From positions 160,351,465 through 160,415,464 of the forward strand of contig CP136068.1 in NCBI GenBank assembly GCA_032622095.1: 64,000 nt of DNA. The letters are read 5' to 3'. Origin of the DNA: Siphonodentalium dalli (lineage: Eukaryota; Mollusca; Scaphopoda; Gadilida; Siphonodentaliidae). Positions 1 to 64,000 of the stretch are shown one piece after another (position 1 is the first letter of the stretch; the number at the start of each line of letters is the position of its first letter). The translations under genes were made by a program, and so were the position numbers. Below the pieces are notes generated by a model. That model worked only from the letters and a program-made list of their open reading frames with translations. It did no database searches and had not been told where the DNA came from.

Positions 1-488
1 GGACAGACGGTTTCCCCACAGCTATAACCGTAAGTATAAATTGTACATACACATTTGCCGATCGCAAGCGGGCTCCATTTGAGCGAAGGACCCTTTTTTA
101 TTGATAAAATCATCCTTTGATCATTTCAGAAAATAATTTTCTCGCAAAAAATCCATCTTCAAATGTCATTTTAACACATATACAACATCTGTCGGAAATC
201 CCACTATATTGCAACGGAAAGGCCGTTATGTGTGCTAACATATATTCATTACCTTGGCTCGGGTGTATTCACAATCTGAAAGTAGAGACTATTTATTTGG
301 ACACCAACTCGTCAGTCTCTGTACGCCTAGTTGTTTAAGTTGTTGATCACTACCTGTAACCAACACACCATATACGCCATTTTAGTTTGAGCATGGAAAT
401 ATACTGTCTGCCATCATAAAGTATTATTTATACTGCCTGCCATCATAAAGTATTATTTAGTTTTTTATATTGAGCATAATTATAATAT
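1..488. other. no gene seen; short tandem duplication
   Basis: No convincing coding sequence was seen. A 28-bp segment reading about ctgccatcataaagtattat occurs twice in tandem near 405-460. The region lies downstream of the last exon of the minus-strand lectin gene. The only AATAAA on the minus strand here is near 97-102, about 800 bp past the stop codon, so the real polyadenylation site of that gene is not clear. Confidence 0.4.
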
Positions 489-745
489 TCAGGACTTAAA
501 ATAAGTACAGTGATTCCTGGCAATAAGTACAGTGATTCCTGGCAATAAGTACAGTGATTCATGGTAATAAGTACAGTGATTGATGGTCATAAGTACAGCG
601 ATTGCTGGTAATAAGTACAGTGATTGATGGTAACAACTACAATGATTCCTGGTCAAAAAAGTAGTGATTCCTGGCAATAAATACAGTGATTCCTGGTAAT
701 AAGTACAGTGATTCCTTGTAATAAGTACAGTGATTCCTGCATCGA
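489..745. repeat. 22-bp minisatellite, about 11 copies
   Basis: A unit reading about aataagtacagtgattcctg plus two bases is repeated roughly eleven times with substitutions, mostly in the last third of the unit. The open frame of 110 codons on the minus strand is produced by the repeat and is not considered a gene. The array lies about 155 bp beyond the stop codon of the lectin gene. Confidence 0.9.
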
Positions 746-899
746 TTCTTGTACGTACGTTCGCGATAGAGTTTGCAACATGAGATGCATAAACTGAAAT
801 TTGAATGTCTATTATTCTCAAATCAAAAGCAGTCTATAAAAGGACAGGGAAATTAATATCCAATTCTGACGATGTTAAGTTGTTAAATTCCCATTATAC

Positions 900-1120
900 C
901 TATATGTCAATTTGGCAAACAAAATAATTTTTTGTTATTATACGAAAATCTCTTATCATCAGTCCCAGGTTTCTGTCCATAGCCATCCCATTGTAAATGT
1001 TCTCGTATCCTGGGTACCACGGAACCCATGTGATCTGTGTCCCATCAGAATACGTCCAAATGATCACTCTCACCTCCGCTCGTGATCCGTCTACCCAGAA
1101 TGTTGACGATCCGAGATAAT
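900..1120 (-). CDS. gene 1 exon 5 (last): C-terminal half of C-type lectin-like domain
   Basis: Read on the minus strand after a CAG acceptor (1123-1121), the exon starts with two bases that complete a codon (G from exon 4 plus AT gives Asp) and runs to a TAG stop at 902-900. The protein contains FWVDGSR, WTYSDG, ITWVPWYPG and ends in YFVCQIDI, the usual order of the second half of a C-type lectin-like fold: beta-strand tryptophans, the W-x-x-W-Y-P-G turn, and the final Cys a few residues before the terminus. The EPN/QPD and WND calcium-sugar motifs are absent, and so is the cysteine normally found about ten residues before the last one. Classical calcium-dependent sugar binding is therefore unlikely. 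Phase agrees with the exon at 5141-5320. The frame is open but lacks an early ATG, as expected for an internal or last exon. Confidence 0.85.
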
Positions 1121-1750
1121 CTGCAAATGAACAAAAATCGTACGCGTGTTGGATTGGATTAGAACGTGTGTTTTCTGGTGTACTTTTTTGCCGCGGAAAG
1201 TCTTATGCAAGCCGATGGGGTCATTGTCACATGGTACACCTCGTAAATCGATCACAAACGTAGCCAGCTTTTCACAAGCGATCACATGTGTACCTAGATT
1301 TATCAAACGTTTAATGATAGACTATCTTTTCCAACCACGGCGACGTGTGTATATGGAAGCATTTTTAAGACATATGTGTTATTAATCCACAAAAACAGAG
1401 GAGTAGTATCTGCTGTTATAAATATTCCCCTCACTTCATGGTTTAAAAGGGATGTTTTCAAAAGAAATGTTGCAATGTTCTAAAAATGGTAACATTATCT
1501 GTCCCAGTTCAGTCATAGACACATTATGACAACATTATTTCCTCATGGCTAAAGGTTCTATCAACAGTTCTCTCTCCACCCAAACATGTTATTTTATGCC
1601 TCTGGTTCACGACAGAACATTCAGGTGAGATATATGGCATAGTTAGGCCTAAATACCGATAGTTCGTTTGTTCTATGGGACTATACTGTCCTTATCATTT
1701 ATACTAACACGTTACATGTATACTAACTTAAGTTAAATAATCATGTACTA
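1121..1750. other. intron, nothing recognised
   Basis: This is part of intron 4 of gene 1. Short open frames on both strands at 1091-1385 overlap the lectin exon or its edge and show no protein-like composition. Confidence 0.4.
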
Positions 1751-1935
1751 GTACTTTATAGGGCTGCAACGATTCGTCGTGAAAACAATATATCGCGACA
1801 CACTTTCAAACGATACGCGTATCGTATATATCTTGCCATATGTATCGCGATATACGAAATCAAATAATTTCTGAAGATGGGCATGCATGTTGTGCATAAA
1901 AGCAGACATGTATGCATTGTTCTCTCAATTGTATA

Positions 1936-2396
1936 TGTGACCCGCCATATCAAATCCAGTCGTAATTCGGGATTTTTTTTACCCTGTGCCAATGCATTCT
2001 CTTATATATGCGAGTCGACCATAGGTCGCCTCGCATATATTAGAGAATGCATTGGCCTAACAATTTTTTATCATTTTTTTAAAATAAATGTTTCTGACAG
2101 TTTTTAGGACATAAAATAAAAAAAACATCCATTACCCTGCAGGGAGCCCCACACATATATAGAAGCATATAGAAGAGTGTCGTCTGCTCATGTTTGTCTG
2201 GGGCTATGTATGGGTGAAATTATAAAATTGTTAAAGAATACAAGAAAAAAATATTAAAATTGTAAAAAATTGTTAGGCCAATGCATTCTCTTATATATGC
2301 GAGGCGACCTATGGTCGACTCGCATATATAAGAGAATGCATTGGCACAGGGTAAAAAAATCCCGACTTACGACTGGATTTGATATGGCGGGTCACA
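1936..2396. mobile_element. MITE family A, copy 1 (TA target, palindromic core)
   Basis: The ends are inverted: tgtgacccgccatatcaaat at the left and its complement at the right, next to TA. Inside are two self-complementary blocks of about 67 bp (near 1990-2055 and 2278-2345), each reading ccaatgcattctcttatata, then gcgag, a short centre, and the complement. The two blocks are separated by an A/T-rich spacer. There is no protein-coding capacity. Size and TA target suggest a Tc1/mariner-like source, which is inference. Confidence 0.85.
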
Positions 2397-2597
2397 TATG
2401 TTTATTATATGTATTTTACACATCCAGCTAACTATTAAACTGCATTTTAGTTTAACATGAACTATATCTCCAATTACAAACATGTTGGTTCTGATAATTC
2501 AGGTCGTATTCACTTGGGAACAATATATAGTTCAATGTGATATTTATCGTATCGTTGATCACGTATCGTGATTCATATCGTATCGTCACCAAGTATA

Positions 2598-3016
2598 TGT
2601 GACCCGCCATATCAAATCCAGTCGTAAGTCGGGATTTTTTTACCCTGTGCCAACGCATTCTCTTATAATGCTTTGGCCTAACAATTTTTTATATAATTTT
2701 TTTTAAATAAATGTTTCTTACAATTTTTAGGACATAAAATAAAAAACATCCATTACCCTGCAGGGAGCCCAACACATATGTAGAAGCATATAGAAGAGTG
2801 TCGTCTGCTCATGTTTATCTGGGGCTCTGTATGGGTGAAATTATAAAATTGTTAAAGAATACAAGAAAAAATTATTAAAATTGTAAAAAATTGTTAGGCC
2901 AATTCATTCTCTTATATATGCGAAGCGACCTATGGTCGACTCGCATAAATAAGAGAATGCATTGGCACAGGGTAAACAAAATCCCGACTTACGACTGGAT
3001 TTGATATGGCGGGTCA
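2598..3016. mobile_element. MITE family A, copy 2, first core block deleted
   Basis: It has the same termini and spacer as the copy at 1936-2396 and the same orientation. The first palindromic core block is reduced to one arm (ccaacgcattctcttataat, then ctttggcc), as expected if a hairpin was lost during replication. The second block is intact. Confidence 0.85.
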
Positions 3017-3050
3017 TATAATTTTTTATGGTTGCACCCCTAGTACTTTA

Positions 3051-4685
3051 AAGCGAGAGAATTCTATATAATAGGGGAGCCCAGAACGTTTTATTCGAAC
3101 TTTTGAGTACGAAAGGTTTCATGTGCCTGAATTGTCGAGAGGACCGGATGACGGAACAAACACAATTCTCATGTTTTTCAATTATAGCATAAAGGAGTCA
3201 CGAGTATACAAAACCACCCCAAAAATCACTTTTAACCGAACTTTTGATAGTTCCTTTTTCCTTTTATCAACTTTGATGTCAGTCAAAATCCAATAGTTGG
3301 GGTAGTGATTAGAGGGCAGGTTAGCCAATAATATTCATCGACCACAACTTGTAAGCGATTGCCAGACACAATATGGCAATATCTATCATTTGCCATATGT
3401 TGCCGGTTTTGTGGTTATTTTGGGTGAAAGTGATAACTTTGGCTCTATTGGAGTAGGATATTCATAGGTGATGATATGAAATACATATATCGCCCAGTTC
3501 TGCTCATGACTTGTTGAAATGTGACTAGAATCGCATTGAAATTGTTTGGTGTAATATTGTACCGAGTTCTGTAAACTCAACGTTTTTGGGGATCGAAAGG
3601 AGCTGGGACCCAATGATAATTAAAAATAAAGCCATAACTCTTCACCATTTTCAAGCAGTATAAATTGATATAGAAAATATTTCTCGGAAAATAGTCAAAA
3701 TTTCCACTTCCGGTGGCCATCTTGAACGGGAAGTTGCCATTTTGTCCTAAAAATGTGGCATTATGTCTGCGCAAACGCGCGTATAGAGATTTGCATATAT
3801 TTGCCAATTTTCTCTCTATATTTTGAAATAAACTGAGTACCTTGTCATAAGAACGGCAGCCATGTTTGACGCCATTCTGTGTAAACTCTGTTTTTATAAT
3901 CACTATAATATCCAGGTGTGATATTTCAAGCTCGATAGTTCGTTTAAAAGCATTTGTTTGGGGGAGGCGGTGTTTGGTGGGCCCATGGTCCCTTTATACT
4001 GTAATTTCGGAACTCAATGCATGGGATTTTTTCGTCACCAGTCCCTCTCAATAATTCAGGTACATCACGTCTTTCTTACGTACTTAATACTTCTGAGCTC
4101 CCTAACTAATATGTAGTCTCTTATCTTTTGAAAATACAATCATATTTCGGTCGATCTTGAAACCATAAGTGTCGATAGTAGCAGTCCATATGTTATGTAG
4201 GTATGTTTCACTGACGGATGCCGACTTCAAAAGTCGAGCAGTTAGTTTTGACTTTATTAACGTCGTACATTAATATTCAAAATATTACAAATAATGTTTG
4301 GTAATAACTTGTTTGAGCATCATCGAACCCGGTACACATCGTATTCTTAAGTTTATATTGTTATTGGAATTGTATCATTTGAGACGCTTATATGCGTATA
4401 CTCAATTTATTCCACACCCATTGACGTGAGGCACATGTATCCAACGGAATACAAGCCATTGAATACATATTGGTGTATACCTCTAGTGGAATACAAGCCG
4501 AAACTATGCTTGTTGACGTTGACGCCAAGAAAGATGACGTACATTACGTCGATCATCCGCTTCCGGTGATCCCCCCATAACTACTGGTTATGTGTCAGAC
4601 TTAAATCACATTAAAGGTAGCTACAGTAACAACGGAGGTGACATTCATGGATTGAACTAATCTGACTGAACGGTGTAGAATAAAT
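3051..4685. other. intron, nothing recognised
   Basis: No exon with good splice sites, no RNA gene and no clear repeat was recognised. The 108-codon minus-strand frame near 3577-3903 has no recognisable domain or protein-like pattern and was left out. Confidence 0.35.
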
Positions 4686-4848
4686 ACAGAACACAACTTG
4701 CATCATAATCTCGAATCTTTTATCGAACTCGTTGCGGACGGCGCAAAGTTATATTTCGCTCGAACTACGCTCTCGCGAAATATATCCTTGCGCCATCCGC
4801 AACTCATTCGATAAAAGATTCTCGATTAAGATGCGCGTTGTGTTCTGT
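4686..4848. mobile_element. small palindromic element (foldback MITE), 163 bp
   Basis: The sequence begins acagaacacaac and ends gttgtgttctgt. Most of its length pairs with itself (for example aatcttttatcgaa against its complement, and tatttcgc against gcgaaata near the centre). It has no coding capacity. Confidence 0.75.
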
Positions 4849-5140
4849 CTATGTCCATGTGCTATAAGTGACATTGAATTGAAGTGAAGAAACAATTATC
4901 GTGTTTAATTTGCCTCCATGAATCGCAAACAAATGGTTTGGAACAATAACAAATAAATGAAAATAAACAACATTATACTCCGTATACACACACGGGATAA
5001 GTTGTTTAACTCTTTATAACATGTCATCATCACTATAACATTATATTTGTATTTATTCATTGTGTTCTTGGGAGATAATAACATGTTTAAATCATCTTCA
5101 GTGAGAGTCTTCACGGATCATAAAGAGTTAATCCACTCAC

Positions 5141-5320
5141 CAGTTTCGTTGAGCATGGTTGCCACTGTGTTCCAAATGTCCATACTCTTGATCCTGACTA
5201 GGTGGCCTCCATCCCTGTTACACACATACTCTGCGTCGTATTGAATCACCGGAATTGTATATACTCTCAAGCAGATCATACTATCACCAACAGCTTCCCC
5301 GCGATAGCCGTCTGAACAGC
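5141..5320 (-). CDS. gene 1 exon 4: N-terminal half of C-type lectin-like domain
   Basis: On the minus strand a CAG acceptor (5323-5321) precedes the exon and a GTGAGT donor (5140-5135) follows it. The 180 nt read as two bases, 59 codons and one base. With the G of exon 3 the protein continues GCSDGYRGEAV, and later segments are MICLRVYTIPV, YVCNRDGGHLVRIKS and IWNTVATMLNE. The pattern C-x-x-G-Y, then a Cys, then A-E-x-V-C-x-x-x-G-G-x-L-V-x-I-x-S is the usual start of a long-form C-type lectin-like domain. The last base joins exon 5 in phase. The exon is not a long open frame from an ATG and was found by reading splice sites. Confidence 0.88.
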
Positions 5321-5412
5321 CTGGAAAACAGTTACTCAGATTGACAGCGTAAAGTGTGAACTATTTTGTCTAATTTGTGAATAATGGCACAGCTCTGGGC
5401 GGGTCAGTATAA

Positions 5413-5475
5413 TTAAAACCACATTGCGGTTTGCGCTCCACGATACACCTATTACTATTCGTTTTTTAATTTGTG
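5413..5475. repeat. fragment shared with 60373-60435
   Basis: The stretch around gcggtttgcgctccacgata has a diverged counterpart near 60385, with the following att-rich sequence also similar. This suggests a dispersed repeat of unknown type. Confidence 0.4.
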
Positions 5476-5516
5476 TTGGTGTCCAGAAATACCCTTGAAG
5501 TCATCTATATATAAAA

Positions 5517-5915
5517 AAAAAGTAGGATCTGTCTGTCTGTTCTTCCAGACCCTTGGACCTAATTCAACCAAATTTGTTGTGGTGGTTCGGGGTACCCTGG
5601 TGGATGTTATAACGCCGTTCGATTGCAACGTTTTGATTTAAAAACAAATTAATTTAATTTTGTTAAATGTTTGTTAAATTGAGCGAGGAGTTCAAACCTA
5701 ACAAAAAACTACTCATTTAAAATTAAATTTAAAAATAAAAAAAATATTTAATATTAAAATGTTTAAACGATCAAAAAATGAGCCGCCACTGAATAAAGGC
5801 ACGTCTAAGATAACTATGTGCGCGAATCTCTCAAAGGGGCCGCAGGCTCCTAATGCATAAAGGGGCCGCATGCCCCTTCGACAAATCGCACAAAGGGGCC
5901 GCAGGCTAGTATAAA
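5517..5915 (-). repeat. dispersed repeat family G, minus orientation
   Basis: Compared with the copies at 41706-42080 and 59104-59995, this copy is reversed. It holds the same landmarks: a tctgtctgtct start, a segment meaning 'caccaaatttggttgaa' on the other strand, the attgagcgaggag segment, and several aaaggggccgcaggc motifs. No coding sequence was seen. The origin is unknown; the GACAG-rich end resembles tails of non-LTR elements, which is inference. Confidence 0.6.
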
Positions 5916-6690
5916 ATATAACATCTAACACAAAAATTAAGATTTTTTTTTTAAAGAGCAGTTCACATATCCATGATACCACATCTGAAGAGCAAGAGGT
6001 AATACATAAATATATTCAAGCTGACCACCATATGTCTTGACATGTGCCCTATTTCCAGTTGATTGTTCCCTGCGTAAATGGCCATTTTTTTTGTTTTCGA
6101 AAATGGCAACAAAAAAAGTAATTTAGCCAAACTATTCCAAAATCGGAAATCTAATTCAAATACCCACATTAATTTTTTAACATGAGTGACATGATACTCA
6201 AATATATCATGATCACCTGATAATTGATTAGGTGATACAACTTAATGGTAACAAAATAGTAATGACAGTGCACTATCAAACAATGGGCCACCAAATACAA
6301 TAAAACAGTAATGAGATTAACAATAATGAATACTTTGTCTGTCTTAAGGCTGAATGGTAGATGGTGGGTAGTGGTATATTGTCAAGTAACAGTGGTGGGA
6401 TTAAAAAAGTCTCAACACGGTTTTTGAAGATATGGACATAATTATATAGAATGTTCGATGTTAAATAAAATAATTTGGCCCAAAAAAATCGAAATTGATC
6501 CAAAAATTGGCCAAAAGATTTTTCGGCCCAGCGTGAACACTTCATTCAACGTTTCAAATGGATTTAAATCTATTGCTTTTGACTTGTCTTGGCAACTGTA
6601 TCTATATAACAGGTATATATACAATTAGGTTGATTAGATGTGAAATGACACATTTTCGTAGAAAACATCCAGAGAAATTCTTTACTGAAA
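5916..6690. other. intron, nothing recognised
   Basis: AT-rich intron 3 sequence of gene 1. Short minus-strand frames here have no protein-like pattern and no supported splice sites. Confidence 0.35.
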
Positions 6691-6698
6691 AATGTCAT

Positions 6699-7355
6699 TC
6701 CGCTGCGATCAGGCCGGCGCTTGCATTGCGCTGAAAAAGTATCAAAGCGCCAAGCTAAACGCATTAAGGTATCCACGAACCGATTGGTGACGCAGTTGAC
6801 ACTGGCTAGGACGGGAAAGGGTCCCCATGATCGCCCCTGTGATCAGGCCAGCGCTTGCATTGCGCTTAAAAGGTACAAAAATATCAATAACACGCAGGAG
6901 GAGCGCGGAAAACTGTCAAAAATTGTTAAACTTTTAAAACAAGGCATGCTCCTATGCCGCTTGTCACGTTTTTATTGCGCTCTTATTACGACCCATTGCT
7001 TTCATACTTTGTCAATTCTCACGCTATTACGCGCCCTCACTGTGCTTCCACTACGCTATAAACGTCCTTAGTGCGCCCAAGTCGCTGTCATTGTGTTGCT
7101 AGTATGTTGTCAATAAGTTTGCAAAACGTTCTCTGCGTGGGCGCGGAGATATTAAATAGCGCCTCCTGCGGGCTCCAGTCATAGTCAGTTTTTAGGTTGT
7201 GGGAATATACACAACAATCCACAACAATTGACTAGTTGTCCACCAGTTTCCGATAAAACACCTGTCACACTTCGCTGCTGTGATCAGGCCGGCGCTTGCA
7301 TTGCGCTGAAAAGTTATCAAAGCGCCAAACTAAACGCATTAAGGTATATATCCAA
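6699..7355. repeat. three direct copies of a GC-rich 45-75 bp module
   Basis: The stretch gatcaggccggcgcttgcat, followed by tgcgctgaaaa and an aagcgccaa(g/a)ctaaacgcat part, occurs near 6699-6775, in shortened form near 6840-6880, and again near 7280-7350. The intervening sequence has many gcgc-type palindromes. The 116-codon plus frame at 6721-7071 spans two copies and is not supported as a gene. Confidence 0.6.
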
Positions 7356-7414
7356 GAACCGAGGAGTTCAATTCGCGGAACAAATCAAAAATGATAATGA
7401 TTAGCATAAACAAA

Positions 7415-7578
7415 ATACACCCATAGTAGCCTATACAGTACCAAATGTTCTCCACTCGCGGTAATATGGTTTTAACCACGAGCCAAAAGAATCGTGGTTA
7501 ACGAGCCAAAAGGTTTCTGGTTAAAACCACAATTCCACTCGTGGTAAAAATTTGGTACTCTCGGCTACTATAGGTGTA
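7415..7578. mobile_element. palindromic MITE, 164 bp
   Basis: The ends are inverted: atacacccatagtagcc at the left, ggctactataggtgtat at the right. The interior continues the symmetry (agtaccaaat against atttggtact; accacgag against ctcgtggt). No coding sequence. Confidence 0.75.
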
Positions 7579-7757
7579 TCTTATATGTATTCAATGACTG
7601 GGATCACGTCCAACGCATGTGCCTTGCATTAATGGTGTGGAATAAATCTCAATTCTGACTGAGACATGACTGGATACACCACTGTTCATATTTCAGTGAG
7701 AGCATCAACTCAGTTATTGTTTGTTCTTCTCATTGATTAAGTTGTATGTTTACTCAC

Positions 7758-7842
7758 CATGTTCACAGTGTTCTCCACTGAACCCTAAATCGCACTCGCA
7801 TATGTTATCTTCATTCAGATATCCATCCAGACAGAAGTAGAT
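7758..7842 (-). CDS. gene 1 exon 3: partial EGF-like domain
   Basis: A pyrimidine tract and CAG acceptor (7845-7843) precede the exon, and GTGAGT (7757-7752) follows it. The 85 nt give 28 codons and one base. The protein has YFCLDGY, NICECDLGFSG and EHCEHG, with Cys spacing C-x10-C-x-C-x8-C, which matches cysteines 3 to 6 of an EGF-like module, including the C-x-C and the G-F-x-G turn. Cysteines 1 and 2 are missing, and exon 2 ends without any. Either this is a degenerate half EGF or a small exon lies unseen between 7842 and 10109. Phases agree with exon 2 (0) and exon 4 (1). Confidence 0.85.
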
Positions 7843-8371
7843 CTGAAAAAATAGGGGCATGGACGTCAAGAGGGAATCGTGATCGAACAGAATGGGATAC
7901 AAAAATGAATCAGAATGAAACATGCCATGATGCCAATGTACGTACAATGCACATGCGCGTGTATACGAATAAGTCTAAAATGTATCGAAAGTCTTCACAA
8001 ATAAAATAAAAATAAAATTTCAAAATTTCTGGTCGAAAATATGAAATTATCGATGTGGTAACCAGATCATATAAGCCAGTCTCACTGATGTATGATGTGT
8101 TCCCACCACAGACTATAACACCACTGGGTAAGTAGTCCTGTCAATTTTCTATGATGGTGGTGGTTCTGGCTGATTAATTTTGCTATGATGTTGATGGTGC
8201 AAACTGATGCTGTTAAGAAAACGTACGGTATTGTATAATAGAACTGTCAAAAAACATGTATAGTGATATATTTCATGTATTTCAACAAACACCAGCAGCA
8301 TCAGTTTCAAGAATTTAAACAAATAATTTTACTCATAACGACAATGGATTTAGCACAAATCGTTCGGATTA
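7843..8371. other. intron, nothing recognised
   Basis: Part of intron 2 of gene 1. No repeat or coding sequence was recognised. Confidence 0.35.
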
Positions 8372-8988
8372 GAAAATAACCGCATAAACACCAATTTTAG
8401 ATTAAATAACGGTACTTTTTCCTAATAGCATCGTTTTCCTACCAGCGGCATAGTAAATTAGCAGGAGCAATGAACCAGGGCTGGTGCCGTCAGTGCCGTG
8501 GTGTATAATATGGTATAGTTGAAAAAAAATTCGCTATGGACTAAAACCGATTAGAACGGATGGGGATCGTGGAATAAAAACATAAAAGTCACACTACATA
8601 TGTTCAACGTTTATTCTGTGACATTCGACAAAATCCAATTAAACCCTGGAAATTGGTATCCGGATCCCTTGGGAACGAAGTCTGCCTTACCATCTTTACC
8701 AGCTGCTATACTGACGTTTTGTACTGCTTACCATCTGTCATATGCTATGTGTCAGCTCCATTTTCGAATTTTCTGTCTGCCTTACCACCTTTACGAGCTC
8801 CCATTCTGAATTCGCTTTTGGTCTATACTTACTACCTGTATCAGTTCCCATTCAGTGTATTTTTTTTGGTGTCTGCTTACCATATATACTAGCCGGGATT
8901 ATTTTTTTGTCCCATTATATTTCAGATCTCCAGATCTCCTTTCGGCTTCTCCCATATGTGTCCTTATTTATAACTACATGTCTTAAGC
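8372..8988. repeat. duplicated block, copy A
   Basis: This block is a diverged direct copy of the block starting at 8989. Shared landmarks in order: ccgcataaacaccaatttta, acggtac, agcatcg, tatggtatagttga, gacaaaatccaa(t/c)taaaccct, ggatccctt and ttaccatctttaccagct. In this copy the tatggtatagttg unit occurs once, while in copy B it is expanded to about twenty. Confidence 0.8.
8680..8905. repeat. diverged array of exon-edge copies, about 5 units
   Basis: Units of about 45-50 bp each carry cttaccat or a near variant followed by a tatcagctccca-like stretch. On the minus strand this reads as a decayed copy of the end of exon 2 followed by a GTAAG splice donor. It lies in copy A of the duplicated block and matches the larger array at 9640-10108. 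Confidence 0.65.
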
Positions 8989-9780
8989 TAAAAGCCGCAT
9001 AAACAACAATTTTATATTAACTAACGGTACATGTTCTCATTAGCATCGGGTTTTTTTCTCTCGAACTATAGCATCATAGCAAGTTAGTACGACCGCGTAA
9101 TCAGGTGTGGTACCATCAATGTCAGGTGTGTATATATGGTATAGTTGATGTGTGTATATGGTATAGTTGATGTGTATATATGGTATAGTTGATGTGTATA
9201 TATGGTATAGTTGATGTGTATATATGGTATAGTTGATGTGTATATATGGTATAGTTGATGTGTATATATGGTATAGTTGATGTGTATATGTGGTATAGTT
9301 GATATGTATATGTGGTATAGTTGATGTGTATATATGGTATATATGGTAATCAGGTGTGGTACCATCAATGTCAGGTGTGTATATATGGTATAGTTGATGT
9401 GTGTATATGGTATAGTTGATGTGTATATGTGGTATAGTTGATGTGTATATGTGGTATAGTTGATGTGTATATATGGTATAGTTGATGTGTATATATGGTA
9501 TAGTTGAAACAAACGTTGCTGTGCATGGACTAAACACCAATGAAAATGGACGGGAATGGTATGGACACATTAGACTGTCGGTTGAAGTTTGACAAAATCC
9601 AACTAAACCCTGGAAATGGGCATCCGGATCCCTTGTGAACTTAGCCTGGCTTACCATCTTTACCAGCTTATATTCTGATTGTTTGCTCTGCTTACAATCT
9701 GTACTAGTTCCTGTTCCGGGTATTTTGTCTATTTACCATCATTCTTAACCAGCTCCCATTCCTGTATCTTTGGTCTACTA
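8989..9780. repeat. duplicated block, copy B, expanded
   Basis: It starts aaagccgcataaacaacaat and follows the same landmarks as copy A (8372-8988). It is longer because the short tatggtatagttg segment has grown into a tandem array (9115-9507). The two blocks are adjacent and in the same orientation. Confidence 0.8.
9115..9507. repeat. 20-22-bp minisatellite with a higher-order duplication
   Basis: The unit reads about gatgtgtatatatggtatag plus tt. About ten units run to 9345, then a 30-bp segment reading aatcaggtgtggtaccatca also found at the start of the array reappears, followed by another seven or so units. This shows that array plus flank was duplicated once. Long minus-strand frames of 142 and 205 codons are generated by the repeat and are not genes. 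Confidence 0.9.
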
Positions 9781-10108
9781 CCATCTGTATTAACTCCCAT
9801 TCCGGGTTTTGTGTGTATTCACATCTGTATTAACTCCAATTCCGGTTTTGTTGGTGTACTCACCATCTGTATTAGCTCCCATTCCGGGTTTTTTGTCTAC
9901 TTACCATCTGTATTAACTCCCATTCCGGGTTTTGTGCGTATTCACATCTGTATTAACTCCAAGTCGGGGTTTTGTATGTACTCACCATCTGTATTAGCTC
10001 CCATTCCGGGTTTTTTGGTCTACTTACCATCTGTATTAGCTCCAATTCCGGATTTTGTGTGTATTCACATCTGTATTAACTCCCATTCTGGGTTATTTGT
10101 GTACTCAC
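9640..10108. repeat. tandem array of copies of the exon 2 / intron 2 junction
   Basis: About eleven units of 40-45 bp run up to the true end of exon 2. On the minus strand a unit reads ccggaatgggagct, a/g-tacagatg, then gtgag or gtaag, which is the last part of exon 2 and its splice donor. Some units have ctcaccat or cttaccat (donor GT kept) and others ttcacat (GT lost). In the right half they alternate as a three-unit higher-order repeat of about 124 bp, seen twice. The 161-codon plus frame here is an artefact. Confidence 0.85.
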
Positions 10109-10354
10109 CATCTGTATCAGCTCCCATTCCGGGTTTTTCTCCAGCTTTCCGTTCGGGTTCTTGACCCAGCTTTCTGACATCTTACATTTGCCAGTTTTCT
10201 CGTGATATGCAGCAGTCACACAGTCGTCGTGCAGCGCGCATTTTTTCATGCATGCCTCGATGCCTGAGGATGTGACAGTCTTCATATATCCCGCATCGGA
10301 CTCGTCGATGACTAGCCCCTTTGTTGTGTTCATTGGGGGGACGATCACTCCGAC
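10109..10354 (-). CDS. gene 1 exon 2: second PAN/apple-like domain
   Basis: The exon follows a TTCAG acceptor (10357-10355) and ends in ATG before GTGAGT (10108-10103). It is 246 nt, 82 codons, phase 0 at both ends. Cysteines fall at residues 35, 39, 45 and 57 (C-x3-C-x5-C-x11-C), in IEACMKKCALHDDCVTAAYH and GKCKMSESW. This spacing is identical to that of exon 1. The segments NPNGKLE and WELIQM match NPNAELE and CEFVQK of exon 1. PAN/apple modules bind proteins or carbohydrates in extracellular proteins; binding here is unknown. Immediately past the donor the exon edge is repeated about eleven times. Symmetrical phase 0 means the exon could be duplicated or skipped without a frameshift, so exons 1 and 2 probably arose by duplication. 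Confidence 0.8.
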
Positions 10355-10389
10355 CTGAATTACCATGAATGATGTTTTAGTTTACAGGA

Positions 10390-10612
10390 GGATTGCACAC
10401 TGAATCCGGTCATCTATGGGACCATCTCCATTTATACTCAACAGAATATATGCAACAAATGAATTAATTTGAGTCATGGATTCGTGCAAAGTCAAAATAC
10501 ACTCATTTGTTCTATACGAACGATGCAAACAACATGGTAGCTCTAATACAAATCAGTTTAAGACTCGAGATGGTCCCATAAATGACCGGATTTAGTGTAC
10601 AGTACCCCTTTA
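10390..10612. mobile_element. palindromic MITE family F, copy 1
   Basis: Inverted ends: aatccggtcatctatgggac at the left, gtcccataaatgaccggatt at the right, continuing inward as catctc/gagatg. The right edge reads acccctttaa. A longer copy lies at 44664-44942 and a fragment of the end near 28098-28112. No coding sequence. Confidence 0.75.
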
Positions 10613-11058
10613 AGACCATGACATTATTCAGATATTTCTCAATTGGTCTGTAGTCAACCCCTTGGTGAACGGTGGGTGGAAATTATAATTAATTATTTAA
10701 TGTATTCACATGTGGGATCATAACATGTGAATAAGTGTCATGATATTTCAAACTTAATATTCTCAAATTATGTCTGCTATTTCTTTTTAGAATTTGGTAA
10801 ACATGAATAATGCTCCACGTTTAAGAACAAAAATAATGACTAAATCAGATTAATTTTTCAAAATATATTATGTCATGATGACCAGCTGCATTTAGTTATC
10901 TTAATAAAAGATAAATAATGCTACATGTTTACAGTGGGTCGAGTTCACTGGTACTCCAGCCATTTAGTCATATTTTAATTCCTCAAGAATGTCAAAAAAT
11001 ATTCATTTCAGGAAACTCTTACAAAATAATTATATTAGTGGTGTTTTATAAGTAATGG
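10613..11058. other. intron, nothing recognised
   Basis: AT-rich sequence of intron 1 of gene 1 with no recognised feature. Confidence 0.35.
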
Positions 11059-11069
11059 TTAGAGCACAA
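11059..11069 (+). repeat. 11-bp direct repeat left of the palindrome
   Basis: ttagagcacaa here is identical to 16859-16869. The pair brackets the 5.7-kb palindrome and could be a target-site duplication, although 62 bp of unmatched sequence lie between this copy and the arm. Confidence 0.4.
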
Positions 11070-11493
11070 GTATTGTCCTTTACCAGAATCAATCGAGTCG
11101 GAGACGAGATTCATTCTGGTAAAGAACAATTCGCGTGTGATGATAAGGCCCCCGTTTGGCCTCAAATCAGGAACGATAACTCTATCCGACTTTTACTCCG
11201 CAGTACTCCCGTTGGAGTTTGACCTATATTCTCCGCCCACGCGTCGGTCTACTTGTACCGGTTGGACATGTCCGGACATGACCCGCTGGTTATATCCAGA
11301 CTTTTCCATATGAATGGTATAGTATCTACATGTATATCACGTGATGATCTCGGTGGGGTAGCTTCAGTCTTTAATTTTAAAGGGACACTAGGCTCTCACT
11401 GGGGATGATTATTAAAGTGACACTCACAATGGATGAATGTTAAAGTAACGCATGGCGCACACTGTGGGATAATGTTAAAGTGACACTCGCATT

Positions 11494-11600
11494 GAAAAGT
11501 TCAAAAAGTTCAAAAAGTTCAAAAAGTTCAAAAAGTTCAAAAATTTCAAAAAGTTCACAAATTTCACAAATTTCACAAATTTCAAAAAACTTCAAAAATT
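11494..11600. repeat. gttcaaaaa tandem tract, left arm (short)
   Basis: A 9-10-bp unit (aaaagttc / aaatttca) is repeated about eleven times. The right-arm counterpart at 16252-16484 is about twice as long, so this tract has changed length since the arms became identical. Confidence 0.8.
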
Positions 11601-11627
11601 AAACAAAATTCAGGATTTAGTCATAAA

Positions 11628-11711
11628 TGTGACCCGCTATATCAAATCCAGTCGGAAGTCGGGATTTTTTTTATCCTGTGCCAATGCATTCTCTTATATA
11701 TGCGAGTCAAC
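11628..11711 (+). repeat. MITE-A-like left terminus inside the palindrome
   Basis: It begins tgtgacccgctatatcaaat and continues through the gtcgggattttttt and ccaatgcattctcttatata segments up to gcgagtcaacc, as in MITE family A with a handful of substitutions. It then passes into CCG-rich sequence instead of the MITE centre. The mirror copy ends at 16223. Confidence 0.8.
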
Positions 11712-11718
11712 CAGCCGC

Positions 11719-11749
<31 letters not shown>

Positions 11750-11856
11750 CGTAATGCGCATGTCAACGCCGCGCCGCCGCCGCCGGCGGCGGCGGCGGCA
11801 ACTACATAATCCTATGGCATGCAAAGAAATTGGCGGCGGCGCTGCCGCCGGCGGTT
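11712..11856. repeat. CCG-rich module, left arm, outer
   Basis: It contains two (GGC)n runs separated by cgtaatgcgcatgtcaacgc and by a link with catgcaaagaaattggc, and ends at ttcaggatttagtc. It lies between the 207-codon gene and the outer terminus. Poly-Ala, poly-Arg and poly-Gly frames seen across it are repeat artefacts. Confidence 0.8.
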
Positions 11857-11992
11857 CAGGATTTAGTCAAAAATATGGCTTGTTTCCATTCATCGGAAAG
11901 CTATGGGGGTACGGTGGTGAGCGCCACTGAAAAAAGCAAGTGAGCGAGGGGAAAAAAGAGAAAAATAACATGACAAGTAGTACATAGTACAA

Positions 11993-11998
11993 TTTATT
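11993..11998 (-). terminator. polyadenylation signal of the left 207-codon gene
   Basis: AATAAA on the minus strand lies 7 nt past the TAG/TGA region of the gene that ends at 12006, giving a very compact 3' end. The mirror copy is at 15851-15856. Confidence 0.6.
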
Positions 11999-12005
11999 AT
12001 ATTAA

Positions 12006-12629
12006 CTATTCACAGTCACTTTCGTCCGAATTGTCATCACAGGAATCAACCTTTTTTATTTTTAATGAAGAATCACCATAACTCCATACTATTCCAAATG
12101 TCCATACGAGTTCATAATCTAAATCTGAAACAGGTCTAGTGTTTTTTACAATATAATCCAAAGACACTTTTTCTTCAAATAACTTTTCAACAGTGAAAAT
12201 TGTACATGGTTCTCGGAGAATAATGTATCCATATATTCTCGTCACCTCTTCGAATTTCAAAGTTTTTTCATTGAGAATCCTGTCTTGATATTCAGCAAAG
12301 CGAGTAAAATTATTTCCAACTAATTCACGAATTGCGTTTATTTCGTTTTTAGGAACACCATGAAATATCCAATAATCTGAAAACATTTGATCCAATATAT
12401 CCATTAAGAAATCAGTTTCAAATTCTGATCTCTCAATCAAACATCTCAGTCGACTCTGTCCCTCAGAGAAATGTCCGTTTAGCAAAGTCTCCATTATAAT
12501 TCTACTTTCCCTCAAAAACCAAGCTTGCTTAAGTTCTTGTTTGATTTCTTGATCCATTTTTGACATTTCGATCAAATTATTATAAATTTTCAAAAGCATC
12601 TCTGCTGGTAACACATCAATTCCATCCAT
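12006..12629 (-). CDS. 207-residue protein with F-box-like N-terminus (left arm)
   Basis: The first ATG of the frame (12629) gives MDGIDVLPAEMLLKIYNNL at the N-terminus. LP-x-E-M-L-x-x-I-x-x-x-L matches the first helix of F-box domains, which bind Skp1 in SCF ubiquitin ligases. The second half of the consensus is weak (KQELKQAW). The rest is helical and charged, with RCLIERSEFETDFLMDILDQ and YELVWTFGIVWSYG, and ends in an acidic tail DSCDDNSDESDCE. I do not recognise the family beyond the F-box hint. The open frame extends 25 codons upstream without ATG. It differs from the right-arm copy by one residue (Asn against His in IVK-N/H-TRP). Purifying constraint or very recent duplication could explain this; flanking noncoding sequence is also nearly identical, so recency is enough. 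Confidence 0.55.
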   Translation of the reverse strand: MDGIDVLPAEMLLKIYNNLIEMSKMDQEIKQELKQAWFLRESRIIMETLLNGHFSEGQSRLRCLIERSEFETDFLMDILDQMFSDYWIFHGVPKNEINAIRELVGNNFTRFAEYQDRILNEKTLKFEEVTRIYGYIILREPCTIFTVEKLFEEKVSLDYIVKNTRPVSDLDYELVWTFGIVWSYGDSSLKIKKVDSCDDNSDESDCE

Positions 12630-12795
12630 AAGGAATTGTGTTGTATTCACCCACAACAAGTCGTTTGGTGTACACAGATCGGAATGTTTTTGTTTGCTCT
12701 TCACTAATTACTTCTCGGTTCTTTGTGCGTTTAATTCTGCATGGATAGTTTATGACACGTTGAAAATTTAGCCGGTCGTTAACACATTCAACCAT
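12616..12795 (-). CDS. 59-codon frame overlapping the 207-codon gene (left arm)
   Basis: The frame from ATG at 12795 ends at 12616 and overlaps the start of the downstream gene by 14 nt in another frame. It encodes MVECVNDRLNFQRVINYPCR, a basic middle, and ends in NTIPYGWN. The product is unrecognised. The sequence is protein-like in composition but short. It is identical to the right-arm frame at 15054-15233. It might be a real small protein, an upstream frame, or the 5' part of a formerly single frame. Confidence 0.3.
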   Translation of the reverse strand: MVECVNDRLNFQRVINYPCRIKRTKNREVISEEQTKTFRSVYTKRLVVGEYNTIPYGWN

Positions 12796-12907
12796 TGAAT
12801 GAAAATTTATTTGCTGGTATCTGTTGCTGTTCCACACGTGGCGTCACATTTCCTGCATACAGTGGAGTCGACATTTGCGTTGTTGCAGGAACATGGATCC
12901 ACGAGTC

Positions 12908-12928
12908 GACCAGCCGCCCGCGGCGGCG

Positions 12929-12984
<56 letters not shown>

Positions 12985-13079
12985 TGTAATGCGCATGTCA
13001 ACGCCGCGCCGCCGGCGGCGGCGGCGGCGGCAACTACATAATCCTATGGCATGCAAAGAAATTGGCGGCGGCGGTTAAG
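12908..13079. repeat. CCG-rich module, left arm, middle
   Basis: It holds an almost pure (GGC)n run of about 65 bp, then tgtaatgcgcatgtcaacgc, a second run, the catgcaaagaaattggc link and gttaaggatttagtc. It separates the zinc-finger gene from the 59/207-codon pair. Such runs are prone to hairpin or G-quadruplex formation. Confidence 0.85.
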
Positions 13080-13086
13080 GATTTAG

Positions 13087-13260
13087 TCAGTGATGATACT
13101 GTTGTTGTTGTTGTTGTTGGTGTTGTTGTTGTTGTTGTGGCTGATGATACTGTTGTTGTTGTTGTTGTTGTTCTGAAGGCGTGTGTTTAACTTTGATATG
13201 ACGCTTCAAACTATCTTGCCAAGCATAGACACTTAAGCACTCTTCACGTTGATACTTCAT
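13087..13260 (-). CDS. C2H2 zinc-finger-like small protein, left arm (first Cys lost)
   Basis: ATG at 13260 and TGA at 13089-13087 give 57 residues. The N-terminus reads MKYQREECLSVYAWQDSL, then KRHIKVKHTPSE and a glutamine-rich tail. A classical C-x2-C-x12-H-x4-H finger would need Cys at residue 5, but the codon is CGT (Arg); the right-arm copy has TGT (Cys). Residue 19 is Lys here and Thr in the right arm. The left protein therefore probably cannot fold as a zinc finger. A TATA-like box lies 45 nt upstream. Confidence 0.5.
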   Translation of the reverse strand: MKYQREECLSVYAWQDSLKRHIKVKHTPSEQQQQQQQYHQPQQQQQHQQQQQQQYHH

Positions 13261-13304
13261 TTTCCTATATAATCAGTGAAATCGAGCGTTCTTCTATGCA
13301 CCTA

Positions 13305-13314
13305 TATTTATATA
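13305..13314 (-). promoter_or_regulatory. TATA box for the left zinc-finger gene
   Basis: TATATAAATA on the minus strand lies 45 nt before the ATG at 13260, a normal distance for a core promoter with a 5' UTR of about 20 nt. It is the mirror of 14535-14544. Confidence 0.5.
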
Positions 13315-13341
13315 GAACAGAAACAAGGGAAACGTGGTGGA

Positions 13342-13548
13342 CTAGTTAACTAGTTCAGGCTGTCGTTCACAACGTCTCTTAGTGTTGTTTGTACTGGATA
13401 CAAATTTATCACATTGGCTACAATACAACCTACCTATCCAAATGTCAATGCAATTATGAGTGAATTCAATATGAGAGTATATATATAAGCATTTGTATCG
13501 ACATCTCGTGAATCTATCGAAATATCTTACTTCTCTTTCCAAATTGCG
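13342..13548 (-). other. 66-codon open frame without ATG (left arm)
   Basis: The frame contains RCRYKCLYIYSHIEFTHNC and YCSQCDKFVSSTNNTKRRC and ends ERQPELVN, then a stop. The second part resembles the start of a zinc finger (C-x2-C) but with Cys thirteen residues later rather than His. No ATG is present, so if used it must be a spliced exon or have a non-ATG start. It is identical in the right arm (14301-14507). Confidence 0.25.
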
Positions 13549-13710
13549 TAATAATTATGTTGAGGTTCAGTGGGTACGTCCTATATATCCAGCTGAAGGC
13601 AGAATGGACAATTGCTTCCTCTGATGTACAGTTAGTTTGAATCAGTAAACATATGCACATGATTGTGTCTGTGCAACTTGAAACAATACAATTAAAATCT
13701 GGTCGTTTTC

Positions 13711-13775
13711 GGCGGCGGCCGTAATGCGCATGTCAACGCCGCGCCGCCGGCGGCGGCGGCGGCGGCGGCGATTAA
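13711..13775. repeat. CCG-rich module, left arm, inner (short)
   Basis: It contains ggcggcggccgtaatgcgca and one (GGC)n run, then gattaaggatttagtc. It lacks the link with catgcaaag found in the other modules. Confidence 0.8.
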
Positions 13776-13901
13776 GGATTTAGTCACAAATATGGCTTGT
13801 TTCCATTCATCGGAAAACTATGGGGGTAAGGTGTTTCATTTCTAATTTTAGATGTTAAATGTGCCGACATTGTTCTTTGTTGTTGTAAAAAAATTGGCGC
13901 G

Positions 13902-13932
13902 CGTGCGGCCCCCATCACCCCCTCACTGCCGC
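13902..13932. other. spacer at the centre of the palindrome
   Basis: The perfect pairs aaaaaaattggcgcg and cgcgccaattttttt flank a 31-bp unpaired stretch, cgtgcggcccccatcacccc and following bases. This would be the hairpin loop if one strand folded back. Confidence 0.85.
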
Positions 13933-14061
13933 CGCGCCAATTTTTTTACAACAACAAAGAACAATGTCGGCACATTTAACATCTAAAATTAGAAATGAAA
14001 CACCTTACCCCCATAGTTTTCCGATGAATGGAAACAAGCCATATTTGTGACTAAATCCTTA

Positions 14062-14104
<43 letters not shown>

Positions 14105-14140
14105 GCGCGGCGTTGACATGCGCATTACGGCCGCCGCCGA
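14062..14140. repeat. CCG-rich module, right arm, inner
   Basis: It is the mirror of 13711-13775 with a longer (CCG)n run. It begins just after gactaaatccttaac and ends at gcgcattacggccgcc. Confidence 0.8.
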
Positions 14141-14300
14141 AAACGACCAGATTTTAATTGTATTGTTTCAAGTTGCACAGACACAATCATGTGCATATGT
14201 TTACTGATTCAAACTAACTGTACATCAGAGGAAGCAATTGTCCATTCTGCCTTCAGCTGGATATATAGGACGTACCCACTGAACCTCAACATAATTATTA

Positions 14301-14507
14301 CGCAATTTGGAAAGAGAAGTAAGATATTTCGATAGATTCACGAGATGTCGATACAAATGCTTATATATATACTCTCATATTGAATTCACTCATAATTGCA
14401 TTGACATTTGGATAGGTAGGTTGTATTGTAGCCAATGTGATAAATTTGTATCCAGTACAAACAACACTAAGAGACGTTGTGAACGACAGCCTGAACTAGT
14501 TAACTAG
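14301..14507 (+). other. 66-codon open frame without ATG (right arm)
   Basis: This is the mirror copy of the minus-strand frame at 13342-13548, with the same C-x2-C-x13-C segment and no ATG. Identity of both copies does not prove coding, since surrounding noncoding sequence is equally conserved. Confidence 0.25.
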
Positions 14508-14534
14508 TCCACCACGTTTCCCTTGTTTCTGTTC

Positions 14535-14544
14535 TATATAAATA
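14535..14544 (+). promoter_or_regulatory. TATA box for the right zinc-finger gene
   Basis: TATATAAATA lies 45 nt before the ATG at 14589. No intron is needed between it and the start codon. Confidence 0.55.
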
Positions 14545-14588
14545 TAGGTGCATAGAAGAACGCTCGATTTCACTGATTATATAGGAAA

Positions 14589-14765
14589 ATGAAGTATCAA
14601 TGTGAAGAGTGCTTAAGTGTCTATGCTTGGCAAGATAGTTTGACGCGTCATATCAAAGTTAAACACACGCCTTCAGAACAACAACAACAACAACAACAAC
14701 AGTATCATCAGCCACAACAACAACAACAACACCAACAACAACAACAACAACAGTATCATCACTGA
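14589..14765 (+). CDS. C2H2 zinc-finger small protein with Gln-rich tail (right arm)
   Basis: ATG at 14589 and TGA at 14763-14765 give 58 residues. Residues 4-26, YQCEECLSVYAWQDSLTRH followed by IKVKH, form a full C-x2-C-x12-H-x4-H finger with Cys5, Cys8, His21 and His26. The remainder is TPSE followed by two or three glutamine runs broken by YHQP and H, ending YHH. A single finger with a Gln tail suggests a nucleic-acid or protein adaptor; target and function are unknown. The CAA-rich coding tail is a codon-repeat tract that differs in length between arms. It lies between a TATA box and a CCG module. It is too short for most ORF filters. Confidence 0.6.
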   Translation: MKYQCEECLSVYAWQDSLTRHIKVKHTPSEQQQQQQQQYHQPQQQQQHQQQQQQQYHH

Positions 14766-14776
14766 CTAAATCCTTA

Positions 14777-14867
14777 ACCGCCGCCGCCAATTTCTTTGCA
14801 TGCCATAGGATTATGTAGTTGCCGCCGCCGCCGCCGCCGGCGGCGTGGCGTTGACATGCGCATTACA

Positions 14868-14929
<62 letters not shown>

Positions 14930-14939
14930 GGGCGGCTGG
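14777..14939. repeat. CCG-rich module, right arm, middle
   Basis: It starts after gactaaatccttaac and holds the tttctttgcatgccatagga link, a short run, gcgttgacatgcgcattaca and a (CCG)n run of about 60 bp, ending gcgggcggctgg. Large Ala, Arg, Pro and Gly homopolymer frames across it are artefacts. Confidence 0.85.
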
Positions 14940-15053
14940 TCGACTCGTGGATCCATGTTCCTGCAACAACGCAAATGTCGACTCCACTGTATGCAGGAAA
15001 TGTGACGCCACGTGTGGAACAGCAACAGATACCAGCAAATAAATTTTCATTCA

Positions 15054-15233
15054 ATGGTTGAATGTGTTAACGACCGGCTAAATTTTCAACGTGTCATAAA
15101 CTATCCATGCAGAATTAAACGCACAAAGAACCGAGAAGTAATTAGTGAAGAGCAAACAAAAACATTCCGATCTGTGTACACCAAACGACTTGTTGTGGGT
15201 GAATACAACACAATTCCTTATGGATGGAATTGA
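15054..15233 (+). CDS. 59-codon frame overlapping the 207-codon gene (right arm)
   Basis: ATG at 15054, TGA at 15231-15233. It overlaps the next start codon (15220) by 14 nt in the +1 frame. The protein has CVNDRLNFQRVINYPCR near the start, a basic KRTKNRE segment and a VVGEYNTIPYGWN end. It is not recognised. It is identical to the left-arm copy. Confidence 0.3.
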   Translation: MVECVNDRLNFQRVINYPCRIKRTKNREVISEEQTKTFRSVYTKRLVVGEYNTIPYGWN

Positions 15234-15843
15234 TGTGTTACCAGCAGAGATGCTTTTGAAAATTTATAATAATTTGATCGAAATGTCAAAAATGGATCAA
15301 GAAATCAAACAAGAACTTAAGCAAGCTTGGTTTTTGAGGGAAAGTAGAATTATAATGGAGACTTTGCTAAACGGACATTTCTCTGAGGGACAGAGTCGAC
15401 TGAGATGTTTGATTGAGAGATCAGAATTTGAAACTGATTTCTTAATGGATATATTGGATCAAATGTTTTCAGATTATTGGATATTTCATGGTGTTCCTAA
15501 AAACGAAATAAACGCAATTCGTGAATTAGTTGGAAATAATTTTACTCGCTTTGCTGAATATCAAGACAGGATTCTCAATGAAAAAACTTTGAAATTCGAA
15601 GAGGTGACGAGAATATATGGATACATTATTCTCCGAGAACCATGTACAATTTTCACTGTTGAAAAGTTATTTGAAGAAAAAGTGTCTTTGGATTATATTG
15701 TAAAACACACTAGACCTGTTTCAGATTTAGATTATGAACTCGTATGGACATTTGGAATAGTATGGAGTTATGGTGATTCTTCATTAAAAATAAAAAAGGT
15801 TGATTCCTGTGATGACAATTCGGACGAAAGTGACTGTGAATAG
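15220..15843 (+). CDS. 207-residue protein with F-box-like N-terminus (right arm)
   Basis: Mirror copy of the gene at 12006-12629. The start at 15220 is chosen because it is the first ATG and places the F-box-like segment VLPAEMLLKIYNNL at residues 6-19, the usual N-terminal place. Residues 20-190 are predicted by eye to be mostly helical, with no known motif. The C-terminus has a run of Asp, Ser and Glu. The only protein difference from the left copy is His in place of Asn in the IVK-x-TRP segment. AATAAA follows the TAG stop by 7 nt. If F-box function holds it would act in substrate selection for ubiquitylation; that is inference from one helix. Confidence 0.55.
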   Translation: MDGIDVLPAEMLLKIYNNLIEMSKMDQEIKQELKQAWFLRESRIIMETLLNGHFSEGQSRLRCLIERSEFETDFLMDILDQMFSDYWIFHGVPKNEINAIRELVGNNFTRFAEYQDRILNEKTLKFEEVTRIYGYIILREPCTIFTVEKLFEEKVSLDYIVKHTRPVSDLDYELVWTFGIVWSYGDSSLKIKKVDSCDDNSDESDCE

Positions 15844-15850
15844 TTAATAT

Positions 15851-15856
15851 AATAAA
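15851..15856 (+). terminator. polyadenylation signal of the right 207-codon gene
   Basis: AATAAA follows the stop codon at 15841-15843 by 7 nt. It is followed by a T-rich stretch, ttatttttctcttttttccc, that could act as downstream element. Confidence 0.6.
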
Positions 15857-15992
15857 TTGTACTATGTACTACTTGTCATGTTATTTTTCTCTTTTTTCCC
15901 TCGCTCACTTGCTTTTTTCAGTGGCGCTCACCACCGTACCCCCATAGCTTTCCGATGAATGGAAACAAGCCATATTTTTGACTAAATCCTGA

Positions 15993-16095
15993 ACCGCCGG
16001 CGGCAGCGCCGCCGCCAATTTCTTTGCATGCCATAGGATTATGTAGTTGCCGCCGCCGCCGGCGGCGGCGGCGCGGCGTTGACATGCGCATTACG

Positions 16096-16137
<42 letters not shown>

Positions 16138-16139
16138 TG
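15993..16139. repeat. CCG-rich module, right arm, outer
   Basis: It starts after gactaaatcctgaa, has the tttctttgcatgccatagga link and the gttgacatgcgcattacg segment, and ends in a (CCG)n run followed by gctggttgactcgc, the MITE-A-like terminus. Confidence 0.8.
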
Positions 16140-16223
16140 GTTGACTCGCATATATAAGAGAATGCATTGGCACAGGATAAAAAAAATCCCGACTTCCGAC
16201 TGGATTTGATATAGCGGGTCACA
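16140..16223 (-). repeat. MITE-A-like right terminus inside the palindrome
   Basis: Mirror of 11628-11711. It ends in atatagcgggtcaca. Confidence 0.8.
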
Positions 16224-16251
16224 TTTATGACTAAATCCTGAATTTTGTTTA

Positions 16252-16484
16252 ATTTTTGAAGTTTTTTGAAATTTGTGAAATTTGTGAAATTTGTGAAGTT
16301 TTTTAAGTTTTTGAATTTTTTTTAAGTTTTTGAAGTTTTTCGAAATTTTTGAACTTTTGTAAGTTTTTGAAATTTTTGAACTTTTTGAAATTTTTGAAAT
16401 TTTTGAAATTTTTGAACTTTTTGAACTTTTTGAACTTTTTGAACTTTTTGAACTTTTTGAACTTTTTGAACTTTTTGAACTTTT
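16252..16484. repeat. tttttgaac tandem tract, right arm (long)
   Basis: About 23 copies of a 9-10-bp unit. It gives a Lys/Ser-rich minus-strand frame (15918-16499) that is an artefact. The left-arm counterpart is half as long. Confidence 0.85.
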
Positions 16485-16858
16485 CAATGCGAGTGTCACT
16501 TTAACATTATCCCACAGTGTGCGCCATGCGTTACTTTAACATTCATCCATAGTGAGTGTCACTTTAATAATCATCCCCAGTGAGAGCCTAGTGTCCCTTT
16601 AAAATTAAAGACTGAAGCTACCCCACCGAGATCATCACGTGATATACATGTAGATACTATACCATTCATATGGAAAAGTCTGGATATAACCAGCGGGTCA
16701 TGTCCGGACATGTCCAACCGGTACAAGTAGACCGACGCGTGGGCGGAGAATATAGGTCAAACTCCAACGGGAGTACTGCGGAGTAAAAGTCGGATAGAGT
16801 TATCGTTCCTGATTTGAGGCCAAACGGGGGCCTTATCATCACGCGTGCTCTGACCGAC

Positions 16859-16869
16859 TTAGAGCACAA
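16859..16869 (+). repeat. 11-bp direct repeat right of the palindrome
   Basis: ttagagcacaa, identical to 11059-11069, lies 13 bp outside the right arm. It also forms the 3' half of a small gtgctct/agagcac hairpin. Confidence 0.4.
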
Positions 16870-17955
16870 TTGATCACACATAATGCAATAAACTGGAAAT
16901 GTGCCGCGATTGGACACAATAGCCGGTTAGCCACGCCCAAAGACGTGATTAACATGAACTGAATGTGAATAGATATGTCCGAAACAACACGGACTGTTCC
17001 CACTTTGAAGCGCCCGTGCGATTTGTTTGTTATGAGTTGCGGGTGCCTAACAATGGGATAATCATTGAACTATTCCTTCGCCAGCCTTGGGAATTGGTGT
17101 ACTTTACCAAAAATCAGGGAACGATTGCAACAATGGGATTGTGCTATAAGATTCATTAGTACCGATGGTTGGAGGGCTTACTAGTATTTTGTGTGGTGGT
17201 ATAATTTACATAGCTAATCCTCATGTCATGTGCCCTTCTGATGAAGCAACACTTCTACCATTGTACTGTTCGGTGATTGGCTATTGTTGTATGATACACC
17301 ACAATAAAGATGCGAGTATAATTAATTATTAACTAACTGCTTTTCTATCGATACCAAAAGTCGTTCAAACCGCGAGTGTCGAAACATAAGGCTTAAGGTT
17401 GCAGAAAATGATACTACCATGGATAGCATTTGGCAAATGCTAAAATAATTTGGCAAAAAATATTTTCGTTTGGCAAATTATTTGGCAAATATAAATTTTG
17501 GTCCAGCGCGGACTCTGTTAATACATCTTAAAAACCTCGTGACATTTCAGCGTTCATGTGTATACGCTTTGAAACAAACGAAAACACTTAGTTTGTGTTT
17601 CCATAATTTATCAATCAATCTATCTAGCTATGAAGAATTTGCGAACAGGTATCAATTAAAGATAGCCATCAATTAAGAATTTAATTACAATTGCTATGCA
17701 ATGTTGCCAACTACATGTAAGAATCTGGTCTCGATCATCGACCGCGGGCAAAACGTTGGTCCAGGGTTCTTGTGACATGCCACTTGCCAAATTGTCATCA
17801 GGCGAGTCAAAATGTATATGATTTATTCTCTGATCCATGAAATAATTTACTGAATATTGAGAAAATAGAGTATATGTACAAAAGAATTAATTAATTTAAG
17901 GACGATACTTTTATGTACAATATAACTACAGCGACCTCCAGTTTTGCGTCTATTC
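16870..17955. other. intron, nothing recognised
   Basis: Intron 1 of gene 1. Repeated tttggcaaa motifs occur at 17430-17490 and again near 18136-18155 in the same orientation; their meaning is unknown. Confidence 0.35.
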
Positions 17956-17957
17956 GT

Positions 17958-18085
17958 CATCAATGGCATTGTAGTTGCCATCACCATCGTCATCAACATT
18001 ACCGTCATCATCATGGCCATCGTCATCAGCATCGTCATCACCATTACAATAATCTTCAGCATCATCATTATCACCAACGTCGTCG
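17958..18085. repeat. CAT/CATCGT-type microsatellite
   Basis: Imperfect trinucleotide repeat (cat/cac/gtc/atc). It opens frames rich in His, Ile, Met or Asp depending on the frame, none of which is considered coding. Confidence 0.75.
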
Positions 18086-18860
18086 TCGTCGCGAACATTG
18101 TTAAAATTGACCAAATGCACAAATAAATTGTTTTCATTTGGCAAAATATTTGGCAAGCGCGTATTCAACTTACTCAAGCTAATTGAAAGGAGAGAGTTTT
18201 ACTTCGTGAAAACCCACTTTCGGCAACTCGAAGATAATCATGTTATCCGTAGTGGACGAACTCGAACTACTCACAGAGGTCAGAGACAACAGGCCAGGCT
18301 CATCCTGATGTTTATACGTTACATTCAACGCTTTTGTGAATTTGATAAAAGAGGAATAACCCAATCTCATAATTCAAAAATATGCGTCAAACAGTGTCAT
18401 ACCAAATCGGTACCATGTTTGATTTCGTGACGAAATAACATGTATGATCAATGTGACCTATGACCCCGAAGTCGGTGTAATTGGTTTAATTAGTAATATG
18501 GAGGATCGATTGTGTACCCATGTTAATGTCAATTAGAATGTATCCTTGTGCGATTATGAAGTAAAATAAGTTGTAATAATATTACCGCACTCGAGCGCAG
18601 GGGGGTGTATTGTTGAGAATTCCCAAAAGTTGATAAGCTCTAGATACCGATATGAGGCAGCTGTTGAAACAGTTGGATGACCCTCCAAGACATCTTTAGA
18701 TGGGGATACCATGGAATTTAAAATATAAAATAACAACAAACGGTTACGACTAATCAATTCTAGACCCAATCATTTTGATGCAACTCACCCATCGCACTAG
18801 CTATACTTGGTTAATGTGCGCAATAGCTTTGCCGCAACATTATTATAATGTTATTATACC
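18086..18860. other. intron, nothing recognised
   Basis: The 110-codon plus frame at 18098-18430 and the 63-codon minus frame at 18179-18370 overlap each other and have no recognised domain. Either could be coding, but nothing supports it. Confidence 0.3.
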
Positions 18861-19662
18861 CACTCTTATGACTAATGTGTAGGTTTTCTACACAAAATGT
18901 GTAGCCCTGCTACACAATCATTATTCATTTTTGCTCTTAAACATATTGTGTAGTATATGTGTAGTTTTATGTACGTACACAAATTGTGTAGCAAATTTTA
19001 CACAATAAATGAGTCAATTTCTACACATTTATACACACTGGTGTGCATAAAATCAACACATATCCGTTACACATTTTGTGTAGATTCTTACACATATAGA
19101 TCGGAGACAAGAATGTAAGTTCAGTATTCCGAACTGTGTGTATATAGTATTGATGACATATTGAGATTTATGTGTTAAAACTTTCATGGCGTACAAGGGT
19201 ACATAATATTTTGCTCTGTCATGTGTGAATTTTCGTTTTAATTGAACAAACCAGGGTCGCGGCGTGGTTGCATAATATTAGTATTACCGTATTACAACAA
19301 TCATATATAAACGAGTCTAAGAGCAGTATTCGCCATGAAAGTTTTAACAAATAAATCCTGATATATCATTAATACTATACCCACAAGTCGGAATTCTGAA
19401 CTTACATCCCTTGTCTACGATCGCTGTAGATTGTATTCCAAAAAATAAACTAAAAAAATATGGCCGTCATGTAGCAGACTATGAAACTGAAGGCACCGCA
19501 ATGCGCATGCTCTACGTTCTTACACAATTGTGTGTAACAAAATATACACATTATGTGTAGAACGGTCAATGTATGTGTATGTAAAACTACACATTGCTAT
19601 GTGTATTAACCGAGTTTACACATTTGATGTGTAATCGTTTCTACACATTAGTTATAAGAGTG
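18861..19662. mobile_element. foldback element rich in tgtgtag/ctacaca
   Basis: The ends are inverted: cactcttatgactaatgtgt at the left, acacattagttataagagtg at the right. Deeper pairs include gtaagttcagtattccgaac against gaattctgaacttac, and taaaactttcatggcg against cgccatgaaagtttta. About fifteen tgtgtag or ctacaca motifs are spread through both arms. No coding sequence. Confidence 0.75.
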
Positions 19663-19811
19663 CAATGTTGTATACAGTATGTGTTTTTCTTGTAAGAGTC
19701 CAGGTTGTGGTGAGAAGTCATATTGGACGAGACGCGCAGTGTCGAGTCCAATATGACTTTTCACCACAACCTGGACGAGTACAAGAAAAAGTCATACTGT
19801 ACACAACATTG
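19663..19811. mobile_element. 149-bp hairpin element
   Basis: Inverted repeat with caatgttgtatacagtatg at one end and catactgtacacaacattg at the other. The interior ttcttgta, ccaggttgtggtga and gtcatattggac segments also pair. Fragments reading gagtccaatatgac recur near 20108-20145. Confidence 0.75.
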
Positions 19812-20274
19812 TATAATGACATTTTTATTGTCCATCTGTATGTTTATCCAAATTTTGGGAATAAAACTTTAGTGGTTATTTTTGATATTTGTCGGCACTT
19901 AATTCTCTATAAAAGCCTGTATTTGAGCATCAGAAAGCATGATTTGGAAGAGTACACACCGAAATGAACAAATAAACTCAATGCGGAAGTGAAACGTCTG
20001 CTAAATCCACCAGAGTAACGCGCGCATCACAATTTCACCGATTCATTTCGAATAGTTAATTCGTGACGTCACAGAGTCCCGATAAAAAAGTGATATTGCA
20101 CACTTGGGAGTCCAATATGACATTCGGGAGTCCAACACGACTTTTTCCCGGATTATCATGTGGCGGCTTTTGCCCAATCAGAAATAGTATTAGTTAAGGG
20201 GTGGATAATAATACAAAATATATAAACTTTAGTTTAGTTTGTGCATACATAATACATAAAAGTGTACAATTGGT
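19812..20274. other. intron, fragments of the preceding hairpin family
   Basis: Near 20108-20145 the phrase ggagtccaatatgac, and a variant, recur in direct orientation. Otherwise nothing was recognised. Confidence 0.35.
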
Positions 20275-20352
20275 AGTAAGCAGTATAATATAGATATGCT
20301 ATTGAGACAACGTAGTAAGCAGTATAATATAGATATGCTATTAAGACAACAT
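20275..20352. repeat. 39-bp tandem duplication
   Basis: Two consecutive copies of agtaagcagtataatataga plus 19 more bases, with only a few differences. Confidence 0.8.
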
Positions 20353-21822
20353 ATCCTCATGCGTATAGGTTAATATTGGACCTAAATATTCACATACGTT
20401 CATATTTGACTTATTTGATTCTGAAATAAGCCCATTGTGGAATTATACCCGTTATTCCGTTTTATGGCGCGAGCCGCAGTGAAAAACGCATTATACAGAG
20501 CATACATCGGGTAAGTCGTGTCGTGAAAAAAGTAGATAACATAATGCCAATATGGGCTTATTTCGTATGTAAATAGTCTCATATTGAACTATTTTGTAAC
20601 CGCTTTTTAGGTCCATATAGAGCGTATATTAAGGTTAAGTAATGCCAATATGAGCTTATTTTGCTCATTACAATATGTCCGGTATGTGCTTATTTTCACA
20701 ATAACAGGCTGATCAGAGAGCTGCATGTGCAAGGGATTGTCTCGTATATATGCATTCATTGCTTACTATTAATTAATTACGCGATGCTCATTGCGTGCCA
20801 AGATAATCTGTAATTTGTCACATATTTGGAAAATTATAAGATAAGATGTTGATAATAGCCAGGTTTAGCCTCATGTAGTTTAACTTTTTGTAACATGTGT
20901 TACTTTGGTATTCATAACGCGATGCAGTTGGTAAGTCACCTGGTTTTTTTTGTGTGGATATTTTGTGATTTCTTTGGTATTATAAATATTGCCCAATAAC
21001 AACGTATTGCATTTTATGAAACAAGTGATTCAAAAGTTGTAGTTTTGCAAACAAACATCGCCAAATGTCAAGTGGGATGCCAAGATGTAGCTGAATATAT
21101 CTGTGCTTTACGAATATTTCCAGTGCTTTGACATTTCCTGTTGAACAGAAGAGCTGTCCTGGTACAATATTATGCATGGGAGATGCAGATGAGGTATATT
21201 TAAGTGGACACGAGAAATTCGAAAAATCCTACTGCGTTGTGGACATCCTCATTTAGGGTACGGTACGTTCATGCACTGGCAAGTTTTGTGGTTTGCATGC
21301 ATTTCGTCGTCGAACAGGATATGATTAAAGAATATGAACGGAAACATTTAAACAAATTGCACCTGTACCACAGCTAACTACGTGAGAAGTAAAATCTCTG
21401 TAGCCATGCTACATACCGGAATTTAGAATGCCAAACTTTGAAAGCCAAGTTCCTTGTAAATAGTACAGGTGGTATTAATTAAACTGAATTTTCTCTTTCG
21501 TGGCAATTTTTGCGACTTCAACAATATCTAAATGTGATTCATCAATCTGAAGTTGATATCACAATTTGTATTTACATGTTAAAATGACCAATTAAAGATA
21601 TTATGACATCTCAATTTATATGGTACTTCATATGAGGATTTCCGCAGTTGGAGAATATCGGTCGGTGTCTCTGGAGTTTGATAAACTATATTGTAAAGCA
21701 ATGTTTATGCTTCCATAAGTTCCATAGCAACATGTTCAATATCCAATATCTTTAGCTATTGAACGATTATCGATAATGCCAATAAGCACAACGTGTTCTT
21801 TTAATGTATAAAAAAGAATATA
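20353..21822. other. intron, nothing recognised
   Basis: Small repeated phrases such as ccaatatg(g/a)gcttatttcg occur, but no exon, RNA gene or defined element was recognised. Confidence 0.35.
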
Positions 21823-22298
21823 TGTGACCCGCCATATGTGACCCGCCATATCAAATCCAGTCGTAAGTCGGGGTTTTTTTTACCCTTTGCCAATGCATTC
21901 TCTTATATATGCGAGCCGACCATAGGTCGCCTCGCATATATAAGAGAATGCATTGGCCTAACAATTTTTTATAAAATATTTTTAAATAAATGTTTCTTAC
22001 AATTTTTAGGACATAAAATAAAAAAACATCCAATACCCTGCAGGGAGCCTCACACATGTATAGAAGCATATAGAAGAGTGTCGTCTGCTTATGTTTGTCT
22101 GGGGCTCTGTATGGGTGAAATTATAAAATTGTTAAAGAATACAAGAAAAAATTATTAAAATTGTAAAAAATTGTTAGGCCAATGCATTCTCTTATATATG
22201 CGAGGCGACCTATGGTCGACTCCCATATATAAGAGAATGCATTGGCACAGGGTAAAAAAAATCCCGACTTACGACTGGATTTGATATGGCGGGTCACA
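21823..22298. mobile_element. MITE family A, copy 3, doubled left end
   Basis: The left terminus tgtgacccgccata occurs twice in a row (21823 and 21837), then the element continues as in copy 1 with two palindromic core blocks and a right end gcgggtcaca. The doubled end suggests insertion of one copy next to a partial older end, or slippage. Confidence 0.85.
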
Positions 22299-22721
22299 TA
22301 TGTCCGCTAACATGGGTGAAGCATTCAGTGCAGGTTGGAATAAAATGATGTGAAGGCTATGATATATTTTTATATATATTTCTCTGTGGCTAAAATATAC
22401 TATTTCGACTCGATGTATCTATATAATGTTGTGGAAAATTATTTCTGAGACAGAGCACGGGGGTCTGCATATTTTTTCCAGACACAAGGCGGGGATGGGT
22501 GGGTATGTCTGGGCCGGAAAAAAATTAGTAATGCAATTTTGTTCCTGCACTGAAATTGACTCATGTGTATCCTCTACTAAACATCTTACTAAAAAAAACT
22601 AAATGTAATTAGCCTACTGAAGAGCATATACGAAAAATGTTGGTACAATGATATCTTTAATGATAATCATAGTAAACCTGGTCAAAGAAATAAGTTGAGG
22701 ACGTATGGAACATTCAAGTTT
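22299..22721. other. intron, nothing recognised
   Basis: No feature was recognised. Confidence 0.3.
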
Positions 22722-23275
22722 AATTTTAGGCTTGAAAAATATATTACTTGGGGTAACTTTAACCAAAGACGCCTTCCGTCAGGATTCAGTTCCCGCAAAC
22801 TTGAAATTTAAACCGATCGCTATCTGGGCTTTGATGAGCAGGATAGAACGTGTCAATTATGTTTAACGAGTCAAGGGAACGAGCTTCATTTTATGTGACA
22901 ATGCCCCTCATTGATTCAAATACGTGAATCTATCCTAGATGAACTGTCCACCAAATTCCCTAACATAAAACAACTGAATGATGAATATATGGCCAATGAG
23001 TTGCGAACATGAGTTTGTCGTGAGTAAGATATCCTTATTGGTCGTCTTTTAAAATCAAGATCCTCGATTCTTGGAGTACAAACTGACTGAGAATAACTGT
23101 GATGTCTTGATTTGAAACCTCTCTAAGTATACATTTCTTTTCTTACTAGTATGTTATCGTTATATAATCATTGCAATCACTGTTTGTGTGTAACTTGTAC
23201 TTGTATCACTTCATTATAATGCCTGTATATGCGTCTTGATTGACATAATAAAACATCTTATCGTATCTTACTAAC
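22722..23275 (+). pseudogene. 3' end of a decayed LINE retrotransposon
   Basis: In the frame of 22851 the sequence reads NFRLEKYITWG, LPSGFSSRKLEI, stop, TDRYLGFDEQ, DRTCQLCLTSQGNELHFM, stop, QCPSLIQIRESIL and ends at TGA 23010-23012. The R-F-R-L-x-S and C-x2-C-x8-H-x4-C arrangement with R-E/S-I-L after it is typical of the C-terminus of reverse-transcriptase proteins of several non-LTR clades. Two in-frame stops show it is dead. About 260 bp of 3' UTR follow, ending in ataataaaacatcttatcgt. Confidence 0.7.
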
Positions 23276-23536
23276 ATTATATAGATTCTCTACTTGAATT
23301 TATCATTTATAACACATTTAGATCCATATATGTTCTGAGGTTCCAATACCGGTACAAATTCAAGCATTCTGGCAGTCATAATTCGAAGTTGCCAAGTGTG
23401 TGTTTGCTAAATCACTTGATAAAGTGTGATTGCCTATTTAACCGAATACAAAACTCCCGAAACAAAAACGACTTTACATGTTTGCATTATTCCGTTTGTG
23501 TGCTACAACTTGTAAGAACACGGGGCTAATTGTTAA
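23276..23536. other. intron, nothing recognised
   Basis: No feature was recognised. Confidence 0.3.
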
Positions 23537-23697
23537 ATAAGGATTAACTGTCATGTGGACTGTTGTTATGGAGATGTAACGGTGAGGTAAGTGGACATAA
23601 CTTGTGTAAAACCCGAAGGGTTTTACATACAAGTTATGACCACTTACCTCACGGTTACATCGCCATAAAAATAGTCAACATGACAGTTAATCCTTAT
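23537..23697. mobile_element. 161-bp palindromic element
   Basis: Inverted ends ataaggattaactgtcatgt and catgacagttaatccttat. The centre, aaaacccgaagggtttta, is itself a hairpin. No coding sequence. Confidence 0.75.
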
Positions 23698-25139
23698 ATT
23701 TATATACATTTAGCGAAAAAGCCAATTTGTAAATGTATTTAAATCGAAAAGTGTATCGTGACAAAAACAGCCCAAAATACCCAATAGCACCCTTGGCAAA
23801 AGTTAATAGGAACAATTTCTCTTCATATTGAAACCCGATGATGTATTAAGTCAATCCTGCGCGAGTTCAAATGCGCCCAAAACATTACGCGTTCGTCTTT
23901 CCAAACCCAATGACGTATCGATGGTGTTATGAGCTTGGTGTTACGATGCGTTGCGCATTCACCGAGAAATAACTGCAACTAGCCACGTGGGCGCCGACCA
24001 ATCAGAATGCTGGAATTAGTGATGACAACACTTAGTATGTAAATATAATGGGCTAAAGCAATACTATGTTGGCTTTATCGTGTCTATTATGTTGCTATCG
24101 TCGTTGGACTCAATGATTACCAAAACAATTAAATTACATGTTATACCCCACTTATAATAATAATATTATGACGTATCGAAACTATTTCAGGGTTAAATTG
24201 GACAAACAATTATCTCATTTAAAACTTGATATCGTGGTCAGCAGGTAGAAAATTCAAATACGAGCCAGTATGAGCTAAGGTTTTATTGAGTAAGTTATAA
24301 TTGGCTGCGAAAGATGGGGTCAATGTGATACATGTACAGCAGATAGGTTTCCTAACACTTCCTTTTATATTTTTAAGTGACGAAACGATTAGTTTTTTTT
24401 AATTAATATATTAAATTAATAAAGGCATCGGCTGACTCAGTTACAAACGTCATGGAACCTCATCGGCATACTATGGCTTTAGCTCCATAATAAGATTGGT
24501 CCTGTGTGAGCGACAGACATATTATATATAAACACGTGGCTGAACCCATGTGGTACACCTCTTCCTTCCAAACATCAAAGCATTCTAGCATACTGACTGG
24601 CTCTGGACCTCCGATCAGTCACCACATGTCTACACAATACATACAATCAATACGATTTCACCTCAAGGAATGGACCTGGAATTCATCTGGTTTTAACACT
24701 GCAAGGATTTGACAATAATAACACCTGTCCAGATAACACCCTCAATATTATGTTGGGGTTAGATATGGTGTTTAGGCAGGTTTATGCATAGTTTGTTTCA
24801 CAGAATGTATATAAATACATGTATGATTGAAGCAGATTTGGATATAATTGTTTCACGACATTTATTTATATATAGTCAATAATAATGGTATAATAGGATG
24901 GCACATATTTTTAATGAACTATAACCCTTGAAAAGTTATTCAATTTGTTTTATATAATATCTATTCTGTTTTTCGTAACATTTTATTTGGAGACTCAATG
25001 TGGGGCACATTCGTCTCACTGTCTACATTATATTATTGTTGCCAAAATAATTTATATTCTCTTAAGGAGCATTAACATTTGCAAAGACTAAATCATTGAG
25101 TGGGTTGCCCAAATTCACATCTGGGGTCCAAGAAGAAGA
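23698..25139. other. intron, nothing recognised
   Basis: No exon or repeat family was recognised. The 68-codon plus frame at 24506-24712 has no support. Confidence 0.3.
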
Positions 25140-25990
25140 GAAAAAACACATTCTAGCCCCTAGCAGTATTATATTGAACCTTATAGAATATTAGCTTTCT
25201 TATTTAAAGAAACCAGTTATAAATTTGGAAATATACTTAGAAAATTATTTTATTTTTTAAAACAAGAAAACCGTTTTTCTAACCTCACAGAAATTAGTTC
25301 TCACGACTGTGCGTTAAAACTAAACCATATTTCTTGTTTGAAGAAATAAAATTATTGCTAAGTATATTTCTCTAACTGTTTCCTTGAAGTAAGACAAACA
25401 ACTTCAAGATAATAATTATATTGGCTGGAGAGTTTTCTTACTCGAAAATAAAAACTATTTCTTAAATTCTAATTCATATTCGCACGTCTAGAAAGTGCAG
25501 CCTGGCAATATTTTCTAGGTGTACTCTCCTAATTGATGAGAAAATATTTATTTTATTTTAAGAACAAAAATATTTTTTCTAAATATACTTCCATATTTCT
25601 AGAGTTAGAAAATGTTTCAAGAAAATGTTAGAAAAATTGTTCTCAATGTGTGTGAAAAATGCCCCAATAGTTAATTAAAATAATGTTCTATTTTTGAGAA
25701 ACACAATTTGTCTAAGTATACTCCCAAATTTCTGTATGTTTTCTTGAAACACGAAAAACATTGAATGCTATTATTATCTCTAGCTATAGAAAATATGCCA
25801 AGAAAATACGAATATAATTTTCTTAAGTCGTGAGAACTAATTTCTATAAGCTAAGAAAAATAGTTTCCTTGTTTTCAAAAATTAAATACTTTTCTAAGTA
25901 TATTTCCAAATTTATAACTGGTTTCTTGAAATAAGAAAAAGCACTGTTATACAGGGTTCAAGATAATAGGGCTTAGAATGTTTTTTTTCC
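25140..25990. mobile_element. 850-bp foldback element rich in ttttct/agaaaa
   Basis: The left arm begins gaaaaaacacattctagccc and contains aaagaaaccagttataaatt. The right arm contains aatttataactggtttcttg and ends gggcttagaatgtttttttt. Arms of about 300-350 bp are diverged. No coding sequence. Confidence 0.75.
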
Positions 25991-26171
25991 TGGATAACAT
26001 AATCTCCTGGTTTTTCGTTCTTAAATGGTGCAGATGTGCACAATGTTCTCAAATGGTGTACATATAAAAAGCGCTGTAGAATGTAGAATGTGATAATTTG
26101 TTTCTATGCAGAATGCACTGCACGAATCTCAACACTTCCAGCTGCGCAGTTGGGTTTTCCATTTTTCTTAC

Positions 26172-26474
26172 CTTTTGTACGAACTCACAGCACGAGTCTT
26201 CTTCCAGTTCCGCGTTCGGATTTTCTAACCATGTCGAAGACATTCGGCACTCACTCTTGTCTTTGTCATATAAAGCAGACACGCACGAGGCACGCGATGT
26301 ACACTTCCGGCTGCATTTTATAATGTCTGCCGCGAAAACGGCTTCAAGAAGTCCGTCATCCGAAGTGTCGAATGCCCGATTCTGTGCTCGTTCAAAATGT
26401 GTTGTCTTTGCGACAAGTCTCCCCACAATATAAGCTATCACTGGAATAATGTACGTAATCGAGCCGCCCCTCAT
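26172..26474 (-). CDS. gene 1 exon 1: signal peptide and first PAN/apple-like domain
   Basis: The start at 26474 is chosen because it begins a good signal peptide, MRGGSITYIIPVIAYIVGRL, with likely cleavage near VA-KTT. An upstream in-frame ATG at 26528 would put 18 polar residues before it. The exon ends at 26172 in AAAAG before GTAAGA, 303 nt, phase 0. Cysteines at residues 54, 58, 64 and 76 (C-x3-C-x5-C-x11-C) match exon 2 exactly, in KCSRKCTSRASC and SECRMSSTWLENPNAELE. Two further Cys (95, 96) lie near the end. The secreted product would have PAN, PAN, half EGF and C-type lectin-like modules, 344 residues in all, and may act as an extracellular recognition or adhesion protein. Joining it to exon 2 across 15.8 kb is inference from phase, strand and homology; other exons may lie between. 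Confidence 0.72.
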
Positions 26475-26640
26475 ATTGCTCGTATTTGCATGACATTGAT
26501 GTGTCGATGGAACTACATGTAGAATCAAAGAGTTGTAAACCGTATTTTTAAAACCTCAGAACTTAAGTTTTAGATGATGGAACGGTGCCCGGCAGTTATC
26601 GATACATCTTCTCTTGAAATATTCCGAGCACGATCAGCTT
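26475..26640 (-). promoter_or_regulatory. 5' UTR and core promoter region of gene 1 (not resolved)
   Basis: Sequence directly upstream of the ATG. A TTTAAAAATA stretch on the minus strand near 26545-26555 could be a weak TATA-like element, but no start site can be fixed. Confidence 0.3.
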
Positions 26641-26644
26641 TGGC

Positions 26645-27160
26645 GCTTCACTGCAATGTCACGTGACTCACGTACGAAACTTCATTGGTCATAGTCAACA
26701 AAACCCTATATCTCAGAACAGGTAAGTCTTGATAATTAAAGCATTCGTCGTGAATTGAATCAATGTTGAACGTCACTAAACCGGTTTTCAGTGCTTCGCG
26801 GCAACGTCACGTGATATAAATACGCGATCTCCTTGACCAGATTGTGCAAAAAACTATAGCTTATTGGAACTTATGAAAGTAAAGTATAAGCACAATGAAT
26901 CTTAATATTGATATCTAAAACGTTGTTTGATAAGTTCCAGGCCCGGCTCTTCAGGCTGGCGGCAACGTCACGTGACTAAATTATGCGATCACATTGGCTA
27001 GATTGAGCTATGAATATATTAATCAGAAGAGCCTTGCTCGAGCTATCGATGTGGGTGACGCTTGCTTGTAGTCACAGTAAATTTTAGTATTGATGTCGAC
27101 TAACGTGTTCATGTATTGTTCTAGAAATTCCAGGCTTGCGGCAACGTCACGTGACAATAT
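26645..27160. promoter_or_regulatory. four diverged repeats each with a GTCACGTGAC-type site
   Basis: The 10-bp palindrome GTCACGTGAC occurs at 26658, 26967 and 27146, and GTCACGTGAT at 26806, usually in the phrase gcggcaacgtcacgtga. Surrounding sequence is also similar (ccaggctt before; gcgat/gcggt and attgg after), with unit spacing 148, 161 and 179 bp. CACGTG is the E-box core; the ten-base form equals the CLEAR element bound by MiT/TFE factors in animals. The array lies 170-690 bp upstream of the gene 1 start codon. A role in gene 1 expression is inference. Confidence 0.6.
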
Positions 27161-27604
27161 TTCGCGGTTCGATTGGTCATATTTAGCAGATTTCTATAGT
27201 CCAGAAGAGTCTTAAGGGCTATCGAATCAGGTGACACGTACTTGTGCTGCCCCAGATCTCGACACAACCACGTTGCTTCTCTGGAATTATATGACTGGGA
27301 CACGTATAACAAACAGAATCGAGCTACATTGTTTACTTATGAAGTGGATATATGTTGCACAGTTCCAGCCATACCCACTTTGTTTCCCCTTCCATACATA
27401 TCGAGTGGATCGTTGTTGTTGATAATGAAATCGGAGATGGCAGCGAAATGCTGCTTCTCAGCCAACATCTAGCACAATATCGACTAACAAGAAACCCACT
27501 CCAAATGAACCCGATCCGCAAAGCATTATAAGATAACAGATATAGATACTTAAAGGGAGATACTGTACTCAAATGTTGTTGTTGGTATCTATTGTCTCTG
27601 AGTC
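27161..27604. other. nothing recognised
   Basis: Overlapping short frames on both strands near 27121-27572 show no domain. Confidence 0.3.
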
Positions 27605-27965
27605 GTAGAATACGGTAATCAGATTTCCATTATTTGAAAGTCTGTTGAGTACGAACTACGAAGTAATGTTACGGATGGCAGATTAGCCGGAATGCGAAAA
27701 TACCAATTGTCGTTGTCAAGTAATTTTTGGACAGTTTTCAAGAAAATGTGTGAAATAAATGTTATATTATATGCATACCAGGGCCATATACTCATTTAAG
27801 TCATTGGATATTCACTAGACAGTGAGTGGCTTGAGTTTACGCCCCTATCAATGTAATTTTTTTACGCCACGCGTTGCCCAATCCACTATCCGTGAATTAT
27901 TTTGATTACGTCTTGTATACGGAAATTCGTAATTTAATTTATGGCTCCAGCCATAAATTACATTT
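27605..27965 (+). repeat. dispersed repeat family E, copy 1
   Basis: A reverse-complement copy lies at 53565-53905. Shared parts include gattgggcaacgc (as its complement here), the gcagattagccggaatgcga segment and the gaaagtctgttgagtacgaa segment. Length, high copy identity and lack of coding suggest a non-autonomous transposon. Confidence 0.7.
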
Positions 27966-28322
27966 ATATCAAATTATTAACTTTGATTTTAAGATAACCT
28001 ATTAACCTGAACGTTTACATAATATATTTTCAACTCAAACTACTTAGTTTTCTATATTAGATCATTGTTATCACCGGGAATTTATTGAAAATGGCGTACA
28101 GTACCCCTTTAATTACGGTCATTTGATTCTTTAAAATCACTTCTTCGAAGAAAAAAAACGCTCTAAAGTAAAAAAACGGTCTTCAAATTCTGTTTTTATA
28201 TATTGTTTTTTTACAGTTTTTAATATCTCCGTTATTTAGTCAATTAAATATTTTCGGAAAAAAACTCTGCTTTTTTATTTTGTGATTAATTTCTTAATAT
28301 TTCCGTTATTTCGTCAATATAA
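27966..28322. other. AT-rich, nothing recognised
   Basis: A fragment gtacagtaccccttta near 28098 matches the end of MITE family F (10390-10612). Confidence 0.3.
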
Positions 28323-28566
28323 TCATCATATTGTGCACGTGGTCAGTTCAGTATTAAGATTTATATAACGTAATGGTGGGCTCGATGTGCGTACACGGTA
28401 CACAAGTCAGTATCTATATAATCATCATGATGTGTCCGTGGTCAGTTCAGTATTAAGATTTATATAGAATACATCATGATGTGTCCGTGGTCAGTTCAGT
28501 ATTAAGATTTATATAACGTAATGGTGGGCTCGATTGGCGTATGCGGTACACAAGTCAGTATCTATA
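28323..28566. repeat. tandem triplication of an 80-100 bp segment
   Basis: The phrase gtggtcagttcagtattaag plus atttatata occurs three times (near 28341, 28439, 28488). In the first and third the sequence continues as cgtaatggtgggctcgat and a gtacacaagtcagtatctat tail; in the second it is cut short. Confidence 0.75.
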
Positions 28567-29625
28567 CACGATTTGTGTTTAGAGACCAGTTACATCTTCA
28601 AGACGAATCTACTAATACAAGCCCGATACTTCGCAATACGACCGTTATTCTATATTCCAACTGAGATATACGTCATGAGCAAAGTTAGCTGTTATATTAT
28701 GCTTGTGTTCCCGCAATAAAACTTCAAGAGTGGCCCAGCCATTATTCATACCTAAACATCGAGAGCAATTAACGTGGTCATAAAAGTTACATACTGCAGC
28801 TATGAGACATCCGCGGAAATACATCCGAGAAAAACCCGAAATGTGGTGTCCTGCGAGATATCCCCATCGATATAGCTCCATTGACACGGCCAGATCAGCC
28901 TTACTACAATTTCCTAAAACACTCATCGCGAGAAACCCGAAATGTGTTGTCCTCGAGATATCACCATCGCCCCATTGGAACAGCCAGATCAGTGTAGCAG
29001 TAAACACCCATAGTGTAGGGCGTAATAAATAAACGGTCAAAACCATGGCGTTTTTTTGTACGGTTATATCCGGCATATACCCATGGTTATATATAAACGG
29101 GCTACGAGCATCTGACCGCTGTTATACACGTTTTGTGATTCGAGACCAATTATAAACACTTTGTGTTTCTAGACCAGTTATACAGCAAATTCCCCACTAA
29201 TTGGTGGTTGGAATATTAAACTAAGAGTAAACTTACAACAATATTTTTTGGAGGGAAACTTCCAACTAATGTGACAGGAACGACATTTCCAACCGTTGAT
29301 TATTTTAATCGAAGTTGAGACACCCCATGTCGCCACACCCATGGGTGAGTCGTGCTTATTGTCGGTGTTCACGTCCAGCCATACCTGCTTTGTCTTTTGA
29401 GAGTTAAATTCTCCCTCTTATAAATGTCAGCTTGAGTGGCCAGTCCTTGTTGAGATCATCGGAGATGGTCGCACAATGTTGGTTCTGAGAGCGACACCTC
29501 GTACAGTATCGACCAACACAGTCGCATATATCAATGCTAGCAACACATAATTGTATGCGCTTTATACATTTATGTCAAGGCCGTTGACAGCAGCATTGAA
29601 ACTAGAAGCAAAATATCCACAGATC
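28567..29625. other. no gene seen; local duplications
   Basis: The phrases cgagaaa(aa)cccgaaatgt and cgagatat(c)ccatcg occur twice near 28828-28870 and 28928-28970. The 143-codon minus frame at 28645-29076 spans these duplicates and has no recognised domain. Phrases reading tttgtg(t/a)ttcgagaccagtta recur at 28568 and 29135-29180. Confidence 0.35.
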
Positions 29626-30085
29626 AGTGGCTCAGTTGGTAAGGTGCATGGGGCATTATTATTAATTAAAAAAAATTAAATAATTTGTATTTGAACAAAG
29701 ACAAATACGTTATGACAATAGTATATTACAGTTTATGGTTGGTAATCAAAGCAGTTTTTTTTTTGTCTCGTTCTTTTCTTCTTTTTTTTTGTAGAAAGGT
29801 AGAAGAGAAAAAATAGTTTGAAGTGAATGGTTTTATGAATGTTGTGTTATTTAGTGATATTAAATATGTCCCTCATGTTGTTAGATATATACATGCTAAT
29901 TACATAGTGCAATATAATTAAAAGTGAGGGATTATTAATTAATGTTAGCATCGAGCTACAATCTTAAAAAATTTGGTATATTTACGTAACGTGATTATGT
30001 ACGGCATGGATTTACATTTATATCATTAGGCCAACATAAGTCGCCCATCGATGCCGAAGCTGGTTCGAATCTCAATATGTGCTGA
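29626..30085 (+). repeat. tRNA-derived (SINE-like) sequence split by an insertion
   Basis: An A-box-like segment tggctcagttggtaag lies near 29630 and a B-box-like segment ggttcgaatctc near 30063. In a tRNA these are about 35-45 nt apart; here about 420 bp separate them. A tRNA-shaped D-arm is possible but the T stem does not pair, so this is not a functional tRNA gene. A tRNA-derived SINE interrupted by another element is likely. Confidence 0.35.
29657..29944. mobile_element. AT-rich insertion in the SINE-like sequence
   Basis: The 12-bp direct repeat attattaattaa occurs near 29657 and near 29932 and may be a target duplication around about 275 bp of AT-rich sequence. Being low-complexity, the repeat could be chance. 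Confidence 0.3.
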
Positions 30086-30490
30086 TTAGTGAAGGTAACA
30101 TGATCCGTGTATCTGGGTGGTTTATCGGTTGCGGGAGGTCGCACAGTGGAGCGGAGTTAGTTCCCCGTGACATTAACCCTCCGTGCGGTCTTTCCTCCAC
30201 TCGGAAAAAACGGATAACGTCGTGATATCGCCTGGCGGCTGAGAATTACGATAAACCACAATAAACTTATCCACTCAGATCGAACCTCAAAATATCGATA
30301 GGTGATAGATGACTTCAAACTCCAATCAAAGTAGGCTACATGTACCTAGACGGTAACCTGATTGACTTTATCGCCAGATGTTATCGTATGCGGATGAATA
30401 CAACACGATCACCATTATGCATGCATCGTGTTGCGGTGTGACCGTTGGTAGCTGACAGCGCCTGCATGATCGTCTTGCAATACAGATATA
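30086..30490. other. possible SINE body, nothing else recognised
   Basis: GC-richer sequence follows the B-box-like segment, with ggtttatcgg and gataaacca as an inverted pair near 30120 and 30250. No coding sequence. Confidence 0.3.
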
Positions 30491-30890
30491 TTAACCCTTT
30501 ACCCAACAGAAGGGCCCTGTGCCAATGCATTCTCTTATATATGCGAGTCGACCATAGGTCGCCTCGCATATATAAGAGAATGCATTGGCTTAACACATTA
30601 AAAATTATAAAATTGTTAAAGAATGTAAGAAAAAATGGTAAAAAGTGTTAAAAAAAGATTTTTTTTAGGCCAATGCATTCTCTTATATATGCGAGGCGAC
30701 CTATGGTCGACTCGCATATATAAGAGAATGCATTGGCACAGGGCATAACTATAACCATCACAATGTGGTCAATGAGCCGGTTCCAATGATATCCATATTT
30801 GTATGGTTTTATTGAGACAGACCCAAGATATTTTAGGCTGTTGAAGCTTTATTTGGCCGGTTTTGGCCGGTTTGTTGGGTAAAGGGTTAA
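30491..30890. mobile_element. MITE family B, copy 1 (TTAA target) with the palindromic core
   Basis: Both ends read TTAACCCTTTACCCAACA in inverted orientation, with TTAA outermost. A TTAA target and CCC-type terminus are the marks of piggyBac-like elements. Its centre holds the same two palindromic core blocks as MITE family A (ccaatgcattctcttatata, gcgag and complement), beginning ccctgtgccaatgc. Copy 2, inverted, is at 53955-54354. Confidence 0.85.
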
Positions 30891-32290
30891 CCCTGTCTTC
30901 ACTAAATAATCATTGATTAGTAGTTCAATTAGGAAATGGTCAGATAATAAGTTCAATAAACGACCATCAGTGGAATTATTATCTGAACATTTCCCTTCAA
31001 TGAATATGAATCATTCTGCGCTTCTATTATCTGTTGTTTTCTTTGGAAATTCCAACTGGTACCTCCCGCTTTCCTAGAAAATTTTCTACTAATTGCCCTT
31101 TATTACCAATCTTTTGACAAAAAGAATAAAATAAACATGCTAATGTTTTAAACACAAAAACACCCCCACTAATACTGGTTGGGATATCAAGCAATGTAAA
31201 TAATTTCCATCTGTATGTGGTGTCTATAGTGGCGGACATGAAATTCACAACTGTTGAAATTTGTTACAAATGTTTGACCAACCAGAACCCCCCTCACACA
31301 CACATCCTCTCACTCACACGCACACACACCCATTCGCTGTCGCCATGCCCCTGTGCACCATCAGAAACTGTTGGCGTTCCAGTAAGGCTGGTTTCGCTTT
31401 CTGAGTACTCGATTCTCCATCGCAGTTAACATCTCGAGTGGTTTGTCTTTGTTCATCTTATAGAGATATATATATATATATCTTGCACACTATCGACTGC
31501 ATGACAAACCCTTACGGTGCCCCTCGCAGACTTGAGCAGACAGCACTCAGGAATTGATCATTATACGTATGAGGCTCGCCGCGGGATTCATGGCATGATT
31601 GAGTGGTTCATCTGTGTTAACATTAGCTGTTCATCTCACAATATCGACTGACAAACCTACAGATACCGGTGCAAAATAAACAAGATTGATTGAAGCAATT
31701 GTATTAATATACTCTTTTCAAAAAAGCTGCGTGGATATTTCCAGACCATTTCTCTCTCCAACTCGGTGCACTTTTCGTAGTAATGCTACACGTTTGACAC
31801 AAAACGTCTTAACGGTTTGGCCACGTGTACGTGAAGGCGAAATGGTCACGTGTGTCAGATGACTGTCGTTGCCAATGACAACACACGGAATGAACCAGTC
31901 TATTGTAACTATTGGTTCTCACTAAAAGTAATGTGACACCATTATCAGTGTCTTCCTTATTGTGGGTAGTATTCGTTGCAAGCATGCAAATAATGTGTCT
32001 GTCATTTGCAGAGTGGGGTCCACAGATGGTGAAATTAATTACGCTATCCCACACGGATGGCTAGCGTCACCAAATTCACCCTCTTGGAACCTCATTCTGC
32101 TTATGCCTCAACTGCTATGGGAGACCTAGGATCAGTATGAAGTTCCCAGTTGAAGTTGATGCTATTCACTCATTGGTCACCTCAATTATGCATTTCATCT
32201 TCTGCAAATTAGGGGATATACATGTAGAAACTCCCAGAAAGGAAAAAGTAACTAAAACCATGCCAATTTGAGACTATATTTATATATATA
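30891..32290. other. no gene seen
   Basis: A TA microsatellite occurs near 31466-31482 and a (CA)n tract near 31290-31330. A fragment near 32005-32100 ending ccctcttggaacctcattct matches the small palindrome at 41176-41266. No exon was recognised. Confidence 0.35.
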
Positions 32291-32291
32291 T

Positions 32292-33210
32292 ATACTAGAA
32301 GGTGACCCGACTTCGTCCGGGCTTTGACCTTGAATTGTCCATTTTGAAGGTCAAGTGGGGTCACGATTTGACCAGTCCAAAACACTGCCCGGACAAAAGT
32401 ACCCGACAAACGTGCCCGTCGAAATCCATCCGGTTTTACCCGATTTGATCTTGAATTGATCATTTTGAATGTCAGGTCCGGGTCACGATTTGACCCGTCC
32501 AAAACACTCAGTGGACAAAAGTAACCCTATGTATACAATTTCGTCGAAATCCCATCAAAATTGGCGATTTGACCTTGAATTGATCCGATTTCAAGGTCAA
32601 TGTCACGTCGCAGGGGCAAATGAATATGCTTATGACACGCCCCATACGAAAGTACCCCAACATACCAAGTTTCATCGAAATCCCGTGATATTCGGGCGTT
32701 TGACCTTGAAATGAACCGATTTCAAGGTCACGTCGCACGGGCAAATTAATAGGTTTATGCCACTCCCCGGCCGAATGTACCACCACATACCAAGTTTCAT
32801 CGAAATCCCGTGATATTCGGGCGTTTGACCTTGAAATTACCCGAGTTCAAGGTTAAAGTCACGTCGCACGGGCAAATTAATAGGCCTATGTCACTCCCCG
32901 GCCGAAAACACCCCCACATACCAAGTTTCATCGAAATCGGCTCTGCCGTTTTTGAGTCCATCGATTACAGACACACAGACACACAGCCAGATCTTCCAAA
33001 ATTGTCCGGGCTATTCAAAAAACAAATTTCAAGTCGATAGCTCCACCCGTTTCCTATATCTGGTGTGCGCATGCATGAAGCTGGCGTCGCACGGGCTCGG
33101 CGACCCGATAAAATTCGTATCCTGGGCAAGATACATTCACATAGCAAATTTCAAGTCGATAGCTCCACCCGTTTCCGAGAACCCGATGAAAAATTCCTAG
33201 GACATATATG
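32292..33210. repeat. dispersed repeat family H, copy 1, with internal repetition
   Basis: It starts ctagaaggtgacccgacttc and carries repeated phrases: tttgaccttgaattg(a/t)cc (five or more times), gtcacgatttgaccc, aagtttcatcgaaatc and cacgtcgcacgggcaaatta. It ends with cgaaatcggctctgccgttt, an acagacacacagacac tract and sequence shared with 34755-35165. The end resembles tails of non-LTR elements, but no enzyme is present. Confidence 0.7.
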
Positions 33211-33566
33211 ACACAACAACCCATTCTGCCTTTTTAATCGAGATAATTGCATTCCGCGTTTCGTTTTGCATCCGTATTTTACGCATGGGTAGCCGTTTAG
33301 CAGCATCGATTGTAATAAAGAGCGTTATCCTTAACACCTCCGAATATGGTCAATATAAAGATCGTTGATGCATTAACCCCCGAAGTGGCGTTTGCGGTGA
33401 TTTTGATGATTGGGAGTGGAGAATCGGTGCTCATTGCTTGTCCAAAATGCGACGTCGACGATCCCCGTGGGTTTTTTACACTTATATACGAAATTTGGTC
33501 TCGATCGGTCAACCCGTTTTCGATTCTATAAAGGACATACATACAGGCAGAGGTCTTCAAAATATA
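33211..33566. repeat. family H linker segment
   Basis: It contains attctgcctttttaatcgag, caataaagagcgtta and gtcaatataaagatcgttga, all repeated near 34325-34470, 35292-35480 and 39090-39210. Confidence 0.6.
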
Positions 33567-34685
33567 TATGAGACTAGCAGGTTAGCCCGCCACTGGCGGC
33601 GTTCGTCAGAAACATGACAATTTTTAATGTTTTTAATTAATTTTTTAATTAATATTTGAATTAATTTTTTAATTTAATTTTGTTTTCTTCAATGAGTTAA
33701 TATAAATTTTTTGTTTATAACATGAGTTAATTGTGCATTTTTAATTTACTGGATTTTTTAATAAAATTTTTTGATTAATTTATTAATTTAATTTAGGGTT
33801 TTTCAATATGTTACCCGATTTTTGAATTTTTTGAATTTAGTTTTTGGTTTTTCAATATTTTACCCGATTAGACCTTATTTTACCCGATTAAGGTGAAGAA
33901 GACATAATAATCACTAAACACGCAGTACCCGTCCCTAAAAGAGGTATGATTTAAGGTACATCGGGCGGAAAAACTGACCCGATGAAACGACAGACATAAG
34001 AATCACACAACACGCATTTTTTGTTTTCACACAACACGCAGTACCCGTCCCTAAAAGAGGTCTGATTGAAAATTTCCCCCGTTCCTAGGAAAGATTTAAT
34101 TTTTTTTTCAATGAGTTAATATAAAAAAAAATTATAACATGAGTTAATTGTGCATTTTTAATTTACTGGATTTTTTTCAATATTTTACCCGATTAGACCT
34201 TATTTTACCCGATTAAGGTGAAGAAGACATAAGAATCACACAACACGCAGTACCCGTCCCTAAAAGTGATTGAAAATTTCCCCCGTTCCTAGGAACGACA
34301 GACATAAGAATCACACAACACGTTAATTCTGCCTTTCTAATCGAGATAAATGCATTTCGGGTTTCGCGTCCGTAGTTTCGTACGCATGGTTCACCGTTTA
34401 GCAACGGCGATGGCAATAAAGAGCGTTAGTCGGTTAACGACTCCAAATATGGTCAATATAAAGATCGTTGATGCCTTAACCCCCCGAAGTGCCGATTGCG
34501 GTGATTTTGATGATTGGAGTGGAGAATGGGTGCTTTGAGCTTCTCCAAAACGCGACGCCGACGGTGTCCGTTGGATTTTACCCTTAGATAGGAAGTTTGA
34601 GCTCAATCCGCGCCGCCGTATTCGATTCTATAAAGTACCCACACACACACATACATATATATACGGAAGTCTCAAAATATATAGT
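33567..34685. repeat. dispersed repeat family H, copy 2
   Basis: It starts agactagcaggttagcccgc, continues with AT-rich sequence and two direct repeats around attttacccgattagacctt and cacgcagtacccgtccctaa, and ends with the linker shared by other copies, then ttcgattctataaagtaccc and a CACACA tract. Confidence 0.65.
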
Positions 34686-35690
34686 ACTAGCAGGTTAGCC
34701 CGCTACTGGCGGCATTCGTCTCATGGCTTTGTTTCAGAAACATGACATTTTATAAATTTAACCAAATTTCAAGTCGATAGCTCCACCCGTTTCCGAGATC
34801 TGGTCTGCGCATGCGCGAAGCTGGCGTCGCACGGGCTCGTCGACCCGATAAAATTCGTATCCGGGGCAAGATACATTCACATAGCAAATTTCAAGTCGAT
34901 TGCTCCACCCGTTTCCGATATCTCGTCTGCGCACGCGCTGCACGGGCGTCGCACGGGCTCGGCGACCCGATAAAATTCGTACCCGGGGCAAGATACATTC
35001 ACATACCAAATTTCAAGTCGATAGCTCCACCCGTTTCCGAGATCTCGTCTGCGCATGCGCGAAGCTGCGTCGCATGGGCTCGGCGACACGATAAAATTTG
35101 TATCCGGGGCAATATACATTCACATAGCAAATTTCAAGTCGATAGCTCCACCCGTTTCCGAGATAACGCATTCTTTGTTTTTCAATGAGTTAATTCATGG
35201 TATCCGTCCTCCCCGTCCTAAACTTCAGAGCGGACAGTCAATTAATCCCGTCGTGAAATCCCTCTGCATAATATTTCGAGCTCTTAGATCAATTCTGCCT
35301 TTTTAGTCGAGATAATTGCATTTCGTCCGCATCCGTATTTCGGACGCATGGGGTCAGTCGTTTAGCCATGTCCATTGGAATCCGCATCCGTATTTCGGAC
35401 GCTTGGGGTCAGTCGTTTAGCCACGTCCATTGCAATAAAGAGCGTTGTTTGTTAACACCTCCGTATAAGGTCAATATAAAGATCGTTGATATCTTAACCA
35501 CCGCAGTGCCGTTTTGTGTGACTGAGATTGGAGAATGGGTGCTCTGGGATTTTACACTTACATACGAAGTTTGAGCTCAATCTGTACACGCGTTTTCGAT
35601 TCTATGAAGTACCCACATACATATATACACACACACATATATATATATACGGAAGTCTCAAATTATATAGTAGATAGATAGACTAGCAGG
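34686..35690. repeat. dispersed repeat family H, copy 3, with a 90-bp tandem array
   Basis: It starts actagcaggttagcccgcta. The unit around aaatttcaagtcgatagctc, then cacccgtttccgaga and (g/t)ctcggcgacccgataaaatt is repeated four times between 34760 and 35165 at about 90-97 bp spacing. Overlapping frames on both strands come from this array. Confidence 0.7.
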
Positions 35691-36295
35691 TGGACCCGAC
35701 TTCGTCCGGGCTGTTTCCCCTCTGCTTTTCGGCGAATTGCGCGATTTGACCTTGAATGTCCATTTTGAAGGTCAAGGTCAGGTGGGGTCACGATTTGACC
35801 CGTTCAAAACACTGCCAGGACAAAAGTACCCGACAAAAGTACCCGTCGAAATACATCCGGTTTTACCCTATTTGACCTCGAATTGATCACTTTGAAGGTC
35901 AAGGTCAGGTCGGGGTCACGACTCGACCCGTCCAAAACACCCAGTGACAAAAGTAACCCTAGGTATCAAATTTCGTCGAAATCCCATCAAAATTCGCGAT
36001 TTGACCTTGAATTGATCCGATTTCAAGGTCAATGTCACGTCGCACGGCAAACGAATAGGCTTACGAAACTTTCCCCAGACACTAATTTCATCGAAATCCC
36101 GTGATACTCGGGCGTTTGACCTTGAAATTACCCGATTTCAAGGTCACATCGCACGGGCAAATTAATAGGCCCATGTCACTCCCCGGCCGAAAGTAACCCC
36201 ACATACTAAGTTTCATCGAAATCGGCTCGGCCGTTTTCGAGTCCATCGCTAACAGACAGACACACACACAGACAAATTTCCCAAAATATATAATA
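35691..36295. repeat. dispersed repeat family H, copy 4
   Basis: It starts actagcaggtggacccgact and follows the same order as copy 1 (32292-33210), ending in the acagacagacacacacacag tract and aaaatatataatagacta. Confidence 0.7.
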
Positions 36296-36722
36296 GACTA
36301 GAAGGTGACTTCGTCCGGGCTTTGACCTTGAATTGTCCATTTTGAAGGTCAAGGTCAAGTGGTGTCACGATTTGACCAGTCCAAAACACTGCGCGGACAA
36401 AAGTACCCGACAAACGTGCCCATCGAAATCCATCCGGTTTTACCCGATTTGACCTTGAATTGATCATTTTGAAGGTCAAGGTCAGGTCGGGGTCACGACT
36501 TGACCCGTCCAAAACACTCAGTGGACAAAAGTAACCCTATGTATAAAATTTCGTCGAAATCCCATCAAAATTGGCGATTTGACCTTGAATTGATCCTGGC
36601 AAATGAATATGCTTATGAGACTCCCACATACCAAGTTTCATCGAAATCGGGTCGGCCGTTTTCGATTTCATCGTTTACACACACACACACACAAACACAC
36701 AGATCTTCCAGAATATATAATA
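36296..36722. repeat. dispersed repeat family H, copy 5, internally deleted
   Basis: It directly follows copy 4 in the same orientation and lacks about 200 bp compared with it. It ends cacacacaaacacacagatc, ttccagaatatataatagac. Confidence 0.7.
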
Positions 36723-36835
36723 GACTAGCAGGTTAGCCCGCCACTGGCGTGGTTGGTCAGAAACATGACATGTTTTTAATTATTTTCTTTTTATTTATAT
36801 ATTAATGTTTTTTTTATTTAATTTATGTTTTTTTT
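36723..36835. repeat. dispersed repeat family H, copy 6, left part
   Basis: It starts actagcaggttagcccgcca and is cut by the insertion at 36836. The remainder may resume at 38793. Confidence 0.55.
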
Positions 36836-38792
36836 AAGGACGACCAGCTGGGCGCAGCCCAGCCGCGCATATGTTGCGCAGCATATGCGCAGGTCGTCCT
36901 TATACTAAGTTCGCTTTCGAACATGGGCGCCGCCATCTTGAATTAGGGGTACCGCCATCTTGGATTTGAGGGGCCGCCATCTTGAAACGTCGTTGCAATT
37001 AAATTAAAACTACAAAATGTTATTTTTCATATAGCCAACATAACAGTATTCATTGCGTTAAGGCATTACATGCTTTATTCTTTGAACAATAATCATTACT
37101 TAAATCATAAATATTGTCGACCGGACTCGGGTTGCTATGCCATTCGGGAAATGGCGGAAATTTACGTAAAACTGCAAATTTTCCTTAGCCACCTCGCGAA
37201 AACAACATAATTCATATCGTAAATATCTTGATCGTTTATTATATAACTAAATAAACTTTTCTTTAGTTTAGTAAATTAGTAGAAGCATGTTCACGTAAAC
37301 TGTTAGGTTACGTCATATATGTTGTATCCAAAGCGACGTCATATTGGCACGCGCATTTTCCCGCGAAAGTTATTGACGTTTTGACAGCGACGCGACATAG
37401 CACACAAAGCAGGCATAATGTTGGCATGGTTCGCATTTTAGGTTTGGTTGGGTTGACGTTTCATAGTGCATGGCTCCGAGTCCAAGGGTTGTGGAGGCGA
37501 GTACAACTAATATTTCATCCAAATTGAGAATGGGCATATACGTGCCAGTCAAAACATGAATTCCACGAAAAGGCGGCCATGGATACCGATAATGGGTATT
37601 TGCATCATTAGCATGTCATCGGGGAATGTTGTTGCTTCTTCTGTATTTCATTATTACTATCCAATGAATATATTTTGGAATGGTCATTGCCCTCACTATA
37701 CAATCTCGTAAACACCAGATAGTGTGTGACTGGGGGTCAATGATGCGCGCATGCGCAGTCAAGGCATAATTTCATATTTTGGCAAATAAGGTCAAATGTA
37801 CCAAAATACCATTTTCAAGCAGCTCAAGGGTCATTCTAGGTTAATAGTGAGGCATGTGGAATTGTTATTTTTGTCACATTTCCCATATCACAATCTGCCT
37901 CAATTACCATAGTATCCCCTTTTTGCACATATATTTTAGTAAAATGACGGTTTAACCCCTACCAACAACCCGTTTCTAAGGTAAAAACAGTCGCATAGCA
38001 ACCGTTGCCATGGAAAGTATTTTCGTGATTGCCCCCATATCTGAAAATAATACGTGGGACCTAATATACACATGTGCCAAGTTGTATGCTTTTATGACAA
38101 TGACCGCACTTGTTACACAAAAAACTATACCTAAAAAAATCGCACGGTGATTCCGTCACGCCCGTTGTGTGATTCCGTCACGGCGAATAAACCGAGTTAA
38201 CTAGTAATATACACACAAGTGTGTGACAATGCGGCTTTTTTCTGCAAGTATAATGTATCTACTTTACTAATTGGGAACTTTTTCCAGGTCAGCTTGGCTG
38301 AATGAGCAGGGTTCTTCAATAGTACGGACCTACCCTCATATTGATGGCACTTTTTTGGTGATTCCGTCACGGACACAATTTGACCCAGAGTGAGATGATA
38401 CTTAAAAACACATACAGTTGTATATAATCAAACAACTTACTATAGTATGTACAATGTTTTTTTATTTTAAGCGGTACCCTACTGGTCATAATTTTAGATG
38501 TTATAGGCCACAGAAAAGTGAAATTCCGTAAAATTTGGTGATTCCGTCACGCTGGAATTCATGAAAACATGGCTCCGAGGAGCCACGATCGAAAGGCTGG
38601 AAGATACATGTATGAGTACAATATGATAATTATGAGGTAGGCCTACAGACCCAATCCCCCTATCACAAGCAACCAACTCCGTGTACGTAATTGGTTATAA
38701 GAAATATTTATAGTTAATTAAATCTTGACGTTCATATAAGTAAACACATATTAGTCTGAGTAGTGCAGGTCGTGACTGCACGGTCGTCCTTT
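36836..38792. mobile_element. 1.96-kb insertion ending in aaggacgacc / ggtcgtcctt
   Basis: The left end is a 66-bp hairpin running from aaggacgaccagctgggcgc to gcgcaggtcgtcctta. The right end reads gcacggtcgtcctt. The interior has ccgccatcttg three times near 36930-36985 and the motif gtgattccgtcacg four times. No transposase or other recognisable protein is present. It separates parts of a family H repeat. Confidence 0.55.
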
Positions 38793-39290
38793 TTTACATG
38801 GATTTCAAAGCCATAATTTCTTGTTGAATTTTTTAATATTTATTTAATTTTTATTCTAATTGACCTATTTATTTAATTTTTATTCTAATTGACCCGATGA
38901 AATCCCCCCTTCCTATGAACGACAGACAACGCATTCTTTGTTTTTCAATGAGTTAATTCATGGTACCCGTCCTAAACTTGCCCGTAGTCCCCGAAAAGAG
39001 CGGACAGTCAATTAATCCCGTCGTGAAATCTCTCTGCATAATATTTCGAGCGATAAGGTTGCGTTGAATTGTAAACAAACGCTTCTTAGATCAATTCTGC
39101 CTTTTTAATCGAGATAATTGCATTTCTCCCGCATCCGTATTTCGGACGCATGGGGCTAGTCGTTTAGCCACGTCGATTGCAATAAAGAGCGTTCGTCGTT
39201 AACAACTCCGTATATGTTCAAACGTACCCACATACACACATATATACACACATATAACTATACGGAAGTCTCGAAATATATAGTAGACTA
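38793..39290. repeat. family H, continued
   Basis: Phrases such as aattaatcccgtcgtgaaat, ttctgcctttttaatcgaga and gcatccgtatttcggacgca match 35200-35450. Confidence 0.6.
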
Positions 39291-41150
39291 GCAGGTTAGC
39301 CCGCCACTTGCGGCATTCGTCTCATGGCTTTGTTCGAAAAAGCAATTGCACAGGTTCCGAGACACTTGTGCAGCATTTGTACCAAATTTCGTCGAAAACA
39401 GCAAGTTTTACCCGATTTGACCTTGAATTGACAATTTTGTAGGTCAAGGTCAGGTCGTGGTCATGATTTGACCCGTCCAAAACACTCCCCGGACAAAAGT
39501 ACAGAAATCCGCCAGTTTTACCCAATTTGACCTTGAATTGACCAGTTTGAAGGTCAATGTCACATCGGGGTCACGATTTGACCCGTCCGTGACTTTTCGG
39601 GACAAATGTGCCCATAGGTAGCAAGTTTGGGCTCAATCGGTTGACCCGTCCCGAGTTGATCATTTTGCACAGAACAGCTGAGCCCCAAAATTTATTAACA
39701 CATGATTTCGCATTCAAATCGATTTATGTCGATAAAACTCTTATTTTTCAAAATTTCAAGCTGAGACTTCGTGTGACTGTGTGTAATACTTACATATTCT
39801 TAAAATGACATATTCCAACGCGTAATTATGTTTTAGATGGAAGAATTTAAATGTTTTCGATGCTAAATTTTAACATAGGATTTCCCATTAAAATCGATTT
39901 ATGTCGATAAAACTCTTATTTTTCAAAATTTTAAGCTGAGACTTGGTGTGTATTTGTGTAATACTTACATATTCTTAAAATGACAGAGTCCAACACGTAA
40001 TTATGTTATTGATAAAAGAAATTAAATGTTTTCGATGCTAAATTTCGAGCGATACCGTTGCGTTGAATTGTAAACAAACGCTCTTTTATAGCGACACGTC
40101 AAAAACAAACGCTCATTAAATTATCACTTGATTAACCACCGCAGTGCCGTTTTTGGTGACTGAGAGTGGAGAACGGGTGCTCTGAGCTTCTCCAAAACGC
40201 CGCGACGACGATTCCCGTGGTTTTTTACCCTTAGATGGGAAGTTTGAACTCACAGACAGACAGAATGTTTCTCACAATGCGACGTCGACGATCCCCGTGT
40301 GTTTTTACACTTATATACGAAGTTTGAGTTCACCTAGGGCGGAAAAACTTACCCGATCCGCGTTCTTATGAACACAACACGCTCCGCGTTCAATAACACG
40401 CTCATGCCTATACACGCCCAGACCCAGAAGAGGTATGATTTTTTTTAACCTGCCCGTGGCCATTGAGCAGCCCCTGACAGAGGTTGTCCACCCTTACGAG
40501 ATGGCCAATAGTCCCTGCAAAGTTAATCCCGTCGTGAACCCCATCCTCGCAAAGAGCGGACAGTCAATTAATCCCGTCGTGAACGCCATCACCAACGCGA
40601 CGTAATTTTGTTTGGTATCAAGCGTTGCGTTCTAAAAATAGGAAAGCACTTGTTCCCGTATACGTTTGCGTAAATACGAAATTGTGAGTGTTGGTTTGTA
40701 ACCGGGATTTCTGAGAAGCATTATGCCTATAACTACCCCCCCCCCCCCCCCCCCCCCGAAGCCCTGACCTAAGTGTCATACATACTATAACAATGACGTT
40801 GTAAGAGTACTATGGCATCCAATAAATCTCCCCGCATTGGAAACCACTCAATGTTCCCGTATATCTCTCTGCAGATGCTAATAACGTTGAATGGTAAACA
40901 GACGCTCTTTATAGCGATGCGTCAAAAACAAACGCTCATTAAATAATCACTTGATTAACCCACGCCGTGCCTTTGCGGTGATTTGGGAGTGGATAAAGGG
41001 TGCTCAGAGCTTCTCCAAAACGCGACAACTACGGTGTTCGTGGATTTTTACCCTTAGATGGGAAGTTTGAACTCAATCGAGCCAGCCGTTTTCGATTCTA
41101 TGAAGTACACATATACATAAGTCTCAAATTATATAGTAGATAGAATAGAT
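39291..41150. repeat. dispersed repeat family H, copy 7 and fragments
   Basis: It starts actagcaggttagcccgcca. Within it, 39695-39850 and 39880-40045 are direct copies (aatcgatttatgtcgataaa, then cttatttttcaaaatttcaa), and pieces of the linker recur at 40080-40260 and 40920-41110. A run of about 20 C lies at 40738-40757. Confidence 0.6.
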
Positions 41151-41175
41151 ATATAGAAGATGAGGCCTTTCTAAA

Positions 41176-41266
41176 CAGAATGAGGTCCCAAGAGGCTAGA
41201 ATTGGTTATGCTAGCCCACTGTGTGGGATAGCATCATTAAATTCACCCTCTTGGGACCTCATTCTG
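41176..41266. mobile_element. 91-bp palindromic element
   Basis: Inverted ends cagaatgaggtcccaagag and ctcttgggacctcattctg, with tatgctagcccac/gtgtgggatagcat inside. A related fragment lies near 32005-32100. Confidence 0.75.
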
Positions 41267-41274
41267 CAAATGAC

Positions 41275-43030
41275 AGACACACTATTTTCAGGCTTGATTC
41301 GTTGTGTTTCCAGAGAACTAAGAGTGGCTTATATCGGGGGGGGGGGTAGTAAAATATTTGCAGGAAGGTATGCCGTTTTTTTTAGTCCCAATTTGTTTAC
41401 ACCCACCCTAAAAAATTCACTAAAATTGGTCTCAAATCTCATAAAACTCTATTGATATCACTCTTATGATTGGGAATTATCTCAATTAGTTAAAATAACA
41501 GTTTAACCTGTTTCAGAAGCTGTTTTAATTGAAAAACAAAAGTTTTATAAATTGCTGATCATCTGTAAACCTTGGTCATTGTGCAGAATACATAAAATTT
41601 CATAATTTCTTACTATTTCCTGATTAGTCTGTCAACCAGCCCATTATCTAACATATTCCATACCACTTATGTTAGTCTACTGGAGCAACTTAATTCTATT
41701 ATACTAAACTAACTGAAATAGGCTCCTTTGGGGAGCCTATATTCAGCATCGGAGATACCTGTGGCCCCCTTTGTTGGTCATTTTGGTCTTAGACACACCC
41801 TTCACTTAGCGGCGGCCCCTTTGTGCGCTTCAAGCACATTTGGTCATTGAAACATTTTGATTTATATATATCGTTTTAATATACTTTCTTTTAAAGATTG
41901 AATTCCTTGCTCAATTTAACAAAACCAATTTTATTTTATTGTTTTTTAATTAAAAATTTTGAAAAACTAATACCATTATAACATCCGCCAGTGTACCCCG
42001 AGTCACCACACCAAATTTGGTTGAACTCGGTCCAGGGGTCTGAGAGAAAACTCCGGACAGATCCTACTTATTTATATATATATATGACAATCAGTTACAG
42101 CACTATACCAGACTTGGATACTTTCGGTCTTGTGAGAGATCATCTGAGTTGAATGACATGCAAATAATTCACTGATTGGATTGATGCACTGATAACAGAT
42201 ATTTTCTACCCATTGATAGTCACCTTAATGTTTGAGACAGTTGCTCGCTCTTTTTACACGCACACAATGATCCAGGCATTAGTTGCATCGGGACAAGTTT
42301 ACTTATATATGCAATCTTAGGTCATTGTACAGGATACACACAATTCCATAATTTCTAACCATTTCCCGATTAGATTGTCAACCAGACCATTATCTAGCAT
42401 TATGCCTTAACACTTTTGTTAGTCTACTGGAGCCACCTCTGTTATAATAAATGACAAACAGTCACTATGCCAGACTTGGATATTTTAGGTTTGTGAGAGT
42501 AACAGATCATATGAGTTGATAGACCTGCAAATATTTCACTGATTGGCTTGATGCACTGTATGAAAACAGTTATATTCTAGCCATTGATAGTCACATTAAT
42601 GTTTGAGGCAGTTGCTCTTTGTCCATACACACAATGATCTTGGCTTTAGTTACATCAAGACAAGTTTATATATTTCAGTTTTACATTTCTCGAAGCTTCT
42701 TTCCGAAGGGTGTTGGTGATCATTGTGTGCATGGGAAGGAATTTGTTCATCCCACCGCCCCATATGCAACATATCTCAATGTCATCTCTCCTAAGGCCCA
42801 TATGAGGTCCCGGTAACATAAATATGGTGTTTTTGCAGTTATAAATTCTTATAATATGTTTTAAACTGTTACAAATGTCATATAAGGGCACAAAGGGTCT
42901 TTAGTAAAACAATTGCATGAGGGTGTAAAAACGTGTTTGTTGCCCCTCGGGCCACCCACCACCCCGGCATACCTTCCTGCAAATTTGTATTACCCCCCCC
43001 CCCCACCCTGCTTATATCTGAGACAGTTTA
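41275..43030. mobile_element. 1.75-kb composite element with inverted ends and a tandem duplication
   Basis: The left part reads ggcttatatcggggggg then gcaggaaggtatgccg. The right part reads cggcataccttcctgc and a C run then gcttatatctgagacag, so these ends are inverted. Inside, 42085-42308 is repeated at 42450-42670 and 41560-41700 at 42310-42440 in direct order (accagacttggata, gcactga, cacaatgatc and others). A family G repeat sits at 41706-42080. Confidence 0.6.
41706..42080 (+). repeat. dispersed repeat family G, plus orientation
   Basis: It begins aggctcctttggggagccta, then cggcccctttgtgcgcttc, the ttgctcaatttaa segment, caccaaatttggttgaactc and a tccaggggtctgagag end, followed by gacag. 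Other copies: 5517-5915 (reversed), 59104-59995, 63070-63300. Confidence 0.65.
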
Positions 43031-43035
43031 CACGA

Positions 43036-43601
43036 CATTGGCTGCGGACACACGCACCTCAGTAGCGATGGCATAGTATAGGTGTGACAGTTATTATGAT
43101 GGAGTTCGGTGACAATTGGCGTCATAATTATATGCCATAGCTAGCCATGTTGTCCGCTGAGGAGTTTCCACTCAATGAGCCGACAAAACCAATTAACCCA
43201 TATATATATATATAATTGCATGATCGGTCGTCCAGAATTGTGTTTGACCGTGGCAATCCCTCATTCACTCACATATCATGCACGTGGTACGTTTTGTTGA
43301 TATGATCGCAATGCATATTTATCTACTTACATTAATGTCATATTAAGACAGTTCCCCAATTGCGTTTTTTTTTATTTTGCTACGTTTGCGTACTGATTAA
43401 AGATCAACAGCGACATTCAGGTAGATACATCTTTGAGATCGACCGCGACGCTGGTAGAGCTTGGTAGACTCCTTGTGTGATATTCAGCGGGCGACATGGC
43501 TAGCTATTGCATTGTAATTATGACGATCAATTGTCATCAAACTCCACCATAATAAATTGTCTATGCCATCGCTACTGTGGTGTGTGTGTCCGCAGCCAAT
43601 C
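43036..43601. mobile_element. 566-bp foldback element with about 120-bp inverted ends
   Basis: Left: attggctgcggacacacgca, then ccatcgct complement and atgatggagttcggtgacaa. Right: ttgtcatcaaactccaccat, then gtgtgtgtgtccgcagccaat. The centre is unique AT-rich DNA. No coding sequence. Confidence 0.75.
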
Positions 43602-43942
43602 TCTTCCAGAGGCGAGAATCAATAAGAGGATTGTGACCTGATAGAGACTATGGTATAGCATTGTCTTGGATAAGAATAGAAAATCATGCTCAGTTTTGTG
43701 TTAATAATTCCGGGTATAGGTCGATGTGGCGCTAAATGTTAAGAATTCCGGGTAGAGGTCGATGTGGCGCTAAGTGAACACCTCGCCCGGGAAGATATTG
43801 ATATGTTTATTAAGCTTCGTGACATTAAATTCTCGGGCCATTTGAAGCCTGAAATTATGCACTATTTTGTTGCATGTCGGTCCGGATCCGGGAATCAAAA
43901 TCTATAACTATATTTGTGAATGTCTGTCTGTCTGCTGTTTTT
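43602..43942. other. no gene seen; short duplication
   Basis: The phrase ttccgggta(t/g)aggtcgatgtggcgctaa occurs twice (near 43708 and 43746). Confidence 0.4.
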
Positions 43943-44552
43943 AGATCATGCCATGAATCTCTACTCTGACTAATAACGCCCGTAGATATCATTTTCCACC
44001 AGTACAAATGTCTACAAGAGTTGAAATATAAGACTTACATATTATCCAGGGATGAAGCGCTATATAGATGCTATATATTATTATTATTACAAAACCTTGT
44101 AACTTTTTGAAGTTTTGACAGGGAACCTTATAAAGTCGAATTAATAACGCGGGGAATATACTTCTTAGTTAGTATATGTCCCTTAATAATGTACTTCACT
44201 GTTATGCTGGTGAAGGTCCCAACTCGAAATTTTAAGATTTAGGTGAATTTGCGAGCGATTTTACTTTGCGTCGCTTACAATTATGGAATTTATCCTGGGT
44301 AATTAATTTAATGTTTATTGCGATATCGGCTCACAAATGTCAGAGAAAAGCATGCAATTTTGAATTGGGACATTCACCTTCAGTAAAAGTACATTATTAC
44401 GGAGCAGATAATAACTAAGAAATATATTCTCTGCGTTATCGTTTTGGCTTCATAAGGTTCCCTGTTGAAACTTCAAACAGTTCCAAGGTGTTGTACTGGT
44501 GGAATATGATCTCTACGGGCGTTAGACAGAGTAGATATTCATGGCATGATCT
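43943..44552. mobile_element. 610-bp foldback element
   Basis: Left end agatcatgccatgaatctct, right end attcatggcatgatct; inner pairs include accagtacaa/ttgtactggt and gacagggaacctta/taaggttccctgtt. The interior attattaagggacatatact-type segment is also inverted. A partial copy is at 61625-61965. Confidence 0.75.
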
Positions 44553-44663
44553 ACAATGTATATATACCTTAACAGGAACCAATGATGTTATATCCTACCC
44601 ACCCTCCCCTAAATGATGAATACCAGTTAGTAGAGAGGGGTGAATCATGCGTGTACCATGCAA

Positions 44664-44942
44664 TTAAAAGGGGAGCTGTATCCTAAATCCGCCCATTTGT
44701 GGGACCATCTCCTTTTATACTCAACAGAATATACGCAACAAATGAATGAATTTGAGCCATGTATGACTGCAAAATACACTCATGTGCTCTACGAACGATA
44801 CAGGCATCATGGTAATTATAATGAAAATGAATTTATTATTTATTTTTCATTGTAATTCTTTCATTTGTTCCATATATTCTGTTGAGTATAAAATGAGATG
44901 GTCCCATAAATTTCCGGATTGAGGGTAGGGTCCCCTTTTAAG
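44664..44942. mobile_element. palindromic MITE family F, copy 2
   Basis: Ends ttaaaaggggag and ccccttttaa, with gggaccatctccttttatac against gtataaaatgagatggtccc inside. The outer TTAA on both sides suggests a TTAA target. Copy 1 is at 10390-10612. Confidence 0.75.
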
Positions 44943-45309
44943 AAAATGTTGAATATATATAGGTATTCATTGAAGAGTGCAATTTGGTTCTGCATGCGCA
45001 GTGATTTATTTTAAAAAAAACTTGAAATAGTGGATTTGGCACTAGCCTTATCTGATTTGGTTATAGCTCATATCGTAAATTTGTCAGGATAAGAGTCAGC
45101 TGTCTATCGATCCCGCAGACTATAAATAGTCAGCTATAATAGCGCTAACAATAACACACAATAACTAACTACTAAATGTTAATTCGTTAAACGCCGCTTT
45201 ACGAAGTGTCTTTGAATAACTACACATTTAGGGAATAACTAGCATGATAGGGAAAACAAAGAGACACATTTCTGGATCAATATTGAAAATAAACCTTTCT
45301 GAGAAACTT
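44943..45309. other. nothing recognised
   Basis: No feature was recognised. Confidence 0.3.
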
Positions 45310-45881
45310 TAGTTAGAGTTATTGTTAACGCTATTAGCTATATCTGGCATCCCCGTACGGACATAGCAGATGTTATTGTTAGCGCTATTAGCTATATATG
45401 GCATCCCCGAACGGACATAGCAGATGTTATTGTTAGTGCTATTAGCTGTATAGGGTATCCCCGTACGGACACAGCGGATGTTATTATTGCGGCTATTAAC
45501 CGAACAGCGTCTTCCCGTACGGACATAGCAGATGTTATTGTTAGCGATATTAGCTATATGTGGCATCCCCGTACGGACATAGCGGATGATATTGTAAGCG
45601 CTATTAGCTATATGTGGCATCCCCGTACGGACATAGCGGATGTTATTGTTAGCGCTATTAGCTATATATGGCATACCCGTACGGACATAGCGGATATTGT
45701 AAGCGCTATTAGCTATATGTGGCATCCCCGTACGGACATAGCGGATGTTATTGTTAGCGATATTAGCTATATGTGGCATCCCCGTACGGACATAGCAGAT
45801 GATATTGTAAGCGCTATTAGCTATATATGGCATCCCGTGCGGACATAGCGGATGTTATTGTTAGCGCTATTAGCTTATATT
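45310..45881. repeat. 54-bp satellite, first block, about 10 copies
   Basis: The unit reads gcgctattagctatatatgg, catccccgtacggacatagc, ggatgttattgtta. The unit length is a multiple of three, so frames stay open on both strands (174 and 96 codons), giving repeated MPHIANSAYNI-type and MWHPRTDIADV-type peptides. No other coding evidence exists. Confidence 0.9.
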
Positions 45882-46531
45882 ATATCTCACGTGACTTTCT
45901 CGCATTCTGATTGGCTGGCCACTGCTATACTATTTTACGATAGTACCTCAGTAGGATTCCTACATGCCTACTATTCTTTTTTCTATTTATAGTAACAAAC
46001 TCATTTCGCGAAATAGGGCTGCCGCCTGAAGATACGGCCAATTTTAAACTATACCTTGTGCGATATTTGTTGCAATATCGGTATAGCCTTATATTTATTG
46101 ATGAATTGCAATGATCTTACAAATTTCCGATGATATCAAGCCAATGTATTTAATAGTTTGTCCGTTTAGTTGGCAAGCGGCCAGTCCTAATTTTTGTAAA
46201 GCCAGTGGACGTTATTTATAATTTCCTTTTCCGGTTAATCGAAGTTAAACTAGTTAATTCTAAAATTTCGCCAAAATGTCTTTGCTAATGACCTATTTAT
46301 ATAAATAAATGTATGAATCATGAAGAGATGCTGTTAGATGTAACTAATAACATAGTTATGCTCCCCTGCCATCGTAAAAATATTGCCGTAAATTGTAAAA
46401 TCTGAGACCGATTTCCAAAATTCAAGGTAAATAAAAATGTGACAAAATCAGACTCAGATATTGTGTGAGAATTGGCACAAATGTTCGATATAATATAATA
46501 AATAATGAATGTCTTGTCGTTGACTATGCCA

Positions 46532-46606
46532 AAATAGTGGTCCTCGAGGAGGAATAGTCCACTCGCCTGCGGCTCGTGGACTATTCCTCCTCGGGGACCA
46601 CTATTT
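46532..46606. repeat. 75-bp near-perfect hairpin
   Basis: aaatagtggtcctcgaggag and ctcctcggggaccactattt pair; the loop is about actcgcctgcggctcgt. It lies 2 bp from the next hairpin. Confidence 0.85.
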
Positions 46607-46607
46607 A

Positions 46608-46753
46608 GGAGATAAACATACCCTGTTGAGTTGTACATTCTGGGATTCGAGCATGAAAACAGTTTGTGAACGAGCCGGCTTGCCGGCGAGTTCACAAACT
46701 GTTTTCATGCTCGAATCCCTGAATGTACAACGAAACAGGGTATGTTTATCTCC
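46608..46753. repeat. 146-bp near-perfect hairpin
   Basis: ggagataaacataccctgtt at the left and cagggtatgtttatctcc at the right, continuing through attcgagcatgaaaacagtt and its complement to a gagccggcttgccggcg centre. Few mismatches. Confidence 0.85.
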
Positions 46754-47246
46754 ATTGTAATTCAATCTAGCAAGAAATTTGCAAAAAAACTGTATAAAAA
46801 GTATCATTTAGTCATTTTCATGACACGAATCGAGACTTTCATTTCGCCGTTGTCACCGTGCACAAATCTTGGGTTTGTTCATTGCGTTACTCGGAACAGT
46901 GCTCCGTAACCATTTCCTGTGGGGCGGGTTGTCTCGTTTCGCTACTCCGTTCTGCGCCGATAAAATTGTACCGTGCGACATTCAGATTTGATGCACGCTG
47001 AAGCGGCCAATGAACGGTATCTATAGACAACAACGCGCGGGTGTGTTCGTTTCGCTACTCGTTCTGCGCCGATGCAATTTGACCGTGCTACATTCAGATT
47101 TGATGCACGCTGAAGCGGCCGATGTCGGTGAATCGAAAACGAAAGTTAGCCGCTCTCGGCCAATCAGAATGCTTGTTTTTAGTGACAAATACTCAATTGA
47201 ATTACAATTTGCCATAGTCAACTCCAAGCCATTCATTATCTATATA

Positions 47247-48367
47247 ATATAGGGTATCCCCGTACGGACATAGCGGATGTTATTGTTAGCGATATTAGCT
47301 ATATGTGGCATCCCCGTACGGACATAGCAGATGATAGTGTAAGCGCTATTAGCTATATATATGGCATCCCCGTACGGACATAGCAGATATTATTGTAAGC
47401 GCTATTAGCTATATATGGCATCCCCGTACGGACATAGCAGATATTATTGTAAGCGCTATTAGCTATATATGGCATCCCCGTACGGACATAGCAGATATTA
47501 TTGTAAGCGCTATTAGCTATATGTGGCATCCCCGTACGGACATAGCAGATGTTATTGTTAGCGCTATTAGCTATATATGGCATCCCCGTACGGACATAGC
47601 AGATATTATTGTTAGCGCTATTAGCTATATGTGGCATCCCCGTACGGACATAGCGGGTGTTATTATTAGCGCTATTAGCTATATATGGACTCCCCGTACG
47701 GACATAGCAGATATTATTATTAGCGCTATTAGCTATATATGGCATCCCCGTACGGACCTAGCGGGTGTTATTATTAGCGCTATTAGCTATATATGGCATC
47801 CCCGTACGGACATATATAGCATATATTATTGTTAGCGCTATTAGCTATATATGGCATCCCCGTACGGACATAGCGGGTGTTATTATTAGCGCTATTACCT
47901 GAACAGCGTCTTTCCGTACGGACATAGCGGATGTTATTATTAGCGCTATTAGCTGTATATGGACTTCCCGTACGGACATAGCGGATGTTATTATTAGCGC
48001 TATTAGCTATATATGGTATCCCCGTACGGACATAGCGGGTGTTATTATTAGCGCTATTAGCTGAACAGCGTCTTTCCGTACGGACATAGCGGATGTTATT
48101 ATTAGCGCTATTAGCTATATATGGCATCCCCGTACGGACATAGCAGATATTATTGTTAGCGCTATTAGCTGTATATGGAATCCCCGGTACGAACATAGCG
48201 GGTGTTATTGTTAGCGCTATTAGCTGAACAGCGTCTTCCCGTACGGACATAGTGGATGTTATTATAAGCGCTATTAACTGAACAGCGTCTTCCCGTACGG
48301 ACATAGTGGATGTTATTATTAGCGCTATTAGCTGAACAGCGTCTTCCCGTACGGACATTGCGGATGC
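47247..48367. repeat. 54-bp satellite, second block, about 20 copies
   Basis: The same unit as 45310-45881. Toward the right a variant with ctgaacagcgtcttcccgta replaces the ctatatatggcatccccgta part, first alternating with the standard unit and then alone in the last three units. Long minus frames (130 and 191 codons) are repeat products. Confidence 0.9.
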
Positions 48368-48460
48368 CTATATTATCTACACATGCATGGCTGCATGTTA
48401 GCCTTAAATATTATGCCTGAATCATATGTATTGGGTGTGAGGACATGATACGATGTATAA

Positions 48461-48778
48461 CCCTTTCATGACTGAAGCTGCGCTGGTACAGCAGTAAAGA
48501 TACTGCGCATGCATTCTCTTATATATACGCGAGTCTCCCATATGGTGCCTCGGATATATAGGAGAATGCTTTGGCTTACAATGTTAATGTAAATATTGAT
48601 AGGCCAATGTATTCTCTAATATATGCATGTGAGGCTCCCTGTGGGAGAGTCGCGTTTATAAGAGAATGCACTGCATGGCTTACTAGATCAAGGTAAATAT
48701 TGTTATGCCAATGCAGTAGTGTAGAGAGTAGCACAGGGTTTTCGTACAAAATTTCAGGAAACTCCAGTCATGGAAGGG
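48461..48778. mobile_element. MITE family C, copy 1, with diverged palindromic core
   Basis: Ends ccctttcatgactgaag and ctccagtcatggaaggg, flanked by ataa/atac. The centre has two diverged core hairpins (gcattctcttatatatacgc and following). It ends 60 bp past the stop codon of gene 2. Confidence 0.7.
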
Positions 48779-48837
48779 ATACAATCTAAGTAGCATGTTT
48801 ATACATTCTGATTGTTTTCATATGCAAATATATAGAT

Positions 48838-48843
48838 TTTATT
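48838..48843 (-). terminator. polyadenylation signal of gene 2
   Basis: AATAAA on the minus strand begins 5 nt after the TGA stop of the tail exon, implying a very short 3' UTR that ends just before the MITE at 48461-48778. Confidence 0.5.
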
Positions 48844-48848
48844 TGTCT

Positions 48849-49929
48849 TCAAACCAATGAAACTTGTTCGTTCAGTTCAAATTCGGCCAATCCTTTGCTC
48901 TGATGAGTCGCTCGCCTATTGTGGTTGGCTGTCGTAGCCACGTGACCTAGCATTGGCTGTGTGCTTTGATGCGCATCACTATAACCTTCAAGTGACCTGA
49001 GCTCGCATTGTCCACCAAACGACTGATCTTCACACGAGGCGCTCCGACCTCGAGCCGTTGGAATATTTGGACAGTTTGGCTCTGTTGGACCGGAATTCTT
49101 GAAACTGAACGAATTCAGCAAAGATGGGGTTAACGGTGAGTCTGTATTGGACTCGACCTCTAACCCAGAAACAGAATATGGCTCAAACGGGTCTATTGTA
49201 TTACCCTGAGATGGAATGGAACTGGAAACGGATTGCGATCTCGAAACTTTCCTGGTTGAGTTCAGTTGTTTTTTCTGTGGCATGTTTTCCTGAGAATAAC
49301 CAGACGATACTAAATCTGGGAATATCGTCTGCCCGCTCGCCTGATATATGTTCTGGCGAGAACGAGGAAAATTATGAACAGCATCATCGCAGTTATTCTG
49401 TCTGGATGAAGCATCAATTGGTCTGTTTTCGGGATACGCGACCTGACTCGGAACATTTCGGATATCCCCGTCACAGTTCCTCGGCTTATACGAGGAGTCT
49501 ACACGTCTGATCTCGGGATACGCGAACTGACTTCCTATCGGTTGGTTCTTATCGATTGTTGGAGTTTTAATATTTTGAGGTAAAACTGACATGTCTTTTT
49601 GGAGTTGTATAGGTGGAGGGATTTCACGGCTTTGTCGGAACTCCGCGTGAATAATCGGCGTTTCCTGGACGCTGTATTTCCTCGCAAGCGTATCCATGGT
49701 ATCCATGGAACTTTGTTTCTCGTGCCGCACGATGCGTAACCTGGGCGCGTCCAGCGCGCTGTCTGAGTGCGTCTTTCCTTTCTCCAGGTTGCTATAAATT
49801 CGGGAACGAGAGACGGTGAATGGAACGGAACACTTGTACTGACTATCTGACAGATTCGATAAAGTTGAACTCTCGAAGTTGTTCTTGATGGATATTTGAC
49901 TGACCTCGTTTGTACAGAGGGTAGTTTGG
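48849..49929 (-). CDS. gene 2 last exon: cytoplasmic tail of Ig-superfamily receptor
   Basis: After a long T-rich tract and CAG acceptor (49932-49930), the exon starts with C, which completes Ser with AG of the micro-exon, then QTTLCTNEVSQISIK. It encodes 359 residues to a TGA at 48851-48849. The tail is rich in Ser, Gln, Asn and Pro and looks disordered. It contains an imperfect 28-residue duplication: SQFAYPEIRRVDSSY.. and SQVAYPENRPIDASS.., each ending in an Asn-Cys-Asp segment and then a V/F-P. Tyr motifs include IYSNL (a Y-x-N type), AYPEI, AYPEN, GYSQEN and EPYSV, possible SH2-binding sites if phosphorylated. No catalytic domain is seen. The exon lies between two MITEs (48461-48778 and 50020-50261). 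Membership in gene 2 rests on phase and order. Confidence 0.75.
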
Positions 49930-50019
49930 CTGAAAAAAAAAAGATTAACAAAATGAAACTTTCGGATCATGTTATCAATCGTCAATGTTCTGCTGTTTCC
50001 GATTAGAAATAACATCAGG

Positions 50020-50261
50020 TTAACCCTTTCGTGAGGTTCATGGCGGTAGCTGCGCTGGTTCAGCATTAAAGATGATGTGCCAGTGCATTAAAGATGATGT
50101 GCCAGTGCATTAAAGATGATCTACCAGTGCATTAAAGATGATCTGCCGGTGCAGTCTCTTAACACTGCAAAGAATATACGAGGCTCCCTATGGGAATATA
50201 ATAACGCATTGGCACATGGTTTTTACAATATTTCAGGAAACTCCAGTCATGGAAGTGTTAA
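50020..50261. mobile_element. MITE family C, copy 2 (TTAA target)
   Basis: TTAACCCTTTCGTGAGGTTC at the left and ccagtcatggaagtgttaa at the right. Inside, a 22-bp unit (gatgatgtgccagtgcatta plus aa) is repeated four times and the core hairpin is degenerate. Confidence 0.65.
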
Positions 50262-51600
50262 TTGAGCCAAGACTATTGGACAGCTACCCGTTCGGTGGTC
50301 TGAAACATTACCATTACACTCGTATTACCACAGATAAATAGGGGCTTCCTCGCAGTACGACGTCACCAGCCACGTTTTGCAATACAGTTATCTTTTGTTT
50401 GGCTCTTGCTGAGTTCTGTCGCGATTTGAGGTTGGCTGACACCAGAATCGTGGCGACAGGGGGGTTTGGGTGTCTCACCCCCCCCCCCCCCACAAATGTT
50501 CTTGTAGATTGATTTTCAAACAATTTATTGGGGGGATTAATTGTTTTTGGACCAATATTTGCAGATTTTCCTATTTTTTGATTGACCTTCCTTAGGGGGG
50601 TGACAGGTTGGCAATTTCCAACACTTGGAAAGCTTGTGTCCTGGTCCCTCCCCCGTGGCCAGTCAAAAATTGCTAGTTAATTTAATAAAACAATATTGTG
50701 ATTCATTTGGTCAACAATGTCATTGGAATTGTCATCAGTTGGAAATTGTCAACCTATGTTGGGGTGTCAGGTTTGAAATTTCCAATTCTATAGGAAGACT
50801 TGAGGCTATAGTCTAGATGCTTCGATTTTGCGATGTTCAGATTTCAAAATTGTTGCACACCGGCCGAGCCATGGTCGGCCAGGTGTATCATTGTCCACCC
50901 CCAGTGGCCAATACAAAACTGCTAATTAGTTTTACCACATTTGGTCAAACTTGTGGACTGAAATTGTGATCAGTTGGAGAATTTTCCAACTGAGGGGGAG
51001 TATGAGGTTTGAAATTTCCAACGCTAGGAAAGCTTCAGTTGAGGCCAGTCTAGATGCTAGGATTTGCGATTTTCTTGTATACATATGTAGTTTTCAAAAA
51101 TTTCTCATACCGGGCCAAACAACCATAGTCAGCCAGATGTGTCATGGTCTCTCGTCCGTAGCCGTGTGTATTTGTCTGGAGTTAGACCACTAGATGTTAT
51201 GATCAATGCAATTGTTCAGGTTAAAATATCTGAATGTTCTCATACTGGGAATATAGAACCATGGTTTACGAATATGTAGGATATCAGGCCTGAGCACTGA
51301 GGTGCAAGAGGGTGCAAATGGAATTATGCAAAACTTGTGTTAGGTCATATTCCGATTCAAGGGGGTGCAGTTGGAATTTCCCAAGGTGGACACCCCCAAC
51401 GGAGACCCTCTAGCCACGTCACTGGCTGACCTTGTGTTTGGTCTGATTCCGATTCAAGGGTGGGTGCAGTTGGAATTTCCCAAGGTGGACACCCCCCAAC
51501 GGAGACCCTCTAGCCAGGTCCCTGGCTGACACTGATATAATATATACTTTTTGAAAGTAATACGATTTCCCAGCTATTAGTTTCAGATTACCGAACATGT
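50262..51600. repeat. intron with diverged tandem duplications
   Basis: The phrase ggtttgaaatttccaa, then a g-aaagctt and tagatgct segment, occurs near 50606, 50768 and 51006. A unit of about 108 bp (gattccgattcaaggg, ttggaatttcccaaggtgga, cggagaccctctagcca) is duplicated at 51350-51425 and 51447-51530. A C run lies near 50480. No exon was recognised. Confidence 0.5.
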
Positions 51601-51704
51601 ACATGTATCTTTTCAATAATCTGAATTAATTCAGACTGCAGCGATTAATGTGACACCGTGTGCTGTGAAGTGATGCTCCGGAAAAAAAAATCATACATGT
51701 ATAT

Positions 51705-53031
51705 ATACAGACTAGGGCCCTGCGAACCTTATAATTTAGGTCGAACCGAACCTTGAAACCGAATCATCGTCTTGGTTTCGAATCGAACCGAATCTCGAAC
51801 CTCGAACCCAATTACCGACCGTGTCATTGAAGAGAGTCCAAGCGACGTACTCATAATACTAGTAGCCAGTTAGAACGTATGTGGATCATTATAATAGTAC
51901 AATCAACGTGTTATATACAAATTTATCGTATACGATATAAGATAATTACATGTTGAAGAATTATTTTATATTGGAGATGAATGACAATCCGATAAAACGT
52001 TGATTTTATGTTCCGTTTATGTCCATACATTATATTACATAACCCCGATTAAAACAAATATCCGATTATCATTCTCCGTATATACCCGCGTCCGCTCACT
52101 GAGCTTCACTCATGAAAAATCATAACTTATGACTTATTCTAACAGTAAGTGATACATATGTCTGATTGAATCATCGGTCAAGCTTCCAATAGTAAATATG
52201 TACAATGTAAACAACGCGATAAACGACGCATTGAACTCCTAACACATTGACAGCATGAACGTGGCATAACTCGGTAACTATTAACAGACGCGTCAATCTG
52301 TAACTGCGACAACACATGACAAAGATCAAAGCGTGCCGACGTCGCGTTGTAGCAATTAAGTGTCATAAGACAAAGCACATCGGGTTACATAATCATGTCA
52401 ATCATTTATGCTGATAAACAATGGCCACACCTTCTCCTCACTGTGATTGGTTGACTCCAATTGTTGACACAGAAGGCTGCCGGAAATACCTATTCACTTT
52501 CAGCCAGTTTACGGAATTCAAAAAAGCTTGTTCGATCTGTATTCATCAATAATCATAACTTATTGTTTCGTTTATTAGGTATAATTATGTCTATTAGTAA
52601 AGTTATATGGAGAATAAAACAAACTTTGACAAGGTAGAACTTTGACTGAGATAGAAATGTTATAGTTTTACTAATTAATTATCACGAATTTGACATGTCC
52701 GACTGGACCGTTTAGCGGGAGCGGAATAAAGTTATGCCAAAAGACCCGTTCAATGAAATATCACCCAGTTACCCCGCCCGAGTAATGATCAAAGTAATTA
52801 TGTCCAATGTAAACATAAAATCATAGTATCACACAGTTGTATGTAAACCAATTAATATACGGTATATAATCAATAAACAATTCCCAGTACGCAAAATTTG
52901 CCCATTTTGCGGGACTAAAGAAAAAGTTCGATATAAACGAATCCCGTCTAAGGTTTCGAACCGGACCGAATCATCACAGCGGTTTCGAACCGAACCGAAC
53001 CTCGAACGGTTCGCAGGGCCCTAATACAGAC
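51705..53031. mobile_element. 1311-bp non-autonomous hAT element with 8-bp target duplication
   Basis: atacagac occurs at 51705-51712 and 53024-53031. The element between them starts TAGGGCCCTGCGAACC and ends GGTTCGCAGGGCCCTA, perfect 16-bp inverted ends. Subterminal gaaccgaacc and ggtttcgaa motifs follow on both sides, as common in hAT transposase-binding regions. No transposase frame is present. It lies in the intron between the micro-exon and the tail exon of gene 2. Confidence 0.9.
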
Positions 53032-53345
53032 ACAATACTGGTTTAATGTCAATTTAATATGGTATTAATCCCTTTAGAAGGTAATTTCTTTAATACTGTT
53101 GGCTTTACTCCTTTAATTGAAGGCAGATTTGCTGTGTCACATATTAAGAGATGAAATATTAGCCTGAAAATAATTTAGGTAATCATAAACTCAATTTAAA
53201 TTGTTTATAAGCAATTTAAATTGATTGTATCATTACCTAAATGTCCGGACAGGGGTCTTCGGTTCATATTTATTATTTTACACCCGGAAATTTATATAAA
53301 TATTAAAAAAAAGAGATATACCATCTTTAATAAGTGACTACTCAC

Positions 53346-53373
53346 CTATTGTTGATTTCTCGCTTCTTCCAAT
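53346..53373 (-). CDS. gene 2 micro-exon, 28 nt (juxtamembrane)
   Basis: A TTTTTCAG acceptor (53376-53374) and GTGAG donor (53345-53341) flank 28 nt: two bases, eight codons and two bases. With its neighbours it encodes D-WKKREINN-S, a basic segment placed directly after the transmembrane exon (CKRRSQN), where membrane-proximal basic residues are usual. Both junction phases fit. Its small size makes it a candidate for regulated inclusion; skipping would shift the frame of the tail. Confidence 0.65.
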
Positions 53374-53376
53374 CTG

Positions 53377-53564
53377 AAAAATATAAGTTAATGTGTAATG
53401 AATTACGAACAGACAATTGTTACACACCCCATAATACCAGACTGTGCAGCCTATGTTCGGGATTAGTACACATGGTGGCAAAAGGTTGGATTGGGTAGGA
53501 TAGAAGGGATAAATTATTTATAGTATAAACATGAACAGTATGATAAATAAAACATTGGAATTGC
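53377..53564. other. intron, nothing recognised
   Basis: No feature was recognised. Confidence 0.3.
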
Positions 53565-53905
53565 GGAGCCATAGATTATATTACGAATTTCCGTGTACAA
53601 GACGTAATCAAATTAATTGACGGATAGTGGATTGGGCAACGCCTGGCACACATTAGCGTGTAAACAATTATGTTGATCCGGGGCATAAACTCAGGCCACT
53701 CACTGAGTAGTAACTACATGTATATAATAACTCAAATGAGTATATGGGACTAGTATGCATATAAAATAACATTTATTTGATACATTTGCTTGAACTCTGT
53801 ACACAAATTACTCGACGACAATTTGTATGTTCGCATTCCGGCTAATCTGCCACCCATAACATTACTTCGTACTCAACAGACTTTCAAATAATGGAAATCT
53901 GATTA
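53565..53905 (-). repeat. dispersed repeat family E, copy 2 (reversed)
   Basis: Reverse complement of 27605-27965, with small indels. Landmarks: gattgggcaacgcctggcac, cgcattccggctaatctgcc, ttcgtactcaacagactttc. Confidence 0.7.
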
Positions 53906-53954
53906 AAAATGATAAACAAAATATTTATAAATTGTTAAAGATGCATAATCCGAA

Positions 53955-54354
53955 TTAAGCCTTTACCCAACAAACCGGCCAAAACCGGCCAAATAAAGCT
54001 TCAACAGCCTAAAATATCTTCAGTCTGTCTCAATAGAACCATACAAATATGGATATCATTGGAATCGGCTCCTTGACCACATTGTGATAGTTACAGTTAT
54101 GCCCTGTGCCAATGCATTCTCTTATATATGCGAGTCGACCATAGGTCGCCTCGCATATATAAGAGAATGCATTGGCCTAAAAAAATCTTTTTTTAACACT
54201 TTTTACCATTTTTTCTTACATTCTTTAACAATTTTATAATTTTTAATGTGTTAAGCCAATGCATTCTCTTATATATGCGAGGCGACCTATGGTCGACTAG
54301 CATATATAAGCGAATGCATTGGCACAGGGCCATTCTGTTGTGTAAAGGGTCAAC
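53955..54354. mobile_element. MITE family B, copy 2 (reversed)
   Basis: TTAAGCCTTTACCCAACA at the left and tgtgtaaagggtcaa at the right, inverted relative to 30491-30890 and containing both palindromic core blocks. The right TTAA has changed to TCAA. Confidence 0.85.
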
Positions 54355-54740
54355 GCTCGCAAATTACTATTTCCTTGGCTTCGGGGGTAAAACGATATTT
54401 GATTCGAGTCGAGGATCTCACCGACCAAAGCTCAGAGTGATCAGATATCGATTTTAAAAATCTATTATTTTTCATCACCGATACTTTTTACTGCCCAGTC
54501 GACGAGAAGACGGATAACTCCGATATTTGACAAACCGGCAAAATTTCGTTGAAGAAAATGATAAATAACAGGGTTTGGGCAATTGTATATAATATTATAG
54601 TTCACTGTTGTTAGCATTATTTTAGAGCAATTAATCGATTCTGATAACTGAAGCGGAATTTTAAAAAAATTTGTTGTTGTTGTTGTTGGAATCTGATTAT
54701 ATGGGGACCAGCGAATCGGATTGAGTACCTTTAAAGAAAA
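54355..54740 (+). repeat. dispersed repeat family I, copy 1
   Basis: aattactatttccttggctt, cgggggt, gattcgagtcgagga, aaagctcag and agatatcgatttt in order, then a ttgttgttggaatctg segment and a ggattgagtacctttaaag end. Copies: 59340-59816 (complete with TTAA ends) and 61110-61260 (fragment). Confidence 0.65.
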
Positions 54741-54774
54741 TAAGAAAAAAATATTTAAAATGTTAAAGAATGTA

Positions 54775-54900
54775 AGAAAAAATTTATAAAAAAAAAATGA
54801 TTAAAATTTGTTAGACCAATGCATTATCTTATCTATGCGAGGGACCTATGGTCGATTCGCATATATAAGACATATAAGGGAATGCATTGGCACAGGGTCT
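54775..54900. repeat. solo palindromic core block (MITE remnant)
   Basis: accaatgcattatcttatct, gcgagggacctatggtcgat, then gaatgcattggcacagggtc. Outer termini of a MITE are missing. Confidence 0.6.
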
Positions 54901-54982
54901 TTAATGTTGATGGTTTTGCTGGCATGTGGAAATTCTACATTTCGGGTGTTAGGAAACCTGTCTTATTTATAGCATCCACAGC

Positions 54983-55560
54983 ATATAGTATGAACACACA
55001 CACACAACATTCTCACAAGATAGTATGAACAAACACACACAACATTCTCACAAGATACCATAAATATACATTCACAGCATATAGTATGAACAAACACACA
55101 CAACATATAGTATGAACAAACACACACAACATATAGTATGAACAAACACACACAACATATAGTATGAACAAACACACACAACATATAGTATGAACACACA
55201 CACACAACATATAGTATGAACAAACACACACAACATATAGTATGAACAAACACACACAGCATATAGTATGAACAAACACACACAACATATAGTATGAACA
55301 AACACACACAACATATAGTATGAACAAACACACACAACATATAGTATGAACAAACACACACAACATATAGTATGAACAAACACACACAACATATAGTATG
55401 AACAAACACACACAACATATAGTATGAACAAACACACACAACATATAGTATGAACAAACACACACAACATATAGTATGAACAAACACACACAACATATAG
55501 TATGAACAAACACACACAACATATAGTATGAACAAACACACACAACATTCTCACAAGATA
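54983..55560. repeat. 26-bp minisatellite, about 20 copies
   Basis: The unit is acaaacacacacaacatata plus gtatga, very homogeneous. The phrase cattctcacaagata flanks both ends and appears twice at the left. Minus frames of 160-217 codons (repeated CVCSYYMLCVFVHTIC-type peptides) are repeat products, not genes. Confidence 0.95.
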
Positions 55561-55570
55561 CCATAAATAT

Positions 55571-55712
55571 GTACAGTAATGCCCTAAATAATCGACTCCT
55601 TAACCATGGCTTTGCGATGAATGGCAACAAGCCATATTTCCGACTGAATCCTGAAAAATTACCCATAATTCTGCTGTGGTTAAGGAGTCGATTATTTAGG
55701 CCATTACTGTAC
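55571..55712. mobile_element. 142-bp palindromic element related to the giant palindrome
   Basis: Ends gtacagtaatgccctaaata and atttaggccattactgtac with cgactccttaacca/tggttaaggagtcg inside. Its centre, gcgatgaatggcaacaagcc, atattt and gactgaatcctgaa, closely matches the ccgatgaatggaaacaagcc, atattt and gactaaatcctgaa found next to every CCG module in the palindrome. Confidence 0.7.
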
Positions 55713-55973
55713 CTCTCGTGTTGTAACAGTCAACAATTAAAGTGAGGAGGACTATAAATATTATGGATGGTACTAAAAACACATGAGTTGGTGGTATCAA
55801 CTACAAACAGTGGCGCCGATGTACCACTTAACGAAAGTAAGTGGAATACAGCGTAGAAGTTAAAATTAGCGGCGATGTACGGAATACCCGTTATCATGCA
55901 TGCAATAAGCCGTACCAAAAGGGCGGGGTGGAGACACACTCAAAGTTATACAGTAGGGGACTGATATACAAAC
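55713..55973. other. intron of gene 2, nothing recognised
   Basis: No additional exon was recognised next to the transmembrane exon. Confidence 0.3.
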
Positions 55974-56090
55974 CGTTTTGAGAGCGTCTTTTGCAGAAGC
56001 AGTATATAGCAACGGCAACAATTCCCAGCACCACCAGAAATCCACTGACAACTCCTATGATTATTATAACCACTTGATTGGGATCGATCA
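55974..56090 (-). CDS. gene 2 exon: transmembrane segment
   Basis: A TTTCAG acceptor (56093-56091) and GTTTGT donor (55973-55968) flank 117 nt: two bases, 38 codons, one base. The protein reads IDPNQVV, then IIIIGVVSGFLVVLGIVAVA as a hydrophobic helix of about 23-25 residues, IYCFCKRRSQN as stop-transfer with two Cys that might be acylated. With the Ig exon the first codon is GTG (Val); with the micro-exon the last is GAT (Asp). Two decayed copies of its 5' half lie upstream (56114-56187 and 56280-56342). Confidence 0.8.
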
Positions 56091-56113
56091 CTGAAATTAT
56101 ATTCAATATAGAG

Positions 56114-56187
56114 TTATCTCCCTCTGACGATCAGAAATCCACTAACAATTTCTATGATTATAAAAGCCACTTCATTGGGATCAGCCA
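56114..56187 (-). pseudogene. truncated copy of the transmembrane exon, copy 2
   Basis: A TTTCAG acceptor is kept (56190-56188). The frame reads ADPNEVAFIIIEIVSGFLIV, then RGR and a TAA stop at 56116-56114. Surrounding phrases (gagttatctccc, aatatagag) match those next to the true exon, so the unit is a tandem duplicate of about 97 bp. If spliced, the receptor would end within a half membrane helix. Confidence 0.7.
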
Positions 56188-56279
56188 CTGAAAGTGTATC
56201 GAATATAGAGTTATCTCCCCCTGAATATAAGAAATCTGAAAATATATTGAATATTGGGTTACTCCCCCCCCCCCCCACC

Positions 56280-56342
56280 CGCCTATTAACAGAAACCTGC
56301 TGACTACTCCAATACGAAAAGCTGCACAGTTCAGGTCGGCTA
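56280..56342 (-). pseudogene. truncated copy of the transmembrane exon, copy 3
   Basis: A TTTTAG acceptor (56345-56343) precedes ADLNCAAFRIGVVSRFLLIG, which runs into a poly-G/poly-C tract (56265-56278). More diverged than copy 2. The phrase gagttatctccctctg follows it on the plus strand as in the other two copies. Confidence 0.65.
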
Positions 56343-56378
56343 CTAAAATATATATCAAATGTAGAGTTATCTCCCTCT

Positions 56379-56545
56379 GCTTGAAAAGTCCTTAGTGGCT
56401 CACCGACTTGCGTGCTTGGAATAAAGATGGACTGTCGTCCGGTGCATACCCCCTCATGGCATACCGCCTAGTGTGGGCACATCTATAACTTATGATGGCT
56501 ATACTCAGACATATGGACCCAGAAATCAGCATTTTCATATAAACA
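56379..56545. other. intron, nothing recognised
   Basis: No feature was recognised. Confidence 0.3.
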
Positions 56546-57660
56546 AAGATGAATAACTATAGAACAAAAAACCAAAACAAACATTTGAATGTGCCATTAA
56601 ATGTCCTCATAGTGGTGAACATCCATACAAAATTTCATTGAGATCCGAGCATTACTGTTCAAGTTATGAGCTGAACAGACATCGGATGGATCAAACAGCC
56701 AACATTTCCAGATAAACAAAGATGAATTACTCTAGAATGGAAAAGCAGAACAGAACAATGGAACCCCCTATTGAATGTCCTCATAGTGGTGAACATATAT
56801 ACCAAATTCCATTGAGATCCCAGCACAACAGTTGAAGTTACGACATGAACAGACACCAGATGGACCAAAAAGCCAACATTTCCAGATGAACAAAGATGAA
56901 TAACTCTAGAATGGAAAAGCGGAACAAAACGATGGAACCCTCTTTTTAATGTCCTCATAGTAGTGAACATCCATACCAAATCCCATTGAGATCCCAGTAC
57001 AACTGTCGAAGTTACAATATGAACAGACACCAGACGAACCAAAAAGCCAACATTTCCAGATGAACAAAGATGTATAACTCTAGAATGGAAAATCCGAACA
57101 AAACGATGGAACCCTCTATTGAATGCCCTCATAGCAGTGAACATCCATACAAAATTTCATTGAGATCCGAGCACTACTGTTCAGGTTATGACATGAACAG
57201 ACACCAGATGGACCAAAAATCCAACATTTCAAGATAAACAAAGATGAATAACTCTAGAATGGAAAATCCGAACAAAACGATGGAACCCTCTATTTAATGT
57301 CCTCATAGTTGTGAACATCCACACCAAATTTGGTTGAGATCCCAGCACAACTGTTGAAGTTACGACATGAACAGACACCAGATGGACCAAAAAGCCACTA
57401 TTTCCAGATAAACAAAGATGAATAACTCTAGAATGGAAAATCCAAACAAAACGATGGAACCCTCTATTTAATGTCCTCATAATAGTGAACATCCATACCT
57501 AATTTCATTGAGATCCGAGCACTACTGTTCAAGTTATGACACGAACAGACATCGGACGGACGTACGGACTCACGGACGCACGCACGGACGGACGCACGGA
57601 CGGACGGACAGGTGCAAAACAGTATACCCCCCTCTTCTTTTTTTAAAGGGGGTATAATAA
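56546..57660. repeat. tandem repeat of about 174 bp, about 6 copies, with GGAC-rich tail
   Basis: The unit holds ataaacaaagatgaataact, ctagaatggaaaa, aacgatggaaccctcta, atgtcctcatag and ccattgagatccgagcac, then gacatgaacagacaccagat. The array ends in (ggac/gcac)n and acccccctcttc, tttaaagggggtataat. The tail resembles the 3' end of a dispersed element; the long minus frame (161 codons) is maintained because the unit is a multiple of three and is not supported as coding. Confidence 0.8.
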
Positions 57661-57975
57661 GTATGCAATTGAATTAAAGCTGTAATTAAACATTTATGTC
57701 CGTTTGAATAATAGCATCATCTGGGATATTGCAAATACCAATTTTCACATGACATATTGCAAAGTGAACAATGTGTAAAGTGTGTCGACGACGCCCACTT
57801 AATTGGTGTTTGTGGCAAATTGTTTTTAACATTACTGGCGTGAGCAAACGTACGTTTGCATAACATTCATATAATATCTCATAACAGATTTGTTCAATAT
57901 CTGTCTGGAATTTCTTTTTTTTAAATTTGGATACATGTGATTAATGTGACGCGAATGGATAAAACATCACAAATT
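57661..57975. other. intron, nothing recognised
   Basis: No feature was recognised. Confidence 0.3.
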
Positions 57976-58381
57976 TTACCCGGAGCCTAATGATACGTCA
58001 CAAATGCAATTTCTAAACCGTCGATTCAGTCGTTCAGGAACATACGTCACTAATGTAATCTCTAAACCGTCGCTTCGGACATTCAGGAAACTACTTCACT
58101 AATGTAATCTCTAAACCGTCGCTTCAGACGTCCAGGACACCCTATACGTCAGTAAAGTAATACCTAACCCGTCGCATCAGACGTTCGGGAACCTACGTCA
58201 CTAATGTAATATGTAAACCGTCGATTCAGACGTCCAGGAACCTACATCACTGATGTAATTTCTGAGCCGTCTTCGTGCGTTTATGAACCTACGTCACTAA
58301 TGTAATCTCTAACCCGTCGCTTCAGACGTCCAGGAACCTACGTCACTAATGTAATCTCTAAACCGTCGCTTCAGTCGTTCG
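57976..58381. repeat. about 50-bp minisatellite, about 8 copies
   Basis: The unit reads about cctacgtcactaatgtaatc, tctaaaccgtcgcttcagac, gtccaggaa. Copies are moderately diverged. It lies 280 bp beyond the end of the Ig exon. Confidence 0.85.
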
Positions 58382-58663
58382 GATAGCTGCTATTTAGAAC
58401 TCGTGCAGAGGAGCTATATATATCTGCTGCAGTAGTTACTGTATAATTACGAGTGAAAGTGCTTTTATGTGCATTTAACGAAAATCTACTAAATGGTTGA
58501 GGTATATGTTTGGTGTTAAATATCGGGTCACAAATTATACCCATTTCTTTGAAAATTCCAGTTATATACCTATGAATTTTAACTATCACTAAATTATCCC
58601 GTCAGACAAACGTGTATATATATTGTAAAGAAATGTTTTTATTTAAAAACCGCTTTGAGTTAC

Positions 58664-58957
58664 CTTCCAATGTGAAAGATTTACTATCATCTCCAGTCTT
58701 GCAAGTAAAGGTGGCGCCATCCGAGTCAGTCGATGCGATTATCTGTAAAGTACTACTCCTTCGGTAGCTGCACACACCAGTATCAAATGTCATGACGTCA
58801 TATATGACATCAGAAGGGGTAGCAGAGGCACTGCCAACTACTCTCCAGGTCATGTTGAGCTGCGGATTCCCCAGGAGTCCGGAACATTCCAGATTGACCT
58901 CTGTGCCTTCGCGTACTTTGCCTTCTGGAACTGCTGTCAACTTCAGCTTCGGTTTGA
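58664..58957 (-). CDS. gene 2 exon: membrane-proximal Ig domain
   Basis: A CAG acceptor (58960-58958) and GTAACT donor (58663-58658) flank 294 nt: two bases, 97 codons, one base. The protein starts KPKLKLTAVPEGKVREGTEV and contains NLECSGLLG, QLNMTWRVV, a long loop, SSTLQII and DSDGATFTCKTG. The pair Cys ... Trp ... D-x-G/A-x-F-x-C is the Ig fold signature. An extra Cys (GVCSYRR) may form a second bond or dimerise. The phase-1 end joins the transmembrane exon to give Val. Further exons upstream (more Ig domains, signal peptide) were not found before 64000. Confidence 0.82.
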
Positions 58958-59103
58958 CTGGAAAAAAAGTTTTAAGCGGCATGTAATATTCATCTATCTA
59001 ATTAGACATTATAAAAATAAGGTGGGCAATGTTTGATGGCATTGCGAAATGAGTAATAGAATCCAACGGGAAAGTACCACAATGTCTTCAAATGAGGTAT
59101 TAG

Positions 59104-59995
59104 CTGAAACAGGCTCCCTTCGGCAGCCCTTGTGCGTTAGGGGTCCCTTTGTGCACTATGCGCGTTTTGATCTTAGACAGAGCTCAGAAGTGACCCTTTT
59201 GTGCGCTTCGCGCACATCTTGATGACAGTTTAATCATTTTGATATTTAAAACAAAAAACAAAACAAAATACAAAAACAAAATTTATTTTTTTTTATTTTT
59301 TTTTTGTTACAAAAATTTAGGTTTAACTCCTTGCTCAATTTAAAGGTACTCAACCCGATAAAACTCCTCTCAATTACTATTTCAATGGCTTCGGGGGTCA
59401 AAAATATTTGATTCGAGTCGAGGAAGTCACCCATCAAAGCTCAGATTTGTTAGATATCGATTTTAGAAATCTATTATTTTTCATTATCGGGAATACTATC
59501 TGGCCCAGAACTCATTAAAAATTGCGTTAAAATTACCACTTGATTTTAGAGTTATTCATCCTTGTCTGTTTGAATAGATTTGAGGTACACATCCAGAGCA
59601 GATAACGGCAGTTATTGGTACTCATCTCGAGAACATAACAAATTTGAAAAATCAATATCTAATAACTCTGAGCTTTGTTTGATGGGTTCCTCGACTCGAA
59701 TCAAATATTGTTTACCCCCAAAGCCAAAGAAATAGTAATATAGGACCCTCTGATCGGATTGTTGTTGTTGGAATCTGTTGAGATGGGGACCCTCTTTACG
59801 GGTTGAGTACCTTTAACAAATAATTTATTTTTTTTAATAAATTAATTTTTAAATCAAAATTTTTAAAAACTAACGCCGTTATAAAACCCGCAGATCACCA
59901 CACCAAATTTGGTTGAAATCCGTCCAGGGGTCTGGGAGACAATATTGCGAACAGACAAACGGACGGACAGACCGACAGATATGTTATTAATTACT
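59104..59995 (+). repeat. dispersed repeat family G copy with nested insertion
   Basis: Left part: acaggctcccttcggcagcc, cttttgtgcgcttcgcgcac, ccttgctcaattt. Right part after the insertion: ccgttataaaacccgcagat, caccaaatttggttgaaatc, gtccaggggtctgggag, and a gacagacaaacggacggac tail. The insertion at 59340-59816 separates the two parts exactly at a TTAA. Confidence 0.75.
59340..59816 (+). mobile_element. family I element, complete, TTAA target
   Basis: Inverted ends TTAAAGGTACTCAACCCG and CGGGTTGAGTACCTTTAA, with TTAA as the shared outer bases. Interior as in 54355-54740 (ggcttcgggggt, gattcgagtcgagga, ttgttgttggaatctg). No transposase. Because it interrupts a family G repeat it is younger than that copy. 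Confidence 0.8.
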
Positions 59996-61109
59996 TTTAT
60001 CATGCATCCGTCACAAAACTAGGTCGATATACATTGAAACACGAAATATATATACTAGTATACATACTCTCAAAGCTATCGATATGTATGGACATGTTCT
60101 ACAACTTTGCACACAAAATTGATTCAAGCACTCTTTACTTTTACAGCACTAAAACCACACCGCTCTTTAATTTCCAGAACGACAAAAATAATTAAGGGAC
60201 ACTCATTTCTTCTGAGCCGAAATGTCCTATTATCCCAACATTCTGATACCAGTACCTATGCATTAATTTATGTATTTCTTTTCCATTTTTTTTACCAATT
60301 ATAATCACAGCAGTGAGGCTAGCCTTGAACTCGCTGAAGATCACGAGTCGCATTAACAATGGAGATATTTAAAGCCACTTGGTGGTTTGCGCTCCAACAA
60401 TGCATCTAATATTAATTATTCGTATTTAAAATTGTCTCGGTATCGAAGTAGGTCGATACATACTTTAAAGATGCATATCTGGAAATTAAAGAGCGTGTGG
60501 TTTTATACATTGAATGGCAGACTGGTGCGAGCGCGGTATGCATAATCGGAGCTTTGGCGATCTTGTAGTTTGCGATCGCGGGTAATACTGAAGATCGAAG
60601 GATTACATTTACATGTAAATTACTATATTAGTTTAGGTTTTATCGTGAGGGGTGCTACAACATGCCACCAGGGAACGTAGTTAGATTCGAGAAATTTTAA
60701 CAGTTGAAAATTCAATGCCTATTCATGAAACGACATGCCTGGAATTTTAAGCTATAACACCCCCCCCCCCCCCCAGTTAACACCAAACTGAGTGACGAGG
60801 CTCTATATATAGGCCTATCCATGTCTTTCATGATCTAGCAATCAATAAGAGCGATATTATACTTGTAAACCGTTGTCTATAGACAGCTCAGTGCGTACAT
60901 TGTGGTATCATACATGGAAGTCATATATAAAATTAAATCGCCCACAGTAAAATAACAGTTCATTAAATTGGATACTGAGCATCCGTTATTCAAATAATGG
61001 ATCGTTGTTTGTAAAATAATGTACGATCTCGACAATAACCATCCATTATCCTATAAACTGGACTCGATGAACAAAGGAGTGACGTCATTGCCATATTTTA
61101 AAGATGCAT
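59996..61109. other. no gene seen
   Basis: An inverted pair ccacaccgctctttaatttccag (60156) and ctggaaattaaagagcgtgt (60479) suggests an old element. A C run lies at 60763-60777, and sequence at 60373-60435 matches 5413-5475. No Ig-like exon was recognised. Confidence 0.4.
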
Positions 61110-61260
61110 TATCCGAATTAATGCTCTTAATTTACTATTTCTTTGGCTTCGGGGGTAAAAAAAATATTTGATTCGAGTCGATGCGGGACCCACCCAAAGC
61201 TCAAGAGTGGTCAGATAGCGATTTTGAAGTTTGTTATTTCTCGAGATGTACAATTATTTG
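61110..61260 (+). repeat. family I fragment
   Basis: Contains tttactatttctttggcttc, gggggtaaa, gattcgagtcga and aaagctca as in 54355-54740; the right part is missing. Confidence 0.6.
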
Positions 61261-61624
61261 TGGCCCAGAAAAACGTCGTCAAACGGACGGTTTTAACTAC
61301 CTTTCTGTATAGAGCATTATATGTCCCAGAAAGACGCATTGAAGTCCTATAACAATACAAATTTGAACACGATGTTTGGATCCCAAACAAAATCAGCCAT
61401 TTGCACGGCATGGAACATAAAAGAGCGTTCAGTGTTAAGTCTATTTCTGATAAGGTAGAAATAAAGAGCGTGTATATGTGTTACTTCTGTGCAAAAAATA
61501 TTGAAAACAGCTGGAAAATGGTTGTGACCATGGACAATATATTTCAGAGCATATAAAGCCGGTATATCAATGGTTCGTGTATTTGTCAACTTATCTTATA
61601 ATACACCTCCATCGAACCTTCACA
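61261..61624. other. nothing recognised
   Basis: The 80-codon minus frame at 61347-61589 and the overlapping 66-codon frame have no recognised domain. Confidence 0.3.
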
Positions 61625-61965
61625 TTAGGGGTGGTCCCAGCTGGAGATTGCATGCTTTTCTTGAGCCGATATCGCAATAAATATTGAATTAATTACCCTT
61701 GAAAAAATTCCATAATTGTAACGACGCAAAGAAAAATATCTCACCAAGTCACATAAATCGTGCAATTTTGAGTTGGGACCTTCACATATAGTGAAGTACA
61801 TTATTAAGGAACAGGTAATAACTAAGAAATATATTCCCAGTGTTATGTTTCGACTTTAATAAAGTTCCCTGTCAAAACTTCAAAAAGTTCCAAGGTTTTG
61901 TACTGGTGGAATATGATCTCCATGGGCGTTAGCCAGAGTACAGATTCATGGCATGATCTTGGTCG
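61625..61965 (+). repeat. partial copy of the foldback element at 43943-44552
   Basis: Shared parts: gagccgatatcgcaataaat (complement-like order), acattatta(a/c)gga, ataactaagaaatatattc, ttgtactggtggaatatgat and cagattcatggcatgatct. The left arm is missing. Confidence 0.65.
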
Positions 61966-62371
61966 TGTGCGTCGTCAGTGCGATACACTAGCTGTTATCA
62001 AGTTTTGCAGCTCAGTACAGTGGTACGTATATGCCGCCCAGCCTGGCGTTAAATGGTATCATGTTCGACACATAAACCACATGAGGAAATGACCACTTGC
62101 AAGAGTATCATTTTCATCAGTCCCAAATATAACTCAACACATATGTGGTATTTCCTCGTGCATATGACATGTAGTTTACAACAGCATATCGATGATACAC
62201 AAACAGGATATTTCTTCCATATTTGGACATGCATGTTTAATATAGGATGGCGAAACAATTCTTCTGAATACGGAAATGATATATGATACTTGGTCCATAA
62301 CCCACTTGATACTCCACACAGAGTCTGTTGCTTGTTGTGTTGATTCATAATGGCTGCACATTGGGGCTATA
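61966..62371. other. nothing recognised
   Basis: Overlapping frames on both strands near 62049-62348 show no domain or splice support. Confidence 0.3.
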
Positions 62372-62827
62372 TGTGACCCGCCATATCAAATCCAGTCGTA
62401 AGTCGGGATTTTTTACCCTGTGACAATGCATTCTCTTATATATGCGAGTCGACCATAGGTCGCCTCGCATATATAAGAGAATGCATTGGCCTAACAATTT
62501 TTAATTTTAATAATTTGTTCTTGTATTCTTTAACAATTTTATAATTTCACCCATACAGAGCCCCAGACAAACATGAGCAGACGACACTCTTCTATGTGCT
62601 TCTATATATGTGTGGGGCTCCCTGCAGGGTAATGGATGTTTTTTTATTTTATGTCCTAAAAATTGTAAGAAACATTTATTTAAAAAACATGATAAAAAAT
62701 AGTTAAGCCAATGCATTCTCTTATATATGCGAGGCGACCTATGGTCGACTCGCATATATAAGAGAATGCATTGGCACAGGGTAAAAAAAATCCCGACTTC
62801 CGACTGGATTTGATATGGCGGGTCACA
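62372..62827. mobile_element. MITE family A, copy 4, interior reversed
   Basis: Ends tgtgacccgccatatcaaat and its complement next to TA. The spacer between the two core blocks is in the opposite orientation to copies 1-3 (ctccctgcagggtaatggat instead of its complement), as expected for the whole element inserted the other way round. Confidence 0.85.
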
Positions 62828-63069
62828 TATATGGAAGTATCTACAGTATATTTGGGGATGAGTATGTACAATACATACATATTCAGCGATCGCGTATTAC
62901 CCCTTTCTGTATTGAATGGATTCTCCCATTTAGTTACACCAGTACACATGGGAATGGTATATTATTCATCGTGGGGGGTTGTTCGTGAAAATAATCGTAT
63001 ATACATGTAATAACTTATTTGTTCTTGGCATGGAGAGCGAGTGTTGTCACTGAAAATATGTTATACTAG
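62828..63069. other. nothing recognised
   Basis: No feature was recognised. Confidence 0.3.
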
Positions 63070-63300
63070 CTAAAACAGGCTCCATTCGGGAGGCTTTATT
63101 CAACGTCGGAGGAGCCTGCGGCACAGTCACAATGGGGCCCGCGGCCCATTTGTGCATTAGGACATGCGTCCCCTGTATTTTAATCATTTAGATTTAAAAA
63201 CAAACTTAAATTATTTTTTTTTTAGTTTGAGCACCTTGCTCAAACTGATAAAACCCCCAAAAAAAATCTTAATTAAATTTTGTTTTAAATAAATTTTTTG
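63070..63300 (+). repeat. dispersed repeat family G, fragment
   Basis: acaggctccattcgggaggc, ggggcccgcggcccatttgt, then gagcaccttgctcaaactga. The right third of the family is missing. Confidence 0.6.
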
Positions 63301-63329
63301 ACAAACTACTGAATTTTGGAGCAAAAGCC

Positions 63330-63690
63330 TGTGCCTGTACCATAAGGTCGCCTCGCATATATAAGAGAACGCATTGGCCTAAAAAAAATATTTTATTTGT
63401 TATAGTTGTTAAAGAATGTAAAAAAAAAGTTAAAAAATGATAAAAACTTGTTAAAGAATGTAAGTAAAAATGATAACAAATGGTAAAATTGTAAGCATAT
63501 AAGAAAAACATGATAAAATTGCTAAAGAATGTAAGAAAAAATTATAAAAATGATAAAAATTGTTAAAGAATGTAAGCAAATTTATGAAAATTAATAGAAG
63601 AAATTGTCAGTGCAATACATGCTCTTATATATGCGAGCGATCTATGGTCGCCTCGTATATATATAAGATAATGCATTGGCACATGGTCTT
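63330..63690. repeat. diverged palindromic core pair (MITE remnant)
   Basis: Core arms near 63345-63380 (gtcgcctcgcatatataaga, gaacgcattggcc) and 63612-63685 (atgctcttatatatgcgag and complement) flank a run of gttaaagaatgtaag(a/c)aaaa repeated six or so times. Confidence 0.65.
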
Positions 63691-64000
63691 TAATGTTGCG
63701 CCATCAAATGGTTTAAAAACACTGTCTACTAATCAATGTTAATACTCGATTAATCCTAAGATCAATCTTAATATATCTTGGTTTAATATAGTGATTCTAC
63801 ATGTATGTCCCCTGTGGTTAGGATTATATATTAAACAATATATCACTCCTCCGATTAAGTATGTATTTATATGAAATCCTATCAGAATGTCCTGTTAAAT
63901 TGATGCACTCTTTATTCGCACTTATCACATAATTAGCCCCTAAACCGGTCTCATATTTTTTAGGAAGACACATACATGTGTATTATCGGCACGCGCAATG
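63691..64000. other. nothing recognised
   Basis: Palindromic-looking AT-rich phrases (attaatcctaagatcaatct) but no defined feature. Confidence 0.3.

Follow-up and report, generated by a model that had tools for sequence, protein, structure and literature searches.

A palindromic mobile element with captured Polinton genes is one of many, and its structure suggests snap-back replication

The window, a stretch of 64,000 nucleotides, contains an element that is close to a palindrome over its whole length (Table 1). The element occupies positions 11138–16841, has TGATGA at both ends, and is flanked on both sides by an exact 6-bp target-site duplication, CGCGTG. Each arm has a C2H2 frame, a 59-codon frame and a 207-aa frame, all oriented outward from the centre, as originally predicted. 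In both arms, these lengths count from ATG; with GTG as the start, the 59-codon frame lengthens to 73 aa and the 207-aa frame to 232 aa. The original prediction also placed an AATAAA after the 207-codon frames, and we find one at 15851, 3ʹ of the right copy. The proposed location in a lectin-gene intron was not confirmed: the flanking frames tested, on the minus strand at 10079–10381 and 26052–26555, are PAN-domain matches.

Table 1. Features of the palindromic element, in window coordinates
Feature	Position	Strand	Remark
Left target-site duplication	11132–11137		CGCGTG
Left palindrome arm	11138–13901		2,764 bp
Terminal triplet repeat (TGA)2	11138–11143	+	conserved terminus begins here
9-bp tandem array, left arm	11490–11612		limits approximate
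GC-triplet-rich separator module 1	11615–11930; mirror about 15918–16236		limits approximate
207-aa Polinton gene, left copy	12006–12629	-
Polinton PolB C-terminal 66 codons, left copy	12619–12816	-	contains the 59-codon frame
82-bp piece of other open frame of same Polinton family	12815–12896	-	2-bp overlap with PolB tail
GC-triplet-rich separator module 2	12897–13080; mirror about 14772–14952		limits approximate
C2H2 and poly-Q frame, left	13087–13260	-	57 aa; domain assigned via right copy
GC-triplet-rich separator module 3	13706–13835; mirror about 13999–14143		limits approximate
Asymmetric spacer	13902–13932		31 bp; within centre core common to 5-kb and 14-kb palindromes
Right palindrome arm	13933–16841		2,909 bp
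C2H2 and poly-Q frame, right	14589–14765	+	58 aa
82-bp Polinton piece, mirror copy	14953–15034	+
Polinton PolB tail, right copy	15033–15230	+	ATG frame 15054–15230
207-aa Polinton gene, right copy	15220–15843	+
Terminal triplet repeat (TGA)2, mirror	16836–16841	-
Right target-site duplication	16842–16847		CGCGTG

The palindrome is real. Two near-identical inverted arms of 2.8 and 2.9 kb around a 31-bp spacer had been predicted, and global alignment bears this out, with 9 substitutions at 2,757 aligned positions (0.33%); outside simple repeats, the arms differ at 4 of about 2,191 positions. There are also seven indels, six within simple repeats and the seventh, of 1 bp, within a run of G. The largest is in the 9-bp tandem array, which is 128 bp longer in the right arm. 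Chance is ruled out because the complementarity spans kilobases. Long palindromes are difficult to assemble, but the suggestion that this one is an assembly artefact has almost no chance of being correct, since the nine substitutions and the array difference are arm-specific, the element has a target-site duplication, and other copies have different flanks and different duplications.

The original prediction held that none of the encoded proteins could be recognised beyond a zinc finger and an F-box-like helix. The helix is without support in Pfam, and two of the frames are now recognised: 775 bp of the cargo are 99.5–99.6% identical to the tail of a Polinton PolB gene and the 207-aa gene, and a further 82 bp exactly match a different open frame belonging to the same family of Polintons. 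By sequence identity, the 59-codon frame encodes the C-terminus of a Polinton PolB, and the 207-codon frame corresponds to an uncharacterised gene that follows PolB in Polintons. Only the last 66 codons of the protein-primed PolB are present in the window element, and its scanned frames have no FtsK/A32 ATPase match. No relatives of the 207-aa protein or the ATPase were confirmed in viral contigs, a PHROGs search gave nothing convincing, and the predicted structure of the 207-aa protein (mean pLDDT 41.7) is too poor for a structure search. In Polinton pieces, PolB (match of 4.4e-42 in L051) precedes the 207-aa gene, which in turn precedes an ATPase frame whose Pox_A32 match is over the cut-off in L052 (3.3e-6) and below it in L051. 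The donor Polinton of the 207-aa gene has a left end without the TGATGATA start in the copy read, and most longer matches to this end begin at query positions 1576–1670, at a hairpin-like repeat. Reading rightward from the 952-codon PolB family did not reach an element end.

This genome has many mirror-image mobile elements with captured Polinton genes, the window palindrome among them. Copies and homologues elsewhere, on which the original prediction depended, were found: the terminal pattern of the window element has 578 matches (292 forward and 286 reverse), and a reversed control has none. Among the first 100 listed of the 578 termini, 78 form 39 inward pairs less than 20 kb apart, with no outward pairs and two same-strand neighbours. 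Exact 6-bp target-site duplications flank 17 of the 20 units for which both ends are in hand, and one further unit has a 6-bp duplication with a single mismatch. The family's duplications comprise 17 different sequences, two of which are low-information: CCCCCC within a run of C (L019), and the terminus-like GATGAT (L029). The copy search scored the best candidates only, and copies were picked by similarity to the window arm, such that palindrome counts among them are biased. Not every family member is a palindrome. In L057, inverted ends of 192 bp enclose a single gene; L058 and L065 lack self-complementarity at their centres; and, as far as they were read, L021, L024, L026, L027 and L028 have the 207-aa gene on just one side. 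At one of the L057 ends, the TGA unit occurs three times, as judged by eye. The upper size class of paired elements is 14.0–14.6 kb, with 16 pairs in the terminus listing, two of which were read. We considered and rejected autonomy of the 14-kb elements on the basis of the three tested, C2:156463k, C2:74193k and C1:127049k, which are palindromic in the parts read. A frame of 1,920 codons at C7:11950620, also rejected, is mostly a stretch of N.

The cargo varies between elements. Many elements with common ends carry the 207-aa gene, L033–L035 carry a Bcl-2 homologue, and the sister element L057 carries an A32-type ATPase (Pox_A32, E 6.2e-6, over the cut-off); truncated cargo (L064) and DNA with few open frames have also spread. 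The intact 493-aa A32-type ATPase has 87 scored matches from 4,809 candidates, the best of which were scored, and those matches form 28 pairs that face outward within 6 kb and none that faces inward. The 30 PolB loci checked, from C1 and the portion of C2 that was listed, all fall outside terminus pairs; hence, the family seems reliant on others for a polymerase. No PolB-bearing helper with TGATGATA ends was found among the matches listed, no full PolB was recognised in the elements read, and no retroviral-like integrase, protease or capsid genes were recognised among the selected frames scanned.

How did the palindromes form? The centres of three relatives lie inside known sequence, and in each case the turn-back is at a short inverted microhomology with a loop of 55–114 nt. 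These junctions were read in L064, L036 and L049 rather than at the centre of the window element itself. At the L064 centre, a check confirmed AAGACA as an inverted repeat of 6 nt in the parent, with a loop of 114 nt; at the L036 centre, AAGTGA/TCACTT, read by eye, gives 6 nt and a 71-nt loop; and the L049 centre has a 55-nt loop within PolB. The structure of the palindrome suggests that a replicating strand folded back and copied itself, and that the product was then inserted into a chromosome. The original prediction had offered, as one option, a head-to-head dimer left by hairpin-end replication. The arrangement is indeed head-to-head, and replication with a turn-back explains it best, but the turn-back seems to be an internal snap-back of the strand at microhomology rather than replication of a hairpin chromosome end.

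Each copy also tends to have similar ends. For the terminal 300 bp, the median difference is 0.17% within a copy versus 2.33% to the nearest other copy. The within-copy difference is the lower in 14 of 20 units, with three ties, the window element included, and three opposite cases. The 14 include L057, although its inverted ends do not span the full 300 bp compared (20.0% versus 21.2%). In the opposite cases (L019, L024 and L027), one end is closer to another copy than to its partner, most clearly in L027 (8.86% within the copy versus 2.00% to another copy). The inner and gene modules are too similar among copies for such a comparison of arm homogenisation. We also considered a separate lineage for each arm, on the A and B sides of the spacer, and rejected it; side-specific divergence had no consistent pattern.

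We think it probable that the window element is a non-autonomous snap-back derivative of a protein-primed, Polinton-like linear element with (TGA)2 ends, and that it was remade extrachromosomally and integrated in trans. We propose that, during protein-primed strand-displacement replication, the free 3ʹ end would fold onto its own strand, prime at an inverted microhomology of a few bases, and copy the arm. The product would be first a hairpin and then a palindrome with an identical replication and integration end on both sides, which the polymerase and integrase of a helper Polinton could replicate and insert in trans with a 6-bp duplication. We infer the strand, primer and enzymes of such a process. 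Equality of the arms would arise extrachromosomally, and template switching may swap the cargo between the PolB tail with the 207-aa gene, the ATPase, Bcl-2 and open-frame-poor DNA. A broader proposal, which we regard as unlikely, is that the elements are satellites of endogenous Polinton viruses and form a self-sustaining system: genomes remade by snap-back, dependent on a helper and packaged by it (the upper size class), in which elements with different virus-type genes, such as the packaging ATPase and Bcl-2, would jointly act as a divided, virophage-like genome.

Alternative explanations account for parts of these data. Foldback transposons such as Tetris, Tm1, Galileo and TU have very long modular inverted repeats with tandem arrays in their arms, and are linked to cut-and-paste superfamilies. 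The window element resembles them in both respects, and the original prediction of a foldback transposon with cargo stands insofar as the elements are foldback-shaped and mobile, as the duplications and 578 termini attest; one-sided members would also fit. Nonetheless, a classical Mutator-, P/Galileo- or TU-like element that acquired Polinton fragments and moves by a cut-and-paste transposase is improbable. No transposase was recognised among the frames scanned, the duplications are 6 bp, new centres form at microhomology inside the cargo, and the identified cargo is of Polinton type (the 207-aa gene and A32-type ATPase), with Bcl-2 possibly from elsewhere, whereas the known foldback transposons are not Polinton-derived. 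We hold it to be distinctly improbable that the elements are segments of a divided (multipartite) Polinton or virus genome, each with another gene and functioning jointly with a polymerase-bearing element. In its favour, the genes found between shared ends are intact and differ from element to element, but truncated cargo spreads too, and PolB is absent from the terminus pairs at the loci checked. Moreover, the copies are very recent, and the intactness of their cargo genes is therefore no proof of selection.

Gene conversion can also maintain arm similarity, as it does in the palindromes of sex chromosomes, and a monomer that was inverted and duplicated in place would then give near-identical arms. 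This chromosomal origin is very improbable: whole palindromes are flanked by intact 6-bp duplications at unrelated sites, and one centre core, that of the window element, is found in both 5-kb and 14-kb palindromes. Hence, the palindrome must predate insertion.

The snap-back derivative that we favour has parallels among known systems. SYREC, a symmetric recombinant of adenovirus 12 and cell DNA, reportedly has the same virus end twice and a palindromic interior of captured DNA; it is said to come from a laboratory virus stock and not to be integrated. Polintons/Mavericks share with the present elements a 6-bp target-site duplication, a repeated-triplet end motif and gene content (the PolB tail and 207-aa gene, and in sister elements the A32-type ATPase). 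In contrast, they have shorter inverted ends around single-copy genes and a full PolB. We regard the window element as a Polinton derivative, not a full member, because it has PolB only as a tail and because of the PolB-free terminus pairs. Mavericks have repeated end motifs comparable to the (TGA)2 end; one study reports (AGT)2 or (AG)3, with an AGT triplet at the ends of vertebrate Mavericks, and links the motifs to jumping-back during protein priming (PMC8097293). Adeno-associated virus has snapback defective-interfering genomes that depend on a helper, have one end copied back on itself, in symmetric and asymmetric forms, and include dimers with inverted coding regions (PMC8235507). A copied-back end and an inverted dimer form would be common to both, but that virus is a parvovirus found in virions, whereas the elements here are chromosomal insertions with a parent that was likely protein-primed. 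Palindromic Polintons do not appear in the open-access titles and abstract openings searched.

What is the significance of these palindromes? Direct observation of whether Polintons in animals continue to replicate as linear genomes, outside the chromosome and by protein priming, is difficult. An assembly can preserve a legible footprint of this kind of replication, made up of looped turn-back junctions, the equalised ends of each copy and 6-bp duplications that are intact. Snap-back would also account for the spread of very long, near-perfect palindromes that bear genes, and with 578 such termini in one genome, extrachromosomal replication of Polintons becomes testable.

End-to-end alignment of the two arms gave 9 substitutions in 2,757 positions, 4 of them in the ~2,191 positions outside simple repeats. 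Of the seven indels, all but one (1 bp, within a G run) fall in simple repeats. This alignment bears out the original prediction of two near-identical inverted arms around a 31-bp spacer. The predicted start coordinate is the first base of the left target-site duplication. The duplication, CGCGTG, directly abuts the element on both outer sides. The palindrome almost certainly formed before it inserted, because duplications enclose the whole structure and one centre recurs at unrelated sites.

The window element has many relatives in the assembly (2.23 Gb, 9 contigs). Family termini open with TGATGA, and a 22-place terminus pattern has 292 forward and 286 reverse matches genome-wide, with none in a reversed control. 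Among the first 100 termini listed, 78 form 39 inward-facing pairs less than 20 kb apart; there are two same-strand neighbours and no outward-facing pairs. These paired termini delimit lengths of 2.2–14.6 kb, 16 of the 39 falling between 13.95 and 14.6 kb. Both ends were available for 20 of 26 units examined; the six left out (L023, L028, L031, L032, C1:106110k and C2:156463k) had an end missing from the extracted piece or unmatched by the pattern. Exact 6-bp duplications flank 17 of the 20, all different in sequence, two being of low information (CCCCCC at L019, within a C run; GATGAT at L029). The L035 duplication has one mismatch, and no match was scored for L030 or L057; for the latter, visual inspection shows ATTACC on either side once an extra terminal TGA is assigned to the element.

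Comparison of the terminal 300 bp gave a median difference of 0.17% between the two ends of one copy, versus 2.33% between an end and its nearest counterpart in any other copy. Within-copy values are the lower in 14 of 20 copies, tie in three (the window element, L017 and L020) and are the higher in three (L019, L024 and L027). At L027 an exact duplication encloses two clearly different ends (8.86% apart), which points to elements having recombined before they inserted. Modules closer to the centre are too alike to test homogenisation; their near identity across copies suggests that the spread was recent.

How might such palindromes arise? We propose that a free 3ʹ end would prime on its own strand, leaving a turn-back with a loop. 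The unfolded parent sequence is known for three centres. In L064 the strand crosses the 207-aa gene and reverses at AAGACA (present in the parent as a 6-nt inverted repeat), leaving a 114-nt loop. In L036, whose parent is the module downstream of the window's 207-aa gene, the reversal uses AAGTGA/TCACTT, a microhomology identified by eye, and leaves a loop of 71 nt. The L049 reversal lies within PolB, with a 55-nt loop, a local deletion and a microhomology of ~3 nt by eye. These junctions look like what self-priming would be expected to leave. The centre of the window element, with its 28–31-nt loop, is common to 5-kb and 14-kb palindromes; its turn-back is therefore, in all likelihood, older and inherited while the arms changed.

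Each arm carries a single 775-bp block that joins the last 66 codons of a Polinton PolB to the 207-aa gene and is 99.5–99.6% identical to Polinton locus L051 and 95.5–95.6% to L052. In both loci PolB comes first (PF03175 in L051, E 4.4e-42), the 207-aa gene next and an ATPase frame last, whose Pox_A32 match passes the cut-off in L052 (E 3.3e-6) but not in L051 (E 0.0016). Each arm also has 82 bp, overlapping this block by 2 bp, that exactly match part of a different open frame in this Polinton family; in the copy at C2:24623394, the PolB match lies ~4 kb downstream of that part. A homologue of the 207-aa protein (57% identity) is encoded by a more distantly related Polinton, whose PolB frame has 952 codons. 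Searching the assembly with this protein gave 1,559 candidates, of which the best 150 were scored as hits; it has nothing significant in Pfam, and its predicted structure is poor. The zinc-finger match of the C2H2 frame (E 6.8e-4) is below the curated cut-off.

Sister elements carry other genes. L057 (2,164 bp) has 192-bp inverted ends flanking a single gene. The 493-aa product of this gene is intact and combines an A32-type ATPase domain (Pox_A32, E 6.2e-6, over the cut-off) with a C2H2-like stretch. This ATPase has 4,809 candidates genome-wide; among the best 87, scored as hits, 56 fall into 28 pairs (within 6 kb), every one facing outward, with no inward or same-strand pairs. At its 3ʹ end and in the downstream module, 170 of 183 positions (93%) agree with the sequence joined to the window's 207-aa gene, so the latter apparently took the place of an earlier gene ahead of the shared tail. 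The palindromes L033, L034 and L035 have an intact 193–203-aa frame either side of the centre; single copies from L033 and L034 match the Bcl-2 family (PF00452, E 5.4e-14 and 1.3e-11), and the best solved-structure match of the L034 copy is Bcl-xL. The 14-kb elements examined have few long open frames in the parts read, and that at C2:156463k has the 207-aa gene close to either end.

Symmetry varies. Among 20 relatives of the window element selected by similarity (L032 only partly read), the 207-aa gene is one-sided, within the stretch read, in L021, L024, L026, L027 and L028. Eight further centres were sampled: L060, L061, L062 and L064 are self-complementary through the centre, L059 arms match around a ~470-bp central stretch without symmetry, L063 has a 52-bp match only, and neither L058 nor L065 is palindromic. 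At L032:2998-3030, a second family terminus starts within the first element's centre core, as if inserted there.

Adenovirus 12 reportedly forms a symmetric recombinant with cell DNA, which offers a comparison. A foldback transposon is a less likely alternative: foldback transposons are not known for 6-bp duplications, and the Polinton genes of this family also set it apart from them. Among the processes examined, the nearest to the proposed Polinton-derived snap-back satellite is the adeno-associated virus snapback genome, which has symmetric and asymmetric forms and is helper-dependent (PMC8235507). The TGATGA termini and 6-bp duplications are closely paralleled in vertebrate Mavericks, which have repeated 6-bp end motifs, e.g. 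(AGT)2, thought to permit jumping-back during protein-primed replication, and 6-bp duplications (PMC8097293). No PolB lies within a terminus pair at 30 loci (C1 and the part of C2 listed), the closest terminus being 8.7 kb off. We only infer mobilisation in trans, since no helper with family ends was found among the PolB loci listed and the donor Polinton, in the copy read, does not have the start TGATGATA at its left end. Among the assembly matches listed, several Polinton families have many near-identical, open PolB frames, so Polintons seem to have been active recently in this genome. At L056:1576-1700 there is a hairpin-like repeat, tandem in the flanks too, near which most longer donor-Polinton matches start.

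Coordinates of features in the window and in sister elements
Feature	Position	Strand or orientation	Remark
Window element	11138-16841		palindrome
Left arm	11138-13901
Right arm	13933-16841
Spacer between arms			31 bp
PAN-domain frame	10079-10381	minus	flanks palindrome
PAN-domain frame	26052-26555	minus	other flank of palindrome
Immunoglobulin domain	58605-58997
L057 493-aa ATPase frame	L057:564-2045		element C2:44708272-44710435; single-gene, non-palindromic, family ends
L033 frames	3804-4382 and 4764-5342	outward-facing	Bcl-2 family, one copy scanned
L034 frames	3410-4018 and 4338-4946	outward-facing	Bcl-2 family, one copy scanned
L035 frames	3738-4346 and 4666-5274	outward-facing	putative Bcl-2 family, by the scanned copies from L033 and L034

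The PAN and immunoglobulin domains suggest an animal host. The window also holds dispersed short elements with inverted ends (1932-3016, 21836-22299 and 62368-62833), a ~90-bp stretch of which recurs in the outer palindrome arm (~11622-11713). Arrays of 22-bp and 41-bp tandem repeats lie immediately left of the palindrome (9053-10131), and long tandem arrays with several frames open are present at 45303-48367 and 54966-55729.
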